Source: Ignavibacteriales bacterium (GTDB lineage Bacteria > Bacteroidota > Ignavibacteria > Ignavibacteriales > Melioribacteraceae). From it: a stretch of 64,000 nucleotides of DNA. Positions 1 through 64,000 of this stretch are shown piece by piece (within the stretch, counting starts at the first letter, position 1; each line of letters starts with the position of its first letter). The stretch is taken from positions 1 through 64,000 of the forward strand of contig JAIOYW010000019.1 in the NCBI GenBank assembly GCA_021740915.1, written 5' to 3'. A program made the translations under genes and the position numbers. The notes beneath the pieces were generated by a model, which worked only from the letters and a program-made list of their open reading frames with translations, did no database searches and had not been told where the DNA came from.

Positions 1-210
1 TATTACAGTTCCTGCTTCTATGTTCAGTACTGTCGGAGCCTCTACATATACATATCCGTCAAGTACATAAACATTGTCTTTTGTCCAGTTTACTGTCCCG
101 CTTGTAGCTGTAATGTCTGCGTCTTTAATCACGATTTCGCTCCTTCCGGATTGTGCTGAAACAAATCCGGCGCTTACGATCAGCAATAACAAGAAAAGGT
201 ATTTTTTCAT
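1..210 (-). CDS. Secreted protein, N-terminal part only (cut by window edge)
   Basis: The reading frame is open from the ATG at 210 to the window edge, giving the first 70 residues. A ribosome binding site (AGGAG) lies 7 bases ahead of the ATG. The protein begins with a clear Sec signal peptide (MKKYLFLLLLIVSAGFVSAQ), followed by short beta-rich stretches with repeated D, V and Y residues, a pattern seen in parallel beta-helix or T9SS cargo proteins. It starts 24 bases after the stop of the TonB receptor and on the same strand, so the two are probably one operon and this may be the receptor's surface partner. The function cannot be named from the fragment. Confidence 0.75.
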   Translation of the reverse strand, partial: MKKYLFLLLLIVSAGFVSAQSGRSEIVIKDADITATSGTVNWTKDNVYVLDGYVYVEAPTVLNIEAGTVI

Positions 211-234
211 CTGTACTCCTAAATTAATTGAAAA

Positions 235-3114
235 TTATAGGGAATAACTAAGCCCCACAGTGAATGATCTTCCGTTGGAATATTCACTGTATGTATATTC
301 TTTCCCTTTGTATTCGATTACGTTTCTGGTCTTGGAATCAAGTATGTTTTTTATTCCAAATTTCATGTCGATCCCTTCATATATCCGCTGCGAAATGTTC
401 AGGTCTAACATTTGTTTCGGCTTCTCATATACGTCCGGTGTTGCGCCGAGTGTTACTTCGGCAAGTCTCTCTCCGGCAACATTATAAAAAAGTCCTGCGG
501 TTGTCCCGCTGTTATTGTTCTGATAAGCCAGTTCAATGTTTACGATATAAGGTGATTGCCCAAAGAGCGGTCTGGATTTTTGTGCTGCAGGATCAAAAAT
601 TTTAATAAGTGTATTGTATTCTTTTTCCGGAATATCAACTTTTGAATAAATAAGACTGAAATTTGTATTCAACAGGAAATTCGAAAGCAGGTCTGTTAAC
701 GTGCCAAGGTTTTTTCTGAACTCAAACTCAGCGCCGAATGAAGTTCCCTTAGGAACATTCTGAAAACTGATAACCTCAGTTGAAGGATTAAACGCACGTT
801 CAATAGGATTAGTAAATATTTTATAAAATGCGCTGACAGCAACAATCTCACCTGGTGCCGGGAACCACTCAAATCTCAAATCGAGATTGTCAATAAGTGT
901 TCTTTCCAGATCAGGATTTCCCAGAAACTGAAAATCGCCAAGGAATTCAAAACTTCTGAAAGGCGCCATTTCTCTGAAATTTGGTCTTGCAAGAGTTTTA
1001 CCGTATGCAAACCTTAAGTTCATATTTTCATTAATGCCATAGATTAAGCTTAATGCCGGGAGTATATCTTCATTATTAAGTTCGCCTTTTTGAACAGAGG
1101 TATCCGCGCTCGCAACTTCCATTGAAGTGGTCTCGTATCTTAAACCTGCAATCATCTTCAAATTCCGGTCAAGCGGCAGTTCAACCATCCCGTAGGCTGC
1201 CGATACAATCTGGTCACCTGTATAATTGTTTCTTAAAGCCGAAGCATCAAAAAGATAATTTCCGAAATAATACCTGTTCCTTACTGAATCAATTCGAATA
1301 ATTCCGGACTGATTAACAAAATATTCCTCCGGGTCACCATTATAATGAGCCCCTCCGGCATTCCTGATTTCAAAACGCCTCTCATTAAACTCCCTCCCGA
1401 TTTCAGTAAACGAAGTACCGAATTTTATTTTTGCCTGGAGATCGCTCCATTGCTTAAAAGGCAGTGAAAAATCTGCTTTGAAGCTTCGGTTATCTTCCTG
1501 AAGTGTTCTGAAAAACCTTGTAGGTGCGTTGTAATTGTTAATGCTTATTGCAAAAGAAGTATCATCATCTTCGATCAGATAATCGTTACTGAAAAATCTC
1601 AGGTCAGGTTCGTCCTGTTCAGAGTTACTCATAGTGCCTGTCCAGTCAACTCTCAATCCGAAGAATTCAGGGAACATGTGTTCACCGGAAGCCTGGTATG
1701 TCCTCAGACTTCTTTCTGTAAAAAGAAGGCTGCGTGTTTCGTAAACGGGATTCTCGCCAAGCTGATCGGGCCACTTACCGGTTTGATATCTTGATATCGA
1801 TTCGCCGCTCTGTGAAATAATTGCCTTTACGCTTAAATCGTGATTGGGATGCACTTTATATGCCAGATTAACGAGTCCCCCCCACAATGCTTCTTCTGAG
1901 GCTTTTGCATCCTTTAACAGCATATAATTATTTAGTTCATCTGCTGTTTCAACAGGTCCGGCAAGTTCCCACCGACCAACACTGCCATTGTCGTAATATG
2001 AATAACCTCTCATATAGCTTAGACTGGCAACATACCCGAACGGACCTCCAAAAATATTTTCCTGATTACCAAAAGAAATCGAAAAGTTCTGATTTAACGG
2101 CGCTTTTTTTGTAACTGTCCACATCTGTGGATTCAGCATCCCTGAAATTCGATCAAGCTCGGCTGCTTTTTCAGCATCACTTCTCGATTCATTAGGTGTT
2201 GGAATTTTATAATCGCCATCTGTTAATTGACCGGGTAAAGATCTTGATCCGTCATCATAACCAAGCCAGTCATTATTCCCGCCGGAATAAGTAAGAAAAT
2301 TGGTATTGAAGGATGTGTTTGAGTTATAACTTGAAGCCGTAGATATTTTAAATGACATTTTTTCCGGATAATTTCTTGTGCCGACATCAACTATACCGCC
2401 TGAAAAATTTCCGGGTTTATCTGGCGTGAAAGATTTTACAGTAGTAATATTGTCGAGAAGATTTGATGGGAGAAGATCGAGATTAAATGATCTTTTATCC
2501 GGATCTGCGCTTGGTAATTCAGTTCCATTCATATGAGTGCTCGAGTATCTGTCACCCAGACCCCGCACATAAACATATTTACCGCCAACGACGGAGGCGC
2601 CTGTAATCTTCGAAACTGCATCAGCCGCATTTCCCGAACCTGATCTGCTGATCATTTCGGCACTTATTGCATCACTTACTGAAAGTGATTTCTGCCTTTT
2701 AATAAGAAGAGAAGCTTCATTATCAACAGCTAATTTTGCTGTTATTACAACCTCTTCAGTCTGAAAGGATTCCGGTAAAAGCGTCACATCAATTTTTACG
2801 GTTTCATCTTTATTAATTATTACTTCCGTTACGCTTTTCTTTGAATATCCAATCATTGAAAAAACTAATGTATGTTCACCCGGCTCAACGCCTTGAATGA
2901 TGTATATTCCATCTATGTCAGTTGCTGCACCAATGTTTTTGCCTTCTATAAAAACGTTGACTCCAATCAGAGTACCGCCGTTTTCGCCGTCAAACACTCT
3001 TCCGGTGACTTTTCCCTGAGCAAAAAGTGATGACGTTAGTAAAAGTAATACGAGTAGTTCTCTGACCCGAAGTTTGATCGCAACCCACCATTGGTTTTGA
3101 AAGTTTGAAAACAT
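235..3114 (-). CDS. TonB-dependent outer membrane receptor with CarboxypepD_reg-like domain
   Basis: This 959-residue protein is an outer-membrane beta-barrel that should import a ligand using TonB energy. After a signal peptide (about residues 15-33) comes a carboxypeptidase-regulatory-like Ig domain (about 35-115, GKVTGRVFDGENGGTLIGVN), then a plug domain (about 135-250) with the typical YVYVRGLGDRYSSTHMNG segment. The rest is barrel, ending in an aromatic-rich last strand (FTVGLSYSL). AGGAG lies 6 bases before the ATG at 3114 and fixes the start. There is no SusD neighbour; the only downstream partner is the secreted protein cut by the window edge. The substrate is unknown. Confidence 0.9.
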   Translation of the reverse strand: MFSNFQNQWWVAIKLRVRELLVLLLLTSSLFAQGKVTGRVFDGENGGTLIGVNVFIEGKNIGAATDIDGIYIIQGVEPGEHTLVFSMIGYSKKSVTEVIINKDETVKIDVTLLPESFQTEEVVITAKLAVDNEASLLIKRQKSLSVSDAISAEMISRSGSGNAADAVSKITGASVVGGKYVYVRGLGDRYSSTHMNGTELPSADPDKRSFNLDLLPSNLLDNITTVKSFTPDKPGNFSGGIVDVGTRNYPEKMSFKISTASSYNSNTSFNTNFLTYSGGNNDWLGYDDGSRSLPGQLTDGDYKIPTPNESRSDAEKAAELDRISGMLNPQMWTVTKKAPLNQNFSISFGNQENIFGGPFGYVASLSYMRGYSYYDNGSVGRWELAGPVETADELNNYMLLKDAKASEEALWGGLVNLAYKVHPNHDLSVKAIISQSGESISRYQTGKWPDQLGENPVYETRSLLFTERSLRTYQASGEHMFPEFFGLRVDWTGTMSNSEQDEPDLRFFSNDYLIEDDDTSFAISINNYNAPTRFFRTLQEDNRSFKADFSLPFKQWSDLQAKIKFGTSFTEIGREFNERRFEIRNAGGAHYNGDPEEYFVNQSGIIRIDSVRNRYYFGNYLFDASALRNNYTGDQIVSAAYGMVELPLDRNLKMIAGLRYETTSMEVASADTSVQKGELNNEDILPALSLIYGINENMNLRFAYGKTLARPNFREMAPFRSFEFLGDFQFLGNPDLERTLIDNLDLRFEWFPAPGEIVAVSAFYKIFTNPIERAFNPSTEVISFQNVPKGTSFGAEFEFRKNLGTLTDLLSNFLLNTNFSLIYSKVDIPEKEYNTLIKIFDPAAQKSRPLFGQSPYIVNIELAYQNNNSGTTAGLFYNVAGERLAEVTLGATPDVYEKPKQMLDLNISQRIYEGIDMKFGIKNILDSKTRNVIEYKGKEYTYSEYSNGRSFTVGLSYSL

Positions 3115-3235
3115 TTTTTCTCCTAAATATTAATTCAGCCTACGTTTCAAACTTAAAATGCAGATGTTACGAAATTGTTAAGATGGGTTTAAGGAATTGT
3201 AAAGATTTTTCTGATGGAGGAGGTAGTGAGGATGT

Positions 3236-4039
3236 TTATTTGATGATCAGTTCATTCCTCTTTTCTCTGATAAGAACTGATTCAATAAATTCTAATACGT
3301 ACTGGTGAGCTTCGGTACCATTTCCATTTACATTGACCGGCTTACCAAAATGGATCACTACTTTTTTATTTGGATCGATTTTTCCGAAGTCCTTGATTAG
3401 TTTACCATTTCCCCATGCATCTGATATTATGGCAACCGGTATGATCGGTACATCGGCTCTCTTAGCGAGTTTAACTCCAAGTGTATTAAATTCTGCGGGA
3501 ATAAATCTGCTGCTTCTTGTCCTTTGCGGAAATATTATTACCGATCTGCCATCTCTCAGACGCACTTCGCCTTCAGTGAAAACGATGTTCAGGTCTTCCC
3601 GGGGATTGCTGCGGCCAACAACAACAGGATGTCTTGCCCCGGTTACCGGTCCGAAAAAAGGATAATTAAGTAATTCCTGCTTCATAACAAAAACGACTGG
3701 TTTATTCGGCTGGATTAGACATGGCAGTACAACTGTCTCAAGTGAACTCATATGGTTCCCAATAAAGACAGCAGGACCATTGAAGCTGCGTATATTATTT
3801 AGTCCCTCAACAGATAATTTTAGTCCGGCAGCCTCAAGATCATCCAGCATATTAAAAGAAGAAATACTCCAGTTTTTCCCGTTGTAATTATTCTTTTTTA
3901 CTATGCTGTGTGCTTTAATTATTGTTCTCACCATCCCGCTGTAAAACCGCAGCGAAGGAAATAACGAACGACGGTTTCCCGGGGTAGAGTATCCGGCAGA
4001 ACTTAAAATACTGTCAAAAAATTTATCTTGTCTATCCAT
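3236..4039 (-). CDS. PlsC-like 1-acyl-sn-glycerol-3-phosphate acyltransferase
   Basis: This predicted phospholipid acyltransferase transfers an acyl chain to lysophosphatidate or a related acceptor at the inner membrane. The catalytic motif is NHMSSLE, so the usual HX4D reads HX4E, a variant I know from some PlsC-like subfamilies. Further along are FPQRTRSS, matching the FPEGTRS block, and VPIIPVAI. The longer frame would start with TTG inside the tRNA-Glu gene, so I place the start at the ATG at 4039 (MDRQDKFFDS, 267 residues), although no strong ribosome binding site precedes it. It lies about 70 bases downstream of the tRNA cluster on the same strand and may share its transcript. Confidence 0.8.
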   Translation of the reverse strand: MDRQDKFFDSILSSAGYSTPGNRRSLFPSLRFYSGMVRTIIKAHSIVKKNNYNGKNWSISSFNMLDDLEAAGLKLSVEGLNNIRSFNGPAVFIGNHMSSLETVVLPCLIQPNKPVVFVMKQELLNYPFFGPVTGARHPVVVGRSNPREDLNIVFTEGEVRLRDGRSVIIFPQRTRSSRFIPAEFNTLGVKLAKRADVPIIPVAIISDAWGNGKLIKDFGKIDPNKKVVIHFGKPVNVNGNGTEAHQYVLEFIESVLIREKRNELIIK

Positions 4040-4111
4040 AAATGAACTAAAAATAAAAGAAGAATATAATAATAATTCAATGATTATTAAAGAGGCTTGG
4101 AGGAGAGAATG

Positions 4112-4185
4112 TGACCCCAACGGGGCTCGAACCCGTACTCTTAGCCTTGAAAGGGCTATGTGTTAACCAGTTACACCATGGGGCC
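4112..4185 (-). tRNA. tRNA-Glu (anticodon TTC), copy 1
   Basis: On the minus strand the sequence folds as a full cloverleaf. The acceptor stem is GGCCCCA/TGGGGTC, the anticodon loop is CTTTCAA (anticodon TTC) and the T arm contains GGGTTCGAGCCCC. CCA is not encoded. It is identical over its length to the copy at 4242. Confidence 0.95.
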
Positions 4186-4241
4186 TGGTTTCATTAAAAT
4201 CTTTGTATCGTTATTTTTTACAGATGTGATAGCTGAAAGTG

Positions 4242-4315
4242 TGACCCCAACGGGGCTCGAACCCGTACTCTTAGCCTTGAAAGGGCTATGTGTTAACCAG
4301 TTACACCATGGGGCC
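4242..4315 (-). tRNA. tRNA-Glu (anticodon TTC), copy 2
   Basis: This is an identical copy of the tRNA-Glu at 4112, offset by exactly 130 bases. The acceptor, anticodon (TTC) and T arms are the same. The flanking bases differ between copies, so only the tRNA itself is conserved. Confidence 0.95.
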
Positions 4316-4333
4316 GTAAAGGAAAGTGTTTCG

Positions 4334-4408
4334 GGTGAGAGATGGGACTTGAACCCACGGCCTTCTGGGCCACAACCAGACGCTCTAACCAACTGAGCTA
4401 CACTCACC
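4334..4408 (-). tRNA. tRNA-His (anticodon GTG)
   Basis: The anticodon loop TTGTGGC gives anticodon GTG. The gene shows the histidine identity pair: an extra 5' G (G-1) opposite discriminator C73. The acceptor stem GTGAGTG/CTCTCAC has one T-T mismatch. The D arm is GCTCAGTTGGTTAGAGC. Confidence 0.95.
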
Positions 4409-4415
4409 ATGTTTG

Positions 4416-4489
4416 TACGCCCGAGTGGACTCGAACCACTAACCTACAGCTTAGAAGGCTGTTGCTCTATCCTATTGAGCTACGAGCGC
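4416..4489 (-). tRNA. tRNA-Arg (anticodon TCT)
   Basis: The anticodon stem-loop ACAGC-CTTCTAA-GCTGT gives anticodon TCT. The acceptor GCGCTCG pairs with CGGGCGT using G-T wobbles, and the T arm is AGTGGTTCGAGTCCACT. It lies 7 bases upstream of tRNA-His on the same strand. Confidence 0.94.
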
Positions 4490-4562
4490 ATCGTAGTCCT
4501 AAATTTATATATTTCCTGAATAAATGGAAAGATCTTAACGAATAAAATCAAAGAACATTTTG

Positions 4563-4637
4563 TCGGGGCAGCAGGATTCGAACCTGCGACCTCCTGCTCC
4601 CAAAGCAGGCGCGCTAGCCGGGCTACGCTATGCCCCG
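4563..4637 (-). tRNA. tRNA-Pro (anticodon TGG)
   Basis: The acceptor CGGGGCA/TGCCCCG and the anticodon stem-loop CCTGC-TTTGGGA-GCAGG identify proline (TGG). It is the first gene of the five-tRNA minus-strand cluster (Pro, Arg, His, Glu, Glu). CCA is not encoded. Confidence 0.95.
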
Positions 4638-4797
4638 TAAAATTTCTATACAGACTGGTAAAAATAAGTTAATTTTTTCTAAAAGTCAATCTGAAAATAT
4701 TACTTCCAAACAACAAACCGCTAATTATGGTTTTAGCCAGCAAACAAAATACATGGATCGATTGTGAAAATCCCGGAGTATTATAAAAACGCATAAA

Positions 4798-6627
4798 TTA
4801 TTTAATACCGGTCATCCGGATCACTACATCATCCCAGAAACCGGACGAAATCTCTTCTCCGGGTACACCGGTATCGAAATGGATTTTCATGATTTCTGCA
4901 TTCGGAGGTGCTGCTATATCCTCCAACTTAACTATCTTCCATTTTTTCTCAAAATGCGCCTTCACAGAAACTTCAGATATCCATTTTGCATCCTTGTCAT
5001 AAAACAAAAGGATAAGCCGCTGAGGTTTTATTCCCTCAAAATGTTTGTACCATGCTTTTACTTCATAGATAGCGCCCGGAAATGTCTGGATAAACTGTTC
5101 GGCTGTTGACCGTGAACCTGCGACACACGATAAATGGAGCGAATTTGAACCAAGTTTTTGTTCTTTCTGTGAAATATTTGCTTCACCACCCCCATCCGCT
5201 GATACTTTCCAGTTCAGGAATCGTCTGTCTCTCTCAGCCCACTCCTTCACAAGTATATCCTCAAAACCTAAATTTCTTGGGGCAGATATTTTTTTAATCT
5301 TTTTTCCGTTATCTGAAGTCCAAATACCGAATTCATTTCTGTTGAGTTTTAATCCCTTAAAAAATCCGGATCTGATAGACCAGATTGAATCCTGATTATT
5401 CGATGCAACAATAAACCTTCGTCCGCCCCAGTCAATAAGCCGTGCCCTCGATCCACCTTTGCCAATGGCTGCGAGTTTTCCTCCCTGCTCGAAAATTGAA
5501 CGATACATATTTAGCTCTTTGGCAAGATCAAGACTAATGTCCCATTCGAGATCATTAATAAGTTTTCTGCCCTCACTGTATATCATTACTCCCGATGAAC
5601 CCCTTGAAATAGCGGTGAACGCCTGCCTTCTCATCCCTTGCCTGAACTCCTCATCAGAAGCTGTACGATATCTTTTTTTCTCAGCAGTTATCCAGGGCCA
5701 GATCGGTTTTGTCGAATCAACCTCTCTAAGCCAGTCAACTATCTCACCGATTTTGGCCGGATTGGCAGAAGTTGCTCCGTAGGAATTGAGCCCGATTATA
5801 TCACATGCGGATAAATATTCGCGATAGGCAGTTTTAACGTTCGTTTCTTCATTAATGGAACTGTACTGAAAAGTTCTGTCATTATACTTCGGCTCATTAT
5901 TCGGCGGCATTGGATATTTGGCGCGATCTGCTTTTGATTTCTGCTCATAAATCAACATGTTGCCGGTTATTGGCGCTAAATCGACATATGTAAAATGCCC
6001 TTTGGATTTATTCCTTTTATGGAGTATCTCAAGAAAATTTCCATAAAAAGTCCAGGAACCATTCATTCCTGCATCTGGTTCATCAGCCAGAAAAAGTACA
6101 AAATCGCCCCGGTTTCTAGTCAGGTCAATAAGCTTATCCACCCGTGCAGACATACTCCCGAATTTCCTTTCCCGCTCAGCAGCTTTTGCCTGATCTTCCG
6201 GACCTATAAACCATCCATCATCCGAAGGCTTAGGAAAAGTGTTATAATTTGTATCCCTTCGCATATAATAATTCAGATACCCCATTCCGGAAAGGAAAAG
6301 GCAATCGTATTCTTTTGGATCAGACTGAAAATATTCGGGCCAGACATCCGGATAGGTATTAAACAATACTGTAAATATCTCCCGGGAGCTTGTGAATTCA
6401 TCTTCGGACGGGAATCTTGGAGAAGCTGACCTGGAATTCGGCCAAAGTTGAAGATTAGTGCCAATAGCAAAAAACTTACTGTATTCGTTCTCGCCGTTCT
6501 TTTTTCTGGCTAAAAATGCGGTGTTCCCGGATTGAATATTTCTGAACTGCGACTGGAGAATCTGTCCCGTGACCTCAGTAACACAAAAAGCAGCCGCCAG
6601 TATTAAAACAAATAATTTTTCTCTCAT
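4798..6627 (-). CDS. Exported TIM-barrel glycosidase-like protein with C-terminal jelly-roll domain
   Basis: I do not recognise a named family. After a signal peptide (MREKLFVLILAAAFCVTEVTG), the middle of the protein looks like a glycoside hydrolase TIM barrel: FVLFLADEPDAG, where DEP would sit at a strand-4-type acid position, then IIGLNSYG and KPIWPWITAE, a possible second carboxylate. From about residue 470 there is a beta-sandwich resembling CBM4/9-type carbohydrate-binding modules. Two upstream ATGs are possible; the one at 6627 is best because GGAG sits 7 bases ahead of it, giving 609 residues. Unlike its neighbours it has no T9SS sorting tail, so it should stay in the periplasm or be released another way. 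Confidence 0.65.
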   Translation of the reverse strand: MREKLFVLILAAAFCVTEVTGQILQSQFRNIQSGNTAFLARKKNGENEYSKFFAIGTNLQLWPNSRSASPRFPSEDEFTSSREIFTVLFNTYPDVWPEYFQSDPKEYDCLFLSGMGYLNYYMRRDTNYNTFPKPSDDGWFIGPEDQAKAAERERKFGSMSARVDKLIDLTRNRGDFVLFLADEPDAGMNGSWTFYGNFLEILHKRNKSKGHFTYVDLAPITGNMLIYEQKSKADRAKYPMPPNNEPKYNDRTFQYSSINEETNVKTAYREYLSACDIIGLNSYGATSANPAKIGEIVDWLREVDSTKPIWPWITAEKKRYRTASDEEFRQGMRRQAFTAISRGSSGVMIYSEGRKLINDLEWDISLDLAKELNMYRSIFEQGGKLAAIGKGGSRARLIDWGGRRFIVASNNQDSIWSIRSGFFKGLKLNRNEFGIWTSDNGKKIKKISAPRNLGFEDILVKEWAERDRRFLNWKVSADGGGEANISQKEQKLGSNSLHLSCVAGSRSTAEQFIQTFPGAIYEVKAWYKHFEGIKPQRLILLFYDKDAKWISEVSVKAHFEKKWKIVKLEDIAAPPNAEIMKIHFDTGVPGEEISSGFWDDVVIRMTGIK

Positions 6628-6735
6628 CTCCATACTCCGGACAAATAATACTTGAAAGATGTTAATCATTACAAAATTAAATAATTCCGGATCAAAAAGA
6701 CTCCTCCCAAACTTTTAACTTCAAATACTTCCCCC

Positions 6736-6815
6736 CTGACAAACTTTCCACTTGACAAACTTTCCAACTTGACAAACTTTCCAACTTGATAAACTTTCCA
6801 CTTGACAAACTTTCT
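6736..6815. repeat. Five-copy 16-17 bp tandem repeat (TTGACAAACTTTCCA)
   Basis: Five near-identical units with core TGACAAACTTTCC start at about 6737, 6753, 6770, 6787 and 6803. The array fills the gap between the stop of one exported-protein gene and the start of the next. No protein reading frame crosses it. Copy number may vary between strains. Confidence 0.85.
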
Positions 6816-6829
6816 TACTTCCCTACTCC

Positions 6830-9655
6830 CTACTTGATCAGCATCATCTTCCTTGCATCCCTGAATACCGAGCCATCCTCTCCGGCTGCCTCAATCCTGT
6901 AAAAATAGACTCCGCTCGATAAATTACCTGCGTCAAATTCAAACTGATGTTTCCCGGGATTTCTTTTTTCATTTAGGAGCACTGATACCTCACTCCCAAG
7001 AAAATCAAAAACACTAAGTTTCACATGGCTGTTCATTTTGAGTTCAAATTTTATGACAGTTGAGGGGTTAAAAGGATTCGGATAATTCTGACTTAGTGAA
7101 AAATGAGAAGGGACCTCACCCTGGGAATTCACGACGCCTGTTACTTCACCGTTGTCATAAAAGTATTTTAATTTCTGAGCTATTTCTTTCAAAGCAAAAA
7201 CGCTGTTCAGGTTGCTGTTTCCGCGTGCAAAGAACACGGCATAAACAATTTCCTGAGTATCGGCCGGAGCCATATTAAAAGGTCCCATTGACATCAGAGT
7301 TCTGTGATCAGTGAAATAACGGTCATCGATCCATCCTGCACCTGTAGAGGGATCCCCGGAAAGACAAAATTTCGTCGGCGACCCTGTAACGGGATTGATA
7401 AATTCGGTTCCATCCCAGATAATCCCTTGTAAATTATTGTACATTTCCTTTGTCCCCTTGTAAACCCCCATATCCGGGTCATCATAAACCATATCTGCAC
7501 CTAAATAAAAGACAAATGATGTCATCGGCAGATTTTTGTGATCAGGCAAAATTCTGTCGTCATATCTGGCAGTGTCCCCGGGAGAAGAAACGAATGGTCC
7601 CTGGAGGATAACCCGGCCTATTGCCGGAGGATTCAAGCCGTAATAGCCATTATCATTGTTAACTGAATTGTACATATATCCCAAATCAAGAGTGGTATCG
7701 CAGCCTGCAAAATCATCCCAGGGATCGCCCAGGTCATCGTCGGACCATAAACCGAAATACATATCATTTAAAGATAATTGAGATTTATTTATTATGCGTA
7801 CCCGCTTGAAAATCGCATCTTTCAGATAGTTTTCCGTATCGTATGCATAAATTGTTGTCTGAACCTGCAATGGAAGAGCCGGTGAGCCGTATAGAAGTGT
7901 TGATCTTGCATTATCATTTGCGTGAGATGTGTAATACATGATCTCATCACCATATCTCTTCGGTGAGTCAGTATCCGGTTCATATATACTATTTCCATTA
8001 TTATCCAAAAACGGCGCCCCGGCTTCTGCAGGCCAGTTATCGTGATTGTACTGATACTTGTCTCTTTCATCACCTGCCGGCAGATTTTCCCAATCCTTTT
8101 TAATGCGGAAAAGTTGATACTTACCCAGGTATGGTGAGCTGTTACTTCCATCAGGATTAATTTCCCCCGGCATCAGCCCACCACGGAAAGTTGATCCATG
8201 CACAAATTTCTGATCATTTTGTAAACCACCGATCAGTACTCCATCGCAGAATACAGCTCCAATGGTAGCATTTTCTCCACCAGGCCAAAAAAGACCTGCC
8301 CCGGTCGTGTTCGGATCTCTCGCACTGAGTCCGTTATTATTAAACCAGCATTTGATCTCATTCCCGGCAATATAATCTGTGGCATTATAAGGAGCGATCA
8401 CGATATCGCCCTGAGTTTTATCGTAATATTCGGGCGCCTGAGAATCGTTGATCCTGAAACGCAAAGACGCTGAATTTATAAGCCCAATATTAAAATCATA
8501 CTGAAGGTCTGCTGCATCTAAATTTTCGGCAATCATTTGCCAGGTGATACCACCGTTTAAAGAAAATGAGATGTTAACTTTTGCAACCGAATTGTAAGTC
8601 CACTTTATCTTCTGATCATCAAAGGCATTTAATCCGTCACCCGCAAACGGTGATGTTATGCGAAGGGATTTTAAAGCGCCATCTGAATGCAACCTTGCAA
8701 GATAAGCTTTACCTGCATAGGAACCAGGGATAACAAGTTTTAAATCAATAGTCTGCAATAAGGTGCCATAGGTAGCATCAAGCGGTGTTTCATTAATTTT
8801 TTCGCCATTTTGATCATAAAAAACCAGCATTTTTAAGTAAGATGGGTACGCCGTGATTCTTCCATCGGATAAAACAGATAGATTCTCAACCAGATTGATC
8901 CCCATTCCGGTATTCCGCTCCCATATCAGCGTACCGGATGTATCGGTCATTAGTAATTTAGTGGTATAATAAGCAACTATCCTGTCCGAGGAATATGGGT
9001 ATATGGAAACAAACTGTTTGTCAGTCCATATACGGCTTATCACATTTCCGTTGGTATCAATTTTCATTATACCCGGTTGTGCGTTTGTATAAAAGTACCC
9101 CTCATTGAAAAATATCTTCGAATTATTCCCAAGCAAATTGTTTTCTACGGTCACAACTTTCTGAGTAATGAGGCTTAGATCGGGCGCTAATTTTCTAAAA
9201 ATCAGCTTTTTGGGGTACTCCGATGAGAACATGATAATACTATTATCCGGAAGTACTGTGATAGAATTGCAGTATTCATCATTTTCTGATGAATAGCTGA
9301 TTGAGCCTGTCACCCCGCCATCCGGGGACAATCGGGTTATTTGCGGACGTTTTTTTTCGAAATCTGTGTTTGTTCCACCAACTAATATTTCACCAGCGGA
9401 TGTAACTTCGATATTATTCCAGAATCCGGAAGTAGGTTTACCGTCGGGAATTTCTTTTGTCCACAGAAAAAAACCTTCATCATCTGTCGAAATTATTTCG
9501 GCAGTACCAGTCCGGTAGTTCAGCAAATAGTATCCGGCTGAACTCTGAACAACTTCATAGGCAACACCTTCTGAAGCGTAAATCCTCTCGAAAGTCGGGT
9601 TTTGCCCAATTAAGACTGAAGTTAATAAAAGGAAAAACCATATTGAGTTTTTCAT
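6830..9655 (-). CDS. T9SS-exported 941-residue cargo protein, duplicate A
   Basis: This is a large exported protein of unknown function. It has a signal peptide (MKNSIWFFLLLTSVLIGQ), then about 330 residues with propeller-like repeats (ITRLSPDGG, KIDTNGNVISRIW). A long central domain follows, rich in D, G, N and Y (NEIKCWFNNNG, GAPFLDNNGN, YFGLWSDDDLGD, PPAIGRVILQGP), a composition common in Ignavibacteria surface proteins. The last 85 residues are a type A T9SS sorting tail beginning NYPNPFNPSTVIKFEL and ending RKMMLIK. GAGG precedes the ATG. The body is near-identical to the next upstream gene, but the sorting tail is clearly different. Confidence 0.85.
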   Translation of the reverse strand: MKNSIWFFLLLTSVLIGQNPTFERIYASEGVAYEVVQSSAGYYLLNYRTGTAEIISTDDEGFFLWTKEIPDGKPTSGFWNNIEVTSAGEILVGGTNTDFEKKRPQITRLSPDGGVTGSISYSSENDEYCNSITVLPDNSIIMFSSEYPKKLIFRKLAPDLSLITQKVVTVENNLLGNNSKIFFNEGYFYTNAQPGIMKIDTNGNVISRIWTDKQFVSIYPYSSDRIVAYYTTKLLMTDTSGTLIWERNTGMGINLVENLSVLSDGRITAYPSYLKMLVFYDQNGEKINETPLDATYGTLLQTIDLKLVIPGSYAGKAYLARLHSDGALKSLRITSPFAGDGLNAFDDQKIKWTYNSVAKVNISFSLNGGITWQMIAENLDAADLQYDFNIGLINSASLRFRINDSQAPEYYDKTQGDIVIAPYNATDYIAGNEIKCWFNNNGLSARDPNTTGAGLFWPGGENATIGAVFCDGVLIGGLQNDQKFVHGSTFRGGLMPGEINPDGSNSSPYLGKYQLFRIKKDWENLPAGDERDKYQYNHDNWPAEAGAPFLDNNGNSIYEPDTDSPKRYGDEIMYYTSHANDNARSTLLYGSPALPLQVQTTIYAYDTENYLKDAIFKRVRIINKSQLSLNDMYFGLWSDDDLGDPWDDFAGCDTTLDLGYMYNSVNNDNGYYGLNPPAIGRVILQGPFVSSPGDTARYDDRILPDHKNLPMTSFVFYLGADMVYDDPDMGVYKGTKEMYNNLQGIIWDGTEFINPVTGSPTKFCLSGDPSTGAGWIDDRYFTDHRTLMSMGPFNMAPADTQEIVYAVFFARGNSNLNSVFALKEIAQKLKYFYDNGEVTGVVNSQGEVPSHFSLSQNYPNPFNPSTVIKFELKMNSHVKLSVFDFLGSEVSVLLNEKRNPGKHQFEFDAGNLSSGVYFYRIEAAGEDGSVFRDARKMMLIK

Positions 9656-10036
9656 ATTTTCCTCTTTTCCCGGGAGTAATGAAGCTGACTAATTTTGGGA
9701 ATTAATTATTTAACATATAAAATAATATGCTCTTTTATTTTTCCTTAAAATAGGAATAAAAATCTCTTTTTAAAACTAAAAAGAGCAGAATAACCACAAG
9801 CAATAAGAATTTAGCTCATATCAATTATTGCTTATGCAAAAGTGAAGGAATATTTTTTAGGTTCATCATTTTGCTGTTGATTTTTGTAAAAGGTACTACT
9901 TGCATAATACATTGCATATGATCTTAACTGATATCCGCCGTATTACAAAATCCAATTATTTTTACTGTAATTTCTCTTCCCTTCCGGTTTCTCTTTTGGT
10001 TTTTATGATAAGCCGATCAATCCAAGCCATTTTACA
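9656..10036. other. 381 bp spacer between the duplicated cargo genes
   Basis: No intact gene is visible. The first ~150 bases match the leader region upstream of the other cargo copy. A 9-bp stem-loop (AAGCAATAA with TTATTGCTT) lies at 9798-9833. The stretch 9898-9998 is a degenerate copy of the sorting-tail gene, listed separately. Confidence 0.7.
9898..9998 (-). pseudogene. Decayed copy of the free-standing sorting-tail gene
   Basis: The DNA aligns base by base with about 13178-13266 of the intact sorting-tail gene. Shared blocks on the plus strand include CTTGCATAAT, ATCTTA-CTGATAT, AATCCA-TTATT and AATTTC-CTTCCC, in the same order and spacing. No open frame is kept. It lies about 243 bases upstream of its cargo gene, the same arrangement as the intact pair (232 bases). 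Confidence 0.7.
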
Positions 10037-12862
10037 CTATTTGAGCAGGATCATCTTCCTCACCGCTGTAAATCCGGAAGCATCCTTACCCCTCAAATAA
10101 ATTGAATAAAAATAAATTCCACTCGACAAACCAAAAGCATTGAAATTAACTCTATGTTTTCCCTGTGGTTTTTTTCCGTTAACAAGTGTTGCAACTTCCC
10201 TGCCAAGAACATCATAAACAAATAATCTGACATGAGCTTCATCTTTAAGTTCGTAGCTGATAGCAGTTTCCGGATTAAATGGATTTGGATAATTTTGACT
10301 CAAATAATATTTATTTGGAACTCGTTCACTATTGTTATCTATTCCTGTTACTTCCCCATTGTCATAAAAGTATTTTAATTTCTGAGCCATTTCTTTCAGA
10401 GCGAAAACACTGTTAAGATTGCTGTTTCCCCTCGCCAAAAACACTGCATACACTATTTCCTGTGTATCTGCCGGCGCCAGATTAAATGGACCGGTTGACA
10501 TTAATGTCCGGCGGTCACCATCGGAAAGTGTTTCTATCCAACCCTCTCCGGTAAATGGGTCTCCGGAAAGACAAAACAAAGTCGGACTCCCGGTAACAGG
10601 ATTGATAAAATCAAAACCATTCCAGCCTTTACCCTGCATATTATTGTACATTTCAAGGGTGCCATTATAAACTCCCATGTCAGGATCACTATAAACGGGA
10701 TCACCACCGATATAAAACACAAATGATGTCATGGGAATATTTTTATGATCAGGCAGAAGCCGGTCATCAAATTTCGCCGTATCGCCGGGTGAAGATTCGT
10801 ATGGTCCCTGCAAGATCGCTCTGCCTACTGCCGGGGGTTTCAAGCCGTAATAGCCGTTGTCATCGTTATCTCCGTTGTACACGTAACCGAGATCAAGCAG
10901 AGTATCACAGCCTGCATAATCATCATTCGCATCGCCAAGATCGTCATCTGACCACAAAGAAAAATACATATCAGTCATTGGTAACTGGGATTTGTTAATT
11001 ATGCGAACTCTTTTAAAAATGGCATCCCTGAGATAATTGTCAGTATCGTATGCATAAATCGTTGTCTGAACCTGCAATGGAAGAGCTGGTGAGCCGTAAA
11101 GAAATGTTGATCTTGCATTATCATTTGTGTGAGATGCGTAATACATGATCTCATCACCATATTTCCTCGGTGAGTCAGTATTCGGTTCATATATACCATT
11201 TCCATTAATATCCAAAAACGGCGCCCCGGCATCGGCAGGCCAGTTATCGTGATTGTACTGATACTTGTCTCTTTCATCACCTGCCGGCAGATTTTCCCAA
11301 TCATTTTTAATACGGAAAAGCTGATACTTACCCAGGTATGGTGAGCTGTTACTTCCATCAGGATTAATTTCACCCGACATAAGCCCTGCGCGGTACGTTG
11401 CACCATGCACGAATTTCTGACCGTCATAAACTCCGCCAATCAGGACTCCATCGTTAAAAACAGCAGGAATTGTTGCATTTTCCCCGCCAGGCCAGTATAA
11501 GCCGGAACCATCTGAGTATGGATTATGCGCACTGAGTCCGTTATTATTAAACCAGCATTTGATCTCATTCCCGGCAATATAATCTGTGGCATTATAAGGA
11601 GCGATCACAATATCGCCCTGAGTCATATCGTAATATTCGGGCGCTTGTGAATCTCTAATCCTGAAACGCAGACTCTCTGAGTGGATAAGTCCTAAAGTGA
11701 AATCATACTGAAGGTTAGCAGCAGTCACATTTCCTGCGATTAATTCCCAGGTATTCCCGCCATCGACTGAATAGGATATATCAACTTGTCCTATCAATTT
11801 ATACGTCCACGCAATTCTCTGTGTAAGAAATGAATTTAATCCGGCGCCAGCCAGAGGAGAGGTTATTCTCAATGATTTCAATGATCCATCCGAATTTAAT
11901 CGCGCCAGATATGCTCTGTTGAGAGAAGAACCCGGAATAAGAAGTTTTGTGTCGGATTTCTGTAATAAAGTCCCAATGCTGACGCCAAGCGATGTCTCAT
12001 TAATTTTTTCGCCATTCTGATCATAAAATATCAGTTTTTTTAAGTAAGATGGGTATGCTGCGATTCTTCCATCGGATAAAACAGAAAGATTATTAACACC
12101 ATTAATGCTCATACCCGTATTACGCTCCCATATGAGGGCGCCGGAAGTGTCAGTCATCATGAATTTAGTAACATAAGACCCGACAATCCTGTCCGATGAA
12201 TAAGGGTAAATAGAAACAAACTGTTTGTCAGTCCATATCCGGCTTATCACATTTCCGTTGGTATCAATTTTCATTATACCTGGAAGTGCGTTTGTATAAA
12301 AGTAACTCTCATCGTAAAATATTTTCGAATCATTCCCAAGCAAATTGTTTTCTTCGGTCACAACTTTCTGAGTGATGATGCTAAGGTCGGGCGCCAATTT
12401 GCTGAATATTAGCTTGTAAGGATACTCAGAAGAAAACATAATAATATTATTACCGGGAAGAATTTGTATGTAATTACAGTATTCATCATTATCCGATGGA
12501 TAATTTGCCGATTCGAGATTTTGACCTTCAGATGAAATCCGGGTTATTTGCGGACGTTTTTTTTCGAAATCTGTGTTTGTTCCACCAACTAATATTTCAC
12601 CGGCGGATGTAACTTCGATATTATTCCAGAATCCTGAAGTAGGTTTACCGTCGGGAATTTCTTTTGTCCACAGAAAAAAACCTTCATCATCTGTCGAAAT
12701 TATTTCTGCTGTACCAGTCCGGTAGTTCAGCAAATAGTATCCGGCTGAACTCTGAACAACTTCATAGGCGACACCTTCTGAAGCGTAAATCCTCTCGAAT
12801 GTCGGGTTTTGCCCAATTAAGACAGAAGTGATGAAAAAGAGAACACATATTGCATTTTTCAT
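10037..12862 (-). CDS. T9SS-exported 941-residue cargo protein, duplicate B
   Basis: This paralogue of the next gene downstream has the same length, and its first ~100 residues are near-identical after the signal peptide (MKNAICVLFFITSVLIGQ). The central domain (residues ~400-640) is also highly similar. The propeller-like middle part and the final 85 residues differ. The sorting tail (NYPNPFNPETAISYEL to RKMILLK) resembles the tail of the amidase gene at 14489-16900 (VYDVLGREVA, GLSSGIYFYSI, AVRKMILLK) more than that of duplicate A, which suggests tail exchange. The role is unknown; it is presumably anchored at or released from the cell surface by T9SS. Confidence 0.85.
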   Translation of the reverse strand: MKNAICVLFFITSVLIGQNPTFERIYASEGVAYEVVQSSAGYYLLNYRTGTAEIISTDDEGFFLWTKEIPDGKPTSGFWNNIEVTSAGEILVGGTNTDFEKKRPQITRISSEGQNLESANYPSDNDEYCNYIQILPGNNIIMFSSEYPYKLIFSKLAPDLSIITQKVVTEENNLLGNDSKIFYDESYFYTNALPGIMKIDTNGNVISRIWTDKQFVSIYPYSSDRIVGSYVTKFMMTDTSGALIWERNTGMSINGVNNLSVLSDGRIAAYPSYLKKLIFYDQNGEKINETSLGVSIGTLLQKSDTKLLIPGSSLNRAYLARLNSDGSLKSLRITSPLAGAGLNSFLTQRIAWTYKLIGQVDISYSVDGGNTWELIAGNVTAANLQYDFTLGLIHSESLRFRIRDSQAPEYYDMTQGDIVIAPYNATDYIAGNEIKCWFNNNGLSAHNPYSDGSGLYWPGGENATIPAVFNDGVLIGGVYDGQKFVHGATYRAGLMSGEINPDGSNSSPYLGKYQLFRIKNDWENLPAGDERDKYQYNHDNWPADAGAPFLDINGNGIYEPNTDSPRKYGDEIMYYASHTNDNARSTFLYGSPALPLQVQTTIYAYDTDNYLRDAIFKRVRIINKSQLPMTDMYFSLWSDDDLGDANDDYAGCDTLLDLGYVYNGDNDDNGYYGLKPPAVGRAILQGPYESSPGDTAKFDDRLLPDHKNIPMTSFVFYIGGDPVYSDPDMGVYNGTLEMYNNMQGKGWNGFDFINPVTGSPTLFCLSGDPFTGEGWIETLSDGDRRTLMSTGPFNLAPADTQEIVYAVFLARGNSNLNSVFALKEMAQKLKYFYDNGEVTGIDNNSERVPNKYYLSQNYPNPFNPETAISYELKDEAHVRLFVYDVLGREVATLVNGKKPQGKHRVNFNAFGLSSGIYFYSIYLRGKDASGFTAVRKMILLK

Positions 12863-13037
12863 ATTTTCCTCTTTTCCCGGAAGAATGAAGCAGGCTAATT
12901 TTGGGAATTAATTGTTTAACATACAAAAAAAATATGCTCATTTATTTTTGCTTAAAAAAGGTATAAAACTTTCTCTTTAAATACAATTATTAATTTTCCG
13001 CACCAGGATTAATTTTGCCTGATCAAGACCCTTTAAA

Positions 13038-13068
13038 CAAAAAAAGGCTGCATGAAGATGCAGCCTGC
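13038..13068 (-). terminator. Rho-independent terminator after the sorting-tail gene
   Basis: A perfect 9-bp stem (AGGCTGCAT/ATGCAGCCT) with a 4-base loop is followed on the minus strand by seven or more T residues. It sits 27 bases past the stop of the 94-residue gene and should end its transcript. Confidence 0.9.
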
Positions 13069-13094
13069 AAATTGGAGTAACCCGCATAGTATTA

Positions 13095-13379
13095 TTAAAA
13101 AGAATTGATCCGGTCATAAGAATATAATATTTCACCTCTTGAAGTCTTGGCGGTCACCTGATAGAAACATGCCCCGCTTGCATAATCCATTGTATTTAAT
13201 CTTACCTGATATTTACCTCTGTTATAGAATCCATTTATTATTTCCGCAATTTCCCTTCCCAAATTATCAAAAAGCCTTATTAATACTTTTGATTCAGACG
13301 GCACTTCAAAGATGATTGTGGCATTCGGTACACTATAATGTTTTTGATTTTCTGAAGTTTTCATCAACCAGTTAAGCAT
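13095..13379 (-). CDS. Free-standing T9SS sorting-tail-like protein without cargo or signal peptide
   Basis: This 94-residue protein consists almost entirely of the fold used as a type A T9SS C-terminal domain. The segments NATIIFEVP, VLIRLFDNLGREIAEIING, GKYQVRLNTMDYASGACFYQV and SRGEILYSYDRINSF match the canonical tail in order. The NPFNP signature is eroded (HYSVPNATI), and there is no signal peptide and no cargo domain. AGGTGA lies 6 bases before the ATG and a strong terminator follows the stop, so it looks like an expressed unit, not debris. A decayed copy exists at 9898-9998. The function is unknown; it could be a remnant or a cytoplasmic decoy or regulator. Confidence 0.7.
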   Translation of the reverse strand: MLNWLMKTSENQKHYSVPNATIIFEVPSESKVLIRLFDNLGREIAEIINGFYNRGKYQVRLNTMDYASGACFYQVTAKTSRGEILYSYDRINSF

Positions 13380-13570
13380 AATATCACCTGATAAAGTTTT
13401 GTGCTGAAATAATTACACAGCAATTATACTAAGAAGTGAATTACTGTGAGGTGATTACGGTCAACCAAAAGCGGGAATTTGATACAAAACACAAGGGTAA
13501 TACTTGCAAATTGAATAAAAGAGTTTAGGGATAATATCTGAAAAGAAACTAAAGCAGAACTAAAAATAAA

Positions 13571-14392
13571 TTATTTAATTAATGTCATTTTTCCGGCGAT
13601 TGACACAGGGGGAGAATCCTCTGATAGGCTTGTTAACCGGTAAATATAAATCCCTCCTGAAACATTATTAGCCTTGTAATGAATATTATGCAGCCCTGTT
13701 TCAAAAAAATGCCGGGATGAAAAAATAAGTTCGCCATTCGAAGTAAGAATATCCAGATTAATTAATGAAGATTTTGCCAATTCAAATGTAATTGTGGTCG
13801 AAGGATTGAAGGGGTTTGGATAATTTGGAAATACTCTGAATCCGGGAACCGGGTCAATATTCAGCCCGGATACTATGTTACCCGAAAATGTCAGGATCAG
13901 CTTCAGAGAGTTAAGTGCAGTGTTTGTAACCTTGTATTGCCCCGGCCCACTAGGGAATGATTTATTCACGACGATACCGCCAAAAATGTCAGTAAGTTTC
14001 ATCGTTACTCCCTGAGGCAGATCCCATGACAGTTCGAGACCGCTTGATCCTGTCCCGAGCTGCCATATAATTTCGTAATCGATCTGCCCCTGAAACGTAG
14101 TCTCCCCGTTCCGTATATCCTTAAGACTTGTAATATTGGATGCAGGAAATTTGAAACGGACATCAAAGATTCCTCCCGGAGGAAAAGGCGGTCTTTCGGC
14201 TTCTCCAAGATTCCTGTCCAATCCGGATGTTGCAGCCGGGTCAATACCCGCGATAATTAAATAACTTCCTCCGACGCCATCTTTGGCAAGGACAGGTAAT
14301 TCGAAAACTGCATTGTCTTCAACCGCCTGACCAATAAGCAGCATTGGCAACAAAATTGTTATAAGGGCGAATAAAAACTTTATCTCTTTCAA
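13571..14392 (-). CDS. Small T9SS-exported protein, unknown function
   Basis: This 273-residue protein has a signal peptide (MKEIKFLFALITILLPMLLIGQ), about 165 residues of beta-rich sequence without a recognised domain, and a T9SS sorting tail starting FPNYPNPFNPSTTITFEL and ending GKMTLIK. The only workable start is a TTG at 14392, since no ATG precedes the signal peptide. It lies between the sorting-tail gene and the amidase gene, all on the same strand. Confidence 0.75.
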   Translation of the reverse strand: MKEIKFLFALITILLPMLLIGQAVEDNAVFELPVLAKDGVGGSYLIIAGIDPAATSGLDRNLGEAERPPFPPGGIFDVRFKFPASNITSLKDIRNGETTFQGQIDYEIIWQLGTGSSGLELSWDLPQGVTMKLTDIFGGIVVNKSFPSGPGQYKVTNTALNSLKLILTFSGNIVSGLNIDPVPGFRVFPNYPNPFNPSTTITFELAKSSLINLDILTSNGELIFSSRHFFETGLHNIHYKANNVSGGIYIYRLTSLSEDSPPVSIAGKMTLIK

Positions 14393-14488
14393 ATCAGTTT
14401 TCTGGTTTCATTAATGTTTCATTGAATATCGAGAGCCATTTATTTTCTGTCTAAGTAGAACTTAAAGGTTACTGAAAATAATTCAAAA

Positions 14489-16900
14489 TTATTTCAGCAG
14501 GATCATTTTCCTCACAGCCGAAAATCCGGAGCCTTCCGTTCCGGAGGCATTAATACTATAAAAATAAATGCCGCTGCTTAACCCGGCAGCATTGAAATTG
14601 ACTGCATACCTTCCCGGAGCTTGCTCAGTATCAACAAGAATAGCAACCTCTCTGCCAAGAACATCATAGACGCAGAGCTTAACATGATTATGATTTTTCA
14701 GTTCATAATTAATTATTGTTTCCGGATTAAATGGATTTGGGTAATTCTGTCCAAGATCATAGGAGAGTGAAGCAAAATCCTCATCTCCCCTCAACCCTGT
14801 AACGATATTTTTCTGTAGATCGTCCAGATAAACATCACCTGAATCAGCCCCATTTGTTCCATTTCTTGCGACATAAAACCCGCTGAAGAATATATCGCCG
14901 GAAAGTCCTGAGGCATCCGGTACAAGATGTTTTAATTTCCAGCCTGTCCAATCAACTGTATCAACATGAACTGTTTTTTTGTTTCCGCCTGCATCACTTA
15001 AAATAAATCCGAATAAATTTCTGCTGTTGTCCCCGAAAACCCATACGCCTGTTTCCGTGAGACCTGAATTCCCCAATAAGTACGGATTACTATTTTCAAC
15101 CGCTGCAATTCCATCAATATCTGTAAACTTGTATTCAATTTTTCCTGATTTGGAACCATTCTTTTTCTGATTGGAAACATTTTTGAACCTGGTTTTCAGG
15201 GAATCAACGCCGATTGTAAGTGCGCTCAATGTAGGCTGCTGCCATGTTCCCATGGATTCGAACATATCCATCACAGAACCGCTAAGATAATTTTCGGTTT
15301 CTGTACGGAACCTGATTTCTATATCTTCCCAAAGCGGAAAGCCTTCAACATCTTCGATTCCTGCTCCCAGCATCAGTCTGTACTCGTGATTAAGCTTTAA
15401 TTCACTGTAGGGTTCAAAAAATATATATCCTTTTCCTTCATAAGGAAAGACCAGAACATTTTTCACGGTGATTCGTGTACCTGTTTCATCGTAAAGATTA
15501 ACTCTTCCGGCAAGTGATCCCTGGAGAATGTGAGCATCAAACACAAGTCTTATCTGAACAGTACGGCTTATATCTATAGACCCATCCACCGGATAAGCAT
15601 TCTCCAGTGTCACCGAATTTCTTTCTGCTGTTGTGAATACAGATGAAAAGGGCTGTTCGAGTGAAATTCCAAAAACACTCTTCGCTTCGGTGGAAATATT
15701 TATAGAATATTCCGTCAGAATTTCGAATGCAAATTCCGGAGTGAATCTCAGAGTCAAGCCACCGTCAAGAACCTCTAGAGAACCGTTCACCTGTGGAGAA
15801 ATTGAAAAAGCGTCAACCAGGGAAGAAAAAATCATAGCTCTGCTGAATGTTATATCAACAGAGGAAATAGCCGGGACATTCGTTGTACTATCTGGCGGAT
15901 TTACAACTGTTACATACGGACTTTTAGTACTGTCGAATTCAAGATATTTTTCCACCTTGCTCGATTTATTGGCGAGAACAGTCACATTTGCAGAGTCAAC
16001 ATAATATTCGCCGCTCTCAAACATAAGCTTGTAACTGCCGGGTGCGAGGCTGTCAAAGAAAAAATAACCGTTATTCATCTGGTCTGTAAAGTACTCTTTG
16101 CCCTCGGGCAATAAAGTAACCTTTGCATTATTAATCGGTTTTTTGGGGTCTTTTGTTTGGGGAATGGCGTAGTATGAAACTCCCAGATCGGGATCACGCA
16201 GAATTCCAGTTATATATCCGAAACCATAACCGGGCTGACTGTAAAAATCCAGAAAGGACCTTGCAATTGCAGTAGCTTCATGTTCTTTGTATTCCATATT
16301 CATGAGCCGCCAGGATTCAGGAATATAATCATGAAACGATCCTTCTGAAAGTGTTCCGGGCATAGTCAGCGACCTGAGTACGCCGAGACCTGAAGTATTT
16401 CCGTAGAAACTCCAATCCCCTCTGGCATTAATAAAACTGTACTGCCAGTATGTGTAGTTACACTCCAATAAATCCTGAAACATAATTATCGCCATCGTTT
16501 TTGCAGCCGCAAATACAGGCTGGTCATCGTATCCCCTGTATAATACAAGCGGGTAATTGACCTGTGTATTAAATGCATTGCTGTGAATCGAATGAAAATA
16601 ATCAGCATTAAAATCATTTGCCATCTGACCTATTACAGAAAGCGGCAGATCATCCGAAGTGTTGTTTGTAGTTCTGCTGATTCCTACTGTGGCATTAAGC
16701 GCCTGTAGCTGCTGCCTCAGGAATAAACCTTTGTGGAGATTACTCAGTGATTCCCAGAACCCGGTTGCAGCGATATATCGGTCGTCGGAATCGTAACCGC
16801 CATGACCTGGATTCAGAAAAATCCGGATACCTGTAAGATCCTGTGACTGGATCGCAGATGTTGCAAATAATAGTACTAAAATCAATTTTGTGTAGCGCAT
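14489..16900 (-). CDS. N-acetylmuramoyl-L-alanine amidase (Amidase_3) with Ig-like domains and T9SS tail
   Basis: The N-terminal ~200 residues form an Amidase_3 zinc amidase, which cuts the bond between muramic acid and L-alanine in peptidoglycan. Visible zinc-site segments are NPGHGGYDSD (His33), GFWESL (Glu50) and HSIHSNAF (His106), with a later acidic segment GTLSEGSFHDY that could hold the catalytic Glu. Then come a carboxypeptidase-regulatory-like domain (~240-320), two Big_5-type Ig-like domains (~325-545), a region similar to carbohydrate-binding sandwiches (~550-690) and a T9SS tail (NYPNPFNPETIINYEL). Amidases normally act in the periplasm, so a T9SS tail implies action on peptidoglycan outside the cell. 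It lies 11 bases after the beta-propeller gene and is probably co-transcribed with it. Confidence 0.85.
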   Translation of the reverse strand: MRYTKLILVLLFATSAIQSQDLTGIRIFLNPGHGGYDSDDRYIAATGFWESLSNLHKGLFLRQQLQALNATVGISRTTNNTSDDLPLSVIGQMANDFNADYFHSIHSNAFNTQVNYPLVLYRGYDDQPVFAAAKTMAIIMFQDLLECNYTYWQYSFINARGDWSFYGNTSGLGVLRSLTMPGTLSEGSFHDYIPESWRLMNMEYKEHEATAIARSFLDFYSQPGYGFGYITGILRDPDLGVSYYAIPQTKDPKKPINNAKVTLLPEGKEYFTDQMNNGYFFFDSLAPGSYKLMFESGEYYVDSANVTVLANKSSKVEKYLEFDSTKSPYVTVVNPPDSTTNVPAISSVDITFSRAMIFSSLVDAFSISPQVNGSLEVLDGGLTLRFTPEFAFEILTEYSINISTEAKSVFGISLEQPFSSVFTTAERNSVTLENAYPVDGSIDISRTVQIRLVFDAHILQGSLAGRVNLYDETGTRITVKNVLVFPYEGKGYIFFEPYSELKLNHEYRLMLGAGIEDVEGFPLWEDIEIRFRTETENYLSGSVMDMFESMGTWQQPTLSALTIGVDSLKTRFKNVSNQKKNGSKSGKIEYKFTDIDGIAAVENSNPYLLGNSGLTETGVWVFGDNSRNLFGFILSDAGGNKKTVHVDTVDWTGWKLKHLVPDASGLSGDIFFSGFYVARNGTNGADSGDVYLDDLQKNIVTGLRGDEDFASLSYDLGQNYPNPFNPETIINYELKNHNHVKLCVYDVLGREVAILVDTEQAPGRYAVNFNAAGLSSGIYFYSINASGTEGSGFSAVRKMILLK

Positions 16901-16911
16901 ACCTTAATCCT

Positions 16912-17838
16912 TTAGTCCTTGAACTCAACGGTGATCATCTCGACTTTTCCATCACCGGTACACCATGCAATTTTATCACCTCTGACAGACCAGACCGGAT
17001 ATAATTCAATGACGGATTTTGTATTTGTGATATTGTGCTTAACGTATCCATCAGCCGAAATAACATAAATATCGGATTCTGTTATATCATAACCATTGTC
17101 TTTATCATCCATATAAAGCACCCTGTTTCCATCCGGTGACCACACGGGAGCATTTGCATTTCCGATATCGAGAAGAATTTTTCCCTCCAAATCGGTTATA
17201 AGCGTTCCGAATGCGCCATATCTGAATAATAATTTATCAGAAAGTGGAGACAGGCTCGGCCAGACATAATTCCCTTCTCCAAGCGGCGTTAATTTACTTT
17301 TTCCTTTCTGGTTGAAAACCGCTATAGAACCGTTTTCTGTGAAGATCATATGTTCACCGGAAAGTAGATTTTTTTCAGTGGGCTTTCCGTCAAAGTTTAT
17401 TCTTTTTATCTCACCATCCTGCCCGTAGAAAATCACATTACCGAAGATTTTCGGGGGACTAAGGTGCCTCTGATGTGAGAGAAGTACTTTGGACTCGCCT
17501 GTTCTGATATCCTGAAGAACCAGAGATGAAAACTTTCTGAAATTTTCTAATGTATCCACTCTCATAATAATAAATCTGCCGTCAACTGAGAATGCAGGCT
17601 GATAACCGGCGCCTGAAAAATAATTAAGGTTTTTCACAGCATTATTTTTTATGTCATAATACCAGACTCCCGAATAATTCCCTGATGTGAAGAACAATTT
17701 CGAATCATCCGGCGAAAAAACCGGGGCCATAAAGAACCCTTCTATTCCATTCGTTACATCTTTTTTTAAAGTTTTATTAAATTCCTGTGCCAGAAATACT
17801 GACTGTATTAAAAATAACAGCAGCAGAATTTTTCTCAT
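16912..17838 (-). CDS. Exported TolB-like beta-propeller (PD40 repeats)
   Basis: This 308-residue protein has a signal peptide (MRKILLLLFLIQSVFLAQ) and repeated WD40-like/PD40 blades: FSPDDSKLFFTSG, FSVDGRFIIMRV, WSPDGNRVLYMDD and WSVRGDKIAWCTG. These fold as a TolB-type propeller that usually binds proteins or glycans in the periplasm. AGGGA lies ahead of the ATG at 17838. There is no sorting tail. It is the first gene of a two-gene unit with the amidase, suggesting a shared role at the cell envelope. Confidence 0.8.
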   Translation of the reverse strand: MRKILLLLFLIQSVFLAQEFNKTLKKDVTNGIEGFFMAPVFSPDDSKLFFTSGNYSGVWYYDIKNNAVKNLNYFSGAGYQPAFSVDGRFIIMRVDTLENFRKFSSLVLQDIRTGESKVLLSHQRHLSPPKIFGNVIFYGQDGEIKRINFDGKPTEKNLLSGEHMIFTENGSIAVFNQKGKSKLTPLGEGNYVWPSLSPLSDKLLFRYGAFGTLITDLEGKILLDIGNANAPVWSPDGNRVLYMDDKDNGYDITESDIYVISADGYVKHNITNTKSVIELYPVWSVRGDKIAWCTGDGKVEMITVEFKD

Positions 17839-17965
17839 ATCTATCCCTGGTTAAATTATTTGAAACAAGAAAGTGCATTCTAAACAAAAATAAAAACTAA
17901 TCCAAGAATGCCTTTGCATCGTGGAAAGATTTTTACCTTATAACAACTCTATTAAGTGATCGGTT

Positions 17966-18436
17966 TCAGGGTTTAAGTGTGGCAGACCATTTCCTCAGAG
18001 CATTAATAACTTCCTGAAGAGCTGCAATAATATCCTCCCTTCTTTCGGGTTCAATATTTTTCAGGATATCCCAATGAAGTTTGACGTGATTTTCAGTGAG
18101 ATTCTTTATGAAAGGCTCACTTTTTTCAGTCAGGCATACAATCACATTTCTTTTATCATGTGGGTTTACTTTCCGCGTGATAAATTCATTCTCTTCGAGA
18201 GCAGTTATAATGTGTGTCACCCTTCCGGCTGATATCTTTAGTTCAGTCGAGATCTCCCTGATCGACAAACATTTTTTATTTCTGAATAGTCTTAAACATT
18301 TGAATTCTGCCGGAGTTATATTAAACATCCCGGCGAAATAAGACTCCTTCTCGGCACAAGTTCTTGCAATCTCACAAGTTAACTCTGCCATTGAGGAAGC
18401 GAGACTTTTGCTGAAATCCGTATGCGTTCTCACCAT
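17966..18436 (-). CDS. MarR-family transcriptional regulator
   Basis: This 156-residue protein has the winged-helix arrangement of MarR proteins: FKCLRLFRNKKCLSIREISTELKISAGRVTHI as scaffold and recognition helix region, followed by the wing (RKVNPHDKRNVIVCLTEKS, with the DxRxxxxxLT signature). Long helices at both ends would form the dimer. It probably represses its own promoter, and a perfect palindrome lies 42 bases upstream of the start. The ligand and target genes are unknown; galE is divergent across 168 bases. Confidence 0.88.
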   Translation of the reverse strand: MVRTHTDFSKSLASSMAELTCEIARTCAEKESYFAGMFNITPAEFKCLRLFRNKKCLSIREISTELKISAGRVTHIITALEENEFITRKVNPHDKRNVIVCLTEKSEPFIKNLTENHVKLHWDILKNIEPERREDIIAALQEVINALRKWSATLKP

Positions 18437-18477
18437 GTCTTTAGTTATTTTTAGTTTTCGAAATCATATAGGACGTT

Positions 18478-18493
18478 AAAGTATTTTTACTTT
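18478..18493. promoter_or_regulatory. 16-bp perfect palindrome AAAGTATTTTTACTTT, candidate MarR operator
   Basis: The arms AAAGTA/TACTTT are perfect with a 4-base centre. It lies in the marR-galE divergent spacer, 42 bases from the marR start. MarR proteins bind palindromes of this size in their own promoters. A second small palindrome, TTTCGAAA, lies at about 18456-18463. Confidence 0.5.
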
Positions 18494-18604
18494 CGAACAC
18501 AATACTCCCATATTTTCACATTTAGAGAATGAAATATAATAAAATTAATGATTTTACTATGTAAGCATTATTTGATATTTTTGCGTTAAAATTTGGGTTC
18601 CTGA

Positions 18605-19579
18605 ATGCATCTTCTTGTTACCGGCGGCGCCGGTTATATTGGTTCACATTTTGTAAAACTGGCACTATCCAGTGATCACATGATAACGGTAGCTGATAAT
18701 CTCAGCCGGGGACACCGGGAGGCTGTTATGCCTGAAGCCGAATTCGTCGAAGTTGATCTCTGTGATTTTAACAACTTAAAAAGAATAGTTAATGGAAAAA
18801 ATTTTGATGCGGTTATTCACTTCGCCGCGTTCGCGTACGTCGGGGAATCCGTTCAAAATCCGCTATTATATTATCAGAATAATGTAATCGGCACATTAAA
18901 TCTTATCAGAGCAGTCAATGAGACAGGAATAAAGAAATTTGTGTTCTCATCCACCTGCTCAGTTTACGGTAATACAGATATTTTTCCGATAACTGAAGAG
19001 TTGCCGGTTAACCCGATTAATCCATATGCTTCAGGAAAATTAATTATTGAAAATGTATTGAGGGATTGTGACCGTGCTTATGGATTAAAATCCGTCTGCC
19101 TTCGTTATTTCAATGCTGCCGGCGCCGATCCCGGGAGCGAGATCGGATCGAGTCATGATCCTGAAACAAGACTGTTGCCATTAATAATTCTCGCTGCTCT
19201 CGGAAAAATCAATGAAATTACTGTTTTTGGTGATGATTATAATACGCCGGATGGAACATGCATAAGGGATTATATTCATATCAATGACCTCGCTGATGCT
19301 CATCTGCGCGCTCTGAACTTTCTTAATTCTGAAAACCGTTCGGATTTTTTTAACCTGGGTACAGGAATAGGCATTTCAGTCTTGGATATGATTTCACGGG
19401 TTGAGAAGTTAACCGGATATAATGTTCCCTATAAAATTTCAGAGAGAAGAGAGGGTGACCCGGCAATTCTTGTGGCTGATTACACAAAAGCAAAAAACAA
19501 ACTCGGCTGGGAACCAAAATTTAGTTCTGAGGATATCATTTTGAGCGCATGGCGCTGGTATAATGAAAGGAAATATTAA
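18605..19579 (+). CDS. galE: UDP-glucose 4-epimerase
   Basis: This 324-residue cytoplasmic NAD-dependent epimerase interconverts UDP-glucose and UDP-galactose. Visible features are the Rossmann NAD motif GGAGYIGSH at residues 7-15, the catalytic SSTCSVYG serine/threonine segment and YASGK (Tyr and Lys of the YxxxK pair). NAAGADPGSEIG and FGDDYNTPDGTCIRDYIH are standard GalE blocks. The length is normal. The rfbC gene follows after 2 bases, so they form an operon for cell-envelope sugar precursors. Confidence 0.93.
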   Translation: MHLLVTGGAGYIGSHFVKLALSSDHMITVADNLSRGHREAVMPEAEFVEVDLCDFNNLKRIVNGKNFDAVIHFAAFAYVGESVQNPLLYYQNNVIGTLNLIRAVNETGIKKFVFSSTCSVYGNTDIFPITEELPVNPINPYASGKLIIENVLRDCDRAYGLKSVCLRYFNAAGADPGSEIGSSHDPETRLLPLIILAALGKINEITVFGDDYNTPDGTCIRDYIHINDLADAHLRALNFLNSENRSDFFNLGTGIGISVLDMISRVEKLTGYNVPYKISERREGDPAILVADYTKAKNKLGWEPKFSSEDIILSAWRWYNERKY

Positions 19580-19581
19580 GG

Positions 19582-20118
19582 ATGATTTACGAAAAAATTG
19601 AAATTTCTGGTATTGTTTTAATAAAACCTAAAGCTTTCCATGATGAGAGAGGCTCATTTCTTGAAATTTACAATGATAAAGAGTATTCGCCTATTATCGG
19701 AAATTACGATTTCAAACAGGACAATATTTCGTATTCAGTAAAAAATACTATTCGTGGTTTACATTTTCAGATTGGTGAATCTGCTCAGGCAAAATTATGT
19801 CAGGTTCTTGAAGGCAGAGTTCTGGATGTAGCTGTGGATATCAGTAAGGATTCTCCGACTTTTGGCAGGTATTTCAGCGTTGAATTATCAGGCGAAAATA
19901 ATTATCAGGTCTTTATACCCGCAGGTTTTGCACACGGGTTTTCGGTGCTATCCCAAAGAGCAATTTTCCTCTATAAATGTTCAGCCCTTTATAATAAAGA
20001 TAGTGAAAGAAGTATCAGATTCGATGACCCTGATCTGAATATTGACTGGAAAATCACTGATCCGGTAATTTCCCCAAAGGACCTGGAAGCACCTCTGCTA
20101 AGAGACCTGATTCTTTAA
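19582..20118 (+). CDS. rfbC: dTDP-4-dehydrorhamnose 3,5-epimerase
   Basis: This 178-residue cupin epimerase catalyses the third step of dTDP-L-rhamnose synthesis. Landmarks are FHDERGSFLEIY, the catalytic histidine in RGLHFQ, GRVLDVAVDISKDSPTFG and FIPAGFAHGFSVLS. It starts 2 bases after galE. The final reductase (rfbD) is encoded 1.4 kb downstream on the same strand, with bshA in opposite orientation between them. RmlA and RmlB are not in the window. Confidence 0.93.
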   Translation: MIYEKIEISGIVLIKPKAFHDERGSFLEIYNDKEYSPIIGNYDFKQDNISYSVKNTIRGLHFQIGESAQAKLCQVLEGRVLDVAVDISKDSPTFGRYFSVELSGENNYQVFIPAGFAHGFSVLSQRAIFLYKCSALYNKDSERSIRFDDPDLNIDWKITDPVISPKDLEAPLLRDLIL

Positions 20119-20123
20119 TCTAC

Positions 20124-21260
20124 TCAGCCTTTACCTGCGATCACCTTTTCATAGTATTGTTCGTAGCGAGGTATGATAATATCTTTATCGAAATTCTCAA
20201 GCACTCTCTTTCGGCTGTTGATTGCAAACTTGTCATACTTTTTTTCGTTCTGAAGCAGTGATACTGCATATTTTGCCATTCTGTCAACATCACCTATCTC
20301 AGCAATATATCCGACTTCATTATGAACCACAAGTTCAGGAAGTCCACCCACACTTGTTGAAATAGTAGGAATCCCGCAAGCCATCGCTTCCAGGGCTGAG
20401 AGTCCGAAACTTTCAGATTGGGATGGCATCAGGAACAAATCCGATATGTTAAGAATTTCCATTATCGCGTCTTGTTTCCCCAGAAATTTTACATCATTAT
20501 AAAGCCCAAGATCCCGGGCAAGTCTTTCACATTCAGATCGGTCAGGTCCATCCCCTATCAGTAACAGTTTGGCAGGTATCTCTTTCTTAACTTTTTCCAG
20601 TACCCGGATCGTATCAGGCACACGTTTTACAGGTCTAAAATTCGACATATGAACAAGTATTTTTTCACCATTAGGGGCGATGTGGTTTTTTAATTCAAGA
20701 TTTTTCGAAGGTGCAAAAAGGTCAGTATCCACAAAGTTTGTAATTACTTCGATATCCTTATCAATCTGATAGTTTGTTAGGGTTTTTTCTTTAAGAAAGC
20801 GGGAAACAGCAGTAACACCATCGCTCTTCTCTATTGTAAATTTTACAAGCGGCAGGAAGGATGGTTCTAAACCAACAAGAGTGATGTCAGTGCCGTGCAG
20901 GGTTGTAATGAGCTTTATATCCTTCCCTGATGCCTGTAATATCTGCTTTGCAAGATAACCGCTTACTGCATGTGGAATGGCATAGTGAACATGCAGCAGA
21001 TCAAGTTTTTCAAATTCTATAACCTCCACCATTTTACTGGCGAGTGATAGTGAATATAATTGATATTCAAAAAGTGGGTAACTGCTGATCTCCACCTCGT
21101 GAAAAAATATATTTTCGATAAATTGTGTGGTGAGTCTCTGCGGCATAGCATAACTGATAAAATGCACTGAGTGCCCCCGCTCAGCAAGCCCTTTGCCAAG
21201 TTCGGTAGCAACTACACCGCTTCCGCCGTAAGTGGGATAACATGTTATTCCTATATTCAT
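20124..21260 (-). CDS. bshA: N-acetyl-alpha-D-glucosaminyl L-malate synthase BshA
   Basis: This 378-residue GT4 glycosyltransferase joins GlcNAc from UDP-GlcNAc to L-malate, the first step of bacillithiol synthesis. The N-terminus NIGITCYPTYGGSGVVATELG, the segment HVHYAIPHA and the GT4 block SQSESFGLSALEAMACG are typical of BshA. The downstream bsh genes are not in the window. Chlorobi-related bacteria make bacillithiol or its N-methyl form, which fits the lineage. The gene ends 5 bases from the convergent rfbC stop. Confidence 0.88.
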   Translation of the reverse strand: MNIGITCYPTYGGSGVVATELGKGLAERGHSVHFISYAMPQRLTTQFIENIFFHEVEISSYPLFEYQLYSLSLASKMVEVIEFEKLDLLHVHYAIPHAVSGYLAKQILQASGKDIKLITTLHGTDITLVGLEPSFLPLVKFTIEKSDGVTAVSRFLKEKTLTNYQIDKDIEVITNFVDTDLFAPSKNLELKNHIAPNGEKILVHMSNFRPVKRVPDTIRVLEKVKKEIPAKLLLIGDGPDRSECERLARDLGLYNDVKFLGKQDAIMEILNISDLFLMPSQSESFGLSALEAMACGIPTISTSVGGLPELVVHNEVGYIAEIGDVDRMAKYAVSLLQNEKKYDKFAINSRKRVLENFDKDIIIPRYEQYYEKVIAGKG

Positions 21261-21410
21261 CAGGTACTCACCTTATTATTTATATTTCAGTTCTAAAATT
21301 AGATATTTATTGTTAAACACTATCCTGATGCCCAAAGGTTCAGTATTGAGGAAAAATGAGAACACGAGATACAGGCTGCAAAAAGCAGAATGTTTTTTGC
21401 TTTTGATGTT

Positions 21411-21428
21411 TTGTTAATATTTTAACAA
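21411..21428. promoter_or_regulatory. 18-bp perfect palindrome TTGTTAATATTTTAACAA in the bshA-rfbD divergent spacer
   Basis: Seven-base arms (TTGTTAA/TTAACAA) flank a 4-base centre. It lies 77 bases before the rfbD start and 151 bases from the bshA start. The symmetry suggests an operator for a dimeric regulator, though the sequence is AT-rich and could be chance. Confidence 0.35.
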
Positions 21429-21504
21429 GTTGTGTATATTCAGTTATGGTTATTAGTTGGAGTTCAGGCAGTAACTGGATGAAGGATGGAAAGTATAAAT
21501 TTAT

Positions 21505-22419
21505 ATGAGTGCTGTGAAAATTAAGAAACGAGTTTTGATTGTAGGTTCCAATGGTCAGCTTGGGGGTAATCTTGCCAGGTATTATTCGAACAAGGTTGAT
21601 CAGTATGAAGTGATGTGTTCTTCAGTTGAGGAAAGATCACTGATTGATAATGTGCCATACAAACAAGTTGATATTAAAGAAAAAAATTCTGTAAAGGATC
21701 TGTTTTATAGTTTTTACCCAGACGTGGTTTTAAACACAGCCGCTTTTACAAATGTTGATGCAGCGGAATCTAACCGCAATGCTGCGTGGGATTTGAACGT
21801 GAAGGCAGTTGAAAACCTGATAAAATATTGTGGGCCGGTTTCAGCCCGACTTATTCACTTTTCAACTGATTATGTTTTTGATGGTAAAAACGGACCTTAT
21901 TCCGAAGATGACAGACCATCCCCGATTAATTATTATGGCAGAACAAAGCTCGCAAGTGAAAATCTGCTTTTTTCCTCCGATATTAAATATACATTGATCA
22001 GAACCAATATATTGTATGGAAACACCGGAAGCGGGAAAGTTGATTTTGTGACATGGGTCGTCAAACAAATTCGAGCTGGCAACAAAATAAATATTGTTGA
22101 TGACCAGATCGGTAATCCAACTTATGTGAAAGAGCTTGTTTCTGCACTTGCTGATATTGTTGAGAGGGACATTGATGGAATATATCATATCGCCGGGGCT
22201 GAATGGCTCTCACGTTATGATTTCACTTTACGGATTGCCAGATATTTCAATCTTCCTGAGATTTCCATCCTCAGAATTAAGACTCCCTCCCTGAAACAGG
22301 CAGCAGAAAGACCTCTGGTGGCAGGTCTTAAAATCGAAAAAGCGATGACAGAGCTTTCTTATTCACCACAAAAATTTGAGATATCATTTTCGAAAATTGC
22401 AGCAGAGGAAAATCTTTGA
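21505..22419 (+). CDS. rfbD: dTDP-4-dehydrorhamnose reductase
   Basis: This 304-residue short-chain reductase performs the last step of dTDP-L-rhamnose synthesis. It shows the NAD(P) motif GSNGQLGGNLA (residues 14-24), NTAAFTNVDAAE, the catalytic FSTDYVFDG with YYGRTKLASE (YxxxK), and the GIYHIAGAEWLSRYDF block. GGAAAG precedes the ATG. Its stop overlaps the TTG start of the amylase gene, so the downstream genes should be translated with it. Confidence 0.92.
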   Translation: MSAVKIKKRVLIVGSNGQLGGNLARYYSNKVDQYEVMCSSVEERSLIDNVPYKQVDIKEKNSVKDLFYSFYPDVVLNTAAFTNVDAAESNRNAAWDLNVKAVENLIKYCGPVSARLIHFSTDYVFDGKNGPYSEDDRPSPINYYGRTKLASENLLFSSDIKYTLIRTNILYGNTGSGKVDFVTWVVKQIRAGNKINIVDDQIGNPTYVKELVSALADIVERDIDGIYHIAGAEWLSRYDFTLRIARYFNLPEISILRIKTPSLKQAAERPLVAGLKIEKAMTELSYSPQKFEISFSKIAAEENL

Positions 22420-24188
22420 AAAAATTATTATTTATTTTTTTCGCACTTTATTCAATAATTACAGCACAAAGTTCTTACCCCGACTGGGCGAAAGGAATCG
22501 TATGGTATCAAATATTTCCTGAGCGGTTCTCGAACGGAAATGTAATGAATGACCCTGAAGCTGAAAAAGTATTCAATGGCAGATCAGCACCAGCCGGGTA
22601 TGTGATCAAAGACTGGGGCTCTGACTGGTTTTCTCCTGAGCACTGGAAAAATGATATAAAGCCCGATTTTACTCACAGACGATATGGGGGCGATCTTCAG
22701 GGCATTATTTCGCGGCTCGATTATATCAAGGAACTTGGTGTCGGCGGCATTTACCTGAATCCGGTATTCGAGGCTGTATCACATCATAAATATGACGGTT
22801 CAAGTTTCCATCATATCGATGTTAATTTTGGGGCGGATCCTACAGGTGACAAAAAAATAATGAATGCAGAAAAACCCTTGAATCCTGAAACCTGGAAGTT
22901 TACTACTGCGGACAGTCTTTTTCTCAAATTGCTGGACGAAGCACATAAAAGAGATATCCGTGTAATTATCGATGGTGTTTTTAATCATTGCGGCAGAGAT
23001 TTCTGGGCTTTTAATGATCTGATTTCGAAAGGCGAAAACTCGGAATTTAAGGATTGGTTTATGGTGAAAAAATTTGATGATCCTTCGACACCTGAAAACG
23101 AATTTAAGTACAAAGGCTGGTGGAATATAGCTTCGTTACCTGAATTTAACCGGAATGATTCAACCCTGGCGCCCGGACCAAAGGATTATATCATTAACTC
23201 AACTATAAAATGGATGGATCCAAATGGTGATGGCGACCCTTCCGATGGAATTGATGGCTGGCGGCTTGATGTAGCTGCTGATGTTCCAGCCGGTTTTTGG
23301 AAAGAATGGAGCGCCCGTGTGAAAAGAATAAATCCTCAGGCGATTATAGTTGGTGAATTATGGGAAACTCACCCAGAACTTATTGGACCCGATAAACCTT
23401 TCCATTCTCAGATGAATTATTCTTTCGCCTATGCAGTGAACGAATTTTTTATATGGGAAAAGAAGAAACTCAGTAATGCGGGCTTTAGGGAAAAATTGGA
23501 AAAATTTATTAAGATCTACGATAAGAATACACTATTAGTGCTTCAGAATCTTGTTGACAGCCATGATACGGAACGCCTCGCCTCGATGCTGATGAACCCC
23601 GACAGGGATTACGACCGAGATGGCTCCTCCGGCAATGATAATTATTATGCCGGAATACCATCGGTATCTGCACGGGAACAACAATTATTAATAGCAGCTT
23701 TTCAGATTTGTTTCCCAGGAAGCCCGATGATTTATTACGGAGATGAGGCGGGAATGTGGGGTGCGGATGATCCTCATTGCCGAAAACCAATGCTTTGGAA
23801 AGATATAGTCTTTGACAATGAAGTGATTTCTCCTGAATCCGGTTTCAAATCTGGCTTTGGATCATATCCGGTTAAATTTGATGAAAACCTGTTTGAGTCC
23901 TATAAAAAACTGATAGCTTTGAGAGTCCGGTATAAAGCACTTCAAACCGGAGATTACAGACTGATTGAAAACCTGCCTGAGGGATATTTTGCAATTGAAA
24001 GATCTCTGGGTGATGAGAAAATTTTAGCTGTATTTAATTCGACAAGGTATTACCCGGAGTTTAGTATTATCGCCCCTGACCAGGAGAAAAAGTATTATGA
24101 TCTTTGGGACGAGAGTTCTCCGCCTGTTATGGGAGAAATCGGATTACCTGACAAACTTTCATTTAAAATATTCAGAGTTGCTGATTGA
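22416..24188 (+). CDS. GH13 alpha-amylase family enzyme, exported
   Basis: This 590-residue glycosidase is close to neopullulanase/cyclomaltodextrinase-type GH13 enzymes, which cut alpha-1,4 glucans. The signal peptide MKKLLFIFFALYSIITAQ is followed by the four conserved regions: DGVFNH (186-191), GWRLDVAADV with nucleophile Asp285, GELWE with acid/base Glu314, and LVDSHD with Asp384. It starts with TTG inside the rfbD stop (TTGA overlap). It has no T9SS tail, so a periplasmic place is likely. The same type of overlap links it to the HAD gene. Confidence 0.88.
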   Translation: MKKLLFIFFALYSIITAQSSYPDWAKGIVWYQIFPERFSNGNVMNDPEAEKVFNGRSAPAGYVIKDWGSDWFSPEHWKNDIKPDFTHRRYGGDLQGIISRLDYIKELGVGGIYLNPVFEAVSHHKYDGSSFHHIDVNFGADPTGDKKIMNAEKPLNPETWKFTTADSLFLKLLDEAHKRDIRVIIDGVFNHCGRDFWAFNDLISKGENSEFKDWFMVKKFDDPSTPENEFKYKGWWNIASLPEFNRNDSTLAPGPKDYIINSTIKWMDPNGDGDPSDGIDGWRLDVAADVPAGFWKEWSARVKRINPQAIIVGELWETHPELIGPDKPFHSQMNYSFAYAVNEFFIWEKKKLSNAGFREKLEKFIKIYDKNTLLVLQNLVDSHDTERLASMLMNPDRDYDRDGSSGNDNYYAGIPSVSAREQQLLIAAFQICFPGSPMIYYGDEAGMWGADDPHCRKPMLWKDIVFDNEVISPESGFKSGFGSYPVKFDENLFESYKKLIALRVRYKALQTGDYRLIENLPEGYFAIERSLGDEKILAVFNSTRYYPEFSIIAPDQEKKYYDLWDESSPPVMGEIGLPDKLSFKIFRVAD

Positions 24189-24973
24189 GAGACCTCCTGA
24201 GCTACAAAGCATATATTTTTGACCTTGACGGCACTCTTTACCGCGGCGACAAAATTATCGAAGGCGCTGCTGAGACTATCAATAAATTGAGAGGACTCCG
24301 CAAACAACTCCTTTTTATTTCGAATAAAACGACAGGAAGCAAGTCAGATTATATTCATTTCCTTAACAAACATGGGTGTGGAATTACTCCGGGTGAAATG
24401 ATTTTGTCCTCTGATGTTCTGATTAACTATTTGTCCGCTTATCATCCTTTTGCAAAGGTTTTTGCAATCGGTGAGAAAAAGTTTTCAGATCTTCTAATAA
24501 ATTCCGGATTTATTTTTACTACAAAAACAGATGAGATCGAAATCGTTATTGTCACCCTTGATCGCTATATTAATTTCAAAAAAATTGAAACGGCAGCAAG
24601 GGCAATTGAAAAAGGCGCTGTGTTCTTCGCGGCAAATATTGACAATACATGCCCTGTAGATAGCGGCGAAATAATTGATGCAGGATCAGTTATTTCAGCT
24701 CTGGAAAAAAGAACCGGTAAAAAATTAGTAAGGCATTTCGGGAAACCTTCAACTCATATGATTGAATTTATTAAGGGAAGTCTTGAATGCGAGTTATCAG
24801 AAACACTTGTTACAGGGGACAGAATCGATACTGATATTGCAATGGCTAATGTAATGGGTGCAGATTCAGCGCTCGTTTCTACTGGAGTAATGAATTTTAA
24901 TCACACAACCTTCAAACCAACGTATTCCCTGAACTCAGTTGCTGAAATAATTTCAAATATCAATAAGGCATAA
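24185..24973 (+). CDS. HAD-superfamily (class IIA, NagD-like) phosphatase
   Basis: This 262-residue enzyme shows HAD motif I FDLDGTLYRG (Asp13, Asp15), motif II LLFISNKTTG, a lysine in FGKPST and motif III/IV LVTGDRIDTDIAMA. The cap position after motif II is that of NagD/4-nitrophenylphosphatase-like enzymes that hydrolyse small phosphoesters. It starts with TTG overlapping the amylase stop. Its 3' end overlaps the convergent EamA gene by 14 bases. The substrate is unknown. Confidence 0.82.
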   Translation: MRDLLSYKAYIFDLDGTLYRGDKIIEGAAETINKLRGLRKQLLFISNKTTGSKSDYIHFLNKHGCGITPGEMILSSDVLINYLSAYHPFAKVFAIGEKKFSDLLINSGFIFTTKTDEIEIVIVTLDRYINFKKIETAARAIEKGAVFFAANIDNTCPVDSGEIIDAGSVISALEKRTGKKLVRHFGKPSTHMIEFIKGSLECELSETLVTGDRIDTDIAMANVMGADSALVSTGVMNFNHTTFKPTYSLNSVAEIISNINKA

Positions 24974-25856
24974 AAAGGACAGCGATTCCAACGACAGAAA
25001 TAATTGTTCCCGCAATTGCTTTCCAGCTTAGATCCTCACGAAAGTGATATTTCGCAATCGGCAGCATCATAACCGGTACGGTTGACATTAATGTGGATGC
25101 AATTCCGACATAAGTATATACAATGGAAACCATACTCAGCGTAATCCCGAGATATGGTCCTAAAATGGCAGCCCACACAATAAGATTTAACACCTTTTTA
25201 TCCCGTAGAGCATTAAATGGCGAATGAACCTTTCCCCTGAACCGGTTGAGCAGATATAAAATTATTGTTGCACTGAACAACCTAATAAACGAGGCACTGA
25301 ATTCATTCAGAGGACCGCTGTTAAATGCTTCTTTCGCAAAGATCAGACCAACAGCCTGACCTAAAGCAGCTAACACCCCGTAAGAAATTCCTTTGAAGGA
25401 TATTTTTATATTCTTCGATTTGTCACGGTCAAAAATCACAAAACTAATTCCGGCAAGTGTTATAGCCATTCCGGTTATTTGGATAAGAGAAAGGATTTCT
25501 TTAAAAAAGATAAAAGCAAGAAGAGCGGAAATGGGAGGAGCAAGCGACATAAGCAGCATTCCAAGCCGCGGCCCGATTTCTTTATAAGCCATAAATAAAT
25601 AGGTATCGCCAAGCACAAGACCGGCTATTCCGCTTAGAATCAAAAGATAATACTGATATCCGGCGAGATTGAGTGAAACGCCAAAAATGAGAATAGTAAT
25701 AAGCAAAAAGACCGAAGCTACAAACATCCTCAGAATATTCACACGGACAGCACCGAGAATATTTGTAGCAGCGGTCAGAACAATAGAATTCAATGACCAG
25801 AACAAAGCCGCCGATAAAGCGGCAATTTCACCAAGCAATACCACACTAATTACCAA
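24960..25856 (-). CDS. EamA/DMT-family transporter
   Basis: This 298-residue membrane protein has about ten hydrophobic helices in two repeats of five, the fold of drug/metabolite exporters (EamA). Examples are LSAALFWSLNSIVL near the start and GVLAALGQAVGLIFA in the second half. The start is uncertain: a TTG at 25856 or a GTG at 25844. Neither has a visible ribosome binding site, and both lie inside a 7-bp repeat tract. The cargo is unknown. Confidence 0.82.
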   Translation of the reverse strand: MVISVVLLGEIAALSAALFWSLNSIVLTAATNILGAVRVNILRMFVASVFLLITILIFGVSLNLAGYQYYLLILSGIAGLVLGDTYLFMAYKEIGPRLGMLLMSLAPPISALLAFIFFKEILSLIQITGMAITLAGISFVIFDRDKSKNIKISFKGISYGVLAALGQAVGLIFAKEAFNSGPLNEFSASFIRLFSATIILYLLNRFRGKVHSPFNALRDKKVLNLIVWAAILGPYLGITLSMVSIVYTYVGIASTLMSTVPVMMLPIAKYHFREDLSWKAIAGTIISVVGIAVLFMPY

Positions 25857-25881
25857 TTACTAATTACAAATTGCGAATTAC
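25847..25881. repeat. Five imperfect 7-bp repeats (AATTRCN)
   Basis: Five heptads of the form nAATTAC or nAATTGC run from 25847 to 25881, from inside the EamA start region to just past the stop of the four-helix-bundle gene. Confidence 0.75.
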
Positions 25882-25884
25882 AAT

Positions 25885-26238
25885 TTAGCTCTTATTTTCC
25901 GAAGATTTGATAATTGAAGTCAATATTTTAAGAATTTCTACGGCATCTGAGTTAATGGACTCAAAGTGTTCATTCTCTATAATATTGGTTTCTTTCATGA
26001 GTTCAAGCCAGTACAACGTCTCATTTATTTCCTTCCGGGCTATTGCCAGTTTGTGATTGAAATCTGCACTAGACTCAGCATGCTCGGCTTCTCTTATAAG
26101 TGCGCCAGTAGCTGTCCCACACCTAAGCAATTGCTTCGAAAGCACAAATTCTTTTTTGCTTTCAGAAAGATATTTGCAGAGATTCACAATTCTAACAGCA
26201 AATTTGAAGCTTTTCTCTTTGATAATATTTTGCTTCAA
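25885..26238 (-). CDS. Four-helix-bundle protein (S23/IVP-like family)
   Basis: This 117-residue all-helical protein matches the four helix bundle/23S rRNA intervening-sequence family: KSFKFAVRIVNLC, LSKQLLRCGTATGALIREAE, FNHKLAIARKEINETLYWLELM and a last helix with ILTSIIKSS. Members occur in rRNA insertions, and a related fold (Avd) serves diversity-generating retroelements; their function elsewhere is unclear. No reverse transcriptase is nearby. The gene is framed on both sides by 7-bp repeats, which suggests insertion as a cassette. Confidence 0.85.
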   Translation of the reverse strand: MKQNIIKEKSFKFAVRIVNLCKYLSESKKEFVLSKQLLRCGTATGALIREAEHAESSADFNHKLAIARKEINETLYWLELMKETNIIENEHFESINSDAVEILKILTSIIKSSENKS

Positions 26239-26313
26239 TCAAAACACCTTTTAGCCAAAAATGAAAAACGAAAAACTGTGAAATTATGTAAATTTAAAGA
26301 TTAAATAAATTTA

Positions 26314-26432
26314 TTAGCAATTAGCAATTAGCAATTAGCAATTAGCAATTAGCAATTAGCAATTAGCAATTAGCAATTAGCAATTAGCAATTAGCAATTA
26401 GCAATTAGCAATTAGCAATTAGCAATTAGCAA
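26314..26432. repeat. Perfect 17-copy 7-bp microsatellite (TTAGCAA)
   Basis: Exactly 119 bases are made of 17 perfect TTAGCAA units. The tract ends at the base before the peroxiredoxin stop codon and so occupies its 3' untranslated region. On the minus strand the unit reads TTGCTAA and carries a stop in every frame over three units. Perfect heptamer arrays like this are expected to change length by slippage. Confidence 0.98.
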
Positions 26433-27149
26433 TTATTTTTTCAATATTTTTTCCATTACTGCTTCTTTGGAGATTGGTTTGGTACAGAAGAACCAGTCAT
26501 AGCATTTCATATCTTCTTTACCTTCCATACGGTCTTTGGCAGTTCCGCAAGAACCAGCAGGTGGAACGATGACATCATCACCCGGGCGCCAATCCGCAGG
26601 GGTGGCAATTGAGAATTCATCGGCGGTCTGGAGAGCAATGACAACCCTGAGCAATTCATCGAAGTTTCTACCCAGACTAAGAGGATAATAGATAATGGTG
26701 CGGATAATACCCTTCGGATCGATAACGAATACTGCACGCACTGCTTTGGTTGAACTTTCACCCGGCTGAATCATGCCGTATTTGGTTGCTACTTCCATAG
26801 TAATATCTTCGATCAAAGGGAAAGTTACTTCAACATTTTTCATGCCTTTGTATTCGATTTTTTCTTTGATAGTTCTCAACCATGCAATGTGACTGTATAA
26901 ACCGTCAACTGAAAGTCCGACTAATTTGCAATTATATTTTGCAAATTGATCTTCCATTGAAGCAAAAGTCATAAATTCCGATGTACATACCGGGGTAAAA
27001 TCAGCCGGGTGGCTGAACAATATAACCCAGTTCCCGGAATACTGCTGCGGAAAATTGATTTCGCCCTGAGTTGTTACAGCTTTGAATGCTGGTGCTTTCT
27101 CGCCAATTCTCGGCATTGAGACTGCTTTAATTTCCTGAATGTTTTCCAT
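26433..27149 (-). CDS. Peroxiredoxin (AhpC/TSA, Prx6-like)
   Basis: This 238-residue thiol peroxidase reduces peroxides in the cytoplasm. The peroxidatic cysteine is Cys55 in HPADFTPVCTSE. Near the C-terminus are Cys216 and Cys222 in KCYDWFFC, an arrangement known from archaeal-type Prx6 enzymes in which a C-terminal cysteine resolves the disulfide. The length is typical. GGAGAAATAAT precedes the ATG. No peroxide-sensor site was recognised upstream. Confidence 0.92.
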   Translation of the reverse strand: MENIQEIKAVSMPRIGEKAPAFKAVTTQGEINFPQQYSGNWVILFSHPADFTPVCTSEFMTFASMEDQFAKYNCKLVGLSVDGLYSHIAWLRTIKEKIEYKGMKNVEVTFPLIEDITMEVATKYGMIQPGESSTKAVRAVFVIDPKGIIRTIIYYPLSLGRNFDELLRVVIALQTADEFSIATPADWRPGDDVIVPPAGSCGTAKDRMEGKEDMKCYDWFFCTKPISKEAVMEKILKK

Positions 27150-27379
27150 ATTATTTCTCCATATTGTTAAGTAAATTTAGTGAAGTGAAGTATTTATTTT
27201 GAAGCGCATAAAGTTAATATTGACTGACTTTTGTCTATCTGTTAATCTGAATTACAGAAAGCCGTTAATATAAATTATTGATGCTCACTTCTCAAAGAAT
27301 TATGTGTAGAATATATTGGATGAAAAAAAACAATTTCAGATTCACTTAAGCATTATATAAGCTGAAATAAATGTTTAAT

Positions 27380-28555
27380 TTATTTCTGTAGAAGCAATTT
27401 GTATATTTCCATTTTTGTATCAATAAGAATTCTGATAAAATAGCATCCGGAAGCCATGTTGATTGCATTCCAGGCAAATTCCAGTTCATTAGATTCAATG
27501 TTTCCGGAGTAAATATTTGAAACCTCTGATCCTAAAATATCAAAAATTCTGACGTCAATAAAGTTTGATCCATTAGCAGGAAATCTGCCCGGGGACAGTT
27601 GGATATTGATCGTTGTAATGATATTGAAAGGATTTGGGTAGATGCTTACCTGCGTAAATTTACCAGCCGGGATAAATTTTTCATTATCAATACCCGTATC
27701 TATAAATTTCGTAAAATCTATTAGCTCAAGCTGCTCGTAATTTCCGCCAAAGCAATCTGTTCTCTGAGTAATAATTCCTTTTGCAGTTACAGAATCCCCC
27801 ATCTGAGGCTGATAATTATTCCAGACTATATCATCCCAGAACCATAAGTCATGATACGCTAATATTAGAATTTTATTCACGATGTGAAGTGCACTAACAA
27901 TGCCTGGAGGACAGGGATTCGAAAGACATGGATTACCTGCATAATCATATGTCCCTGTAATTTCAACTGTATCTGGAATATCTGTGACCAATTTCCATTC
28001 GACGGGTCCCCCAATTGAATTTTCTGTAAAAGCTACCAGACCAAAATCCCGCGAGAACAATGTCTCAATTATCCCAAAATCGGAACAGGGATGCTGTGAA
28101 TGAACGAATCTGGGACAATTGTAAAATGTTCGATTGGTAGTCCTTACGGAGTCTTCCCATCCGTCAAAGGTTATTACGGCTCCCCATTGACACTGATTCA
28201 TATTGTCAGCAACCGGAGGTATATTCCAGAATTGTTGTGGTCCCGATTCAAAATCGAAAAGAATATATTTTGTGGAATCTTCCGGATTCAGAGCAAATAT
28301 TTTTCCATTAGAATTTCTAAGGTAACAGGATGCTGAATCGCTTCCAGGCAGGGCGTAACCGAACCAAATTGAATCGTCAATTGATAATTCATCAACTATT
28401 CTGAAAACCCTGGTTTCCGGTGAAGCTGAATTAGAGTAATTCCAAACGTATCCCGAATGGAGTAAAAAGTATGGCGTCACATAATCCTGCGGCAGGATGA
28501 TAGTTGAAGCACTTAATAGCAGGGAAATAACAAAAAAAAGCCCCCGGCTTTTCAT
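27380..28555 (-). CDS. T9SS-exported protein, unknown function
   Basis: The start is placed at the ATG at 28555 (MKSRGLFFVISLLLSASTI), preceded by AGGGAG, giving 391 residues; the longer frame adds 19 residues without a signal. After the signal peptide come about 290 residues of beta-rich sequence with several cysteines (CSDFG, CLSNPCPPG, CFGG) but no recognised domain. The last ~80 residues are a T9SS tail with YPNPFN. It is the last gene of the beta-glucan locus as I draw it, 121 bases after the large glycosidase. Confidence 0.75.
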   Translation of the reverse strand: MKSRGLFFVISLLLSASTIILPQDYVTPYFLLHSGYVWNYSNSASPETRVFRIVDELSIDDSIWFGYALPGSDSASCYLRNSNGKIFALNPEDSTKYILFDFESGPQQFWNIPPVADNMNQCQWGAVITFDGWEDSVRTTNRTFYNCPRFVHSQHPCSDFGIIETLFSRDFGLVAFTENSIGGPVEWKLVTDIPDTVEITGTYDYAGNPCLSNPCPPGIVSALHIVNKILILAYHDLWFWDDIVWNNYQPQMGDSVTAKGIITQRTDCFGGNYEQLELIDFTKFIDTGIDNEKFIPAGKFTQVSIYPNPFNIITTINIQLSPGRFPANGSNFIDVRIFDILGSEVSNIYSGNIESNELEFAWNAINMASGCYFIRILIDTKMEIYKLLLQK

Positions 28556-28676
28556 GTTCTGACTCCCTAATAAATCTGTTGAACAATAAGCAAGAATTAC
28601 GAAATTCCGCAATCAAAAGCAATTGGAATTTGTACTTAAAGCATTAATCTCAGATTTACGCTGAGAATAATGAATT

Positions 28677-31589
28677 CTACTTAATTATTGTCATCTTTTT
28701 TACATCAGTGAAAACTGATCCATTATCTCCGTATGCATCAATTCTGTAAAAATATATGCCGCTTGATAAATCTGCCGCATTAAATTCCAGAGAATGCAGA
28801 CCAGCAGCCTGATTTGCATTAATAAGAGTTGCCGCCTCCCTGCCAAGAATATCATAGATTGTAATTTTCACATGTGCCCCGTTCGCAGCAATTTCGTAGC
28901 TGATATTTGTTGTAGGATTAAATGGATTTGGGAAATTCTGTCCTAATCTGAAGTTGCCTAATTTTTTTCCATCATCAACCCCTGTTGAAGCCATTCCAAA
29001 TCTTTCCATTCCGAACCAGATTGTTTTATCAGTTCCGGAATCAATTATAACGTCATACACTCCATTCTGATCAGGATAATAAGTGTAAACATGTGACTTA
29101 AGCGATCCATCAGGCAGCAACGGATAAATCTTTAATGAATCACCGCCAAGTGAAAATTTTATTTTCAGACTGGCCGGTTTAATCAATGTAGGGGCATTAC
29201 CCCAATTATTGTGTATCGTATTTATTCCATCCCATATCATATTTGTGTTTTGTGAAACGGTAGAAAGTGTAATAAAAGACCGTGATGAATTGTTCAGGGC
29301 AGAATCGGTTAATGAGACCCAGGTTACTGTTGCGAATCCACTGGCTTCTGTTACTTTTGCAAACTTAGAAAATATCGGTAGATTCTGGTCAAGTTGCCCG
29401 GTAACACCGAGAAATTGCTCGGAGTCAACTTTTAGTATTCCTGATGATGTGTTGAGGTATAATTCCCCGGTGTCTGAGAAGTATGGATTCGAAACAGGAG
29501 GAAAGGATGAAGCCAGGGAGGTCGAGGCAGCTTCATATGAATCAGCATTTATCCGGCTCCTTAAAGATAACCGGTTGTCAAATAATCGCTCTCCGGTCAA
29601 CGGGTAATTCAATACATCTTCGTATTTGTATGAAAATGTGTACTCAGTTTGTGATTCACTGATCATCCCCTTCCTGTAAGCATATCCGCATGAAGGCAAA
29701 AGACCAGTCATTACCGGGTTTCGATGAATAGAAAAGTAATTTGCAATCTTATCAGTAGTCCAGTTATAGCTGCTGTTGTAATCAAAAATCATTATTCCAT
29801 CTGCATCATGCAGTGAGGAATAAGCAGTGAGAAACAGCATCCCTTCAGACTGATAACGGTTGGGAAAAGGGTGATTATATTCACTTATCGTATATGGTTT
29901 ATTTTTCACTGCCGACCCGCTGAATATTCCTGCCATTGTGTTCCAGTCGTTTGATCTGACCATCGGAGTGTTATTTATTAGCCAGTCAGTTGAGGACCAT
30001 GGTTCTCCGGGAAAGGAAGGATGATCCCAGTATGCATGATTATCGACATAATCATAATTTGACTGAATGTACCTGTCTGGAGGACCGAAATTCCAGTTCG
30101 TTGAAACTATTGGTACTTTAACTCCGAGGGTATCTTTCAGATACCTGTACATATTATCGAAAAACTTTTTCTGCGTCTGAAGATAAAAATCAATAAGATC
30201 GGTGGTCCTGTGTTCATCAAACATTAACCTGTCTTTATATTTTATTCTCTCAACATTGCCTGCTTCCAATGTTTCCCATTCCCTTAATCCCTCCATTCCT
30301 GAGAATGACATGCTTACATCATCAAATTTAAATGTACCTGTTGCCCCGCCCAAACTGAATGTCAGTCTCCCGCTGGAAGTGTTTTCAGTTGCGGAAATGG
30401 TGAATGAAAATTCTTTCCATTCAGAAGAAAGCTCAGCACTCATTCCTCCATAGGAATTATATGGTGTAATATCTTTTATTACTGAAGCATATATGGATCT
30501 CGGGACATTTGATTTCGCATAAAACCTGACTGTATAATTCGAGTCTTTTACAAGATTAATACTTGAATGCTTCAGTTGCGCATGCCAGTCAATCCCGTCT
30601 GTATTAGAAACCGTCACCCTCGCACAATAATTGCCTGAAACAGCATCAGTCGGATCATTTATCAATGTTGCCACGGCAGGTGAATGTAGTTCAAGTGACC
30701 AGGGTAAACTGATCGTTTGCTCAAAACCCGGATTGGTTAGTATATTCGAGCCCCCCGGATAACCGGCTGACCATACACTCCGCAGATTCCCGGTACTGCC
30801 GTATTTGAGTAATAAATAATCAATCCACTGATGATTGAGCATCGAATTATGGTAATAAGTTAAACTACCGCTATTATCAAGTGTTGTAAGTTTATCATTT
30901 ATATACATAAAATACAGCGAGTTTTCATTTGCAATTTCAACCATCGCCATTGCAGGATCATTTAAATAAGTTTTCTGATTATATGGATTGATATGAGCCA
31001 GGATTTGCTGGGCATATTCTTTCTGTAACTTTAACAGATAAGGATCAAAAAGCGTAACACCTTTTCCAAAATCAGGAATCGAGTCTGCTGATGGTACTCC
31101 GTCAGATATTTTGAAAGTCCTGCCGACATTCAGGTTCATGTTGTAATAGATACCTTCATCTCCAAGTGCGGCAATAAGATTATCCAGTTTATCAAGATTT
31201 CCTTGGTTCAGACTCCTTGTGTTCGGCATATTATAAAACAAACTTCCTGTCGCCCAGGAATTATCAAGATGATGAAATCGAACAAGATTGATACCAAGCG
31301 TCCTGATCCTTTTACTAATATCGGATGCAAGGTTTTTATCAGGTACGGCTCCATCTGCAACAATGTTTACTCCCCAAAAACGAATAGGACCTTCAGCATT
31401 GGCAAATTTTCCATCGTCGGTAGCATAAATAAAACCATACTGCTGAATAGCCGTTTTATCGAATGTCGGAAGAAATTCAGAATTCAGTTCATTATATGGA
31501 CTGATATAGAAATTGAATCCGTCAGAGAAATTTTGACCTGTTATATTCACACTTAATAAAAAGAAGAAAAGGATGTTCAACTTTCTCAT
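28677..31589 (-). CDS. Large T9SS-exported clan-A-like glycosidase with internal carbohydrate-binding domain
   Basis: This 970-residue protein begins with a signal peptide (MRKLNILFFFLLSVNITGQ). The N-terminal part looks like a TIM-barrel retaining glycosidase: FWGVNIVADG, INLVRFHH, then MVEIANENS with a candidate acid/base Glu. A beta-sandwich resembling CBM4/9 (TNPGFEQT to FKFDDVSM) is inserted, after which the barrel seems to resume with YTISEYNHP, a candidate nucleophile Glu. The protein ends with a T9SS tail (NFPNPFNPTTNISYEI to KKMTIIK). The fold is like GH5-type clan A, but I cannot assign a family. AGGTTATT precedes the ATG, only 11 bases after a terminator-like hairpin, so expression probably depends on read-through. 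Confidence 0.75.
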   Translation of the reverse strand: MRKLNILFFFLLSVNITGQNFSDGFNFYISPYNELNSEFLPTFDKTAIQQYGFIYATDDGKFANAEGPIRFWGVNIVADGAVPDKNLASDISKRIRTLGINLVRFHHLDNSWATGSLFYNMPNTRSLNQGNLDKLDNLIAALGDEGIYYNMNLNVGRTFKISDGVPSADSIPDFGKGVTLFDPYLLKLQKEYAQQILAHINPYNQKTYLNDPAMAMVEIANENSLYFMYINDKLTTLDNSGSLTYYHNSMLNHQWIDYLLLKYGSTGNLRSVWSAGYPGGSNILTNPGFEQTISLPWSLELHSPAVATLINDPTDAVSGNYCARVTVSNTDGIDWHAQLKHSSINLVKDSNYTVRFYAKSNVPRSIYASVIKDITPYNSYGGMSAELSSEWKEFSFTISATENTSSGRLTFSLGGATGTFKFDDVSMSFSGMEGLREWETLEAGNVERIKYKDRLMFDEHRTTDLIDFYLQTQKKFFDNMYRYLKDTLGVKVPIVSTNWNFGPPDRYIQSNYDYVDNHAYWDHPSFPGEPWSSTDWLINNTPMVRSNDWNTMAGIFSGSAVKNKPYTISEYNHPFPNRYQSEGMLFLTAYSSLHDADGIMIFDYNSSYNWTTDKIANYFSIHRNPVMTGLLPSCGYAYRKGMISESQTEYTFSYKYEDVLNYPLTGERLFDNRLSLRSRINADSYEAASTSLASSFPPVSNPYFSDTGELYLNTSSGILKVDSEQFLGVTGQLDQNLPIFSKFAKVTEASGFATVTWVSLTDSALNNSSRSFITLSTVSQNTNMIWDGINTIHNNWGNAPTLIKPASLKIKFSLGGDSLKIYPLLPDGSLKSHVYTYYPDQNGVYDVIIDSGTDKTIWFGMERFGMASTGVDDGKKLGNFRLGQNFPNPFNPTTNISYEIAANGAHVKITIYDILGREAATLINANQAAGLHSLEFNAADLSSGIYFYRIDAYGDNGSVFTDVKKMTIIK

Positions 31590-31599
31590 AATAACCTCA

Positions 31600-31640
31600 T
31601 AAAAAAAGCCGGGATACCCATAAAAAGCGGCAGACCGGCT
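31600..31640 (-). terminator. Terminator-like hairpin between GH16 lipoprotein gene and the 970-residue glycosidase gene
   Basis: AGCCGG pairs with CCGGCT across a 22-base loop, and seven T residues follow on the minus strand. The long loop and short stem make it a weak terminator or attenuator. The next gene starts only 11 bases later. Confidence 0.65.
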
Positions 31641-31663
31641 AAAATCGAAAGAATAAAACTAAT

Positions 31664-32515
31664 TTAATTAGTTTTTTGGTAAACCCTTACATAGTCAACC
31701 TGCATATACTGCGGGAATACAGATGTTGTGTCCGGATTTCCAGGCCAATTTCCGCCAACTGCAACATTTAGTATCAGATGAAAGCGTTGATCGAAAGGGG
31801 CAGGGTAGGAATTTCCAACAGAATACCAGTCCTTGATTGTTGCATATTGAACGCCGTCCACATACCACCTCATTTCGGTCTCTTCCCAATCTAACCAGAA
31901 TACGTGAAATTGAGAAGCAAAATCCCCCCCGGGCAGTGTGTACATATTACCTGAATGAACATTTGCGGGAGGCACTCCCCCAAAATGCAGGGTACCATAA
32001 ACACTTCTGACATTATCTCCAAGAAGTTCCATTATATCAATCTCGCCACTGGCTGGCCAGCCGCCGTAAACCCAATCGGTAGGCAGCATCCATATTGCAG
32101 GCCAGAGACCTTTTCCATAAGGCAATTTAGCTCTGATCTCAAATCTGCCGTATTTCCAGTCACCTTTTTTCAGGGTTCGCATCCTGGCTGACGTGTAATA
32201 TCTCTTGCCGTCAGGACCAGTATATTCTTCCTGTAAAGCTGCAATATTCAGCCGACCGTCCTTCACCCAGGAATTTTCCTTCCTGTCAGTATAATATTGC
32301 AGTTCATTGTTCCCTCCGCCGGCACCATTTACTTCATATTCCCATTTAGCATCGTCAACAGATGTACCGTTAAATTCATCGTTCCATACTAATTTATAGC
32401 CTGGATAAGTAGGAATATCGTCGGGCTTTGGATCTGTTCCATTATCATCTTTACAGGATAATAATTGCAAAGAAATGATAATAATAAGGATATTTAAATA
32501 TTTATTGTGATTCAT
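31664..32515 (-). CDS. GH16 endo-beta-1,3-glucanase (laminarinase-like), surface lipoprotein
   Basis: This 283-residue protein cuts beta-1,3 (or 1,3-1,4) glucans. A lipoprotein signal ends in LLSC, with Cys21 as lipid site, followed directly by KDDN, which fits the Bacteroidota lipoprotein surface-export signal (Lys plus acidic residues after the Cys). The GH16 catalytic motif is GEIDIMELLG with Glu158, Asp160 and Glu163. YKLVWNDEFNG and WPAIWMLP are standard GH16 blocks. It starts 3 bases after the symporter stop, and the product would sit on the outer face of the outer membrane beside the TonB receptor. Confidence 0.9.
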   Translation of the reverse strand: MNHNKYLNILIIIISLQLLSCKDDNGTDPKPDDIPTYPGYKLVWNDEFNGTSVDDAKWEYEVNGAGGGNNELQYYTDRKENSWVKDGRLNIAALQEEYTGPDGKRYYTSARMRTLKKGDWKYGRFEIRAKLPYGKGLWPAIWMLPTDWVYGGWPASGEIDIMELLGDNVRSVYGTLHFGGVPPANVHSGNMYTLPGGDFASQFHVFWLDWEETEMRWYVDGVQYATIKDWYSVGNSYPAPFDQRFHLILNVAVGGNWPGNPDTTSVFPQYMQVDYVRVYQKTN

Positions 32516-32518
32516 TTT

Positions 32519-34156
32519 CTACCAGAATATTGCATAAAGTAAAGCAAGAATAAGCAAAACAACATAAGAAGCAATGTTAAATACTTTATCAGTACTGAAA
32601 ATTTTGGCTGTAAGATTAAATCCCTTCGGATCGTCAGAATACTCATTACCGGAAAGACTTATCATAGCAATAATAACAATCGTTATCAGGAACGTGTACA
32701 TCATCTGATCGAGGAACGGCAGTTCAAGTGATGGCACTTTCAAAACAAGTGCAGTCGGGATTGATAAAATGGCTCCCCATATTGCACCCCGTGTTGTTAC
32801 TTTTTTCCAGAAAAGTCCAAGCATAGCAACGGCAAGAACTCCGGGACTGACTAAGCCGGTATATTCCTGTATATACTGAAATACCTGCGGTAAGCTTTTA
32901 AGGAATGGAGAAAGGAAAAGCGCTATAACGAGTGAAACAGTTGCTGTGATTCTGCCGACGTTAACCAGCCCTTTTTCAGATGAATCTTTTTTGATATAAG
33001 GCTTGTAAATGTCCATCGTGAAAATTGTCGCTGTCGAATTCAGCATGGAAGCAAGGGACGAAACAATAGCGGCAGTTAATGCTGCAACAACGATTCCTTT
33101 AAGTCCTGAGGGGACAAAAGTGCTTATCAGCCAGGGATAGGCTTTATCATAATTGATTCCACCTCCTGTTTTAGTAAACGCTTCTTTAGCCCCTTCAATA
33201 ATTGCTGTGCCTTCGGGCTGCGAATACATAACAAATGCCACGATACCGGGTATTACGACAATCAAAGGAATAATAAGTTTCAGGAAGGCGGCAAAAGCTA
33301 TTCCTCTCTGAGCTTCTTTTAGTGATTTTGCAGCAAGTGTTCTCTGAATAATATACTGGTTAAAACCCCAGTAATATACATTCGCAATCCACATACCGCC
33401 AATAAGAACTGCAATACCTGGGAGATTACTGAATTCGGGATTATCCCTTTTCAGGATCATATGAAATTTATCACCAGCGGTATTATAAATATGGTTCAAC
33501 CCGGCAAAAATTCCGCCTTCCGGGGTTACATAATTGAGAGCAATTATTGTTGTAATAAGTCCCCCGAGTACGAGGAGTACAACCTGAATTATATCAGTCC
33601 AGGCAACAGCAGATAAGCCGCCGTACAATGAATAGGCTGCTGCAAGAAATGCTAATCCAATCATTGCATAAACGAGAAGACTTCCATCGCCTGTTCCGAG
33701 GATAGTATCAAGAGCTTTAGCCCCAAGAAAAAGCACGGTAGTGAGATTTACGAAAACAAATAAAAATATCCAGAATATCGCCAGAATTGTTTTCAGGGTT
33801 GTATTATATCGTTTTTCAATATACTCAGGGATTGTATAGATTTTTTTCTCAATAAAAATGGGAAGAAAAAATTTTCCGACAATAATCAGTGTAAGAGCCG
33901 CCATCCATTCATAAGTCGCAATTGCGAGTCCGCCCGCGAAGCCCGATCCCGACATACCGATAATCTGCTCCGCTGAGATATTTGCTGCTATTAAGGATGC
34001 GCCTATTGCCCACCAGGTAAGTTTATTGCCTGCAAGGAAATAATCATTCGAGTTTTTTTCATGTCCTTTTTTCTCACGCGATACATAAAGCCCCATCCCA
34101 ACTATAAGAATTATGTACGCAATAAAAATTACTGTGTCAAGAGTTGAAAATGTCAT
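32519..34156 (-). CDS. Sodium/solute symporter (SSS family), sugar-type
   Basis: This 545-residue inner-membrane protein has about 14 transmembrane helices. SGLT-type segments are DYFLAGNKLTWWAIGASLIAANISAEQ, the GLSAVAWTDIIQ block and LNSTATIFTMDIY. It most resembles glucose/galactose-type SSS transporters. The place between GH3 and GH16 suggests sodium-driven uptake of the glucose or short oligosaccharides they release. GAGG precedes the ATG. A second SSS gene lies at 47756-49297. Confidence 0.9.
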   Translation of the reverse strand: MTFSTLDTVIFIAYIILIVGMGLYVSREKKGHEKNSNDYFLAGNKLTWWAIGASLIAANISAEQIIGMSGSGFAGGLAIATYEWMAALTLIIVGKFFLPIFIEKKIYTIPEYIEKRYNTTLKTILAIFWIFLFVFVNLTTVLFLGAKALDTILGTGDGSLLVYAMIGLAFLAAAYSLYGGLSAVAWTDIIQVVLLVLGGLITTIIALNYVTPEGGIFAGLNHIYNTAGDKFHMILKRDNPEFSNLPGIAVLIGGMWIANVYYWGFNQYIIQRTLAAKSLKEAQRGIAFAAFLKLIIPLIVVIPGIVAFVMYSQPEGTAIIEGAKEAFTKTGGGINYDKAYPWLISTFVPSGLKGIVVAALTAAIVSSLASMLNSTATIFTMDIYKPYIKKDSSEKGLVNVGRITATVSLVIALFLSPFLKSLPQVFQYIQEYTGLVSPGVLAVAMLGLFWKKVTTRGAIWGAILSIPTALVLKVPSLELPFLDQMMYTFLITIVIIAMISLSGNEYSDDPKGFNLTAKIFSTDKVFNIASYVVLLILALLYAIFW

Positions 34157-34164
34157 ACTTTGCC

Positions 34165-36420
34165 TCAGAGCTTAATGTTTTCTATACGAACTTTTTCTTC
34201 CAGACCGCCGACGTTAATTACAAAGTCGCCCGGCTCAATTACCTTTTTATTCTCTCTGTTATGAAACGCCAGGTCGCCGGCTGTTAATACAAAATGAACA
34301 GTACTTTCGGTCTCTGGTTCGAGTTCAATCTTTTCGAAGCCTTTCAACTGCCTGACAGGTCTGGAAACGCTGCCGACCAAGTCTGTCAGAAATAACTCCG
34401 CTGTTACTTTCCCCTTTCTTTTTCCGGTGTTCTTAACTTTAACAGCTACATCTATTTTGCCAGCATTTTCATCCACTGCAACTTTAAGATCAGAGTATTC
34501 AAAAGTAGTATAACTTAAGCCGTAGCCAAAAACCCATTGTGGAGTAAAATGGTTCTGATCGTACTCCTCCATTGGTTTGTAATCGTAAGTTGTATATCCG
34601 GCAGGAAATTTCGGATATGTGAATGAAAGTATCCCTGAGGGATTTACATCACCAAAAAGAATATCTGCAATCGAATTTGCACCCTCCAGTCCCGGGAGGT
34701 ATCCCATAATAATTGCGCTCATATCGTCCACAATCTGGTTAATTACTCGCGGTCTTCCTTCGAATAATACCAGAATTACAGGTTTACCGGTCTTTGCGAG
34801 TTCATTTGCAAAATCAAGCTGGATTCTATCGAGATTCAGGTCGCCAATATTTCCCGGGGTTTCGCAATAAGGCTTTTCACCAAGACACAGCAGAATGTAA
34901 TCTGTATCTTTCGCTTTTTCAATCGTTTCTTTCATGTTGATATCTGTACTGAAATCAACACCTTCGGAATAAACTACATTCTCATTTCCTGCAGCAATCT
35001 GCATTGCCTCAAGCATTGTATTCTTTTCTGCAGGATACAAGGATTCATCATCACCCTGCCAGACAAAAGACCAACCGCCATTCATTACCGATAATTTGTT
35101 TGCAGTAGGACCAGTTACAAGGAATTTAGCTCCTTTCTTTAAAGGAAGTATATTATTGTCATTTTTGAGCAATGTGATTGCTTCATCGGCGGCGGATTTG
35201 TTTATTTTTGCAAATTCCGGACTTGCAAAATTTGCCGCAAGGGATTTAATCGGATAGGGGTTTTCAAATATTCCGGTAAGGAATTTGACGCGTAAAATTC
35301 TTCTCACTGCGTCATCAATTCTGCTAACAGGCACTTTACCACCATTAACCAGATTCAGAAGATGATCATAAAAAGTATAATTGAAAGGGACCATGCTCAT
35401 ATCTATACCAGCCATGACAGCCATTCTTACTGCTTCTTCCGGGGTTTCTGCAACCCGGTCACGTTCATAAAGATTGATGATATCTCTCCAGTCAGAAACA
35501 ACAAAACCCTGGAAATTCATCTCTTCCTTCAGAATTTCAGTAAGGAGATGATAATCTGAATGCACCGGGATTCCGTTAATCTCACTTGAATTTACCATCA
35601 CAGTGAGAGCTCCTGCTTTTACAGCACGCTCAAATGATGGCAGGAACACATCACGGAGAACCCTCTCCGGAATCCAGGCAGGAGTTCTGTCTTTTCCATT
35701 ATTGGGTGCACTATAGCCAACATAATGTTTAAGGCATGCAGCACCCTTTTCCGGTTTCGATGGGTCATCCCCCTGAATACCTTTTACGTATTGCTCTCCC
35801 AGAATTGCTGCCAGGTAAGGATCTTCACCAAAAGTTTCAAAAAATCTCGGCCAAAGCGGCTCTCTCCCAATATCCATGACAGGATTGAAATCCCACGGAA
35901 TTCCTGAGGCTTTCATTTCGTAAGCAGTAACGGCAGCTCCCTTTTTAACGATTTCTTTATTACGGGTGGCTGCCAGTGCGAAACTCTGTGGAAATATTGT
36001 TGCACCGAGTGTATAATTTGCTCCATGAATTGCATCAATTCCATATATCACAGGAATTTTCAGCCGGGTATCTTTTGTTGCGATATCCTGAATTGCGGTA
36101 ATAATTTCATGCCAGTTGTCGAGTGAATTGGCAAAATTTCCTGTGTTTAGAATGGACCCAACATTGTATTTAACTATTGCTTCTCTTAATTTTTCCTCAT
36201 CTATAACAAGTTTGTCACCCGATTTTCTGTCAGGTGCTGAAACAACTTCGAGTGTTATCTGAGTCATCTGCCCAATTTTTTCCTCAATTGTCATTTTGGA
36301 AAGTAAGGCATCAATTTTCAATTCAATGTCTTCTTTAATATTCAAATCTTGCTGCGGTTTCGCCTGAATAAAAACTAATACTGATATAATAATAAAAAAC
36401 AGAAGTGATATTTTTCGCAT
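34165..36420 (-). CDS. GH3 beta-glucosidase, periplasmic
   Basis: The start is placed at the ATG at 36420 (MRKISLLFFIIISVLVFIQA), preceded by AGGCGG, giving 751 residues. The enzyme should release glucose from the non-reducing ends of beta-gluco-oligosaccharides. The family signature GFVVSDW carries the nucleophile Asp310, and KHYVGY, the C-terminal alpha/beta sandwich (LLCLGEKPYCETPG) and a fibronectin type III-like end domain are present. It has a Sec signal and no sorting tail, so it is probably periplasmic. It lies between the permuted GH16 gene (10 bases upstream) and the symporter gene (8 bases downstream) and belongs to one operon. Confidence 0.92.
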   Translation of the reverse strand: MRKISLLFFIIISVLVFIQAKPQQDLNIKEDIELKIDALLSKMTIEEKIGQMTQITLEVVSAPDRKSGDKLVIDEEKLREAIVKYNVGSILNTGNFANSLDNWHEIITAIQDIATKDTRLKIPVIYGIDAIHGANYTLGATIFPQSFALAATRNKEIVKKGAAVTAYEMKASGIPWDFNPVMDIGREPLWPRFFETFGEDPYLAAILGEQYVKGIQGDDPSKPEKGAACLKHYVGYSAPNNGKDRTPAWIPERVLRDVFLPSFERAVKAGALTVMVNSSEINGIPVHSDYHLLTEILKEEMNFQGFVVSDWRDIINLYERDRVAETPEEAVRMAVMAGIDMSMVPFNYTFYDHLLNLVNGGKVPVSRIDDAVRRILRVKFLTGIFENPYPIKSLAANFASPEFAKINKSAADEAITLLKNDNNILPLKKGAKFLVTGPTANKLSVMNGGWSFVWQGDDESLYPAEKNTMLEAMQIAAGNENVVYSEGVDFSTDINMKETIEKAKDTDYILLCLGEKPYCETPGNIGDLNLDRIQLDFANELAKTGKPVILVLFEGRPRVINQIVDDMSAIIMGYLPGLEGANSIADILFGDVNPSGILSFTYPKFPAGYTTYDYKPMEEYDQNHFTPQWVFGYGLSYTTFEYSDLKVAVDENAGKIDVAVKVKNTGKRKGKVTAELFLTDLVGSVSRPVRQLKGFEKIELEPETESTVHFVLTAGDLAFHNRENKKVIEPGDFVINVGGLEEKVRIENIKL

Positions 36421-36430
36421 TTTCCGCCTG

Positions 36431-38248
36431 TCATTTAATAAATAACATTTTTTTAATTTTGCTGGACTGACCATTTGTTAATTGATAAAAATAGACACCG
36501 GAAGGTAAAATTGATCCTGTGTCATTCCTGCCATCCCAGTAGTAACTGTGTTCACCCGCAGGCAAAGAAGTAAAATTTTCAGTTAGTAATTCGGAGCCTA
36601 AAGCATCGTAAATTCTTAGTGTAGTATCGCTCTGCCGGTCAAGTGAATAAATAATTTTTGTGCCTGCATTAAATGGATTTGGGTAATTCTGCTCAAGTCC
36701 AAATGAGGATGGGTTATCTTTATTTTCCCTGATGCCTAAACCTGTCGGTTCTCCATCAACAATAATACCGTTCAAAAATGAGTGATCAACTATGTCATCA
36801 AAATAAAAATCCAACAGTTCATCCTGAACTGTAATACTTTTTGTAATAGTATAAGCTGCGTTCGCGCCTGCCTGTGCAAATACATCAAGACTATCGGCAA
36901 ACAGTTCACCGTTTAATAAAATATTAAACTTCCTTGCACCGGCAACATTGAAGTAATTTTCAGCAAACAGCAGACTGACATCGTAATTTCCGTTTGGAAT
37001 CTTTACTCTGTAGGAAACAACTCCCCATCTCTCCTCCCTGAAAATAGCCGGCTCTGTTGTGCCTGAGATTATAAGATTAGATGGATATATCGTGGATGAA
37101 CCATTAATATAGCCATATGGTGCGGCATATGTCCATTCGAGGTCTTCAGAATAATCACCTGATGCGGAACCGCCGACATTAATTTTTAAGGGAAATGTAA
37201 TCTCGCTATTCTGTGCAATGGTTTTTGCGGAAAGAGTGATAGTATTAGCAGGAATTGCATCATCTTTGATGTTCTGAACAATAATATTATATGGAACTGA
37301 CTGCTGATAATTCTGCGTGCTTATTATGACTGACCTTCCTTCCGGCTGCAGCGCGGCGCCGGTTATCTGAACACCAGGAATAATATAGTTGGCAATCGAT
37401 TCTGCTGAGTTTTTATCAACCTCCTCATTAAAAACTACCTTAACAGTATTGTCATAGTTTTCACGGACATAAGAAACAGCAGGTTTAGTAAGATCAACAT
37501 TCCCGATATTAACATTATCTGTCAGACAAAGAATAAGCATTCCATCCGTTATTACTGCATTCTCCAGAATGAAATCAGAATTATTCCCCTGCCATGTGTG
37601 TGAAGCTTTTGCCCAGCGGTTCTGATCGAATGTATTAAAATCATCGTTCCAGGAAGGAGTAAAATTATTTCCGCTTCCGGTGCTCCCGCTTCCCGGAGTA
37701 TAAGTGGAATAGCTGACCCAGTCATAATAAGACCTTGCCGGAAGACCAGAAGGATCGAGTACCCCGACCCACCCCTCATATGCAGGCGGCCATATATTCA
37801 TCATTATTTTTTGAGCGCGGTTGATTTGCTGAATATGACTTCCGGTCTGTCGGCTGATTTCAATTCCATCAACAAACCAGGCTATATAATCAGGAGTCCA
37901 TTCAAATGCGTAAGTATGAAAATCAGCATAAGGATTAAAGTCCAGATATCTGTTATTTTCATGATTGATTTGATTGGGACTGATCACATTTACCTGAACA
38001 TGGTTTTCGTATCTGCCCAAAAATTCATAATCAATCTCATTCCATTCCGATAAATTTGAAATCTCAGCATAGGTAAAAAATGAAGATACGACACCTTCAC
38101 GATTCGCTGGTTTGAACCGGGCTTCGAACCTCCCATAGAGAAAAGAGGCTTTAGTCCTGTATTCTGCGCCTTTGTAATCTTTACCGTATATTTCAGTAAT
38201 GAAGCAAATAATCAGAAGGAAAATTATTGAAATGTATTTTTTTTGCAT
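36431..38248 (-). CDS. Circularly permuted GH16 lichenase with malectin-like domain and T9SS tail
   Basis: This 605-residue protein is predicted to be a 1,3-1,4-beta-glucanase. After the signal peptide, the GH16 domain starts in the middle of the usual fold (GAEYRTKASFLYGRFEARFK). It carries the catalytic motif NEIDYEFLG (Glu71, Asp73, Glu75) and runs to YYDWVSYSTYTPG. The strands that are N-terminal in Bacillus lichenases (FNTFDQNRWAKASHTW, then TDGMLILCLT) appear afterwards, at residues ~196-245. This order matches the natural circular permutation known from the Fibrobacter succinogenes lichenase. Then come a Big_5-type Ig-like domain (~255-345), a malectin-like sugar-binding domain (~350-510) and a T9SS tail (NYPNPFNAGTKIIYSL). 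It starts 5 bases after the PorV-like gene. Confidence 0.88.
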   Translation of the reverse strand: MQKKYISIIFLLIICFITEIYGKDYKGAEYRTKASFLYGRFEARFKPANREGVVSSFFTYAEISNLSEWNEIDYEFLGRYENHVQVNVISPNQINHENNRYLDFNPYADFHTYAFEWTPDYIAWFVDGIEISRQTGSHIQQINRAQKIMMNIWPPAYEGWVGVLDPSGLPARSYYDWVSYSTYTPGSGSTGSGNNFTPSWNDDFNTFDQNRWAKASHTWQGNNSDFILENAVITDGMLILCLTDNVNIGNVDLTKPAVSYVRENYDNTVKVVFNEEVDKNSAESIANYIIPGVQITGAALQPEGRSVIISTQNYQQSVPYNIIVQNIKDDAIPANTITLSAKTIAQNSEITFPLKINVGGSASGDYSEDLEWTYAAPYGYINGSSTIYPSNLIISGTTEPAIFREERWGVVSYRVKIPNGNYDVSLLFAENYFNVAGARKFNILLNGELFADSLDVFAQAGANAAYTITKSITVQDELLDFYFDDIVDHSFLNGIIVDGEPTGLGIRENKDNPSSFGLEQNYPNPFNAGTKIIYSLDRQSDTTLRIYDALGSELLTENFTSLPAGEHSYYWDGRNDTGSILPSGVYFYQLTNGQSSKIKKMLFIK

Positions 38249-38253
38249 TTAAA

Positions 38254-39276
38254 TTAAAAGTTAATTAATAAAGAAAATCTCTGAACTTCCTGCAAACGCG
38301 AAAAATCACTATAGGAGTAATTGAAATTCATACTTATATTACCGAAAAGGTACTGCTTGAAACCGGCGCCAAAAGTAAATGATTCTTCACTATCCTGCAA
38401 AAAGAGAGATTTATAGCCTGCCCTCACAGAAAAGAGGTCGTTAAATACATATTCACCCCCGACATTCATACTTTCGTAATCGTTGTTGGGATGCGCAGCA
38501 TCTACTGCAAGAATCAGCTTATGCATATCCATTTCAATGGCTTTATAGGACACGCCCACTCTGAAGGTCATAGGAAGATCCCACTGCTCCATCTGCAATC
38601 TTGCCGGTATTCTCCCGTTATTGCCGGTAGTTGCTTCATCCGGATCGTACAGGATAACTGAATTATTTCCATCAAGCGACATTTTGCTGCCAAAATTGGA
38701 AATTGACATTCCAAGAGTAATTCCCTTGAATGGTGTATTGTAAAGAATTCCCATATCAATCGCAGCTCCGTATCCTGTCATGTTCCAGATACTCTGGTAA
38801 ACAACCTTGGGATTTAGTCCTATTGAAAAATTATCCGTAATATTAAATGCCCATGCAACACTGAAAGCTATATCATTGACAGCAAAAGACTCACCCGTTC
38901 CATCAGGTTCATCTATTGTAGTAACCGGCATTTCTCCATAATCAGAATTTATAAAACTAACTCCGATTGTTCCGAAAGAACCAAGATTCAGAAAACCTGC
39001 AAGGAAATTGTACTTAAGATCTGCAATCCAGAGGGTATGATCCACCATAAATGCATTCCCGTTTTGCCTTGCAATTCCAGCCGGGTTCCAGAAAATAGCT
39101 GAAGGATCATCGGCTACTGCAACGAACGCGCTGCCCATACCCGTTGCTCTTGCTCCCTGACTGATTGTCAGGAAGGGAGCTGCGGTTGTGCCGCGCTTCG
39201 AAACAATCTGTGCATTATTAACAGATTCCGAAAAAAACAGGATAACTATTATTAGCATAAATTTTATATATCTCAT
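38254..39276 (-). CDS. PorV/PorQ-family outer membrane protein
   Basis: The start is placed at the ATG at 39276 (MRYIKFMLIIVILFFSESV), preceded by AAGGTG, giving 340 residues. It is a FadL-like beta-barrel of the PorV group. The signature FLTISQGARATGMGSAFVAV-ADDPSAIFWNPAGIAR is near the N-terminus, and the protein ends in a barrel strand (FSLLINF). In T9SS, PorV collects cargo from the translocon and passes it to the attachment complex. It sits between a large T9SS cargo gene and the permuted GH16 gene, so it may serve this locus specifically. Confidence 0.85.
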   Translation of the reverse strand: MRYIKFMLIIVILFFSESVNNAQIVSKRGTTAAPFLTISQGARATGMGSAFVAVADDPSAIFWNPAGIARQNGNAFMVDHTLWIADLKYNFLAGFLNLGSFGTIGVSFINSDYGEMPVTTIDEPDGTGESFAVNDIAFSVAWAFNITDNFSIGLNPKVVYQSIWNMTGYGAAIDMGILYNTPFKGITLGMSISNFGSKMSLDGNNSVILYDPDEATTGNNGRIPARLQMEQWDLPMTFRVGVSYKAIEMDMHKLILAVDAAHPNNDYESMNVGGEYVFNDLFSVRAGYKSLFLQDSEESFTFGAGFKQYLFGNISMNFNYSYSDFSRLQEVQRFSLLINF

Positions 39277-39286
39277 CTTTTTCACC

Positions 39287-42200
39287 TTACTTAATAATTG
39301 CGAATTTGCCGATATGCTCTCCAACTCCCGGCGATTCTATGTGATATATGTACAGACCGTAGGCAACGTCCATTCCGTCCTCAGTTACGAGGTTCCAGGA
39401 AAGTGAGCCGTCAAACGGAGAAGAATTTTTTTGTAAGGTCTTTACTAATTGTCCGGCAACAGTATAAATTCGTATCGTACATTCAGCTGGGAGATTAATA
39501 AAATCAATCCTTCTTTCTCCTCTGCCGGTCTGATTCAGATTGCGGGCTTCCCAGCTCGCTGATGCGATGTAGGGATTCGGAACAACCTTTACATTCTCTA
39601 ATTCGCTTGCTGCAAGCGCTTTATCAACAGAAGAGGCTTTCACATTAAAACTGAAATAGTCCCCAGTCTTAAACGGTTTTGTAGTGGTTATCTGGAAAAT
39701 ATCTCCAGCTTCAGGATATCTTGGCTGATAACCAATTCCCGCCGGCTGATAATATGTAATTCGCCATGTAAGTTTGAAATCAGCAGGTGTTAAATACTGA
39801 ACGATAACTATTTCATCCCCAATAGTCAGCGATTTGGTGTTGTCGTTATCAAAAACTTCAGCTCTTACAGTATCGCCTGTTGTTGTGTTGATAACTCTGA
39901 ATTTAATCGGGACTTTAAAAAATGGAGTAACACCGACTGAATCATCATAGAATACTATATGATAATCTGCAGGCCATTTAACGTTCCTTGCCGGTGAGGA
40001 TCCGTCAGGCAGCACATTCATTGTGAGGTTACTATTGCCTTTGAACCAGCCCGTTGTTGAATCAACAACAGTTACCGCAGCATCATTGAGGACACCCATA
40101 GTCATGCCGTCGAAAGGAGGGGCGTATCTGTCGGCACCTAAATTGTTCGTGTCGAGTGACCAGAGGGTGTCGGTCTGTGAACCAAGGTTTCGTATGATAT
40201 GATAGCCTGTTGTAGCATAATTATATACCGTTCCGGTTGATTGGAATTCAATTTTATAATTAGCATTATCAAGTAATTGTCCAGGATCGAGAATATACAC
40301 CAGAAGGTTGCCGGTACCATCACCCTCCTGAACATTTGAGAGATCACCCTGAATCTGAGCAGGTTTAAATCCTGCGACAGGTGCATTTGGAGTTACAACT
40401 GCACAGTTATAATCTACGAATTTTAAGGTTCCGTTAAAATCCTGCGAAATAATTTTTGTGCATTCCGAAGGAGTGAGTCCTTTTGTGCCGAATGCAGGAT
40501 CACCCATATCGTATGAAACAAGAGCATAATAGTAAGTAACACCATTTTTAACATCTGTATCAATATAAGAGTGCTGCAATCCTGTCTCTTTACCACGCCA
40601 GAAACTAGCGCCATTAATACCAACCGGATCAGGTCCGTAAATTCCATCAACCAGATCGAACTGAGCAATCGGTTTCCAGTATTTTGCTTCCCCTTTCGAA
40701 TCCGTTATGATTTTGATGTCATTAAATTCGGGTTCTTCGCTGCGGTAAACAAGATAACCTTCAAAATCTTTTTTGTATCCCTGAGCCACGTCATCGTTCT
40801 GATATCCGAGGAATGGGTCGGTTGACTGTTCGGCAACAGCATCCCAGTATAGGAAAACCTGTCCATCACCTGCAACCGCGGTCAAAGTCGGCTTGAGAGG
40901 AGGTTTTGCGAAATTATAATTGGCATTATAAATCTGCTGAACTGTTTCTTTATTGAAAACCAGATCGTCAAAATTACTGCCGAACACCAGAGCCATAGAG
41001 AATCTTTCGCGTAATTCCTTTTTAAGCGGGAATATTCCGGAAGCAAATACCATCGAAATATTAGCCCTTTGAAGTGAGGTGTCAAAATTTGCGCGCTGCA
41101 TTCTCAGCCACATCTGCTCGTCATCTTTTGGCCAGCCGCCCCCGGTACCACCATCACCCAATCTATATATAGAAAGACTTGTTAAACCGATCTGATCAGA
41201 TTCGTCTTTATCTTTGGAATCAAAATTTGGTTCACCTTCAGTCGGAATTCCGTCGCCTTCACCAGCATCACGACCGAGATACTGCGGATCGAGAGGACCA
41301 ACGCCATCTTCACCGACGTCATTATTAAGCGGTTCGTTTGCTTCTACGTCCCATTGTCCGTTTCCATTGAGATCAACATACCCCACCCAGTCATTGTCAT
41401 TATCGATGTTATCATCGCGTCTTTCATCAATCATTCCATCTTCATCATCATCGATTCCATTCAGAGCATTTCCGGGACTTTCAAGGTACGCGTAAGCGTA
41501 ATAACCGGTTTCCCATCCGCCGGGCGATCCCTTGCCATCGTTATCATAGGCATAAGCAATATCCAAAAGAACATCGAAGGATGCGTTATCGTCTGCGTTA
41601 TCTCCAGGTCCGCCAACTCCGGTATCAGTATAAAAACCGAAATATGTTTTGTCCCTGTCAAAATCGGAAATGTTTACAATATCATAATGCCAGAAAATAA
41701 TATCTTCAGCCAGAACATGCGACCATTGAAATCCCCTGACCTCAACTCTGAGCCCTAATCCCTTTCTGTTTGAATCTGAAGGAATCGGGAAAAAATTATA
41801 AGGAGGTCTGGCGAACTCACCGTCTTTTGAGTCGTCCATTACAAAATATGTCTCGAAATCAGCATTTTGAACACCACGTCCAAAATAGCCGTACCAATAA
41901 CCATCCCAATCAGCGCCGATAGAAGGTAGGGCTCTGGGCCATATTTCAGGCCATGAAGTTGGATCGGTACTTATCGCCGGTTTTTCTGAGGAAGGATTAA
42001 CGTAACCGGGAACAGGTTCGAGTCCCCAGATTGTTGCATCAATCGGGTCTCTGTCCATCCATTCTCTGTATGATGTCTGCAATGGATGAACAACTCCGCC
42101 AGCAGTATTCAACTCAGAAGTAATCAGCAGCGCCACACCGTCAAGATATCCGTGCCCGCTTCCTTTAGGCCATTCGCCGGAAGGTGCAAAGGGCCACTGC

Positions 42201-42379
42201 CCGACTTCAGCATTATTGTAATATAAGGTTCTGATTTGGTTTCCATCCATTATACCCTCTTTACGGTACTGGATATTGCCATATTCGTCATTCCTGTATT
42301 TTTCAGTCTGAGTCGATACCTGCGCAATCAATTCAAATGAAAACAGGATAAGGAAAATTAAAAATCTGATACTGGTCAT
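39287..42379 (-). CDS. Large T9SS-exported surface protein with calcium-binding-like acidic segment
   Basis: This 1030-residue protein has a signal peptide (MTSIRFLIFLILFSFELIAQ) and a long N-terminal domain of unknown fold. Around residues 295-390 there is a D/N/G-rich run (GIDDDEDGMIDE, NIDNDNDWVGYVDLNGNGQW) like thrombospondin type 3 or EF-hand-like calcium loops. A fibronectin type III-like domain follows, and the C-terminus is a sorting-tail variant (VVPNPYIASASW, YGLYIYHIE, GKFAIIK). It lies between the TonB receptor (31 bases upstream) and PorV (10 bases downstream). It could be a glycan-binding partner of the receptor, in the role SusD has elsewhere; that is inference. Confidence 0.78.
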   Translation of the reverse strand: MTSIRFLIFLILFSFELIAQVSTQTEKYRNDEYGNIQYRKEGIMDGNQIRTLYYNNAEVGQWPFAPSGEWPKGSGHGYLDGVALLITSELNTAGGVVHPLQTSYREWMDRDPIDATIWGLEPVPGYVNPSSEKPAISTDPTSWPEIWPRALPSIGADWDGYWYGYFGRGVQNADFETYFVMDDSKDGEFARPPYNFFPIPSDSNRKGLGLRVEVRGFQWSHVLAEDIIFWHYDIVNISDFDRDKTYFGFYTDTGVGGPGDNADDNASFDVLLDIAYAYDNDGKGSPGGWETGYYAYAYLESPGNALNGIDDDEDGMIDERRDDNIDNDNDWVGYVDLNGNGQWDVEANEPLNNDVGEDGVGPLDPQYLGRDAGEGDGIPTEGEPNFDSKDKDESDQIGLTSLSIYRLGDGGTGGGWPKDDEQMWLRMQRANFDTSLQRANISMVFASGIFPLKKELRERFSMALVFGSNFDDLVFNKETVQQIYNANYNFAKPPLKPTLTAVAGDGQVFLYWDAVAEQSTDPFLGYQNDDVAQGYKKDFEGYLVYRSEEPEFNDIKIITDSKGEAKYWKPIAQFDLVDGIYGPDPVGINGASFWRGKETGLQHSYIDTDVKNGVTYYYALVSYDMGDPAFGTKGLTPSECTKIISQDFNGTLKFVDYNCAVVTPNAPVAGFKPAQIQGDLSNVQEGDGTGNLLVYILDPGQLLDNANYKIEFQSTGTVYNYATTGYHIIRNLGSQTDTLWSLDTNNLGADRYAPPFDGMTMGVLNDAAVTVVDSTTGWFKGNSNLTMNVLPDGSSPARNVKWPADYHIVFYDDSVGVTPFFKVPIKFRVINTTTGDTVRAEVFDNDNTKSLTIGDEIVIVQYLTPADFKLTWRITYYQPAGIGYQPRYPEAGDIFQITTTKPFKTGDYFSFNVKASSVDKALAASELENVKVVPNPYIASASWEARNLNQTGRGERRIDFINLPAECTIRIYTVAGQLVKTLQKNSSPFDGSLSWNLVTEDGMDVAYGLYIYHIESPGVGEHIGKFAIIK

Positions 42380-42410
42380 TCTCTAACTCCGTTCAAGAAA
42401 GATATTTTAC

Positions 42411-45062
42411 TCAAATCCCAAAACTGAAACCAACCCTGATCTGTCTGGGGTAGGAATACATCTGAGGATTATTGACATACTCTTCAAGTGTATTGAAGCC
42501 GTTGATTTCACCTGCAAATTTGGTATTCAGATCGGAATTTGCCCTTCCGGTCGTTGAATAAACACCATATTCATTCATGATTCCGAATACATTGTAAACA
42601 AGAAGGAATGCATATATTTTAGTGCCATAGACATCGAAAAACTTATCTGCTTTCAGGTCGAAATTAAAAGTGGTTGGTTTGCGCCCGCCATTTTCAAACC
42701 TGACGCCGTTCGATATTCTAATATCTTCTGTAAACGGCATCCCTGTTCCATACTGCATAACAAAACCGACAGTCCAATCTCCGGGCACCCCGACTGAACC
42801 TGTAAAATTAATTGTTGATCGCTGATCCCAATCGAGCGGAACAACACGTTTTTCGGATTCAACCGGAGGATCGCTCTGATTATCATTGTAAACAGCATAA
42901 GGATCTGATGCATTGCCTTCTGCGAACTGATAAGTATAGTCTATCTTCGCGCTGAAATAATCAGTAAATCGTTTATCTAATGTAAGGATAAGCCCTTTCA
43001 CGTTACCGTAATCACGGTTTATAAAACGTGCATATTTGAATCCTTCATATGTACTCAGTATTTCCATCCCGAGCAGGTTCCTGATGTCGCTGTAGTAGGC
43101 TGTGACATCCAGGGATACATTAGGAAAAACAACCTGCTGGAGTCCTAATTCATATTTAATTGTTTTTTGAGCATCCAGATCAGGATTTCCGGTAATTGAT
43201 GAAAGTGATTGTCCCTGATTGATCAGATACTCAGCATTCCTGTAAAGGTTTTCGTAGCCGGGAATCTGGAAAAAATGTCCGTAAGAGAAGTAAATCGCTC
43301 CCTGGTCTGAAATCGGGAATGAAACCCCGATCCTCGGACTGACCTGATATTTTGCATTAACCTTTGTACTGAGTCCGGCACCCGGGAAATTCGGATTTGG
43401 ATTATTCCGGGATGGATTCCGCAGATCTGCAGGCATTTCAGTATTCGGATTGAAGTAATCGAAACGAAGTCCTGCATTAATTATCATGATATCATATTCC
43501 ATTTTATCCTGAATAAACCCCGCAAACTGAAATGGAAATCTTCTGTAACCCTGATTTCCCGGGGTTCCAAAATTCCTGTAGCCTAATTCAAATAAAGGTA
43601 TCTCATTGTCGTCAACCTGCCCTTCTTTTAGGTTGACTATCGACTTTCCATAGGAATACATATCGTGGTACTGACCTTCAACTCCGAGTTTAACTTTATG
43701 TTCTTTTGAAACCTGTGCCTCAATTGCCCATTGGACAATTGATGTTAATGTTGTACGGGAATACCTGTCCGCAGCATTTCCCCCCTGCCTGAAGGTATAT
43801 CCGGAAGTAGGTACGCCGGCATTCGGATCAACATAACGAGGATCGTATTCATCAGCATAAAGATAACCATAGTACTTATACATATTGGACGCCAGTTTCA
43901 ACGAAGAGAAAGTACTCTGTGAAGGATAGAACGCTACCTGAAATGAATGAATAAGATCGTTACTGAAATGAGTTAACGGAGCATCCGGAGTCCAGCTGGA
44001 ATAATGGTCGTAATATCTGTTTTTTGCATCAGTGAAGAATACTGCATAATTAAATTTCCAATCAGGAATTGAATATGTCAGTTTTGCATTCGATGAAAAG
44101 CGGCGTTGTGTATTCATTGCAACGGCAGCACCGTCCCCGGTCGGGAAAATCCAGAATCTATCATTTGTGTTATAAATTCTTTTTCCATAAAAGGGACCGT
44201 CGTCTTTAAGATATCTTCCGGTTGCGAAAAAGGTAAGTTCAGGAAGAATATACGTCGGGCCGCTAATTGCAAATGTAACATCCTGAAGACTGAAAGGTTT
44301 AATTTTATCAATATCACGGTAGATGTTGTCATTCGAATAATACGATCCAAGAAAATAAGAAACATTTGACTCGAAATTTCTGCCGCCCTCGCGAGTAACA
44401 ATATTAACTACACCAGAAAGAGCCTGCCCGTATTCTGCATTAAAAGTACCGCTGATAACCTCAAGTTCGCGCACAGAACTATTATCAATGTCTATTGCAT
44501 TCGAAGCGTTATATGCATCTGTTACAGGAACTCCGTCAACAAGGTAAGCCACCTCGTTTGAACGACCGCCGCGAAAATGTCCGTCAACAACACCTGCCTG
44601 AAGATTAATAACCTGATTGATATTATCAACTGGCAGCATCGCAATTTCGCTTGCTGAAACCGAAGCTTTCGTTGATGTGAGATCTTTTGTAATCAGAGGT
44701 TTTTCAGCCGTAACCACCACTTCCTGATCGAGTTGTATCGATTCAGGATAAAGACTGACATCAATATTTGTTGTCAGGTCAATCCTTACGATCACATCCT
44801 TGACCACAGTTTTTCTGTATCCCACGGCGCTTATTGTAACAACGTAAGTTCCGGGGGGTACGTTATTTATGTAATAATAACCTTCTATATCAGCGGCGGA
44901 TCCAAGGTATGTACCCTGAATCATTACGTTCGCCCCGATCACTGCTTCTCCGGTTTCCTGATCTTTTACATAACCTGATATTTTTCCTGTCTGACCTGCT
45001 TTTAGCACAGGAACCAATAAAAGAAACATGAGTAAGCCAATTATAAATCTATCTCTGGTCAT
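42411..45062 (-). CDS. TonB-dependent outer membrane receptor of the beta-glucan locus
   Basis: This 883-residue outer-membrane importer starts at the ATG at 45062; a TTG lies one codon upstream, but GAGGAT is better spaced for the ATG. It has a signal peptide, a carboxypeptidase-regulatory-like domain (about 25-105, GKISGYVKDQETGEAVIGAN), a plug (VVTAEKPLITKDLTSTKASV, then GGRSNEVAYLVDGVPV) and a barrel ending QIRVGFSFGI. No SusD gene is next to it; the neighbours are a large T9SS cargo and PorV. It probably imports oligosaccharides made by the surface glucanases. Confidence 0.9.
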   Translation of the reverse strand: MTRDRFIIGLLMFLLLVPVLKAGQTGKISGYVKDQETGEAVIGANVMIQGTYLGSAADIEGYYYINNVPPGTYVVTISAVGYRKTVVKDVIVRIDLTTNIDVSLYPESIQLDQEVVVTAEKPLITKDLTSTKASVSASEIAMLPVDNINQVINLQAGVVDGHFRGGRSNEVAYLVDGVPVTDAYNASNAIDIDNSSVRELEVISGTFNAEYGQALSGVVNIVTREGGRNFESNVSYFLGSYYSNDNIYRDIDKIKPFSLQDVTFAISGPTYILPELTFFATGRYLKDDGPFYGKRIYNTNDRFWIFPTGDGAAVAMNTQRRFSSNAKLTYSIPDWKFNYAVFFTDAKNRYYDHYSSWTPDAPLTHFSNDLIHSFQVAFYPSQSTFSSLKLASNMYKYYGYLYADEYDPRYVDPNAGVPTSGYTFRQGGNAADRYSRTTLTSIVQWAIEAQVSKEHKVKLGVEGQYHDMYSYGKSIVNLKEGQVDDNEIPLFELGYRNFGTPGNQGYRRFPFQFAGFIQDKMEYDIMIINAGLRFDYFNPNTEMPADLRNPSRNNPNPNFPGAGLSTKVNAKYQVSPRIGVSFPISDQGAIYFSYGHFFQIPGYENLYRNAEYLINQGQSLSSITGNPDLDAQKTIKYELGLQQVVFPNVSLDVTAYYSDIRNLLGMEILSTYEGFKYARFINRDYGNVKGLILTLDKRFTDYFSAKIDYTYQFAEGNASDPYAVYNDNQSDPPVESEKRVVPLDWDQRSTINFTGSVGVPGDWTVGFVMQYGTGMPFTEDIRISNGVRFENGGRKPTTFNFDLKADKFFDVYGTKIYAFLLVYNVFGIMNEYGVYSTTGRANSDLNTKFAGEINGFNTLEEYVNNPQMYSYPRQIRVGFSFGI

Positions 45063-45092
45063 CAACTTAATCCTCTATCAAAATGCTTATTT

Positions 45093-45130
45093 GAAAAAAT
45101 CGGGGAGCGACTACCGATCAATCGCTCCCC
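45093..45130 (-). terminator. Intra-locus terminator/attenuator hairpin
   Basis: A perfect 9-bp stem (GGGGAGCGA/TCGCTCCCC) with an 11-base loop is followed on the minus strand by GATTTTTT. It lies between the stop of the secreted CBM protein (45158) and the start of the TonB receptor (45062). It may end most transcripts and lower expression of the genes beyond. Confidence 0.8.
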
Positions 45131-45157
45131 AATCACTAACCACTAATGAAGGACATC

Positions 45158-47725
45158 TTATTTAACTAACATCATCTTTTTGGTGGTGATATTACTGCCA
45201 GCTTCAATTGTGTAAAAATAAACGCCGCTTGAAAGCTTTGAAGCATCAAAATTAACCTGATAAACTCCGGCATTTTTAACTTCATTAACGAGCGTTGAAA
45301 CCTGTTGTCCGAGTATATTGAATATTTTCAGCGAAACAAACTGCTGATCAGGAATAGAGAAACGGATTGTTGTAGCAGGGTTGAATGGATTAGGATAATT
45401 CTGATTTAGTTCAAATGTAAGGTTTTCAAGATCACCTTCAACATCTGAAACCATCGAATTTCCAACCCAGGTATATAACCATCTGTTAACATCTCTCCAT
45501 GATAAATCCTCATTTGCAGCAGAATAGCAGAGGATTCCTTCACGTGAACCGGTAAGGTCAGCATCATTTACTGAAAAATCAATCGGGATCCTGTGACCGA
45601 GGTCCGGTACGTAAAGCTGATCATCAGGTGTTGCAACTGCAGCAATAGCGGAAAGTGCTATTTTTGCCTCAATTGTGTATCCGCCGATACCTTTATCAAA
45701 GAAAATGAAATTTTCGCCCGGGCGAACGATGATAATATCACCTGGGTTCCCGCTTCTTACACCTGTTGATGTGAATCTGTACTGGTAATCAGGTTCCCAG
45801 CCTCTCTGATATGAGGTATGGGAAGCTCCATGCCAGTTATACAATCCAAAGAACATATCGCAGCCATCTGTCAGATAGGAAGCGATTGTAGTATCAATGG
45901 AAAGAACATCATCGAATACGTCAAAAGCAACGTACATATAATCATTATCCATTGCCACATAAACATTCAGCGAAAGGTCTGCATCACCGTCAATTGTGGT
46001 ATTGGTAACAGGATGACCTGAACCATCGGATGGGAACATTCTGAAAGGCTGAATTCCTGTCCATTCTGTCAGGGAACCGTCTGCAACGAAAGCAGGAGCG
46101 CTCTGAGAGATAACAGCAACGCCTTTACCATTGTTTGTAACACTGGCAGGATTAGCAAGAGCAACTTCGCTTCTGTTTCCGGCAGCATCCTGGCATACAA
46201 CTGCATAATAATATGTAACAGCCTGATCTGTAAGCGGGGTGCGGAGCGTATGTTCAGCAAGCTGAGCATCTTCAACAATACCCATAGCAACAACTTCGAT
46301 TCCCGGTCCATTGATGTCTGTAATCGGGTTTAGGCTGTAATAAACATCATAAGTTTCAAGAGATTCGCCAGGCACGTCAGTCCATGTAATAAGATTAACA
46401 TACTGACCGGGAGCTGCAGCAACAAATCCCGGAGGCTGAGGTGCGACTACGTCAAAATATGGGCTGCCAGTCCAGATATTGTCAAGGTAAACTATCTTTC
46501 CGATACCTGCTTCACTTCCAACCAAAATCTTTAACTGTGATACACGTGTTGAATCAAATTCTCCGGGACGAGTTCCGCCGCCATCCCAGCCGCCTGCAAA
46601 GCGGTTGAAATTTCTAAGAGGTATCTGTACCAATTTCCAGCCGCCGTCAAATCCAACTTCAGCTTCCTGCAACAGATATTCTGCTTCGAATCCAACATCC
46701 GGTGTATCATCAATACCATCGCTGTTTGCATCTACGAACCCATCAATATCATCATCACCGAATGCAACTTTAATCTGCCCGAATCCTGCAGGAGCTTTGA
46801 TAGCAAATTTCACTGAGTCTGTTGTCCAGTGGAAACCCATGTTCTCAACTTCCGGAAGTGTCCAGACAAGTCCGTCCCAGACAGCCCAGGTGTTTGGAGG
46901 GGTTATCCATTTGATAGATTTGGTGCTTGTCGCGTAATCTTCTTCGTCGGTTATTTCATAACCGCCGCCGCCCCAGCCGCCATAAAGTTCAACTCCGCCG
47001 GGAATTGCAGCGCCGTTGAAAAATACGAGAGCTTTCTGGGTGATGCCTTTAAGTACCATATGGTCGAGGATAAATTCACCTGCTGTGTGATCGCCTTCAC
47101 CACCGCCATTAATTGATACTTCAAATGAGAAACCTTTGATCTTATCCTTGTCAAGTTCCTGGTTTCCGGTGATACCAGACCAGCCTGTCAGGTTGAAACC
47201 ATTGCCATCCCAATTGTAATTGTTTTCCAATGGGATTTTAATTTCATGCCAGCCCGGAACAGCATCGAGGATATAATGAAATGAGTAATAGTATTCAACG
47301 TCACCGACGTCATAAGTCTGGTTCCCGGTCGGAGAATCACTTACATCGTGCAGATTGATTCTTAAGTGAACCCTTCCCGGCAAATCGGCAGCAACTGTCG
47401 TATTATACCAGATTGAAAGAGTATCATAGAGAGACCAGTCGTAAACGCCGGTTGAGTCATTATACCAATGCTCAAGTTTTACGAAACCACCCCATGATTC
47501 TGTATTGTGAGCGCTATATGTTACCTTCATAGCGGCTGCGCCTTCCTGAACATTCGAAGTAATGAATTCTGTATTCATGTAGCTGTACAGAGAATCAGCA
47601 CCATCATTATTGAAAAACAGGAAGTAATTTGTATCCGCATCTGCCTGGTCAAAATTATTTATGACCATTTCCTGGGCAGAAACTGATACAACCAGAGAAA
47701 AAAGGAGAACTAGTAGTTTTTTCAT
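45158..47725 (-). CDS. T9SS-exported glycan-binding protein (CBM11-like and CBM9-like domains)
   Basis: The start is the ATG at 47725 (MKKLLVLLFSLVVSVSAQ), preceded by GGAGG, giving 855 residues. Two tandem beta-sandwich domains of the CBM11/CIA30 type occupy roughly 20-235 and 235-430 (LSIWYNTT, GWHEIKIPL; then KFAIKAP, GWKLVQIPL). A fibronectin type III domain (~435-530) and a CBM9-like domain (~540-760, DGSLTEWTGIQPF, MYVAFDVFDD) follow, then a T9SS tail (NYPNPFNPATTIRFSI). No catalytic motif is evident, so it is probably a surface protein that holds beta-glucan. It starts 30 bases after the symporter stop and shares its sigma-54 promoter. Confidence 0.8.
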   Translation of the reverse strand: MKKLLVLLFSLVVSVSAQEMVINNFDQADADTNYFLFFNNDGADSLYSYMNTEFITSNVQEGAAAMKVTYSAHNTESWGGFVKLEHWYNDSTGVYDWSLYDTLSIWYNTTVAADLPGRVHLRINLHDVSDSPTGNQTYDVGDVEYYYSFHYILDAVPGWHEIKIPLENNYNWDGNGFNLTGWSGITGNQELDKDKIKGFSFEVSINGGGEGDHTAGEFILDHMVLKGITQKALVFFNGAAIPGGVELYGGWGGGGYEITDEEDYATSTKSIKWITPPNTWAVWDGLVWTLPEVENMGFHWTTDSVKFAIKAPAGFGQIKVAFGDDDIDGFVDANSDGIDDTPDVGFEAEYLLQEAEVGFDGGWKLVQIPLRNFNRFAGGWDGGGTRPGEFDSTRVSQLKILVGSEAGIGKIVYLDNIWTGSPYFDVVAPQPPGFVAAAPGQYVNLITWTDVPGESLETYDVYYSLNPITDINGPGIEVVAMGIVEDAQLAEHTLRTPLTDQAVTYYYAVVCQDAAGNRSEVALANPASVTNNGKGVAVISQSAPAFVADGSLTEWTGIQPFRMFPSDGSGHPVTNTTIDGDADLSLNVYVAMDNDYMYVAFDVFDDVLSIDTTIASYLTDGCDMFFGLYNWHGASHTSYQRGWEPDYQYRFTSTGVRSGNPGDIIIVRPGENFIFFDKGIGGYTIEAKIALSAIAAVATPDDQLYVPDLGHRIPIDFSVNDADLTGSREGILCYSAANEDLSWRDVNRWLYTWVGNSMVSDVEGDLENLTFELNQNYPNPFNPATTIRFSIPDQQFVSLKIFNILGQQVSTLVNEVKNAGVYQVNFDASKLSSGVYFYTIEAGSNITTKKMMLVK

Positions 47726-47755
47726 TATTTGAACCTCCAAATAATTGGTTAAATG

Positions 47756-49297
47756 TTATTTAGTTTTTATATCCTGGTTACTGATTGCGTGATTAAAAAA
47801 ATTCGGCATCAGAGTAAACCCTGAAGCCGGAAAAAAAGAATATTTTTCTGCAAGCATTATCAGTAAGACATGCATCCCGGTCAGGATAAACAGAAGAGCC
47901 GAGAAATGCAGATAATTCATGGTGAAATAAGTATTTAAAAAACTTATATCCATAAATACAGTAAAGGAAGTGTAGTGGCTTATGATTCGCATCGAAGCCA
48001 GAATCATTCCGAAAATCAGGCTGCTGAACACAGCCCGTCCCGAAAGTTTTTTATTAAAAATTACAAAGACAAAAACTGCTGCTACCGGCGGGCTGATATA
48101 AGATTGAATCATCTGCAGATTAAGATATATATCAGATTTGATCATTTTCACCACCGGGATAAGTCCTATTGTTATAAGAACGATGCCAATAGCTGATAAA
48201 CGTGCAACTAATATTAAGGTTCTGTCCGAAGCCTGCGGGCGAAACGGTTTGTAAAGATCATTTGCGATCAGAGTGGATGAACTGTTAAAAACACTTGCAA
48301 GGGAGGACATGAGTGCGGCAAAAAGTCCTGATATTATCAATCCTCTAACACCATCGGGCAGATTAAGTTTAGCCACAAGGCTTCCATAAGCCTCATTGCC
48401 GCCAACTGACGGCAGAAGAAGCAGAGCAATTAATCCGGGAAACATAAAAAGAACTACAGGCAACAGTTTAAAGAGAGAAGCAAGTATGGTGCCTTTTTTA
48501 ATCTCATTGATATTTTTAGCGCCAAGAATTCTTTGCATTATATACTGGTCAGTAAGCCAGTACCAGATTGCAAGCACTGGAGCACCAAAAAGCAAACCAG
48601 TCCATGGTATCTCAGCATCAGACATTGGTTTGAAAAGATTCAATCGTTCAGCCGGTATCTGCTTTATAAGTTCAGAAATTCCGCCGATTTCATGAAGAGA
48701 GTATATTACAACAATTAATGATCCGCCTAAAAATACCGCTGTCTGAAAAATCTGAGTGCGGACAACACTTATAAGCCCTCCGGCAATAGTATAAAGTCCC
48801 GTGATAAGAACGAGGATGAGCGCTGAAGCAAAAAAATCCCAGCCTAATAGCTTATTAAGAAGGAAACCGGCAGTAAGAAGAGTTACCGCGGTTTTCGTAA
48901 AAAAATATGTAATTACAGACATCAAGGATAGAAATACTCTTACTCTGTTCCCAAACCGTTTGCCGAAAAACTCTGGTACGGTCAATACTTTTTCCCTGAA
49001 AAAAAGCGGACCGATAAACCAGCCAAGCAGCAGGAGAAAAATTATTGCAAGCCATTCGAAATGTCCGAGTACCAGTCCCTTGGAATATGCAGCACCAGCC
49101 AGTCCGACGATGTGTTCGCTGGAGATGTTTGTTGCGAAAAGTGAAACACCGATCATAAGCCAACTCAGATTTCTTCCTGCAAGAAAGTAATCTTCTGCTG
49201 TTTTTTCTTTTGATGAGCTTACCATTAATCCTATAAGCAATACAACAAAGAAATAAACGTAAATGATCGAAGTATCGAAAAAGCTTAAATCTGTCAT
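47756..49297 (-). CDS. Sodium/solute symporter (SSS family), second copy
   Basis: The start is placed at the ATG at 49297 (MTDLSFFDTSIIYVYFF) behind AGGGA, giving 513 residues. It has about 14 transmembrane helices and SGLT-like segments: DYFLAGRNLSWLMIGVSLFATNISSEH, GGLISVVRTQIFQ and FNSSSTLIANDLY. It is distantly related to the symporter at 32519-34156. It is the first gene behind the sigma-54 promoter at 49324-49340 and leads the operon toward the CBM protein. It probably imports glucose or a short oligosaccharide. Confidence 0.9.
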   Translation of the reverse strand: MTDLSFFDTSIIYVYFFVVLLIGLMVSSSKEKTAEDYFLAGRNLSWLMIGVSLFATNISSEHIVGLAGAAYSKGLVLGHFEWLAIIFLLLLGWFIGPLFFREKVLTVPEFFGKRFGNRVRVFLSLMSVITYFFTKTAVTLLTAGFLLNKLLGWDFFASALILVLITGLYTIAGGLISVVRTQIFQTAVFLGGSLIVVIYSLHEIGGISELIKQIPAERLNLFKPMSDAEIPWTGLLFGAPVLAIWYWLTDQYIMQRILGAKNINEIKKGTILASLFKLLPVVLFMFPGLIALLLLPSVGGNEAYGSLVAKLNLPDGVRGLIISGLFAALMSSLASVFNSSSTLIANDLYKPFRPQASDRTLILVARLSAIGIVLITIGLIPVVKMIKSDIYLNLQMIQSYISPPVAAVFVFVIFNKKLSGRAVFSSLIFGMILASMRIISHYTSFTVFMDISFLNTYFTMNYLHFSALLFILTGMHVLLIMLAEKYSFFPASGFTLMPNFFNHAISNQDIKTK

Positions 49298-49323
49298 ATC
49301 CCTGGCTAAATAATTATATGTAA

Positions 49324-49340
49324 TGCACAAATAGTGCCAA
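49324..49340 (-). promoter_or_regulatory. Sigma-54 promoter TTGGCAC-N5-GTGCA before the symporter operon
   Basis: Minus-strand TTGGCACTATTTGTGCA has the -24 GG and -12 GC separated by exactly 10 bases, as in the sigma-54 consensus TTGGCAC-N5-TTGC. The expected start of transcription is near 49313, giving a leader of about 16 bases before the ATG at 49297, just enough for its ribosome binding site. Confidence 0.8.
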
Positions 49341-49395
49341 AAAATTAGCAGTAAAAACAGGGATATTTTAATGGAATATCTGGATTGAAATTTTC

Positions 49396-49436
49396 AATAT
49401 TATCATTTTGATAATATTCGTTATTATTTTAATAAC
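49396..49436. promoter_or_regulatory. Two tandem inverted repeats upstream of the sigma-54 promoter, candidate enhancer sites
   Basis: The first repeat (49396-49418) has 9-base arms AATATTATC/GATAATATT around ATTTT. The second (49420-49436) has 6-base arms GTTATT/AATAAC around the same ATTTT. Their centres are 21 bases apart, two helical turns, and lie about 94 and 115 bases upstream of the predicted transcription start, the usual place for enhancer-binding protein sites. A third, looser repeat (GATATT-N7-AATATC) is at 49362-49380. Confidence 0.6.
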
Positions 49437-49444
49437 ATGAGATT

Positions 49445-51313
49445 CTATTTTGTGTTATTCCTGAGGATGAATTTTTCTATAGTTTCAAGAATTTTCCGGG
49501 CTCCCGGAAAATTGGGATTTAATGAGAGACAGGTCTTTATTTGATCTGCTGCTGAGCGTAAATCGCCTTTCGAAAAAGCTATCTTTGAAAGCATAAAATG
49601 ATCTTCAGGGGTGGCTGCGCCATGCCTGACTATCTCTTCAAGATATATGTTCGCAGATTTAAACTCGCCTTGTTTCAAACTTATTCTTGTGAGATTTCTC
49701 CGGTTAAATTCATCAGGTTCATTCCTGTAATTCCTTTGGAGAATATCTTTCGAAATTGTCAATTCACCCTTTTCGAGAAGTGCCGGAATATATTTCATTA
49801 TGGCGAACTTATCGAATGGTTTATCTTCAGAGAGGACATAGACTTCTCTCGCAGCGGAAGAGAGCAATCCGTGTTTCAGGAAGTGATCTGTAAGGTAAAG
49901 GTGTCCGGTTTCCCAGCCAATTTTTCCGGTTATTATATCGAAGGCTGTCGAATCTACAATATTTTTTCGTTGTAAAGACGAAGGATCAAGTCTTGCCGTT
50001 TTATCAGATGTGAATGGATATGAGTTAAGAATGAACTGCAGCCGGTACGAAGCGAATACAGAGTCAAGGGGAGAATATGAAGGATTCAGCTCTAAATAAT
50101 TAGCTGCCTGAGTTTCTTGTGGAGCGCTAAAACTGTCATCAGGCATATAACCAGAATTCTTCATGGCAGTCAGAAAGGCTTCAGCGAGGAGTTGATTTCC
50201 AGTGATATCAGGATGTACATGATCTGTAAAAAACTCTCCGTCACAAATTCCCGAACTCGATGATTTTTTGAATATTGCCTGGGTTGCAGCGACAGGGATA
50301 CTGAATTCTGAAGCCGTTTCTCTGATAATATTATTAAAGTCTGTCGGTGCTCTGAACCTTACTTCGTCAGAGTCTCCGGCTTTTTGCAGTAGTGAATCGG
50401 CTTCGAAAAAATTCCTTTCCCGGTACTTCTGCATTCCTGCTTTGTACAACTCTTTTGCACGACCTCCCCTTTTATCCATCGGAGGCAATTGCAGATTAGA
50501 GACAAGTTCTCCAATTATAACGGGGATTTTTTCAGCCTTGAGTTTCCTGATCATCCTCTCCAGATTCTCTCTGTAATATGCGGAAACATCATTGTAAGTA
50601 TCACTGTTCAATCCTATTTCTGCATCTGAGATCATTTCAGCCATAAGTGTGTTCTGCTGTTTACCTGCTGGAAAGGACGTGAATTCAGCAGCAGAGAAAA
50701 CAATATTTTCAATCAATTGATATAGCCTGAAATCTTTGAAATTGAGATGAAGCCTTATTAGCCATGGAGAAGAAGAAATTCTTGTTGTTGATCCGGCGCC
50801 AAAAACTCCATAGAATTCATTATGCCCGGAATAGATCAGCACCAGATCAGGATCGGCGGAGATTATTTCATCGAGAATATCAGTGATCACAAAAGTCCCG
50901 ATTGCTGAAATACCTGTATTAATTACTTCAATTCTTTTATCGGGAAACAATTCACCAAGTTTTCGTTTAATGTGCCTCGGAAAGGAAATATTCGGAGGAT
51001 ATGGAAAACCGGCTGTTGTACTTCCCCCAAGTACAAAAATTCTGAATGCACCTTCTCTTTTATCGGTATCGAAAGCATCGGGGATAACTGAGGGCAAATT
51101 TGATACCCCCTGAAAGTATTTCCTTGTGATTTCAGGGTTAAGAAATGTTTTACCGGGGAAATTATCTATTTTCATAAAAAGTGAGTAATCTTTTCCGTAT
51201 TCGAAAATACGAAGTCCCCCTTCGATCAATCCGATGAAAAGGAGAGGGAGAAGAACCATTATGAAGTAATAAATCTTCTTAGGGTATATTCGCCGGCTGC
51301 TTTTTGATTTCAT
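49445..51313 (-). CDS. Membrane-anchored SGNH hydrolase with TPR-like C-terminus
   Basis: This 622-residue protein has an N-terminal membrane helix (YYFIMVLLPLLFIGLIEGGL, ~15-34) and then an SGNH/GDSL esterase-like domain. Block I is FVLGGSTTAGFP (candidate nucleophile Ser), block III is YSGHNEFYG and block V is FFTDHVHPD (Asp and His). After about residue 400 there are helical TPR-like repeats (EEIVRHGAATPEDHFMLSKI). SGNH enzymes often remove acyl groups from glycans. Its ATG overlaps the GH5 stop (ATGA), so it is translated with GH5 and is probably part of polysaccharide processing. Confidence 0.8.
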   Translation of the reverse strand: MKSKSSRRIYPKKIYYFIMVLLPLLFIGLIEGGLRIFEYGKDYSLFMKIDNFPGKTFLNPEITRKYFQGVSNLPSVIPDAFDTDKREGAFRIFVLGGSTTAGFPYPPNISFPRHIKRKLGELFPDKRIEVINTGISAIGTFVITDILDEIISADPDLVLIYSGHNEFYGVFGAGSTTRISSSPWLIRLHLNFKDFRLYQLIENIVFSAAEFTSFPAGKQQNTLMAEMISDAEIGLNSDTYNDVSAYYRENLERMIRKLKAEKIPVIIGELVSNLQLPPMDKRGGRAKELYKAGMQKYRERNFFEADSLLQKAGDSDEVRFRAPTDFNNIIRETASEFSIPVAATQAIFKKSSSSGICDGEFFTDHVHPDITGNQLLAEAFLTAMKNSGYMPDDSFSAPQETQAANYLELNPSYSPLDSVFASYRLQFILNSYPFTSDKTARLDPSSLQRKNIVDSTAFDIITGKIGWETGHLYLTDHFLKHGLLSSAAREVYVLSEDKPFDKFAIMKYIPALLEKGELTISKDILQRNYRNEPDEFNRRNLTRISLKQGEFKSANIYLEEIVRHGAATPEDHFMLSKIAFSKGDLRSAADQIKTCLSLNPNFPGARKILETIEKFILRNNTK

Positions 51314-53289
51314 TTGAGAAGAACCAATTTCATTACTTCGGACTGCATACCATTTCTAATAAGCCTGTAATAATAAACTCCCGTAGGTAAATTACTTGCC
51401 GACCAGTTCACAGAATGATGTCCCGCCGGGAGCATACCGCCTTCAATTACATCAATCTTTTCACCTAATGAATCAAAAATTTCGACTTTTACGGCTGATC
51501 TATCCGGGAGGCTGAATGAAATATTTGTGTCGCAATTAAAGGGATTCGGAAAATTCTGGTATAATTCAGGAGTGATAGAGCCTGTCTTCTCACCCTCAAC
51601 ATCTGAAATGAGGTCAAACCTGAGTGAATTTACATTAAAACCGCCGAAATAATAACGGATATTTACCGTGTGCATACCTTTTGGTATTTCAGTGGTGGTG
51701 AGTATCATTGTTTGCCAGTTCTGCCAGCCGCCTGTGACCGGTATATCGATAAATCCCGTGGTAACAGGCAGATCATCAATGTAAAGCAGAATTTTGCCGC
51801 CTGAATTCTGCGCTGCGTAGCGGAGAGAAATCGCATACCCTCCTGAAGACTGGAATAAAATACTATAATCCGCCCATTCCCCCGTATCAATCCAGCCGAC
51901 ATTATATCCATTAGAAACCGGGTCAGAGCAAGACTCAATATCCACACCATCATTCCGGTAAATAAATCCGTTATTCCAGTCCTGCGCTCCCAATCCGCCT
52001 GTGTTTTGATAATCCTTATCGTTATAAGCTTTATTGATCGGGCCCATATCGTAGTCTGTGAGATAAATTATCCCGGGAGCCCGAAGTTCTTTGAAAGGCA
52101 CGGTAACATTTTCGCCCTCATTAAAAAGACCGTCAACAACATCGGGATGATAATTGCAGTTATCATGTTTCATTTTATCAACCTGACCGGTAAGATAAGA
52201 CCAGGCTTCACTTTGGGAGGGTTTTGGGCCGGAACCCCTCCAGTAATTAAGCAGAGTCTGATAGCCGTTCGTTTTCTCCGCTGATAAAGGAGCTGTGATA
52301 CCACCAAGTTTTTTCCACGTCCACCAGCTCCAGCCAATATTATTATCACTCATAAGCTTGACGCAATTCCTGAACCATTGATTTGAATTCTCGCCGGTTT
52401 CTCCCAGCCACAAAGGCGCCCCGGTATTCGTTCTGAGATCCAGCAAATATTGAATTGTTCCAATATCGTTATTATTCCAGTATTTATGGAAACTATAGAC
52501 GAGATTATCATCCCAGGGAGGTGTCAGTCCGCCGAAATCGGTCGCAAACCAGTTGCCCTCAATAAAAACAATATGATTTGTATCCTCCTGACGTATCGCA
52601 TCCGTTATCTGAATGTACAAATCCCTGAGAGCCAAATTACCGGGAAGACTCCATTTTGGTTCATTAATAAGATCATAACCTCCAATCCATTTTTCATTTT
52701 TATAACGCCTGGCAATCTCTTTCCAAAGCGCAATCGTTTTTTGTTTATTCCAGTCACTCTCCCAGAGTGAAGGTTTTGTAGGATCATAATCGCTGATCCC
52801 CTCATCGCTCTGACCTCCGGGTGCAGCATGAAGATCAAGGATAAGATAGATATTATATTCCTTGCACCATTGAAGAAGGCTGTCAATCCTTGCAAACCCC
52901 TTTTCAATATAGACATTGGGCTGATCCAGCGGAGTTAGTTTATTATAGTGCATGGCAAGTCTGATAGAGTTAAAACCTGCAGCAGCCAATGTTCTGACGT
53001 CTTTGCGTGTGAAAAAATTATCGTGGAAATAATCGTAGAACTGCTCAGTCAAAGCATCGCCGAGAACATCTTTTATTTTATTTTTGATTTGAAATTCGGC
53101 ATTTGCAAAGTCGGCGGTTTCAAACATATAGCCTTCCTGGAGCATCCATCCTCCAAGTCCGATTCCTTCAAGAATAAATTCCTGCTCACCATTCATAATA
53201 CGGTTACCCTGAACTTTAAGAAATTCCTGGCCCGTTACGGTGCCGATAAGGATAAAAAATGCAATTATGATCTGATGCTTGTAATTCAT
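51310..53289 (-). CDS. GH5 family beta-glucanase with CBM6 and T9SS tail
   Basis: This 659-residue protein is a retaining glycosidase of the GH5 type, close to exo-beta-1,3-glucanase/cellulase subfamilies (LEGIGLGGWMLQEGYMF). The catalytic acid/base is Glu210 in YDLINEPKW and the nucleophile is Glu297 in LWLGETGE. A CBM6-like domain (~415-565, including WIDTGEWADYSI and FNVNSLRFDLIS) precedes the T9SS tail (NFPNPFNCDTNISFSL to VMKLVLLK). GGGAG precedes the ATG. It is the first gene behind the sigma-54 promoter at 53321-53338 and directly follows the regulator gene. Confidence 0.88.
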   Translation of the reverse strand: MNYKHQIIIAFFILIGTVTGQEFLKVQGNRIMNGEQEFILEGIGLGGWMLQEGYMFETADFANAEFQIKNKIKDVLGDALTEQFYDYFHDNFFTRKDVRTLAAAGFNSIRLAMHYNKLTPLDQPNVYIEKGFARIDSLLQWCKEYNIYLILDLHAAPGGQSDEGISDYDPTKPSLWESDWNKQKTIALWKEIARRYKNEKWIGGYDLINEPKWSLPGNLALRDLYIQITDAIRQEDTNHIVFIEGNWFATDFGGLTPPWDDNLVYSFHKYWNNNDIGTIQYLLDLRTNTGAPLWLGETGENSNQWFRNCVKLMSDNNIGWSWWTWKKLGGITAPLSAEKTNGYQTLLNYWRGSGPKPSQSEAWSYLTGQVDKMKHDNCNYHPDVVDGLFNEGENVTVPFKELRAPGIIYLTDYDMGPINKAYNDKDYQNTGGLGAQDWNNGFIYRNDGVDIESCSDPVSNGYNVGWIDTGEWADYSILFQSSGGYAISLRYAAQNSGGKILLYIDDLPVTTGFIDIPVTGGWQNWQTMILTTTEIPKGMHTVNIRYYFGGFNVNSLRFDLISDVEGEKTGSITPELYQNFPNPFNCDTNISFSLPDRSAVKVEIFDSLGEKIDVIEGGMLPAGHHSVNWSASNLPTGVYYYRLIRNGMQSEVMKLVLLK

Positions 53290-53320
53290 GATAACTCCCG
53301 ATAATCTGATTTATTAGTAA

Positions 53321-53338
53321 CTGCAAATATCAGGCCAG
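53321..53338 (-). promoter_or_regulatory. Sigma-54 promoter TGGCCTG-N4-TTGCA before GH5
   Basis: Minus-strand CTGGCCTGATATTTGCAG has -24 GG and -12 GC separated by exactly 10 bases and a perfect TTGCA at -12. Predicted transcription starts near 53311, 22 bases before the GH5 ATG. It is immediately downstream of the sigma-54 regulator gene. Confidence 0.85.
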
Positions 53339-53345
53339 AATCGGG

Positions 53346-53364
53346 TTGGATTATTTGAATCCAA
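53346..53364. promoter_or_regulatory. Inverted repeat TTGGATTATTTGAATCCAA beside the GH5 promoter
   Basis: Perfect 7-base arms flank a 5-base centre ATTTG, nearly the same centre and inner arms as the repeats at 49396-49436. It overlaps the stop codon of the regulator gene and is centred about 44 bases upstream of the predicted start, closer than most enhancer sites. It could instead be a weak hairpin at the end of the regulator transcript. Confidence 0.5.
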
Positions 53365-54802
53365 GTTCTTTGAGAAGACGCACGAGATTTGGAGGGGCAA
53401 CGCCGAGTTTGAATGCTGCCTCAGTCTGAGAATTCGATCGCTCCATCACGTAATTGATGTAATCGGTTTTAAGTTTTTTTTCTACATCCTTCAATGGTGC
53501 AATTGCAGGCAAAGCATCAAAATTAAAAACATTTGTTTTTTTTATGCCGATAGAATAATTCATTAGAGCCAGTTCCACATCCTTTGAACTAATGCGGTCA
53601 TTAGTCCTCAATAAAATCCTTTGCACAACGTTTTTTAATTCTCTCACATTTCCGGGCCAGTCATATTCCAGGAATTTTTTCATTGAACCGGACTCGATCT
53701 CCGGAACGGGTCTGCCCATATCGAGGCTGTAAAATTCAACAAAATGTCTGATCAGAATTTCAATATCGTCGCGCCTTTCCCTCAAAGGCAAAATATGCAA
53801 TGGAATTACATTTAGTCTGAAAAACAAATCTTCCCGGAATTTTCCGGATTCTATTTCTGCGATAAGATTTTTATTTGTCGCTGCAATTATTCTGACGTTA
53901 ACCCTTAGTTTTTTAGTCCTTCCTATTTTTTCAATCTCACCTTCCTGGATAACTCTCAATAATTTTACCTGCGCAGCCATTGGAAGTTCAGCAATTTCAT
54001 CAAGGAAAATAGTTCCGCCATCAGCAACTTCAAACAAACCGGCTTTGCTGGAGCTTGCACCGGTGAATGATCCTTTTTCATACCCGAACAATTCGCTTTC
54101 AATAAGTTCTCCGGGAATACTCCCGCAATTGATCGCAACTAAATTCTCGTATTTCCTTTTTGATTTGTAATGAATATAATTTGCAACTAATTCCTTGCCG
54201 GTACCTGATGCCCCGGAAATTAATATACTCAGATCTGTCTGCGAGAATTTTTCGATCTCTTCTTTCAATATACGCATGGGTTCAGAAACCGAAATTATCT
54301 TTTTCTTCTCAAGAATTTCCTCGATGTTTTTTCTGAGTCTTTGCTTTGAATTGAGTGTAACAGTTTCCAGTTTTTTCTTTTCATAAGCATTAAAGATACT
54401 CATTAAAAAGTCAGTGGGCTGGTATATGTATTCTTCGATATCAACCGGATATTTGGTGCAGTACCAGTATGCGCCTGCCTCCATTAATCCCTTAGCAAAA
54501 TTAAAATCGCTTATATTGACGGTAAGTTTTGTCACAACAATTATCTGGATAACTGAATTAATCTCTTTTATTTTTTTGATTAATTCTTCACCTCTTATCG
54601 GACCGGCTATCTGGTAGTCCATAATTACAAGATCATAATCCTCCGGTGAATCGGATAAGGCATTTAATGCGTCAGCCCCGCTGGAAACAACTTTTCTTAT
54701 GTCAATGCTTCCGGAAAAAAGTTTTATTGTGTTTTTAATTCTTTTTACATCAAAATCTTCATCTTCTATTATCAGAAGACTGATTTTATTATCGCTTCTC
54801 AT
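53351..54802 (-). CDS. Sigma-54-dependent response regulator (NtrC family)
   Basis: This 483-residue activator has a receiver domain (1-130) with acidic pocket IEDED, phosphorylation site Asp62 in VIMDYQIAG and Lys117. The AAA+ domain (~170-400) has Walker A GASGTGKE (197-204), the sigma-54 contact loop GSFTGA (244-249, a variant of GAFTGA) and Walker B GGTIFLDEI (262-270). The C-terminal helix-turn-helix (NSQTEAAFKLGVAPPNLVRL) resembles the Fis type. It is encoded after the kinase gene (11-base gap). It should hydrolyse ATP to open sigma-54 promoters, two of which lie in the locus. Confidence 0.93.
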   Translation of the reverse strand: MRSDNKISLLIIEDEDFDVKRIKNTIKLFSGSIDIRKVVSSGADALNALSDSPEDYDLVIMDYQIAGPIRGEELIKKIKEINSVIQIIVVTKLTVNISDFNFAKGLMEAGAYWYCTKYPVDIEEYIYQPTDFLMSIFNAYEKKKLETVTLNSKQRLRKNIEEILEKKKIISVSEPMRILKEEIEKFSQTDLSILISGASGTGKELVANYIHYKSKRKYENLVAINCGSIPGELIESELFGYEKGSFTGASSSKAGLFEVADGGTIFLDEIAELPMAAQVKLLRVIQEGEIEKIGRTKKLRVNVRIIAATNKNLIAEIESGKFREDLFFRLNVIPLHILPLRERRDDIEILIRHFVEFYSLDMGRPVPEIESGSMKKFLEYDWPGNVRELKNVVQRILLRTNDRISSKDVELALMNYSIGIKKTNVFNFDALPAIAPLKDVEKKLKTDYINYVMERSNSQTEAAFKLGVAPPNLVRLLKELGFK

Positions 54803-54813
54803 CCTTTCAGTTC

Positions 54814-56292
54814 CTAAACTTTAATTTTAATCATAAATAATGCGCCGCCATCCTCTAAATTTGACGCGTCCAATTCCCATCCACACCGTTTTACTCCTAT
54901 CTCATAAGCTATATAACACCCATAACCGGCATTCTGGTTGACAGGATTTTTTGTCGTAATGCTCTCCGAGAAAAGTTTCTTTATTCCCGTTACGTCCGGT
55001 TGAAGCAGATTGATCGAAATTCCCTTACCATTATCTCTAACAAGAATTGTAATAATTTTTACAGCCGGATCGTATTTTGTTGTCACAGTGATCACCACAT
55101 TTGGTACATTCGCATGATCAATGCAATTCTGGATCAGAGGTTCCAGGATTTCCCAAACCACAAATTCATTTATATGAATCTTTGGAAGATCCGGATCATA
55201 TTCATGTTCGAACGAATAGATTTTTGTAGCTGTTGCCAGCCTTAAAAAGATATTATCAATAATAAATTTGATAACTTCATTTAAGTCTGTCTGGAACATC
55301 ATTCCCCTGATCGTATTGATCGGCGGATCAAACCACTTCATATCATAAATAACTCTCGATATAAAATTCGAATATTTTTTTATCCTGTAAATAACATCCT
55401 TCCTTTCATCACCTACAATAGAGTTCAGATCTTCTTTAATAAAACCCATTACTTTTTCAGCTTTGTGATGAGTGTGGTAGATCCTCTTTGTGAAAAGCAT
55501 TTCTTTTTCGCGGATGATCTGTTCCCGAAGGTGTTTTTGCTCCTCCTCGTTTAATCTTTTTTGTGCTTCATTTCTTTCTTTTAATGTGTAGGACGATATA
55601 TAATACATCGCAAGAAGCCCCATCAGAATCAATGATGAATAAATTATCGCGGTTTCCTCATAATTCGCAACAATTTCATTAGTAATATTCGCAAAATCCG
55701 GACGCTTTTTCATATAAAGAACGCCTTTGAATTCTCCATTTGGAACAAATGGAACGAACAAATGAAAAACATCTCTCCCGACAATTTTAGTATAGATTCT
55801 CTCCCATTTTTTAATCGGTATCGCTATCTCTTTGAAATAATTCAACAAAACACTGTCTTTTTCAAGAGAATTTCCAAATCTGTAGTCATTATTGGCAAGA
55901 TAATCAAATAATTCTCTTCCATCGTTCAAGGTATAAATTTCCCCTCCCTTTTCAACAATGAGGTAAATCTCTTCTACGCTTTTTTGCAAGGTTTGCTGGG
56001 AAAAAATGATATTAAAGGATTGTATAATGCGTGATTTTTCATAATCAGAAGTAATTCCTTTGAGATTAGTGTTCTCAACGATCAATTCAATAGATGTCGT
56101 AGTGAGATTCGCAATTTTTTCGGCAGAATCCTGCTGATACCATTTTTGTGTGTTCTGCAGGAAACCCTTCAACGATTCTTTTTGAATGAATGAAAGCAGT
56201 ATCTGAAAAGTCAGCATTATAAGGAAAAGAACTGTAACATGTCTGAATTCAAACCGATACTTACTGATACTATCTAAAATGGTTCGTTTCAT
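54814..56292 (-). CDS. Sensor histidine kinase with extracytoplasmic domain
   Basis: This 492-residue inner-membrane protein has transmembrane helices at about 19-37 and 214-234 enclosing a ~175-residue periplasmic domain. A coiled-coil-like linker follows (KERNEAQKRLNEEEQKHLRE). A histidine-rich helix (YHTHHKAEKVMGFI, near residue 270) is the likely dimerisation/phosphorylation helix but does not match the common H-box. The ATPase domain (~355-490) has the N box EPLIQNCIDH, G1 DNGKGI and G2 NAGYGCYIAYEIG. The gene lies between the binding-protein gene (7 bases upstream) and the regulator gene (11 bases downstream), so it is the kinase of this system. Confidence 0.85.
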   Translation of the reverse strand: MKRTILDSISKYRFEFRHVTVLFLIMLTFQILLSFIQKESLKGFLQNTQKWYQQDSAEKIANLTTTSIELIVENTNLKGITSDYEKSRIIQSFNIIFSQQTLQKSVEEIYLIVEKGGEIYTLNDGRELFDYLANNDYRFGNSLEKDSVLLNYFKEIAIPIKKWERIYTKIVGRDVFHLFVPFVPNGEFKGVLYMKKRPDFANITNEIVANYEETAIIYSSLILMGLLAMYYISSYTLKERNEAQKRLNEEEQKHLREQIIREKEMLFTKRIYHTHHKAEKVMGFIKEDLNSIVGDERKDVIYRIKKYSNFISRVIYDMKWFDPPINTIRGMMFQTDLNEVIKFIIDNIFLRLATATKIYSFEHEYDPDLPKIHINEFVVWEILEPLIQNCIDHANVPNVVITVTTKYDPAVKIITILVRDNGKGISINLLQPDVTGIKKLFSESITTKNPVNQNAGYGCYIAYEIGVKRCGWELDASNLEDGGALFMIKIKV

Positions 56293-56299
56293 AATATTA

Positions 56300-57652
56300 T
56301 CACTTGATCAGAACTTCATTTGAGTTTATCATTCTGTCTGCATCTTCAAGAGCTTTGTTGATTGATATTTTATTACTGAGCGCCTGGTTCACGTAATACG
56401 TAATAATTTCAGAGATACGGGTGTAATCTGCCCTCATGGGTCTGTGAATTCCGGAAGAAAACAGATCTGAATAAAATTGTAAATCGCCCTTATTTGCGAT
56501 CTTGTATTCTGTATTGTATAAATTGCTGAGAACCGGAAGTGATCCGTTTTCCTCATAAAATGTTTTCTGAGCCTCTTCACTCAGGAGAAATTTCACAAAT
56601 TGAAGTGCCCAGTCTTTATTCTCCGAAAATTTCGAGATCATAAGATTCCAGCCTCCAACGACCGATGCCTGTCCTTTCCCCTTAAAATGCGGCAGAGGAA
56701 TTTTTTCAACCTGCAAATCAGGTTTAATTTCCCTGAAAAGCCTGTTATAATCAGCGAGGAAAGTAGGCCATCCCCTTACAAAAACTCCATTGTTCTTTAT
56801 AAAATAATAATACGTTGTAAATTCTTTAAAATTCACAACGTCCGGAGTGCTGATTTTGTACTTGTAAATGAGGTCATGCAATAATTGTAATGCTATTCGA
56901 GGTTCTTTGGAATTGAGATTCAACTTATCTCCGGAAAAGCTTTCCGGGTTCAGATTTAAGACAGTTTCAAGATAACTGCAAATAAGTCCTTCATAATCTT
57001 CTGCAAAAAACGAATACAATTTTCCTGAAAATTGATCATCAAGACGGGATATTTTAATAAGATCGTCCCAGGTAATACCCGCACGGAGTTTTTCAATCGG
57101 GTATCCTAATTCACTCAATCGTTTTACATGTTCCGTATTCACAAACATGGTGCTGAAATCAATTCCGAGAGGGACGGCATAGAGCGAGTCATTATATATA
57201 CACGAACTTACCGCGAGCGGCATCATTTTTGACTTTTCTGCAGCGGTAAAATGGTTTGTAAGATTTATTGCCCATTTTGCAAACCGATAACTCCAGATAA
57301 CATCAATTGCAAAAACATCAATTTTCTCACTCCGGCTTCGAAGCGAGCGGGCAAGTAATTCTTTTCTTTCGTTTGTGCTGAATTTTGTGAATGGAAGATT
57401 GATTCCGACTACTTCTATTCTCCCTCTGTTACGCTCATTAAATTTGTCTATAAGTTTCTGATGAACAGAGGTAATATTATCAACATAGTATAATCGCCGT
57501 GTTTTTTTTTCTTCCGGTATCGAATTGAATGAGGTGATCCAGAAATAAATAATAAAAACTGTCACCAGAAACATAAGAACCAAAAAAAATAAATATGTCT
57601 TAGAGAAAAATCTGAAGATTTTCTCATTTGCAAATGGTAAATTTAATTTCAT
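56300..57652 (-). CDS. Membrane-anchored extracellular solute-binding protein (SBP_bac_1 type)
   Basis: The ATG at 57652 is preferred over the TTG four codons upstream; 450 residues. A single N-terminal helix (TYLFFLVLMFLVTVFIIYFW) without lipobox or clear cleavage site should anchor the protein in the inner membrane. The rest matches family 1 sugar-type binding proteins: HQKLIDKFNERNRGRIEV, IDVFAIDVIWS, YAVPLGIDFSTMFVNTE, ITWDDLIKI, ASVVGGWNLMISKFSENKDWALQFVKFL and EEAQKTFYEENGSLPV. No ABC permease or ATPase gene is near. It is followed 7 bases later by the histidine kinase gene, so it probably presents a sugar to the kinase and does not feed a transporter. Confidence 0.87.
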   Translation of the reverse strand: MKLNLPFANEKIFRFFSKTYLFFLVLMFLVTVFIIYFWITSFNSIPEEKKTRRLYYVDNITSVHQKLIDKFNERNRGRIEVVGINLPFTKFSTNERKELLARSLRSRSEKIDVFAIDVIWSYRFAKWAINLTNHFTAAEKSKMMPLAVSSCIYNDSLYAVPLGIDFSTMFVNTEHVKRLSELGYPIEKLRAGITWDDLIKISRLDDQFSGKLYSFFAEDYEGLICSYLETVLNLNPESFSGDKLNLNSKEPRIALQLLHDLIYKYKISTPDVVNFKEFTTYYYFIKNNGVFVRGWPTFLADYNRLFREIKPDLQVEKIPLPHFKGKGQASVVGGWNLMISKFSENKDWALQFVKFLLSEEAQKTFYEENGSLPVLSNLYNTEYKIANKGDLQFYSDLFSSGIHRPMRADYTRISEIITYYVNQALSNKISINKALEDADRMINSNEVLIK

Positions 57653-57709
57653 CCGCTGGAACAATATTTGTAATAAGTTTTAATTAAAATACGAAAAAGA
57701 AAAAATTAT

Positions 57710-59479
57710 ATGCGATACTTATTCACTTGTGCATCAATGTTTATTTTTATTTTTGCTGCCGGACTGAAAGGCCAAAATTTGCGGCTTGGAACTGCAGGAG
57801 ATATCTCTCTTACCGGCAATGAATTCCTTAAGCGATTCGAATTATCTGCACGGGCAGGTAATTACATTGACAGGAATGAGGAAAAAGAAAAATTCCTGAT
57901 AACTCTTGCCGCTGAGAAATTATGGTATCTCGAGGCGCTTGATCGGGGGCTCAGTGATTTAATGCCTTTGAAAAAGTATATACTGGAAGTAGAAAAATTA
58001 TATCTCAGAGATAAACTATTCGAAATTGAAATAATAAGTAAGGTTAATGTAACCGATGAAAATATCAAAAACGAGTTTATCAATTTTAATACGAAAGCTA
58101 AGGTCAGGTATTTCTATACCTTATGGAAAAATGAGGCGGATTCGGTAACTTCTCTGCTACATAAATTCAGAGAGGAGGGCAAAACTCAGCTTATAAAGGA
58201 TTTTTTCCAAAATAAGCCTGAAGCCCAATTATCATATGGTGTAACTGATTATGAAATAGAGTCTGAATTATTCAATCTTTCAGACTCGATGTTTTCTAAA
58301 GTTTTCCCTGTCAATAAGGGATATATCATTTATTTTATGGAAAAAAAATCTGTTGGGGAGAAGTTTTTTCCAGCAAGTGACTCTCCAGAATACCGTAAAG
58401 TTGAAAAACGATTTAAAGACTATAGAACCGAAAAAGAATACAATTCCTGGACAGAGAATTTTCTGAAATCATCAGTTATTTATGCTGACAACATGGCTTT
58501 TTCCAGCTCAGCAGAAATTCTGCATCGTGCGGTACAAAATAAACTGCCGGAAGGTAATCAGAAAGATTCGCTTATTACGCTGGATTATGATGATTTTATC
58601 CGACTTATTAATGATACAGCAGACGATACACTTTCCAAAGTCTTAATAAAATTCAATTCCGATCCCGTCACAATCGTTGATTTTATGTATTACCTTGCTT
58701 TCTATGAGGTGTCTTTCGAAAATGGCAATCTGGAGACAGTCAGAAAAATGCTGAATCACAAAATTCGTGAATTTATCAGACTCGAATTAATAACCAGAGA
58801 GGCAATAAAAAGAGGATTTCGAAATAATGCTGAACTGCGCGAGGATTTGCAAATGTGGGAACAAAATTTTCTTTCACATTATGCAAGAAATCGCATGATG
58901 GATTCCCTGTCTGCAAACAAACCTGGAATAGAAAATTTTCTTTCAGATAATTCCAGGCAACCTATCACAATGTTTCGTTTTATCGAATATGTTAATTTGA
59001 ACCTCGATGAAGCTTATTCCATTTTAACGAATAATTCCAATTCAATATTAAAATCAAATCCCAAATTTGATTCAACAAAATTCTATTATCCGGCTGAAAC
59101 TGGTGAACTCTCAGGCTTTCTTGAAAATATGCACCCCGGAGAACTGTTCGGACCAATAAATAAATCCGGAGGTTACACAATTTTGAAACTGCTTGAAAAA
59201 CAGGAAATTCTCCAATCTGATATTGAAAATTCAGTGGAGACTGATCAGGAGGCGCTAATTTCCTCCTATATTCAGCAGAGATTGGATTCAGCAACGAACA
59301 TTCTCGCAGAAAAATTCGGATTGGATCTGGATTTTAACTCTCTTGAAAAAATCAAAGTTTCCGAAATAAATACGCTGGTTTATAGAAAATTTGGGTTCGG
59401 AGGTAAAATACTCGCAGTGCCTTTCGAAAATATGAATTATAAATGGTTTGATACAGAAAAGAAAAAAACAGGAATATAG
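57710..59479 (+). CDS. SurA/PpiD-like periplasmic folding factor (degenerate parvulin)
   Basis: This 589-residue exported protein has a signal peptide (MRYLFTCASMFIFIFAAGLKG). Its first 130 residues are helical and resemble the SurA/PpiD N-terminal chaperone region (EKEKFLITLAAEKLWYLEAL). Parvulin-like segments appear (VNKGYIIYFMEKK; then TGELSGFLENMHPGELFGPI-NKSGGYTILKLLEK), but catalytic residues are not clearly conserved. It may help fold outer-membrane or T9SS proteins. It is divergent from the binding-protein gene with only 57 bases between the two ATGs, so their promoters must overlap. Confidence 0.65.
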   Translation: MRYLFTCASMFIFIFAAGLKGQNLRLGTAGDISLTGNEFLKRFELSARAGNYIDRNEEKEKFLITLAAEKLWYLEALDRGLSDLMPLKKYILEVEKLYLRDKLFEIEIISKVNVTDENIKNEFINFNTKAKVRYFYTLWKNEADSVTSLLHKFREEGKTQLIKDFFQNKPEAQLSYGVTDYEIESELFNLSDSMFSKVFPVNKGYIIYFMEKKSVGEKFFPASDSPEYRKVEKRFKDYRTEKEYNSWTENFLKSSVIYADNMAFSSSAEILHRAVQNKLPEGNQKDSLITLDYDDFIRLINDTADDTLSKVLIKFNSDPVTIVDFMYYLAFYEVSFENGNLETVRKMLNHKIREFIRLELITREAIKRGFRNNAELREDLQMWEQNFLSHYARNRMMDSLSANKPGIENFLSDNSRQPITMFRFIEYVNLNLDEAYSILTNNSNSILKSNPKFDSTKFYYPAETGELSGFLENMHPGELFGPINKSGGYTILKLLEKQEILQSDIENSVETDQEALISSYIQQRLDSATNILAEKFGLDLDFNSLEKIKVSEINTLVYRKFGFGGKILAVPFENMNYKWFDTEKKKTGI

Positions 59480-59518
59480 TATCAGTATTTACTTGCGAGC
59501 CAAAATTGTTCAAAACTC

Positions 59519-59583
59519 CGCCAGGCAGCAGCAAGAGAAAGTACTTTTCAATAATTTATCTCTTTGCGGCTTATCGCCTGGCG
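59519..59583. other. Long imperfect hairpin in the convergent spacer before glnA end
   Basis: CGCCAGGC (59519-59526) pairs with GCCTGGCG (59576-59583), and inside it GCAAGAGA can pair with TCTCTTTGC. It lies between the stops of two convergent genes and may act as a terminator in the glnA direction, where GGAGTTTTG follows. No good T-run follows on the plus strand. Confidence 0.4.
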
Positions 59584-59596
59584 AAGGAAAAGGTTT

Positions 59597-60973
59597 CTAT
59601 AACCTGAAATACATTTTGTATTCGAAAGGATGAGGCATCGTACCGATTGATCGGATCTCCTCATTTTTAACCTTAATCCACTGCCGGAGAAGTTCGTCAG
59701 TGAATACACCTCCATACTTCAAAAATTCCTGATCTGCTGCAAGAGCATCCAATGCTTCTGCAAGATTTCTTGGCAGGAATTTGATCTGATCTTTTAACGA
59801 TTCATCGAGGATGTTTTTGTCAAATGGTCCAAAGCCTTCCTTAACAGGATCAATTTTATTGATCACGCCGTCAATTCCGGCAAGAATCATTGCAGTAAGA
59901 CAGAGGTAAGGATTGGCTGTAGCATCCGGCGGTCTGTATTCGAAACGGGTTTCATCAGGATTTGAAACGTATTTTGGTATCCTGATAGCTGAAGCCCTGT
60001 TACCCATGCCATAAGTCAAAGCTACCGGCGCCTCGAAACCCGGAACAAGTCGTTTATAAGAATTTGTGCTTGGATTTGTAAAAGCAGATAGCGCAGGTCC
60101 ATGTTTTAACATTCCGCCGATAAAGTATCGTCCCAATTCATTTACATTACCGTATTCTCCTTTTCCGTAAAACAAATTTTTACCCTGGGAAACCAGATAC
60201 ATATGCAGGTGCATCCCGTTTCCCGCTTGCTGATACATAGGCTTCGGCATAAAGGTTACTGCAAGGTTTTTCTGTTTAGCAAGATTAAAAAGAATATATT
60301 TTGCCGTTATGATGTTATCGGCAGTTGAAAGGAGATCAGAAAAGTATGTCTCGATCTCCTGCTGACCGCGTTCGCCGACTTCGTGATGATGATATTTAAC
60401 TTTTATTCCATATTTTTTGAATAAATTACATGCTTCATCCCGGAAATCGTCATAAAGGTCAACCGGGTTCGCTCCGTGATAGGCATTTTTATAAAACTCT
60501 TCTGCATGTTCAACCTTGTAATAGGAAGTAGCTGTTCTGGTATCATATTCAACATTTGAAAAAATATAAAACTCAAACTCAGGCCCCCACATCGAATTAT
60601 CGGCACCGGTTACTTCCTTCAGAAGTTTTTCGGTCTGTTTGGCAAGGTGACGGGCGTCCTGGTTAAAAATTGTTCTGTTTTCATCGGTTAGTTTAATATG
60701 GCTGTAAAAACTTAGAGTGGGGGCGTCTCTGAAAAGATCAATGGCGGCAGTGTCCAGATCAGGAACAAGTATCATATCTGAATTTTCGACTTTCCTGTAA
60801 CCATAACTTGATCCATCAAAGCCGATGCCTTCACCAATAAGCTTTTCCATGATGCCGTCAAAAACGGGTAATGAAATATGATGCAGTCTTCCTGCAAGAT
60901 CAATAGATTTAACATCGATAAATTCGATATTATTATCCTTAATCATTAGATTAACTTTTTCTAAAGAATTCAT
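59597..60973 (-). CDS. glnA: Glutamine synthetase, type I
   Basis: This enzyme makes glutamine from glutamate, ammonia and ATP. The start is the ATG at 60973 (MNSLEKVNLMI), preceded by AGGGAT, giving 458 residues, normal for the family; the longer frame would begin inside the upstream terminator. Landmarks are GEGIGFDGSSYGY, GPEFEFYIFS, the metal/ATP segment AGNGMHLHMYLV, NPSTNSYKRLVPGFEAPV and RFEYRPPDATANPYL. I saw no adenylylation Tyr motif (NLYDLP). It follows eno on the same strand, with a strong terminator between the two genes. Confidence 0.93.
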   Translation of the reverse strand: MNSLEKVNLMIKDNNIEFIDVKSIDLAGRLHHISLPVFDGIMEKLIGEGIGFDGSSYGYRKVENSDMILVPDLDTAAIDLFRDAPTLSFYSHIKLTDENRTIFNQDARHLAKQTEKLLKEVTGADNSMWGPEFEFYIFSNVEYDTRTATSYYKVEHAEEFYKNAYHGANPVDLYDDFRDEACNLFKKYGIKVKYHHHEVGERGQQEIETYFSDLLSTADNIITAKYILFNLAKQKNLAVTFMPKPMYQQAGNGMHLHMYLVSQGKNLFYGKGEYGNVNELGRYFIGGMLKHGPALSAFTNPSTNSYKRLVPGFEAPVALTYGMGNRASAIRIPKYVSNPDETRFEYRPPDATANPYLCLTAMILAGIDGVINKIDPVKEGFGPFDKNILDESLKDQIKFLPRNLAEALDALAADQEFLKYGGVFTDELLRQWIKVKNEEIRSIGTMPHPFEYKMYFRL

Positions 60974-60994
60974 ACGATCCCTGTAATTCTGAGG

Positions 60995-61022
60995 AAAAAA
61001 AAGCCTGCTTCCGCAGGCTTTC
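60995..61022 (-). terminator. Rho-independent terminator after enolase
   Basis: A perfect 8-bp stem (AAGCCTGC/GCAGGCTT) with a 4-base loop is followed by eight T residues on the minus strand. It ends 20 bases after the eno stop, and glnA starts only 21 bases beyond it. Confidence 0.93.
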
Positions 61023-61041
61023 AATTAGTTACTCACAAAGA

Positions 61042-62394
<1,353 letters not shown>

Positions 62395-62460
62395 CTAAAG
62401 CAAATTCAAAAGTGAGGAATAAAGGAAACAATTATTTAATATCAGGATTTGGGGTGTATA

Positions 62461-62817
62461 TTATTTTTTGGGACTCAATACCAGGTCGATTTTTTCAACC
62501 CTTTTATTCCGGAAATCTTTTTGTCTGCAAGCCCCATTCATAAGAAGCTGATCAGCCGCTTCAAAATTTTCGAGCGAGATTGCGATATCAAGTGCAGTAC
62601 GGTGGAAATTATCAAGAGAATTTATGGCTGCGCCGTATTCAATTAACAACTGAATCGTCCCTACGTTATTATATCGGGCCGCTGTATGCAGTGGCGTACT
62701 TCCTCCCGGATTACGGAAATTAATGGATTCTGGACATTCTGTTAGAACATGCAGTACTTTTTCCGGATTTCCAATTTTACATGCTCTGAAAATTCTATAA
62801 CACTTAAAAAATTTCAT
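62461..62817 (-). CDS. Small ankyrin-repeat protein A
   Basis: This 118-residue protein consists of about three ankyrin repeats (GSTPLHTAARYNNVGTIQLLIEYGAAIN and RTALDIAISLENFEAADQLLMNGA show the TPLHxAA and LL-x-GA signatures). There is no signal peptide, so it is probably a cytoplasmic binding protein. It is a paralogue of the gene 95 bases upstream and probably in the same operon. The partner is unknown. Confidence 0.85.
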   Translation of the reverse strand: MKFFKCYRIFRACKIGNPEKVLHVLTECPESINFRNPGGSTPLHTAARYNNVGTIQLLIEYGAAINSLDNFHRTALDIAISLENFEAADQLLMNGACRQKDFRNKRVEKIDLVLSPKK

Positions 62818-62912
62818 TCAGCCCCCGAAGGTCAATTCTAAACTTAAAATTCAAATAATAAGCAGTATCTGGCACTTTATTTTTTTGCACTTTCCTAAAA
62901 ATAAGTTTCATT

Positions 62913-63263
62913 TCAGTTTCTCTGTTTATGAATATCGGAGATCAGATTTCGTTCCAATACAGCACCCGGCATAGTATTGGCGCCATTCTCCAAAAGAACA
63001 AATGCTGCTTCAATTGCACAATTAGAAACAGCAGCATCAAAGGGTGTTTTATCAGAGTTGTCAACCGAATTAATATTTGCATTATATTCGAGCAGCAACC
63101 TGATAGCAGATGTATTATTGTTAACGGCTGCGGTGTGGAGTGGAGTTGTACCATCAATTCTTACAGTAAAAACAGAGAGTGGGTATTTTTGCAAAAATAC
63201 CTTGAGCCGGGTGGAATCTCCTGCCCCGCACATACGAAACAACTTACTTTTTGCGGTAAACAT
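62913..63263 (-). CDS. Small ankyrin-repeat protein B
   Basis: This 116-residue paralogue of the next gene downstream has repeats TTPLHTAAVNNNTSAIRLLLEYNANIN and KTPFDAAVSNCAIEAAFVLLENGAN. It is cytoplasmic by prediction. A CRP/FNR-like palindrome lies about 220 bases upstream of its ATG in an otherwise empty spacer. No function can be named. Confidence 0.85.
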   Translation of the reverse strand: MFTAKSKLFRMCGAGDSTRLKVFLQKYPLSVFTVRIDGTTPLHTAAVNNNTSAIRLLLEYNANINSVDNSDKTPFDAAVSNCAIEAAFVLLENGANTMPGAVLERNLISDIHKQRN

Positions 63264-63941
63264 TTTTAAATATATCTATTCCATTAATGAACCGTATCAT
63301 GTATAATCTCCTCCCTCTTATCCATCACACGGTCTGATTTATTATCAACTATATCAGGGGAATTTGATTCCCTGTTTTAATCTTGCTGATAAGATATAAC
63401 GATGTTTCGAGTAGTACAAGAAAAAAATTAACGAGGCATATTTAATTCTCATAAGCTATTATAATTAAATATGTTATTGTATTGTGATATATATCACAAG
63501 TTATTTTCGGATGAGATATCTGATTTGATTTTAATCGGGATTATTTTTTTTTACAGATTGAACGATTTATAGCTCCATTAAGCGATTAAAAAATTATCTG
63601 GAAGAAAAACTGCGTTCTTCTTTGCTTAAAAAATGGTTGTGCAACTTTGATGTTTTTATTGGAAATTCGTCAATCTATGAACTCACTAAAATAATGTCGT
63701 AAGGTTATTTAATCTACAGAATTGAACACCTGAATTAGAAGATAACTTAGTCTTCAATAAACTGCGGTCCAGTCAGGGGGAAACCTGTAACCTGAAAAAT
63801 TGAAAACAAGCTTATTCATCAAGCTAAATGATAACCCTGAGGAGTATGAAGTGTGCGCCCATCCCGCAAAGCGGGAAACCTGCTGCCTGGAATAATCGAT
63901 GGAAAGTGTATTCAACCAGTTAATGGTTAAACTGTGGCTTG
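63264..63941. other. 678 bp spacer between ankyrin gene and tRNA-Arg, no convincing gene
   Basis: The stretch 63300-63720 is AT-rich and holds the 18-bp CRP/FNR-like palindrome. From 63754 to about 63941 the base composition is more balanced. A minus-strand frame of 64 codons exists there, but its only start (GTG) lies inside the tRNA-Arg and it has no known homology or ribosome binding site. A small hairpin (CCCGCAAAGCGGG) lies at about 63863. Confidence 0.6.
63482..63499. promoter_or_regulatory. Perfect CRP/FNR-family-like palindrome TTGTGATATATATCACAA
   Basis: The 18-base sequence is a perfect palindrome with the TGTGA-N6-TCACA architecture of CRP sites; the outer TTGTGA/TCACAA halves also match HcpR-type sites. 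It is about 220 bases upstream of the ankyrin B start. No regulator of this family is encoded in the window. Confidence 0.55.
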
Positions 63942-64000
63942 TACCCACGGCAGGAATCGAACCTGCGACCTGCGGTTTAGGAAACCGTCGCTCTATCCCC
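63942..64000 (-). tRNA. tRNA-Arg (anticodon CCT), 3' part; 5' end beyond window
   Basis: Read on the minus strand, the end of the D arm (GAGC), anticodon loop TTCCTAA (anticodon CCT), T arm GCAGGTTCGATTCCTGC and the 3' acceptor strand CGTGGGT with discriminator A are visible. The first ~17 bases lie outside the window. CCA is not encoded. Position 27-43 appears as an A-C mismatch. Confidence 0.88.

Follow-up and report, generated by a model that had tools for sequence, protein, structure and literature searches.

Genes of the locus

The 64,000-nucleotide stretch of DNA analysed here (hereafter the window) carries on its minus strand a set of regulatory genes and a glycan-utilization cluster, transcribed in the order solute-binding protein (SBP), histidine kinase (HK), response regulator, a -24/-12 element, GH5 enzyme, GDSL-type hydrolase, a tandem palindrome, a second -24/-12 element, sodium:solute symporter, CBM9 protein, TonB-dependent receptor, GH16 enzyme and GH3 enzyme. 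The first gene (56300..57664) encodes a sugar-type SBP, the proposed sensor, with an N-terminal hydrophobic stretch and matches to SBP_bac_8/SBP_bac_1; its closest solved relatives are trehalose/maltose-binding proteins. The second (54814..56292) encodes a membrane HK whose predicted model structurally matches known kinases in its cytoplasmic half, and which is predicted to possess an extracytoplasmic domain of its own. Its only Pfam match is HATPase_c, and the phosphoacceptor region, which contains an invariant RIYHxHHK box, has no Pfam phosphoacceptor match. The third gene (53351..54802) encodes an NtrC-type response regulator with a Pfam receiver and a sigma-54 interaction domain, in which the characteristic loop reads GSFTGA (GAFTGA or GSFTGA in relatives), as well as a Fis-type C-terminus recognized by eye. 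This protein scores far under the curated cut-offs of the equivalog models for NtrC, AtoC, ZraR, LuxO and NorR. The sigma-54 interpretation of the locus had been made dependent on the presence of rpoN, and this gene is found in the 4.35-Mb genome to which the window belongs, together with about 15 strong sigma-54 activator genes.

Downstream of the regulator, the GH5 enzyme (51310..53289, with its ATG at 53289) carries a CBM6 and a T9SS-type C-terminal sorting domain, and is followed by the GDSL-type hydrolase (49445..51313). The sodium:solute symporter of the SSF type (47756..49297) is the first gene of the target operon, and its ATG at 49297 is assigned from the promoter position and an SD-like AGGGA; the ORF lister's choice, a TTG at 49330, falls on the promoter and probably does not begin the gene. 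The operon continues with a secreted protein containing CBM9 (45158..47740), a TonB-dependent receptor (42411..45065), a GH16 enzyme with a malectin domain (36431..38248) and a GH3 enzyme (34165..36474), with two more ORFs, outer-membrane-related by appearance, between the receptor and the GH16 gene. Because GH16, GH3, GH5 and CBM6 are all present, the substrate is probably beta-glucan; laminarin as the inducer is a guess. Elsewhere in the window, the tandem ORFs 6830-9655 and 10037-12862 have an identical length of 941 aa and probably represent a recent duplication.

Sigma-54 elements and the tandem palindrome

The preliminary description had proposed two -24/-12 elements on the minus strand, and both are upheld by the present analysis: TTGGCACTATTTGTGCA, with its core TGGCACTATTTGTGCA at 49324..49339 before the symporter operon, and CTGGCCTGATATTTGCAG, with its core TGGCCTGATATTTGCA at 53322..53337 before GH5, keep GG and GC 10 bases apart. 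The short leaders predicted from them also stand, each with a ribosome binding site: about 16 nt for the symporter from a start near 49313 (SD-like AGGGA), and 22 nt for GH5 from a start near 53311 (SD-like GGGAG). The window likewise contains no further intergenic match to GG-N10-GC, as had been stated. The consensus as such is nevertheless a poor guide, since TGGCACGNNNNTTGCW with up to three mismatches occurs 58 times in the window against 63.8 expected, which is chance level, and the bare consensus is thus uninformative. The narrower TGGC-N8-TGCA occurs five times against 1.66 expected, the three matches other than the two elements (1850, 10190 and 11474) lying inside ORFs.

The first scoring matrix was built from the published consensus; for the later one, base preferences were derived from the data under a mild position prior. 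When only relatives contribute to the matrix and the window is left out, the symporter site scores 18.7 and the GH5 site 15.9, which places them first and third in the 64 kb on both strands; sites of the relatives have a median of 15.3 with the same matrix. Simulated windows contain 0.00 matches per window at the score of the symporter site and 0.40 at that of the GH5 site. The latter figure and the chance-level loose consensus would allow both elements to be fortuitous, with ordinary promoters serving the operons, but the position of the elements, the enhancer, the conservation in relatives and the held-out test described below make us regard such a coincidence as very improbable. A third promoter candidate, the relaxed match TGGAACAATATTTGTA at 57657 (plus strand), is not kept in relatives and looks like chance. 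A large plus-strand ORF (57710-59479), PPIase-like by eye, is the divergent neighbour of the SBP gene, as it is in several relatives; upstream of it, no conserved sigma-54 element was found.

Just upstream of the symporter promoter lies a predicted enhancer (UAS) consisting of two 15-bp palindromes on the minus strand. The distal box 1 (49421..49435) is the palindrome TTATTAAAATAATAA, an exact match to TTATYANNNTRATAA, and the proximal box 2 (49400..49414) is TTATCAAAATGATAA, which lies 21 bp from box 1; 60 bp separate its edge from the -24 element. This pair reaches a score of 37.8, the next best in the window being -4.7, and it is the sole exact tandem pair in the entire 4.35-Mb genome; a search of the same genome for additional pairs (7-base gap, up to three mismatches) gave one weak match, equal to the control. 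Single TTATYANNNTRATAA palindromes are not enriched, with 17 in this genome against 21 in the backwards control and similar figures in relatives. It is the tandem pair alone that is meaningful, not the single palindrome.

Putative enhancer pairs and promoter geometry in relatives

In relatives, the palindrome TTATYANNNTRATAA recurs in the spacers behind the regulator gene. The copy-to-copy distance, taken over 99 non-redundant regions, has its peak at 21-23 bp, where 71 pairs are counted and the reversed sequences have 0, palindrome discovery and counting having drawn partly on the same loci. Exact pairs are present in 43 of the 97 genomes searched (1 in the backwards control). The regulator subfamily, whose members are mostly 46-65% identical over their full length (about 40% for other NtrC-type regulators, from which they stand clearly separate), occurs in 62 of these genomes, that of the window included, and exact pairs are found in 43 of the 62 genomes with the subfamily compared with none of the 35 without it (p = 1.1e-12, the genomes being related and not independent); 19 of the 62 have the subfamily and no exact pair. 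Of the 75 pairs listed, 42 have a regulator gene no more than 8 kb away, a zone amounting to about 0.5% of the sequence. The other 33, more than 8 kb from any regulator gene, would fit tandem palindromes that are sites of another DNA-binding protein or have some different role, for example as terminators. Their absence from all 35 genomes without the regulator subfamily speaks against another protein, their AT-only composition would make them poor terminators, and the fixed distance to sigma-54 elements is as expected of an activator site, so that we consider these readings improbable and continue to treat the pairs as putative enhancers. As such, the pair and the promoter geometry are directly searchable, which makes the targets of the regulator predictable in uncultured genomes.

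Several enhancer pairs in relatives (L116, L122, L126, L135, L142, L113 and L115) are mostly not near a regulator gene; judged by eye, the same pairs stand before more symporters of this kind and before what is probably a sugar permease; in L113, the pair precedes the SBP gene itself. Together, these pairs suggest multi-operon regulons and autoregulation in relatives.

From the enhancer pairs, sigma-54 scores are higher outward than inward (p = 2e-10). When GGYAY alone serves as the anchor and the position prior is dropped, the distances from the edge of the enhancer still cluster sharply at 60-64 and 70-74 bp, with a flat inward control, which shows that the prior does not create these peaks. 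The two peaks are about one helical turn apart, and the element of the relatives can be written as GGYAY-N7-TTG, with about 60 or 72 bp separating it from the pair. For enhancers that were held out of the matrix, a promoter was recovered outward in 10 of 16 cases and inward in 0 of 16. In the anchored sites of the relatives, the TG of the -12 element emerges unselected (T in 62 and G in 61 of 71), and the base after TTG is C in only 18 of the 71 enhancer-anchored sites. Across the 97 genomes, TGGCAY-N5-TTGC occurs at 484 sites against 223 in the control, and the form in which TTG is followed by A, G or T at 1915 against 1429. Sites with a base other than C thus make up the larger part of the TGGCAY-N5-TTGN excess, and the looseness at -12 may be lineage-wide, although these counts are suggestive only. 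The sigma-54 of this lineage may tolerate bases other than C at -12, and such an apparent tolerance bears on how sigma-54 recognizes its promoters.

These observations alter the grounds on which a regulatory link to the adjacent activator had originally been argued. The argument from the strict GG-N10-GC occurring solely in this locus is weak, since bare matches do not exceed chance level and the regulon does not conserve the C of GC. The link itself is well supported for the symporter operon, where it draws on the enhancer at a conserved distance, the co-occurrence with the regulator and the promoters of orthologous operons; the comparison of these sequences strongly supports a sigma-54 promoter controlled by the neighbouring activator. 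For GH5, the same link is not established, the enhancer being absent.

The GH5 element stands 32 nt from the ATG, the usual distance. No box above the shuffled background is found in 53338-54200, a region which includes regulator gene sequence, and the 62-bp spacer between the regulator and GH5 has none, so that the element is without a detectable enhancer. In relatives in which GH5 follows the regulator, 12 of 13 have a similar element and at least one box upstream, mostly at about 60 bp (125 bp in L066); the symporter promoters of relatives have their enhancer mostly about 60 or 72 bp away, and that of the window is at 60. Most simply, this lineage would have lost the GH5 enhancer through a deletion. 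If GH5 is still regulated, this might happen from the 49400 site at a distance of 3.9 kb; read-through is another candidate. It is nearly an even question whether, for the GH5 part only, the element has become a relic or lies outside this regulator, the GH5-GDSL unit being expressed by read-through from the SBP-HK-regulator genes, by another activator, or weakly. The missing box, set against its presence in 12 of 13 relatives, points in that direction, but the element is intact and at its usual place, and the 49400 pair is within the range of sigma-54 activators, which are able to act from kilobases away.

A putative three-component system and its counterparts

The SBP-HK-regulator triad is found in all 40 loci fetched, and many of these loci continue with genes for GH5, the symporter, the CBM9 protein or a TonB receptor. 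A scan of the kinase family gave 216 relatives. The labels of the 80 retained are for the most part Ignavibacteria, Melioribacteraceae or Bacteroidetes, and some are Calditrichota, KSB1 and Kryptoniota. Taken with the promoters and the enhancer, this arrangement makes it highly probable that the window encodes a three-component carbohydrate-response system, SBP-HK-NtrC-type regulator, together with its target cluster, which it would control through the pairing of a sigma-54 promoter and an enhancer.

The following course of events is read from gene content and DNA sequence. Outside the inner membrane, the SBP (56300-57664) would sense a breakdown product of the glycan and hand the signal to the membrane HK (54814-56292), which would phosphorylate the NtrC-type regulator (53351-54802). 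The regulator, as two dimers on one face of the DNA, would bind the tandem TTATYANNNTRATAA pair about 22 bp apart and contact sigma-54 RNA polymerase at the -24/-12 promoter 60-75 bp downstream. ATP-driven promoter opening through the GSFTGA loop would then switch on the symporter/TonB receptor/GH16/GH3 operon, and the GH5-GDSL unit of this genome would have kept a matching sigma-54 element but no longer its own enhancer.

With canonical NtrC-type systems, the proposed system shares the receiver, the AAA+ sigma-54 domain, the upstream enhancer, the -24/-12 promoter and the short distance between them; it differs in the enhancer sequence of its own regulon (tandem TTATYANNNTRATAA, 22 bp) and in the C of -12 not being conserved. 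In the LuxP-LuxQ-LuxU-LuxO system of Vibrio, a periplasmic binding protein acts through a kinase on a sigma-54 response regulator. A comparable path is proposed for the window, whereas the Vibrio system has a quorum-sensing ligand, a LuxU phosphorelay and different targets; against the LuxO model, the regulator of the window scores 268.8 with a cut-off of 800 and has no sequence-level membership. Glycan loci of Bacteroidetes are, in the textbook cases, controlled by SusR, hybrid two-component systems or ECF sigma factors. Like the window, these loci have glycan-utilization clusters that include TonB-dependent receptors and are controlled locally, but they are not known to use sigma-54 with an upstream enhancer; both are predicted for the window, in addition to a separate SBP. 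Among the experimentally studied analogues found, CuaDSR of Ruminiclostridium cellulolyticum comes closest; it comprises an SBP, kinase and regulator for cellobiose/cellulose, and its sugar-binding protein feeds the kinase (PMC10384115). The likeness consists in a gene for a separate sugar-binding protein beside the kinase and regulator genes, as well as in the control of glycan use; the difference is that CuaR is YesN/AraC-type (PMC10384115), whereas the window has an NtrC-type regulator that would work through sigma-54 and an enhancer.

The predicted extracytoplasmic domain of the HK would permit it to sense the signal itself, the SBP being a stray transport component. Such an arrangement seems unlikely, given that the SBP gene adjoins those of the HK and regulator in every one of the fetched loci and that the CuaDSR kinase is indeed fed by a sugar-binding protein; the SBP is accordingly retained here as the putative sensor.

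No description of this regulator class was found in the open-licence literature searched, which included the genome paper of Melioribacter roseus (PMC3534657). The parts are of known kinds; what looks new is the way they are combined, along with the enhancer code and how widely it occurs. We lean, by a modest measure, toward an undescribed SBP-HK-NtrC class being a major controller of glycan clusters across Ignavibacteria and their neighbours, by means of a pair of TTATYANNNTRATAA boxes set two helical turns from each other, with 60 or 72 bp between the pair and a promoter of the form GGYAY-N7-TTG without need for C at -12. This would amount to a separate sigma-54/enhancer logic for glycan use in Ignavibacteria and relatives, many of which are represented by metagenomes only.

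The genome of the window also contains a second, more diverged SBP-HK-regulator triad (L097, C24:66934-86379), situated before a TonB-receptor-type gene. Its regulator is 47% identical, and the spacer holds two imperfect boxes and a TGGTACAACTTTTGAA element.
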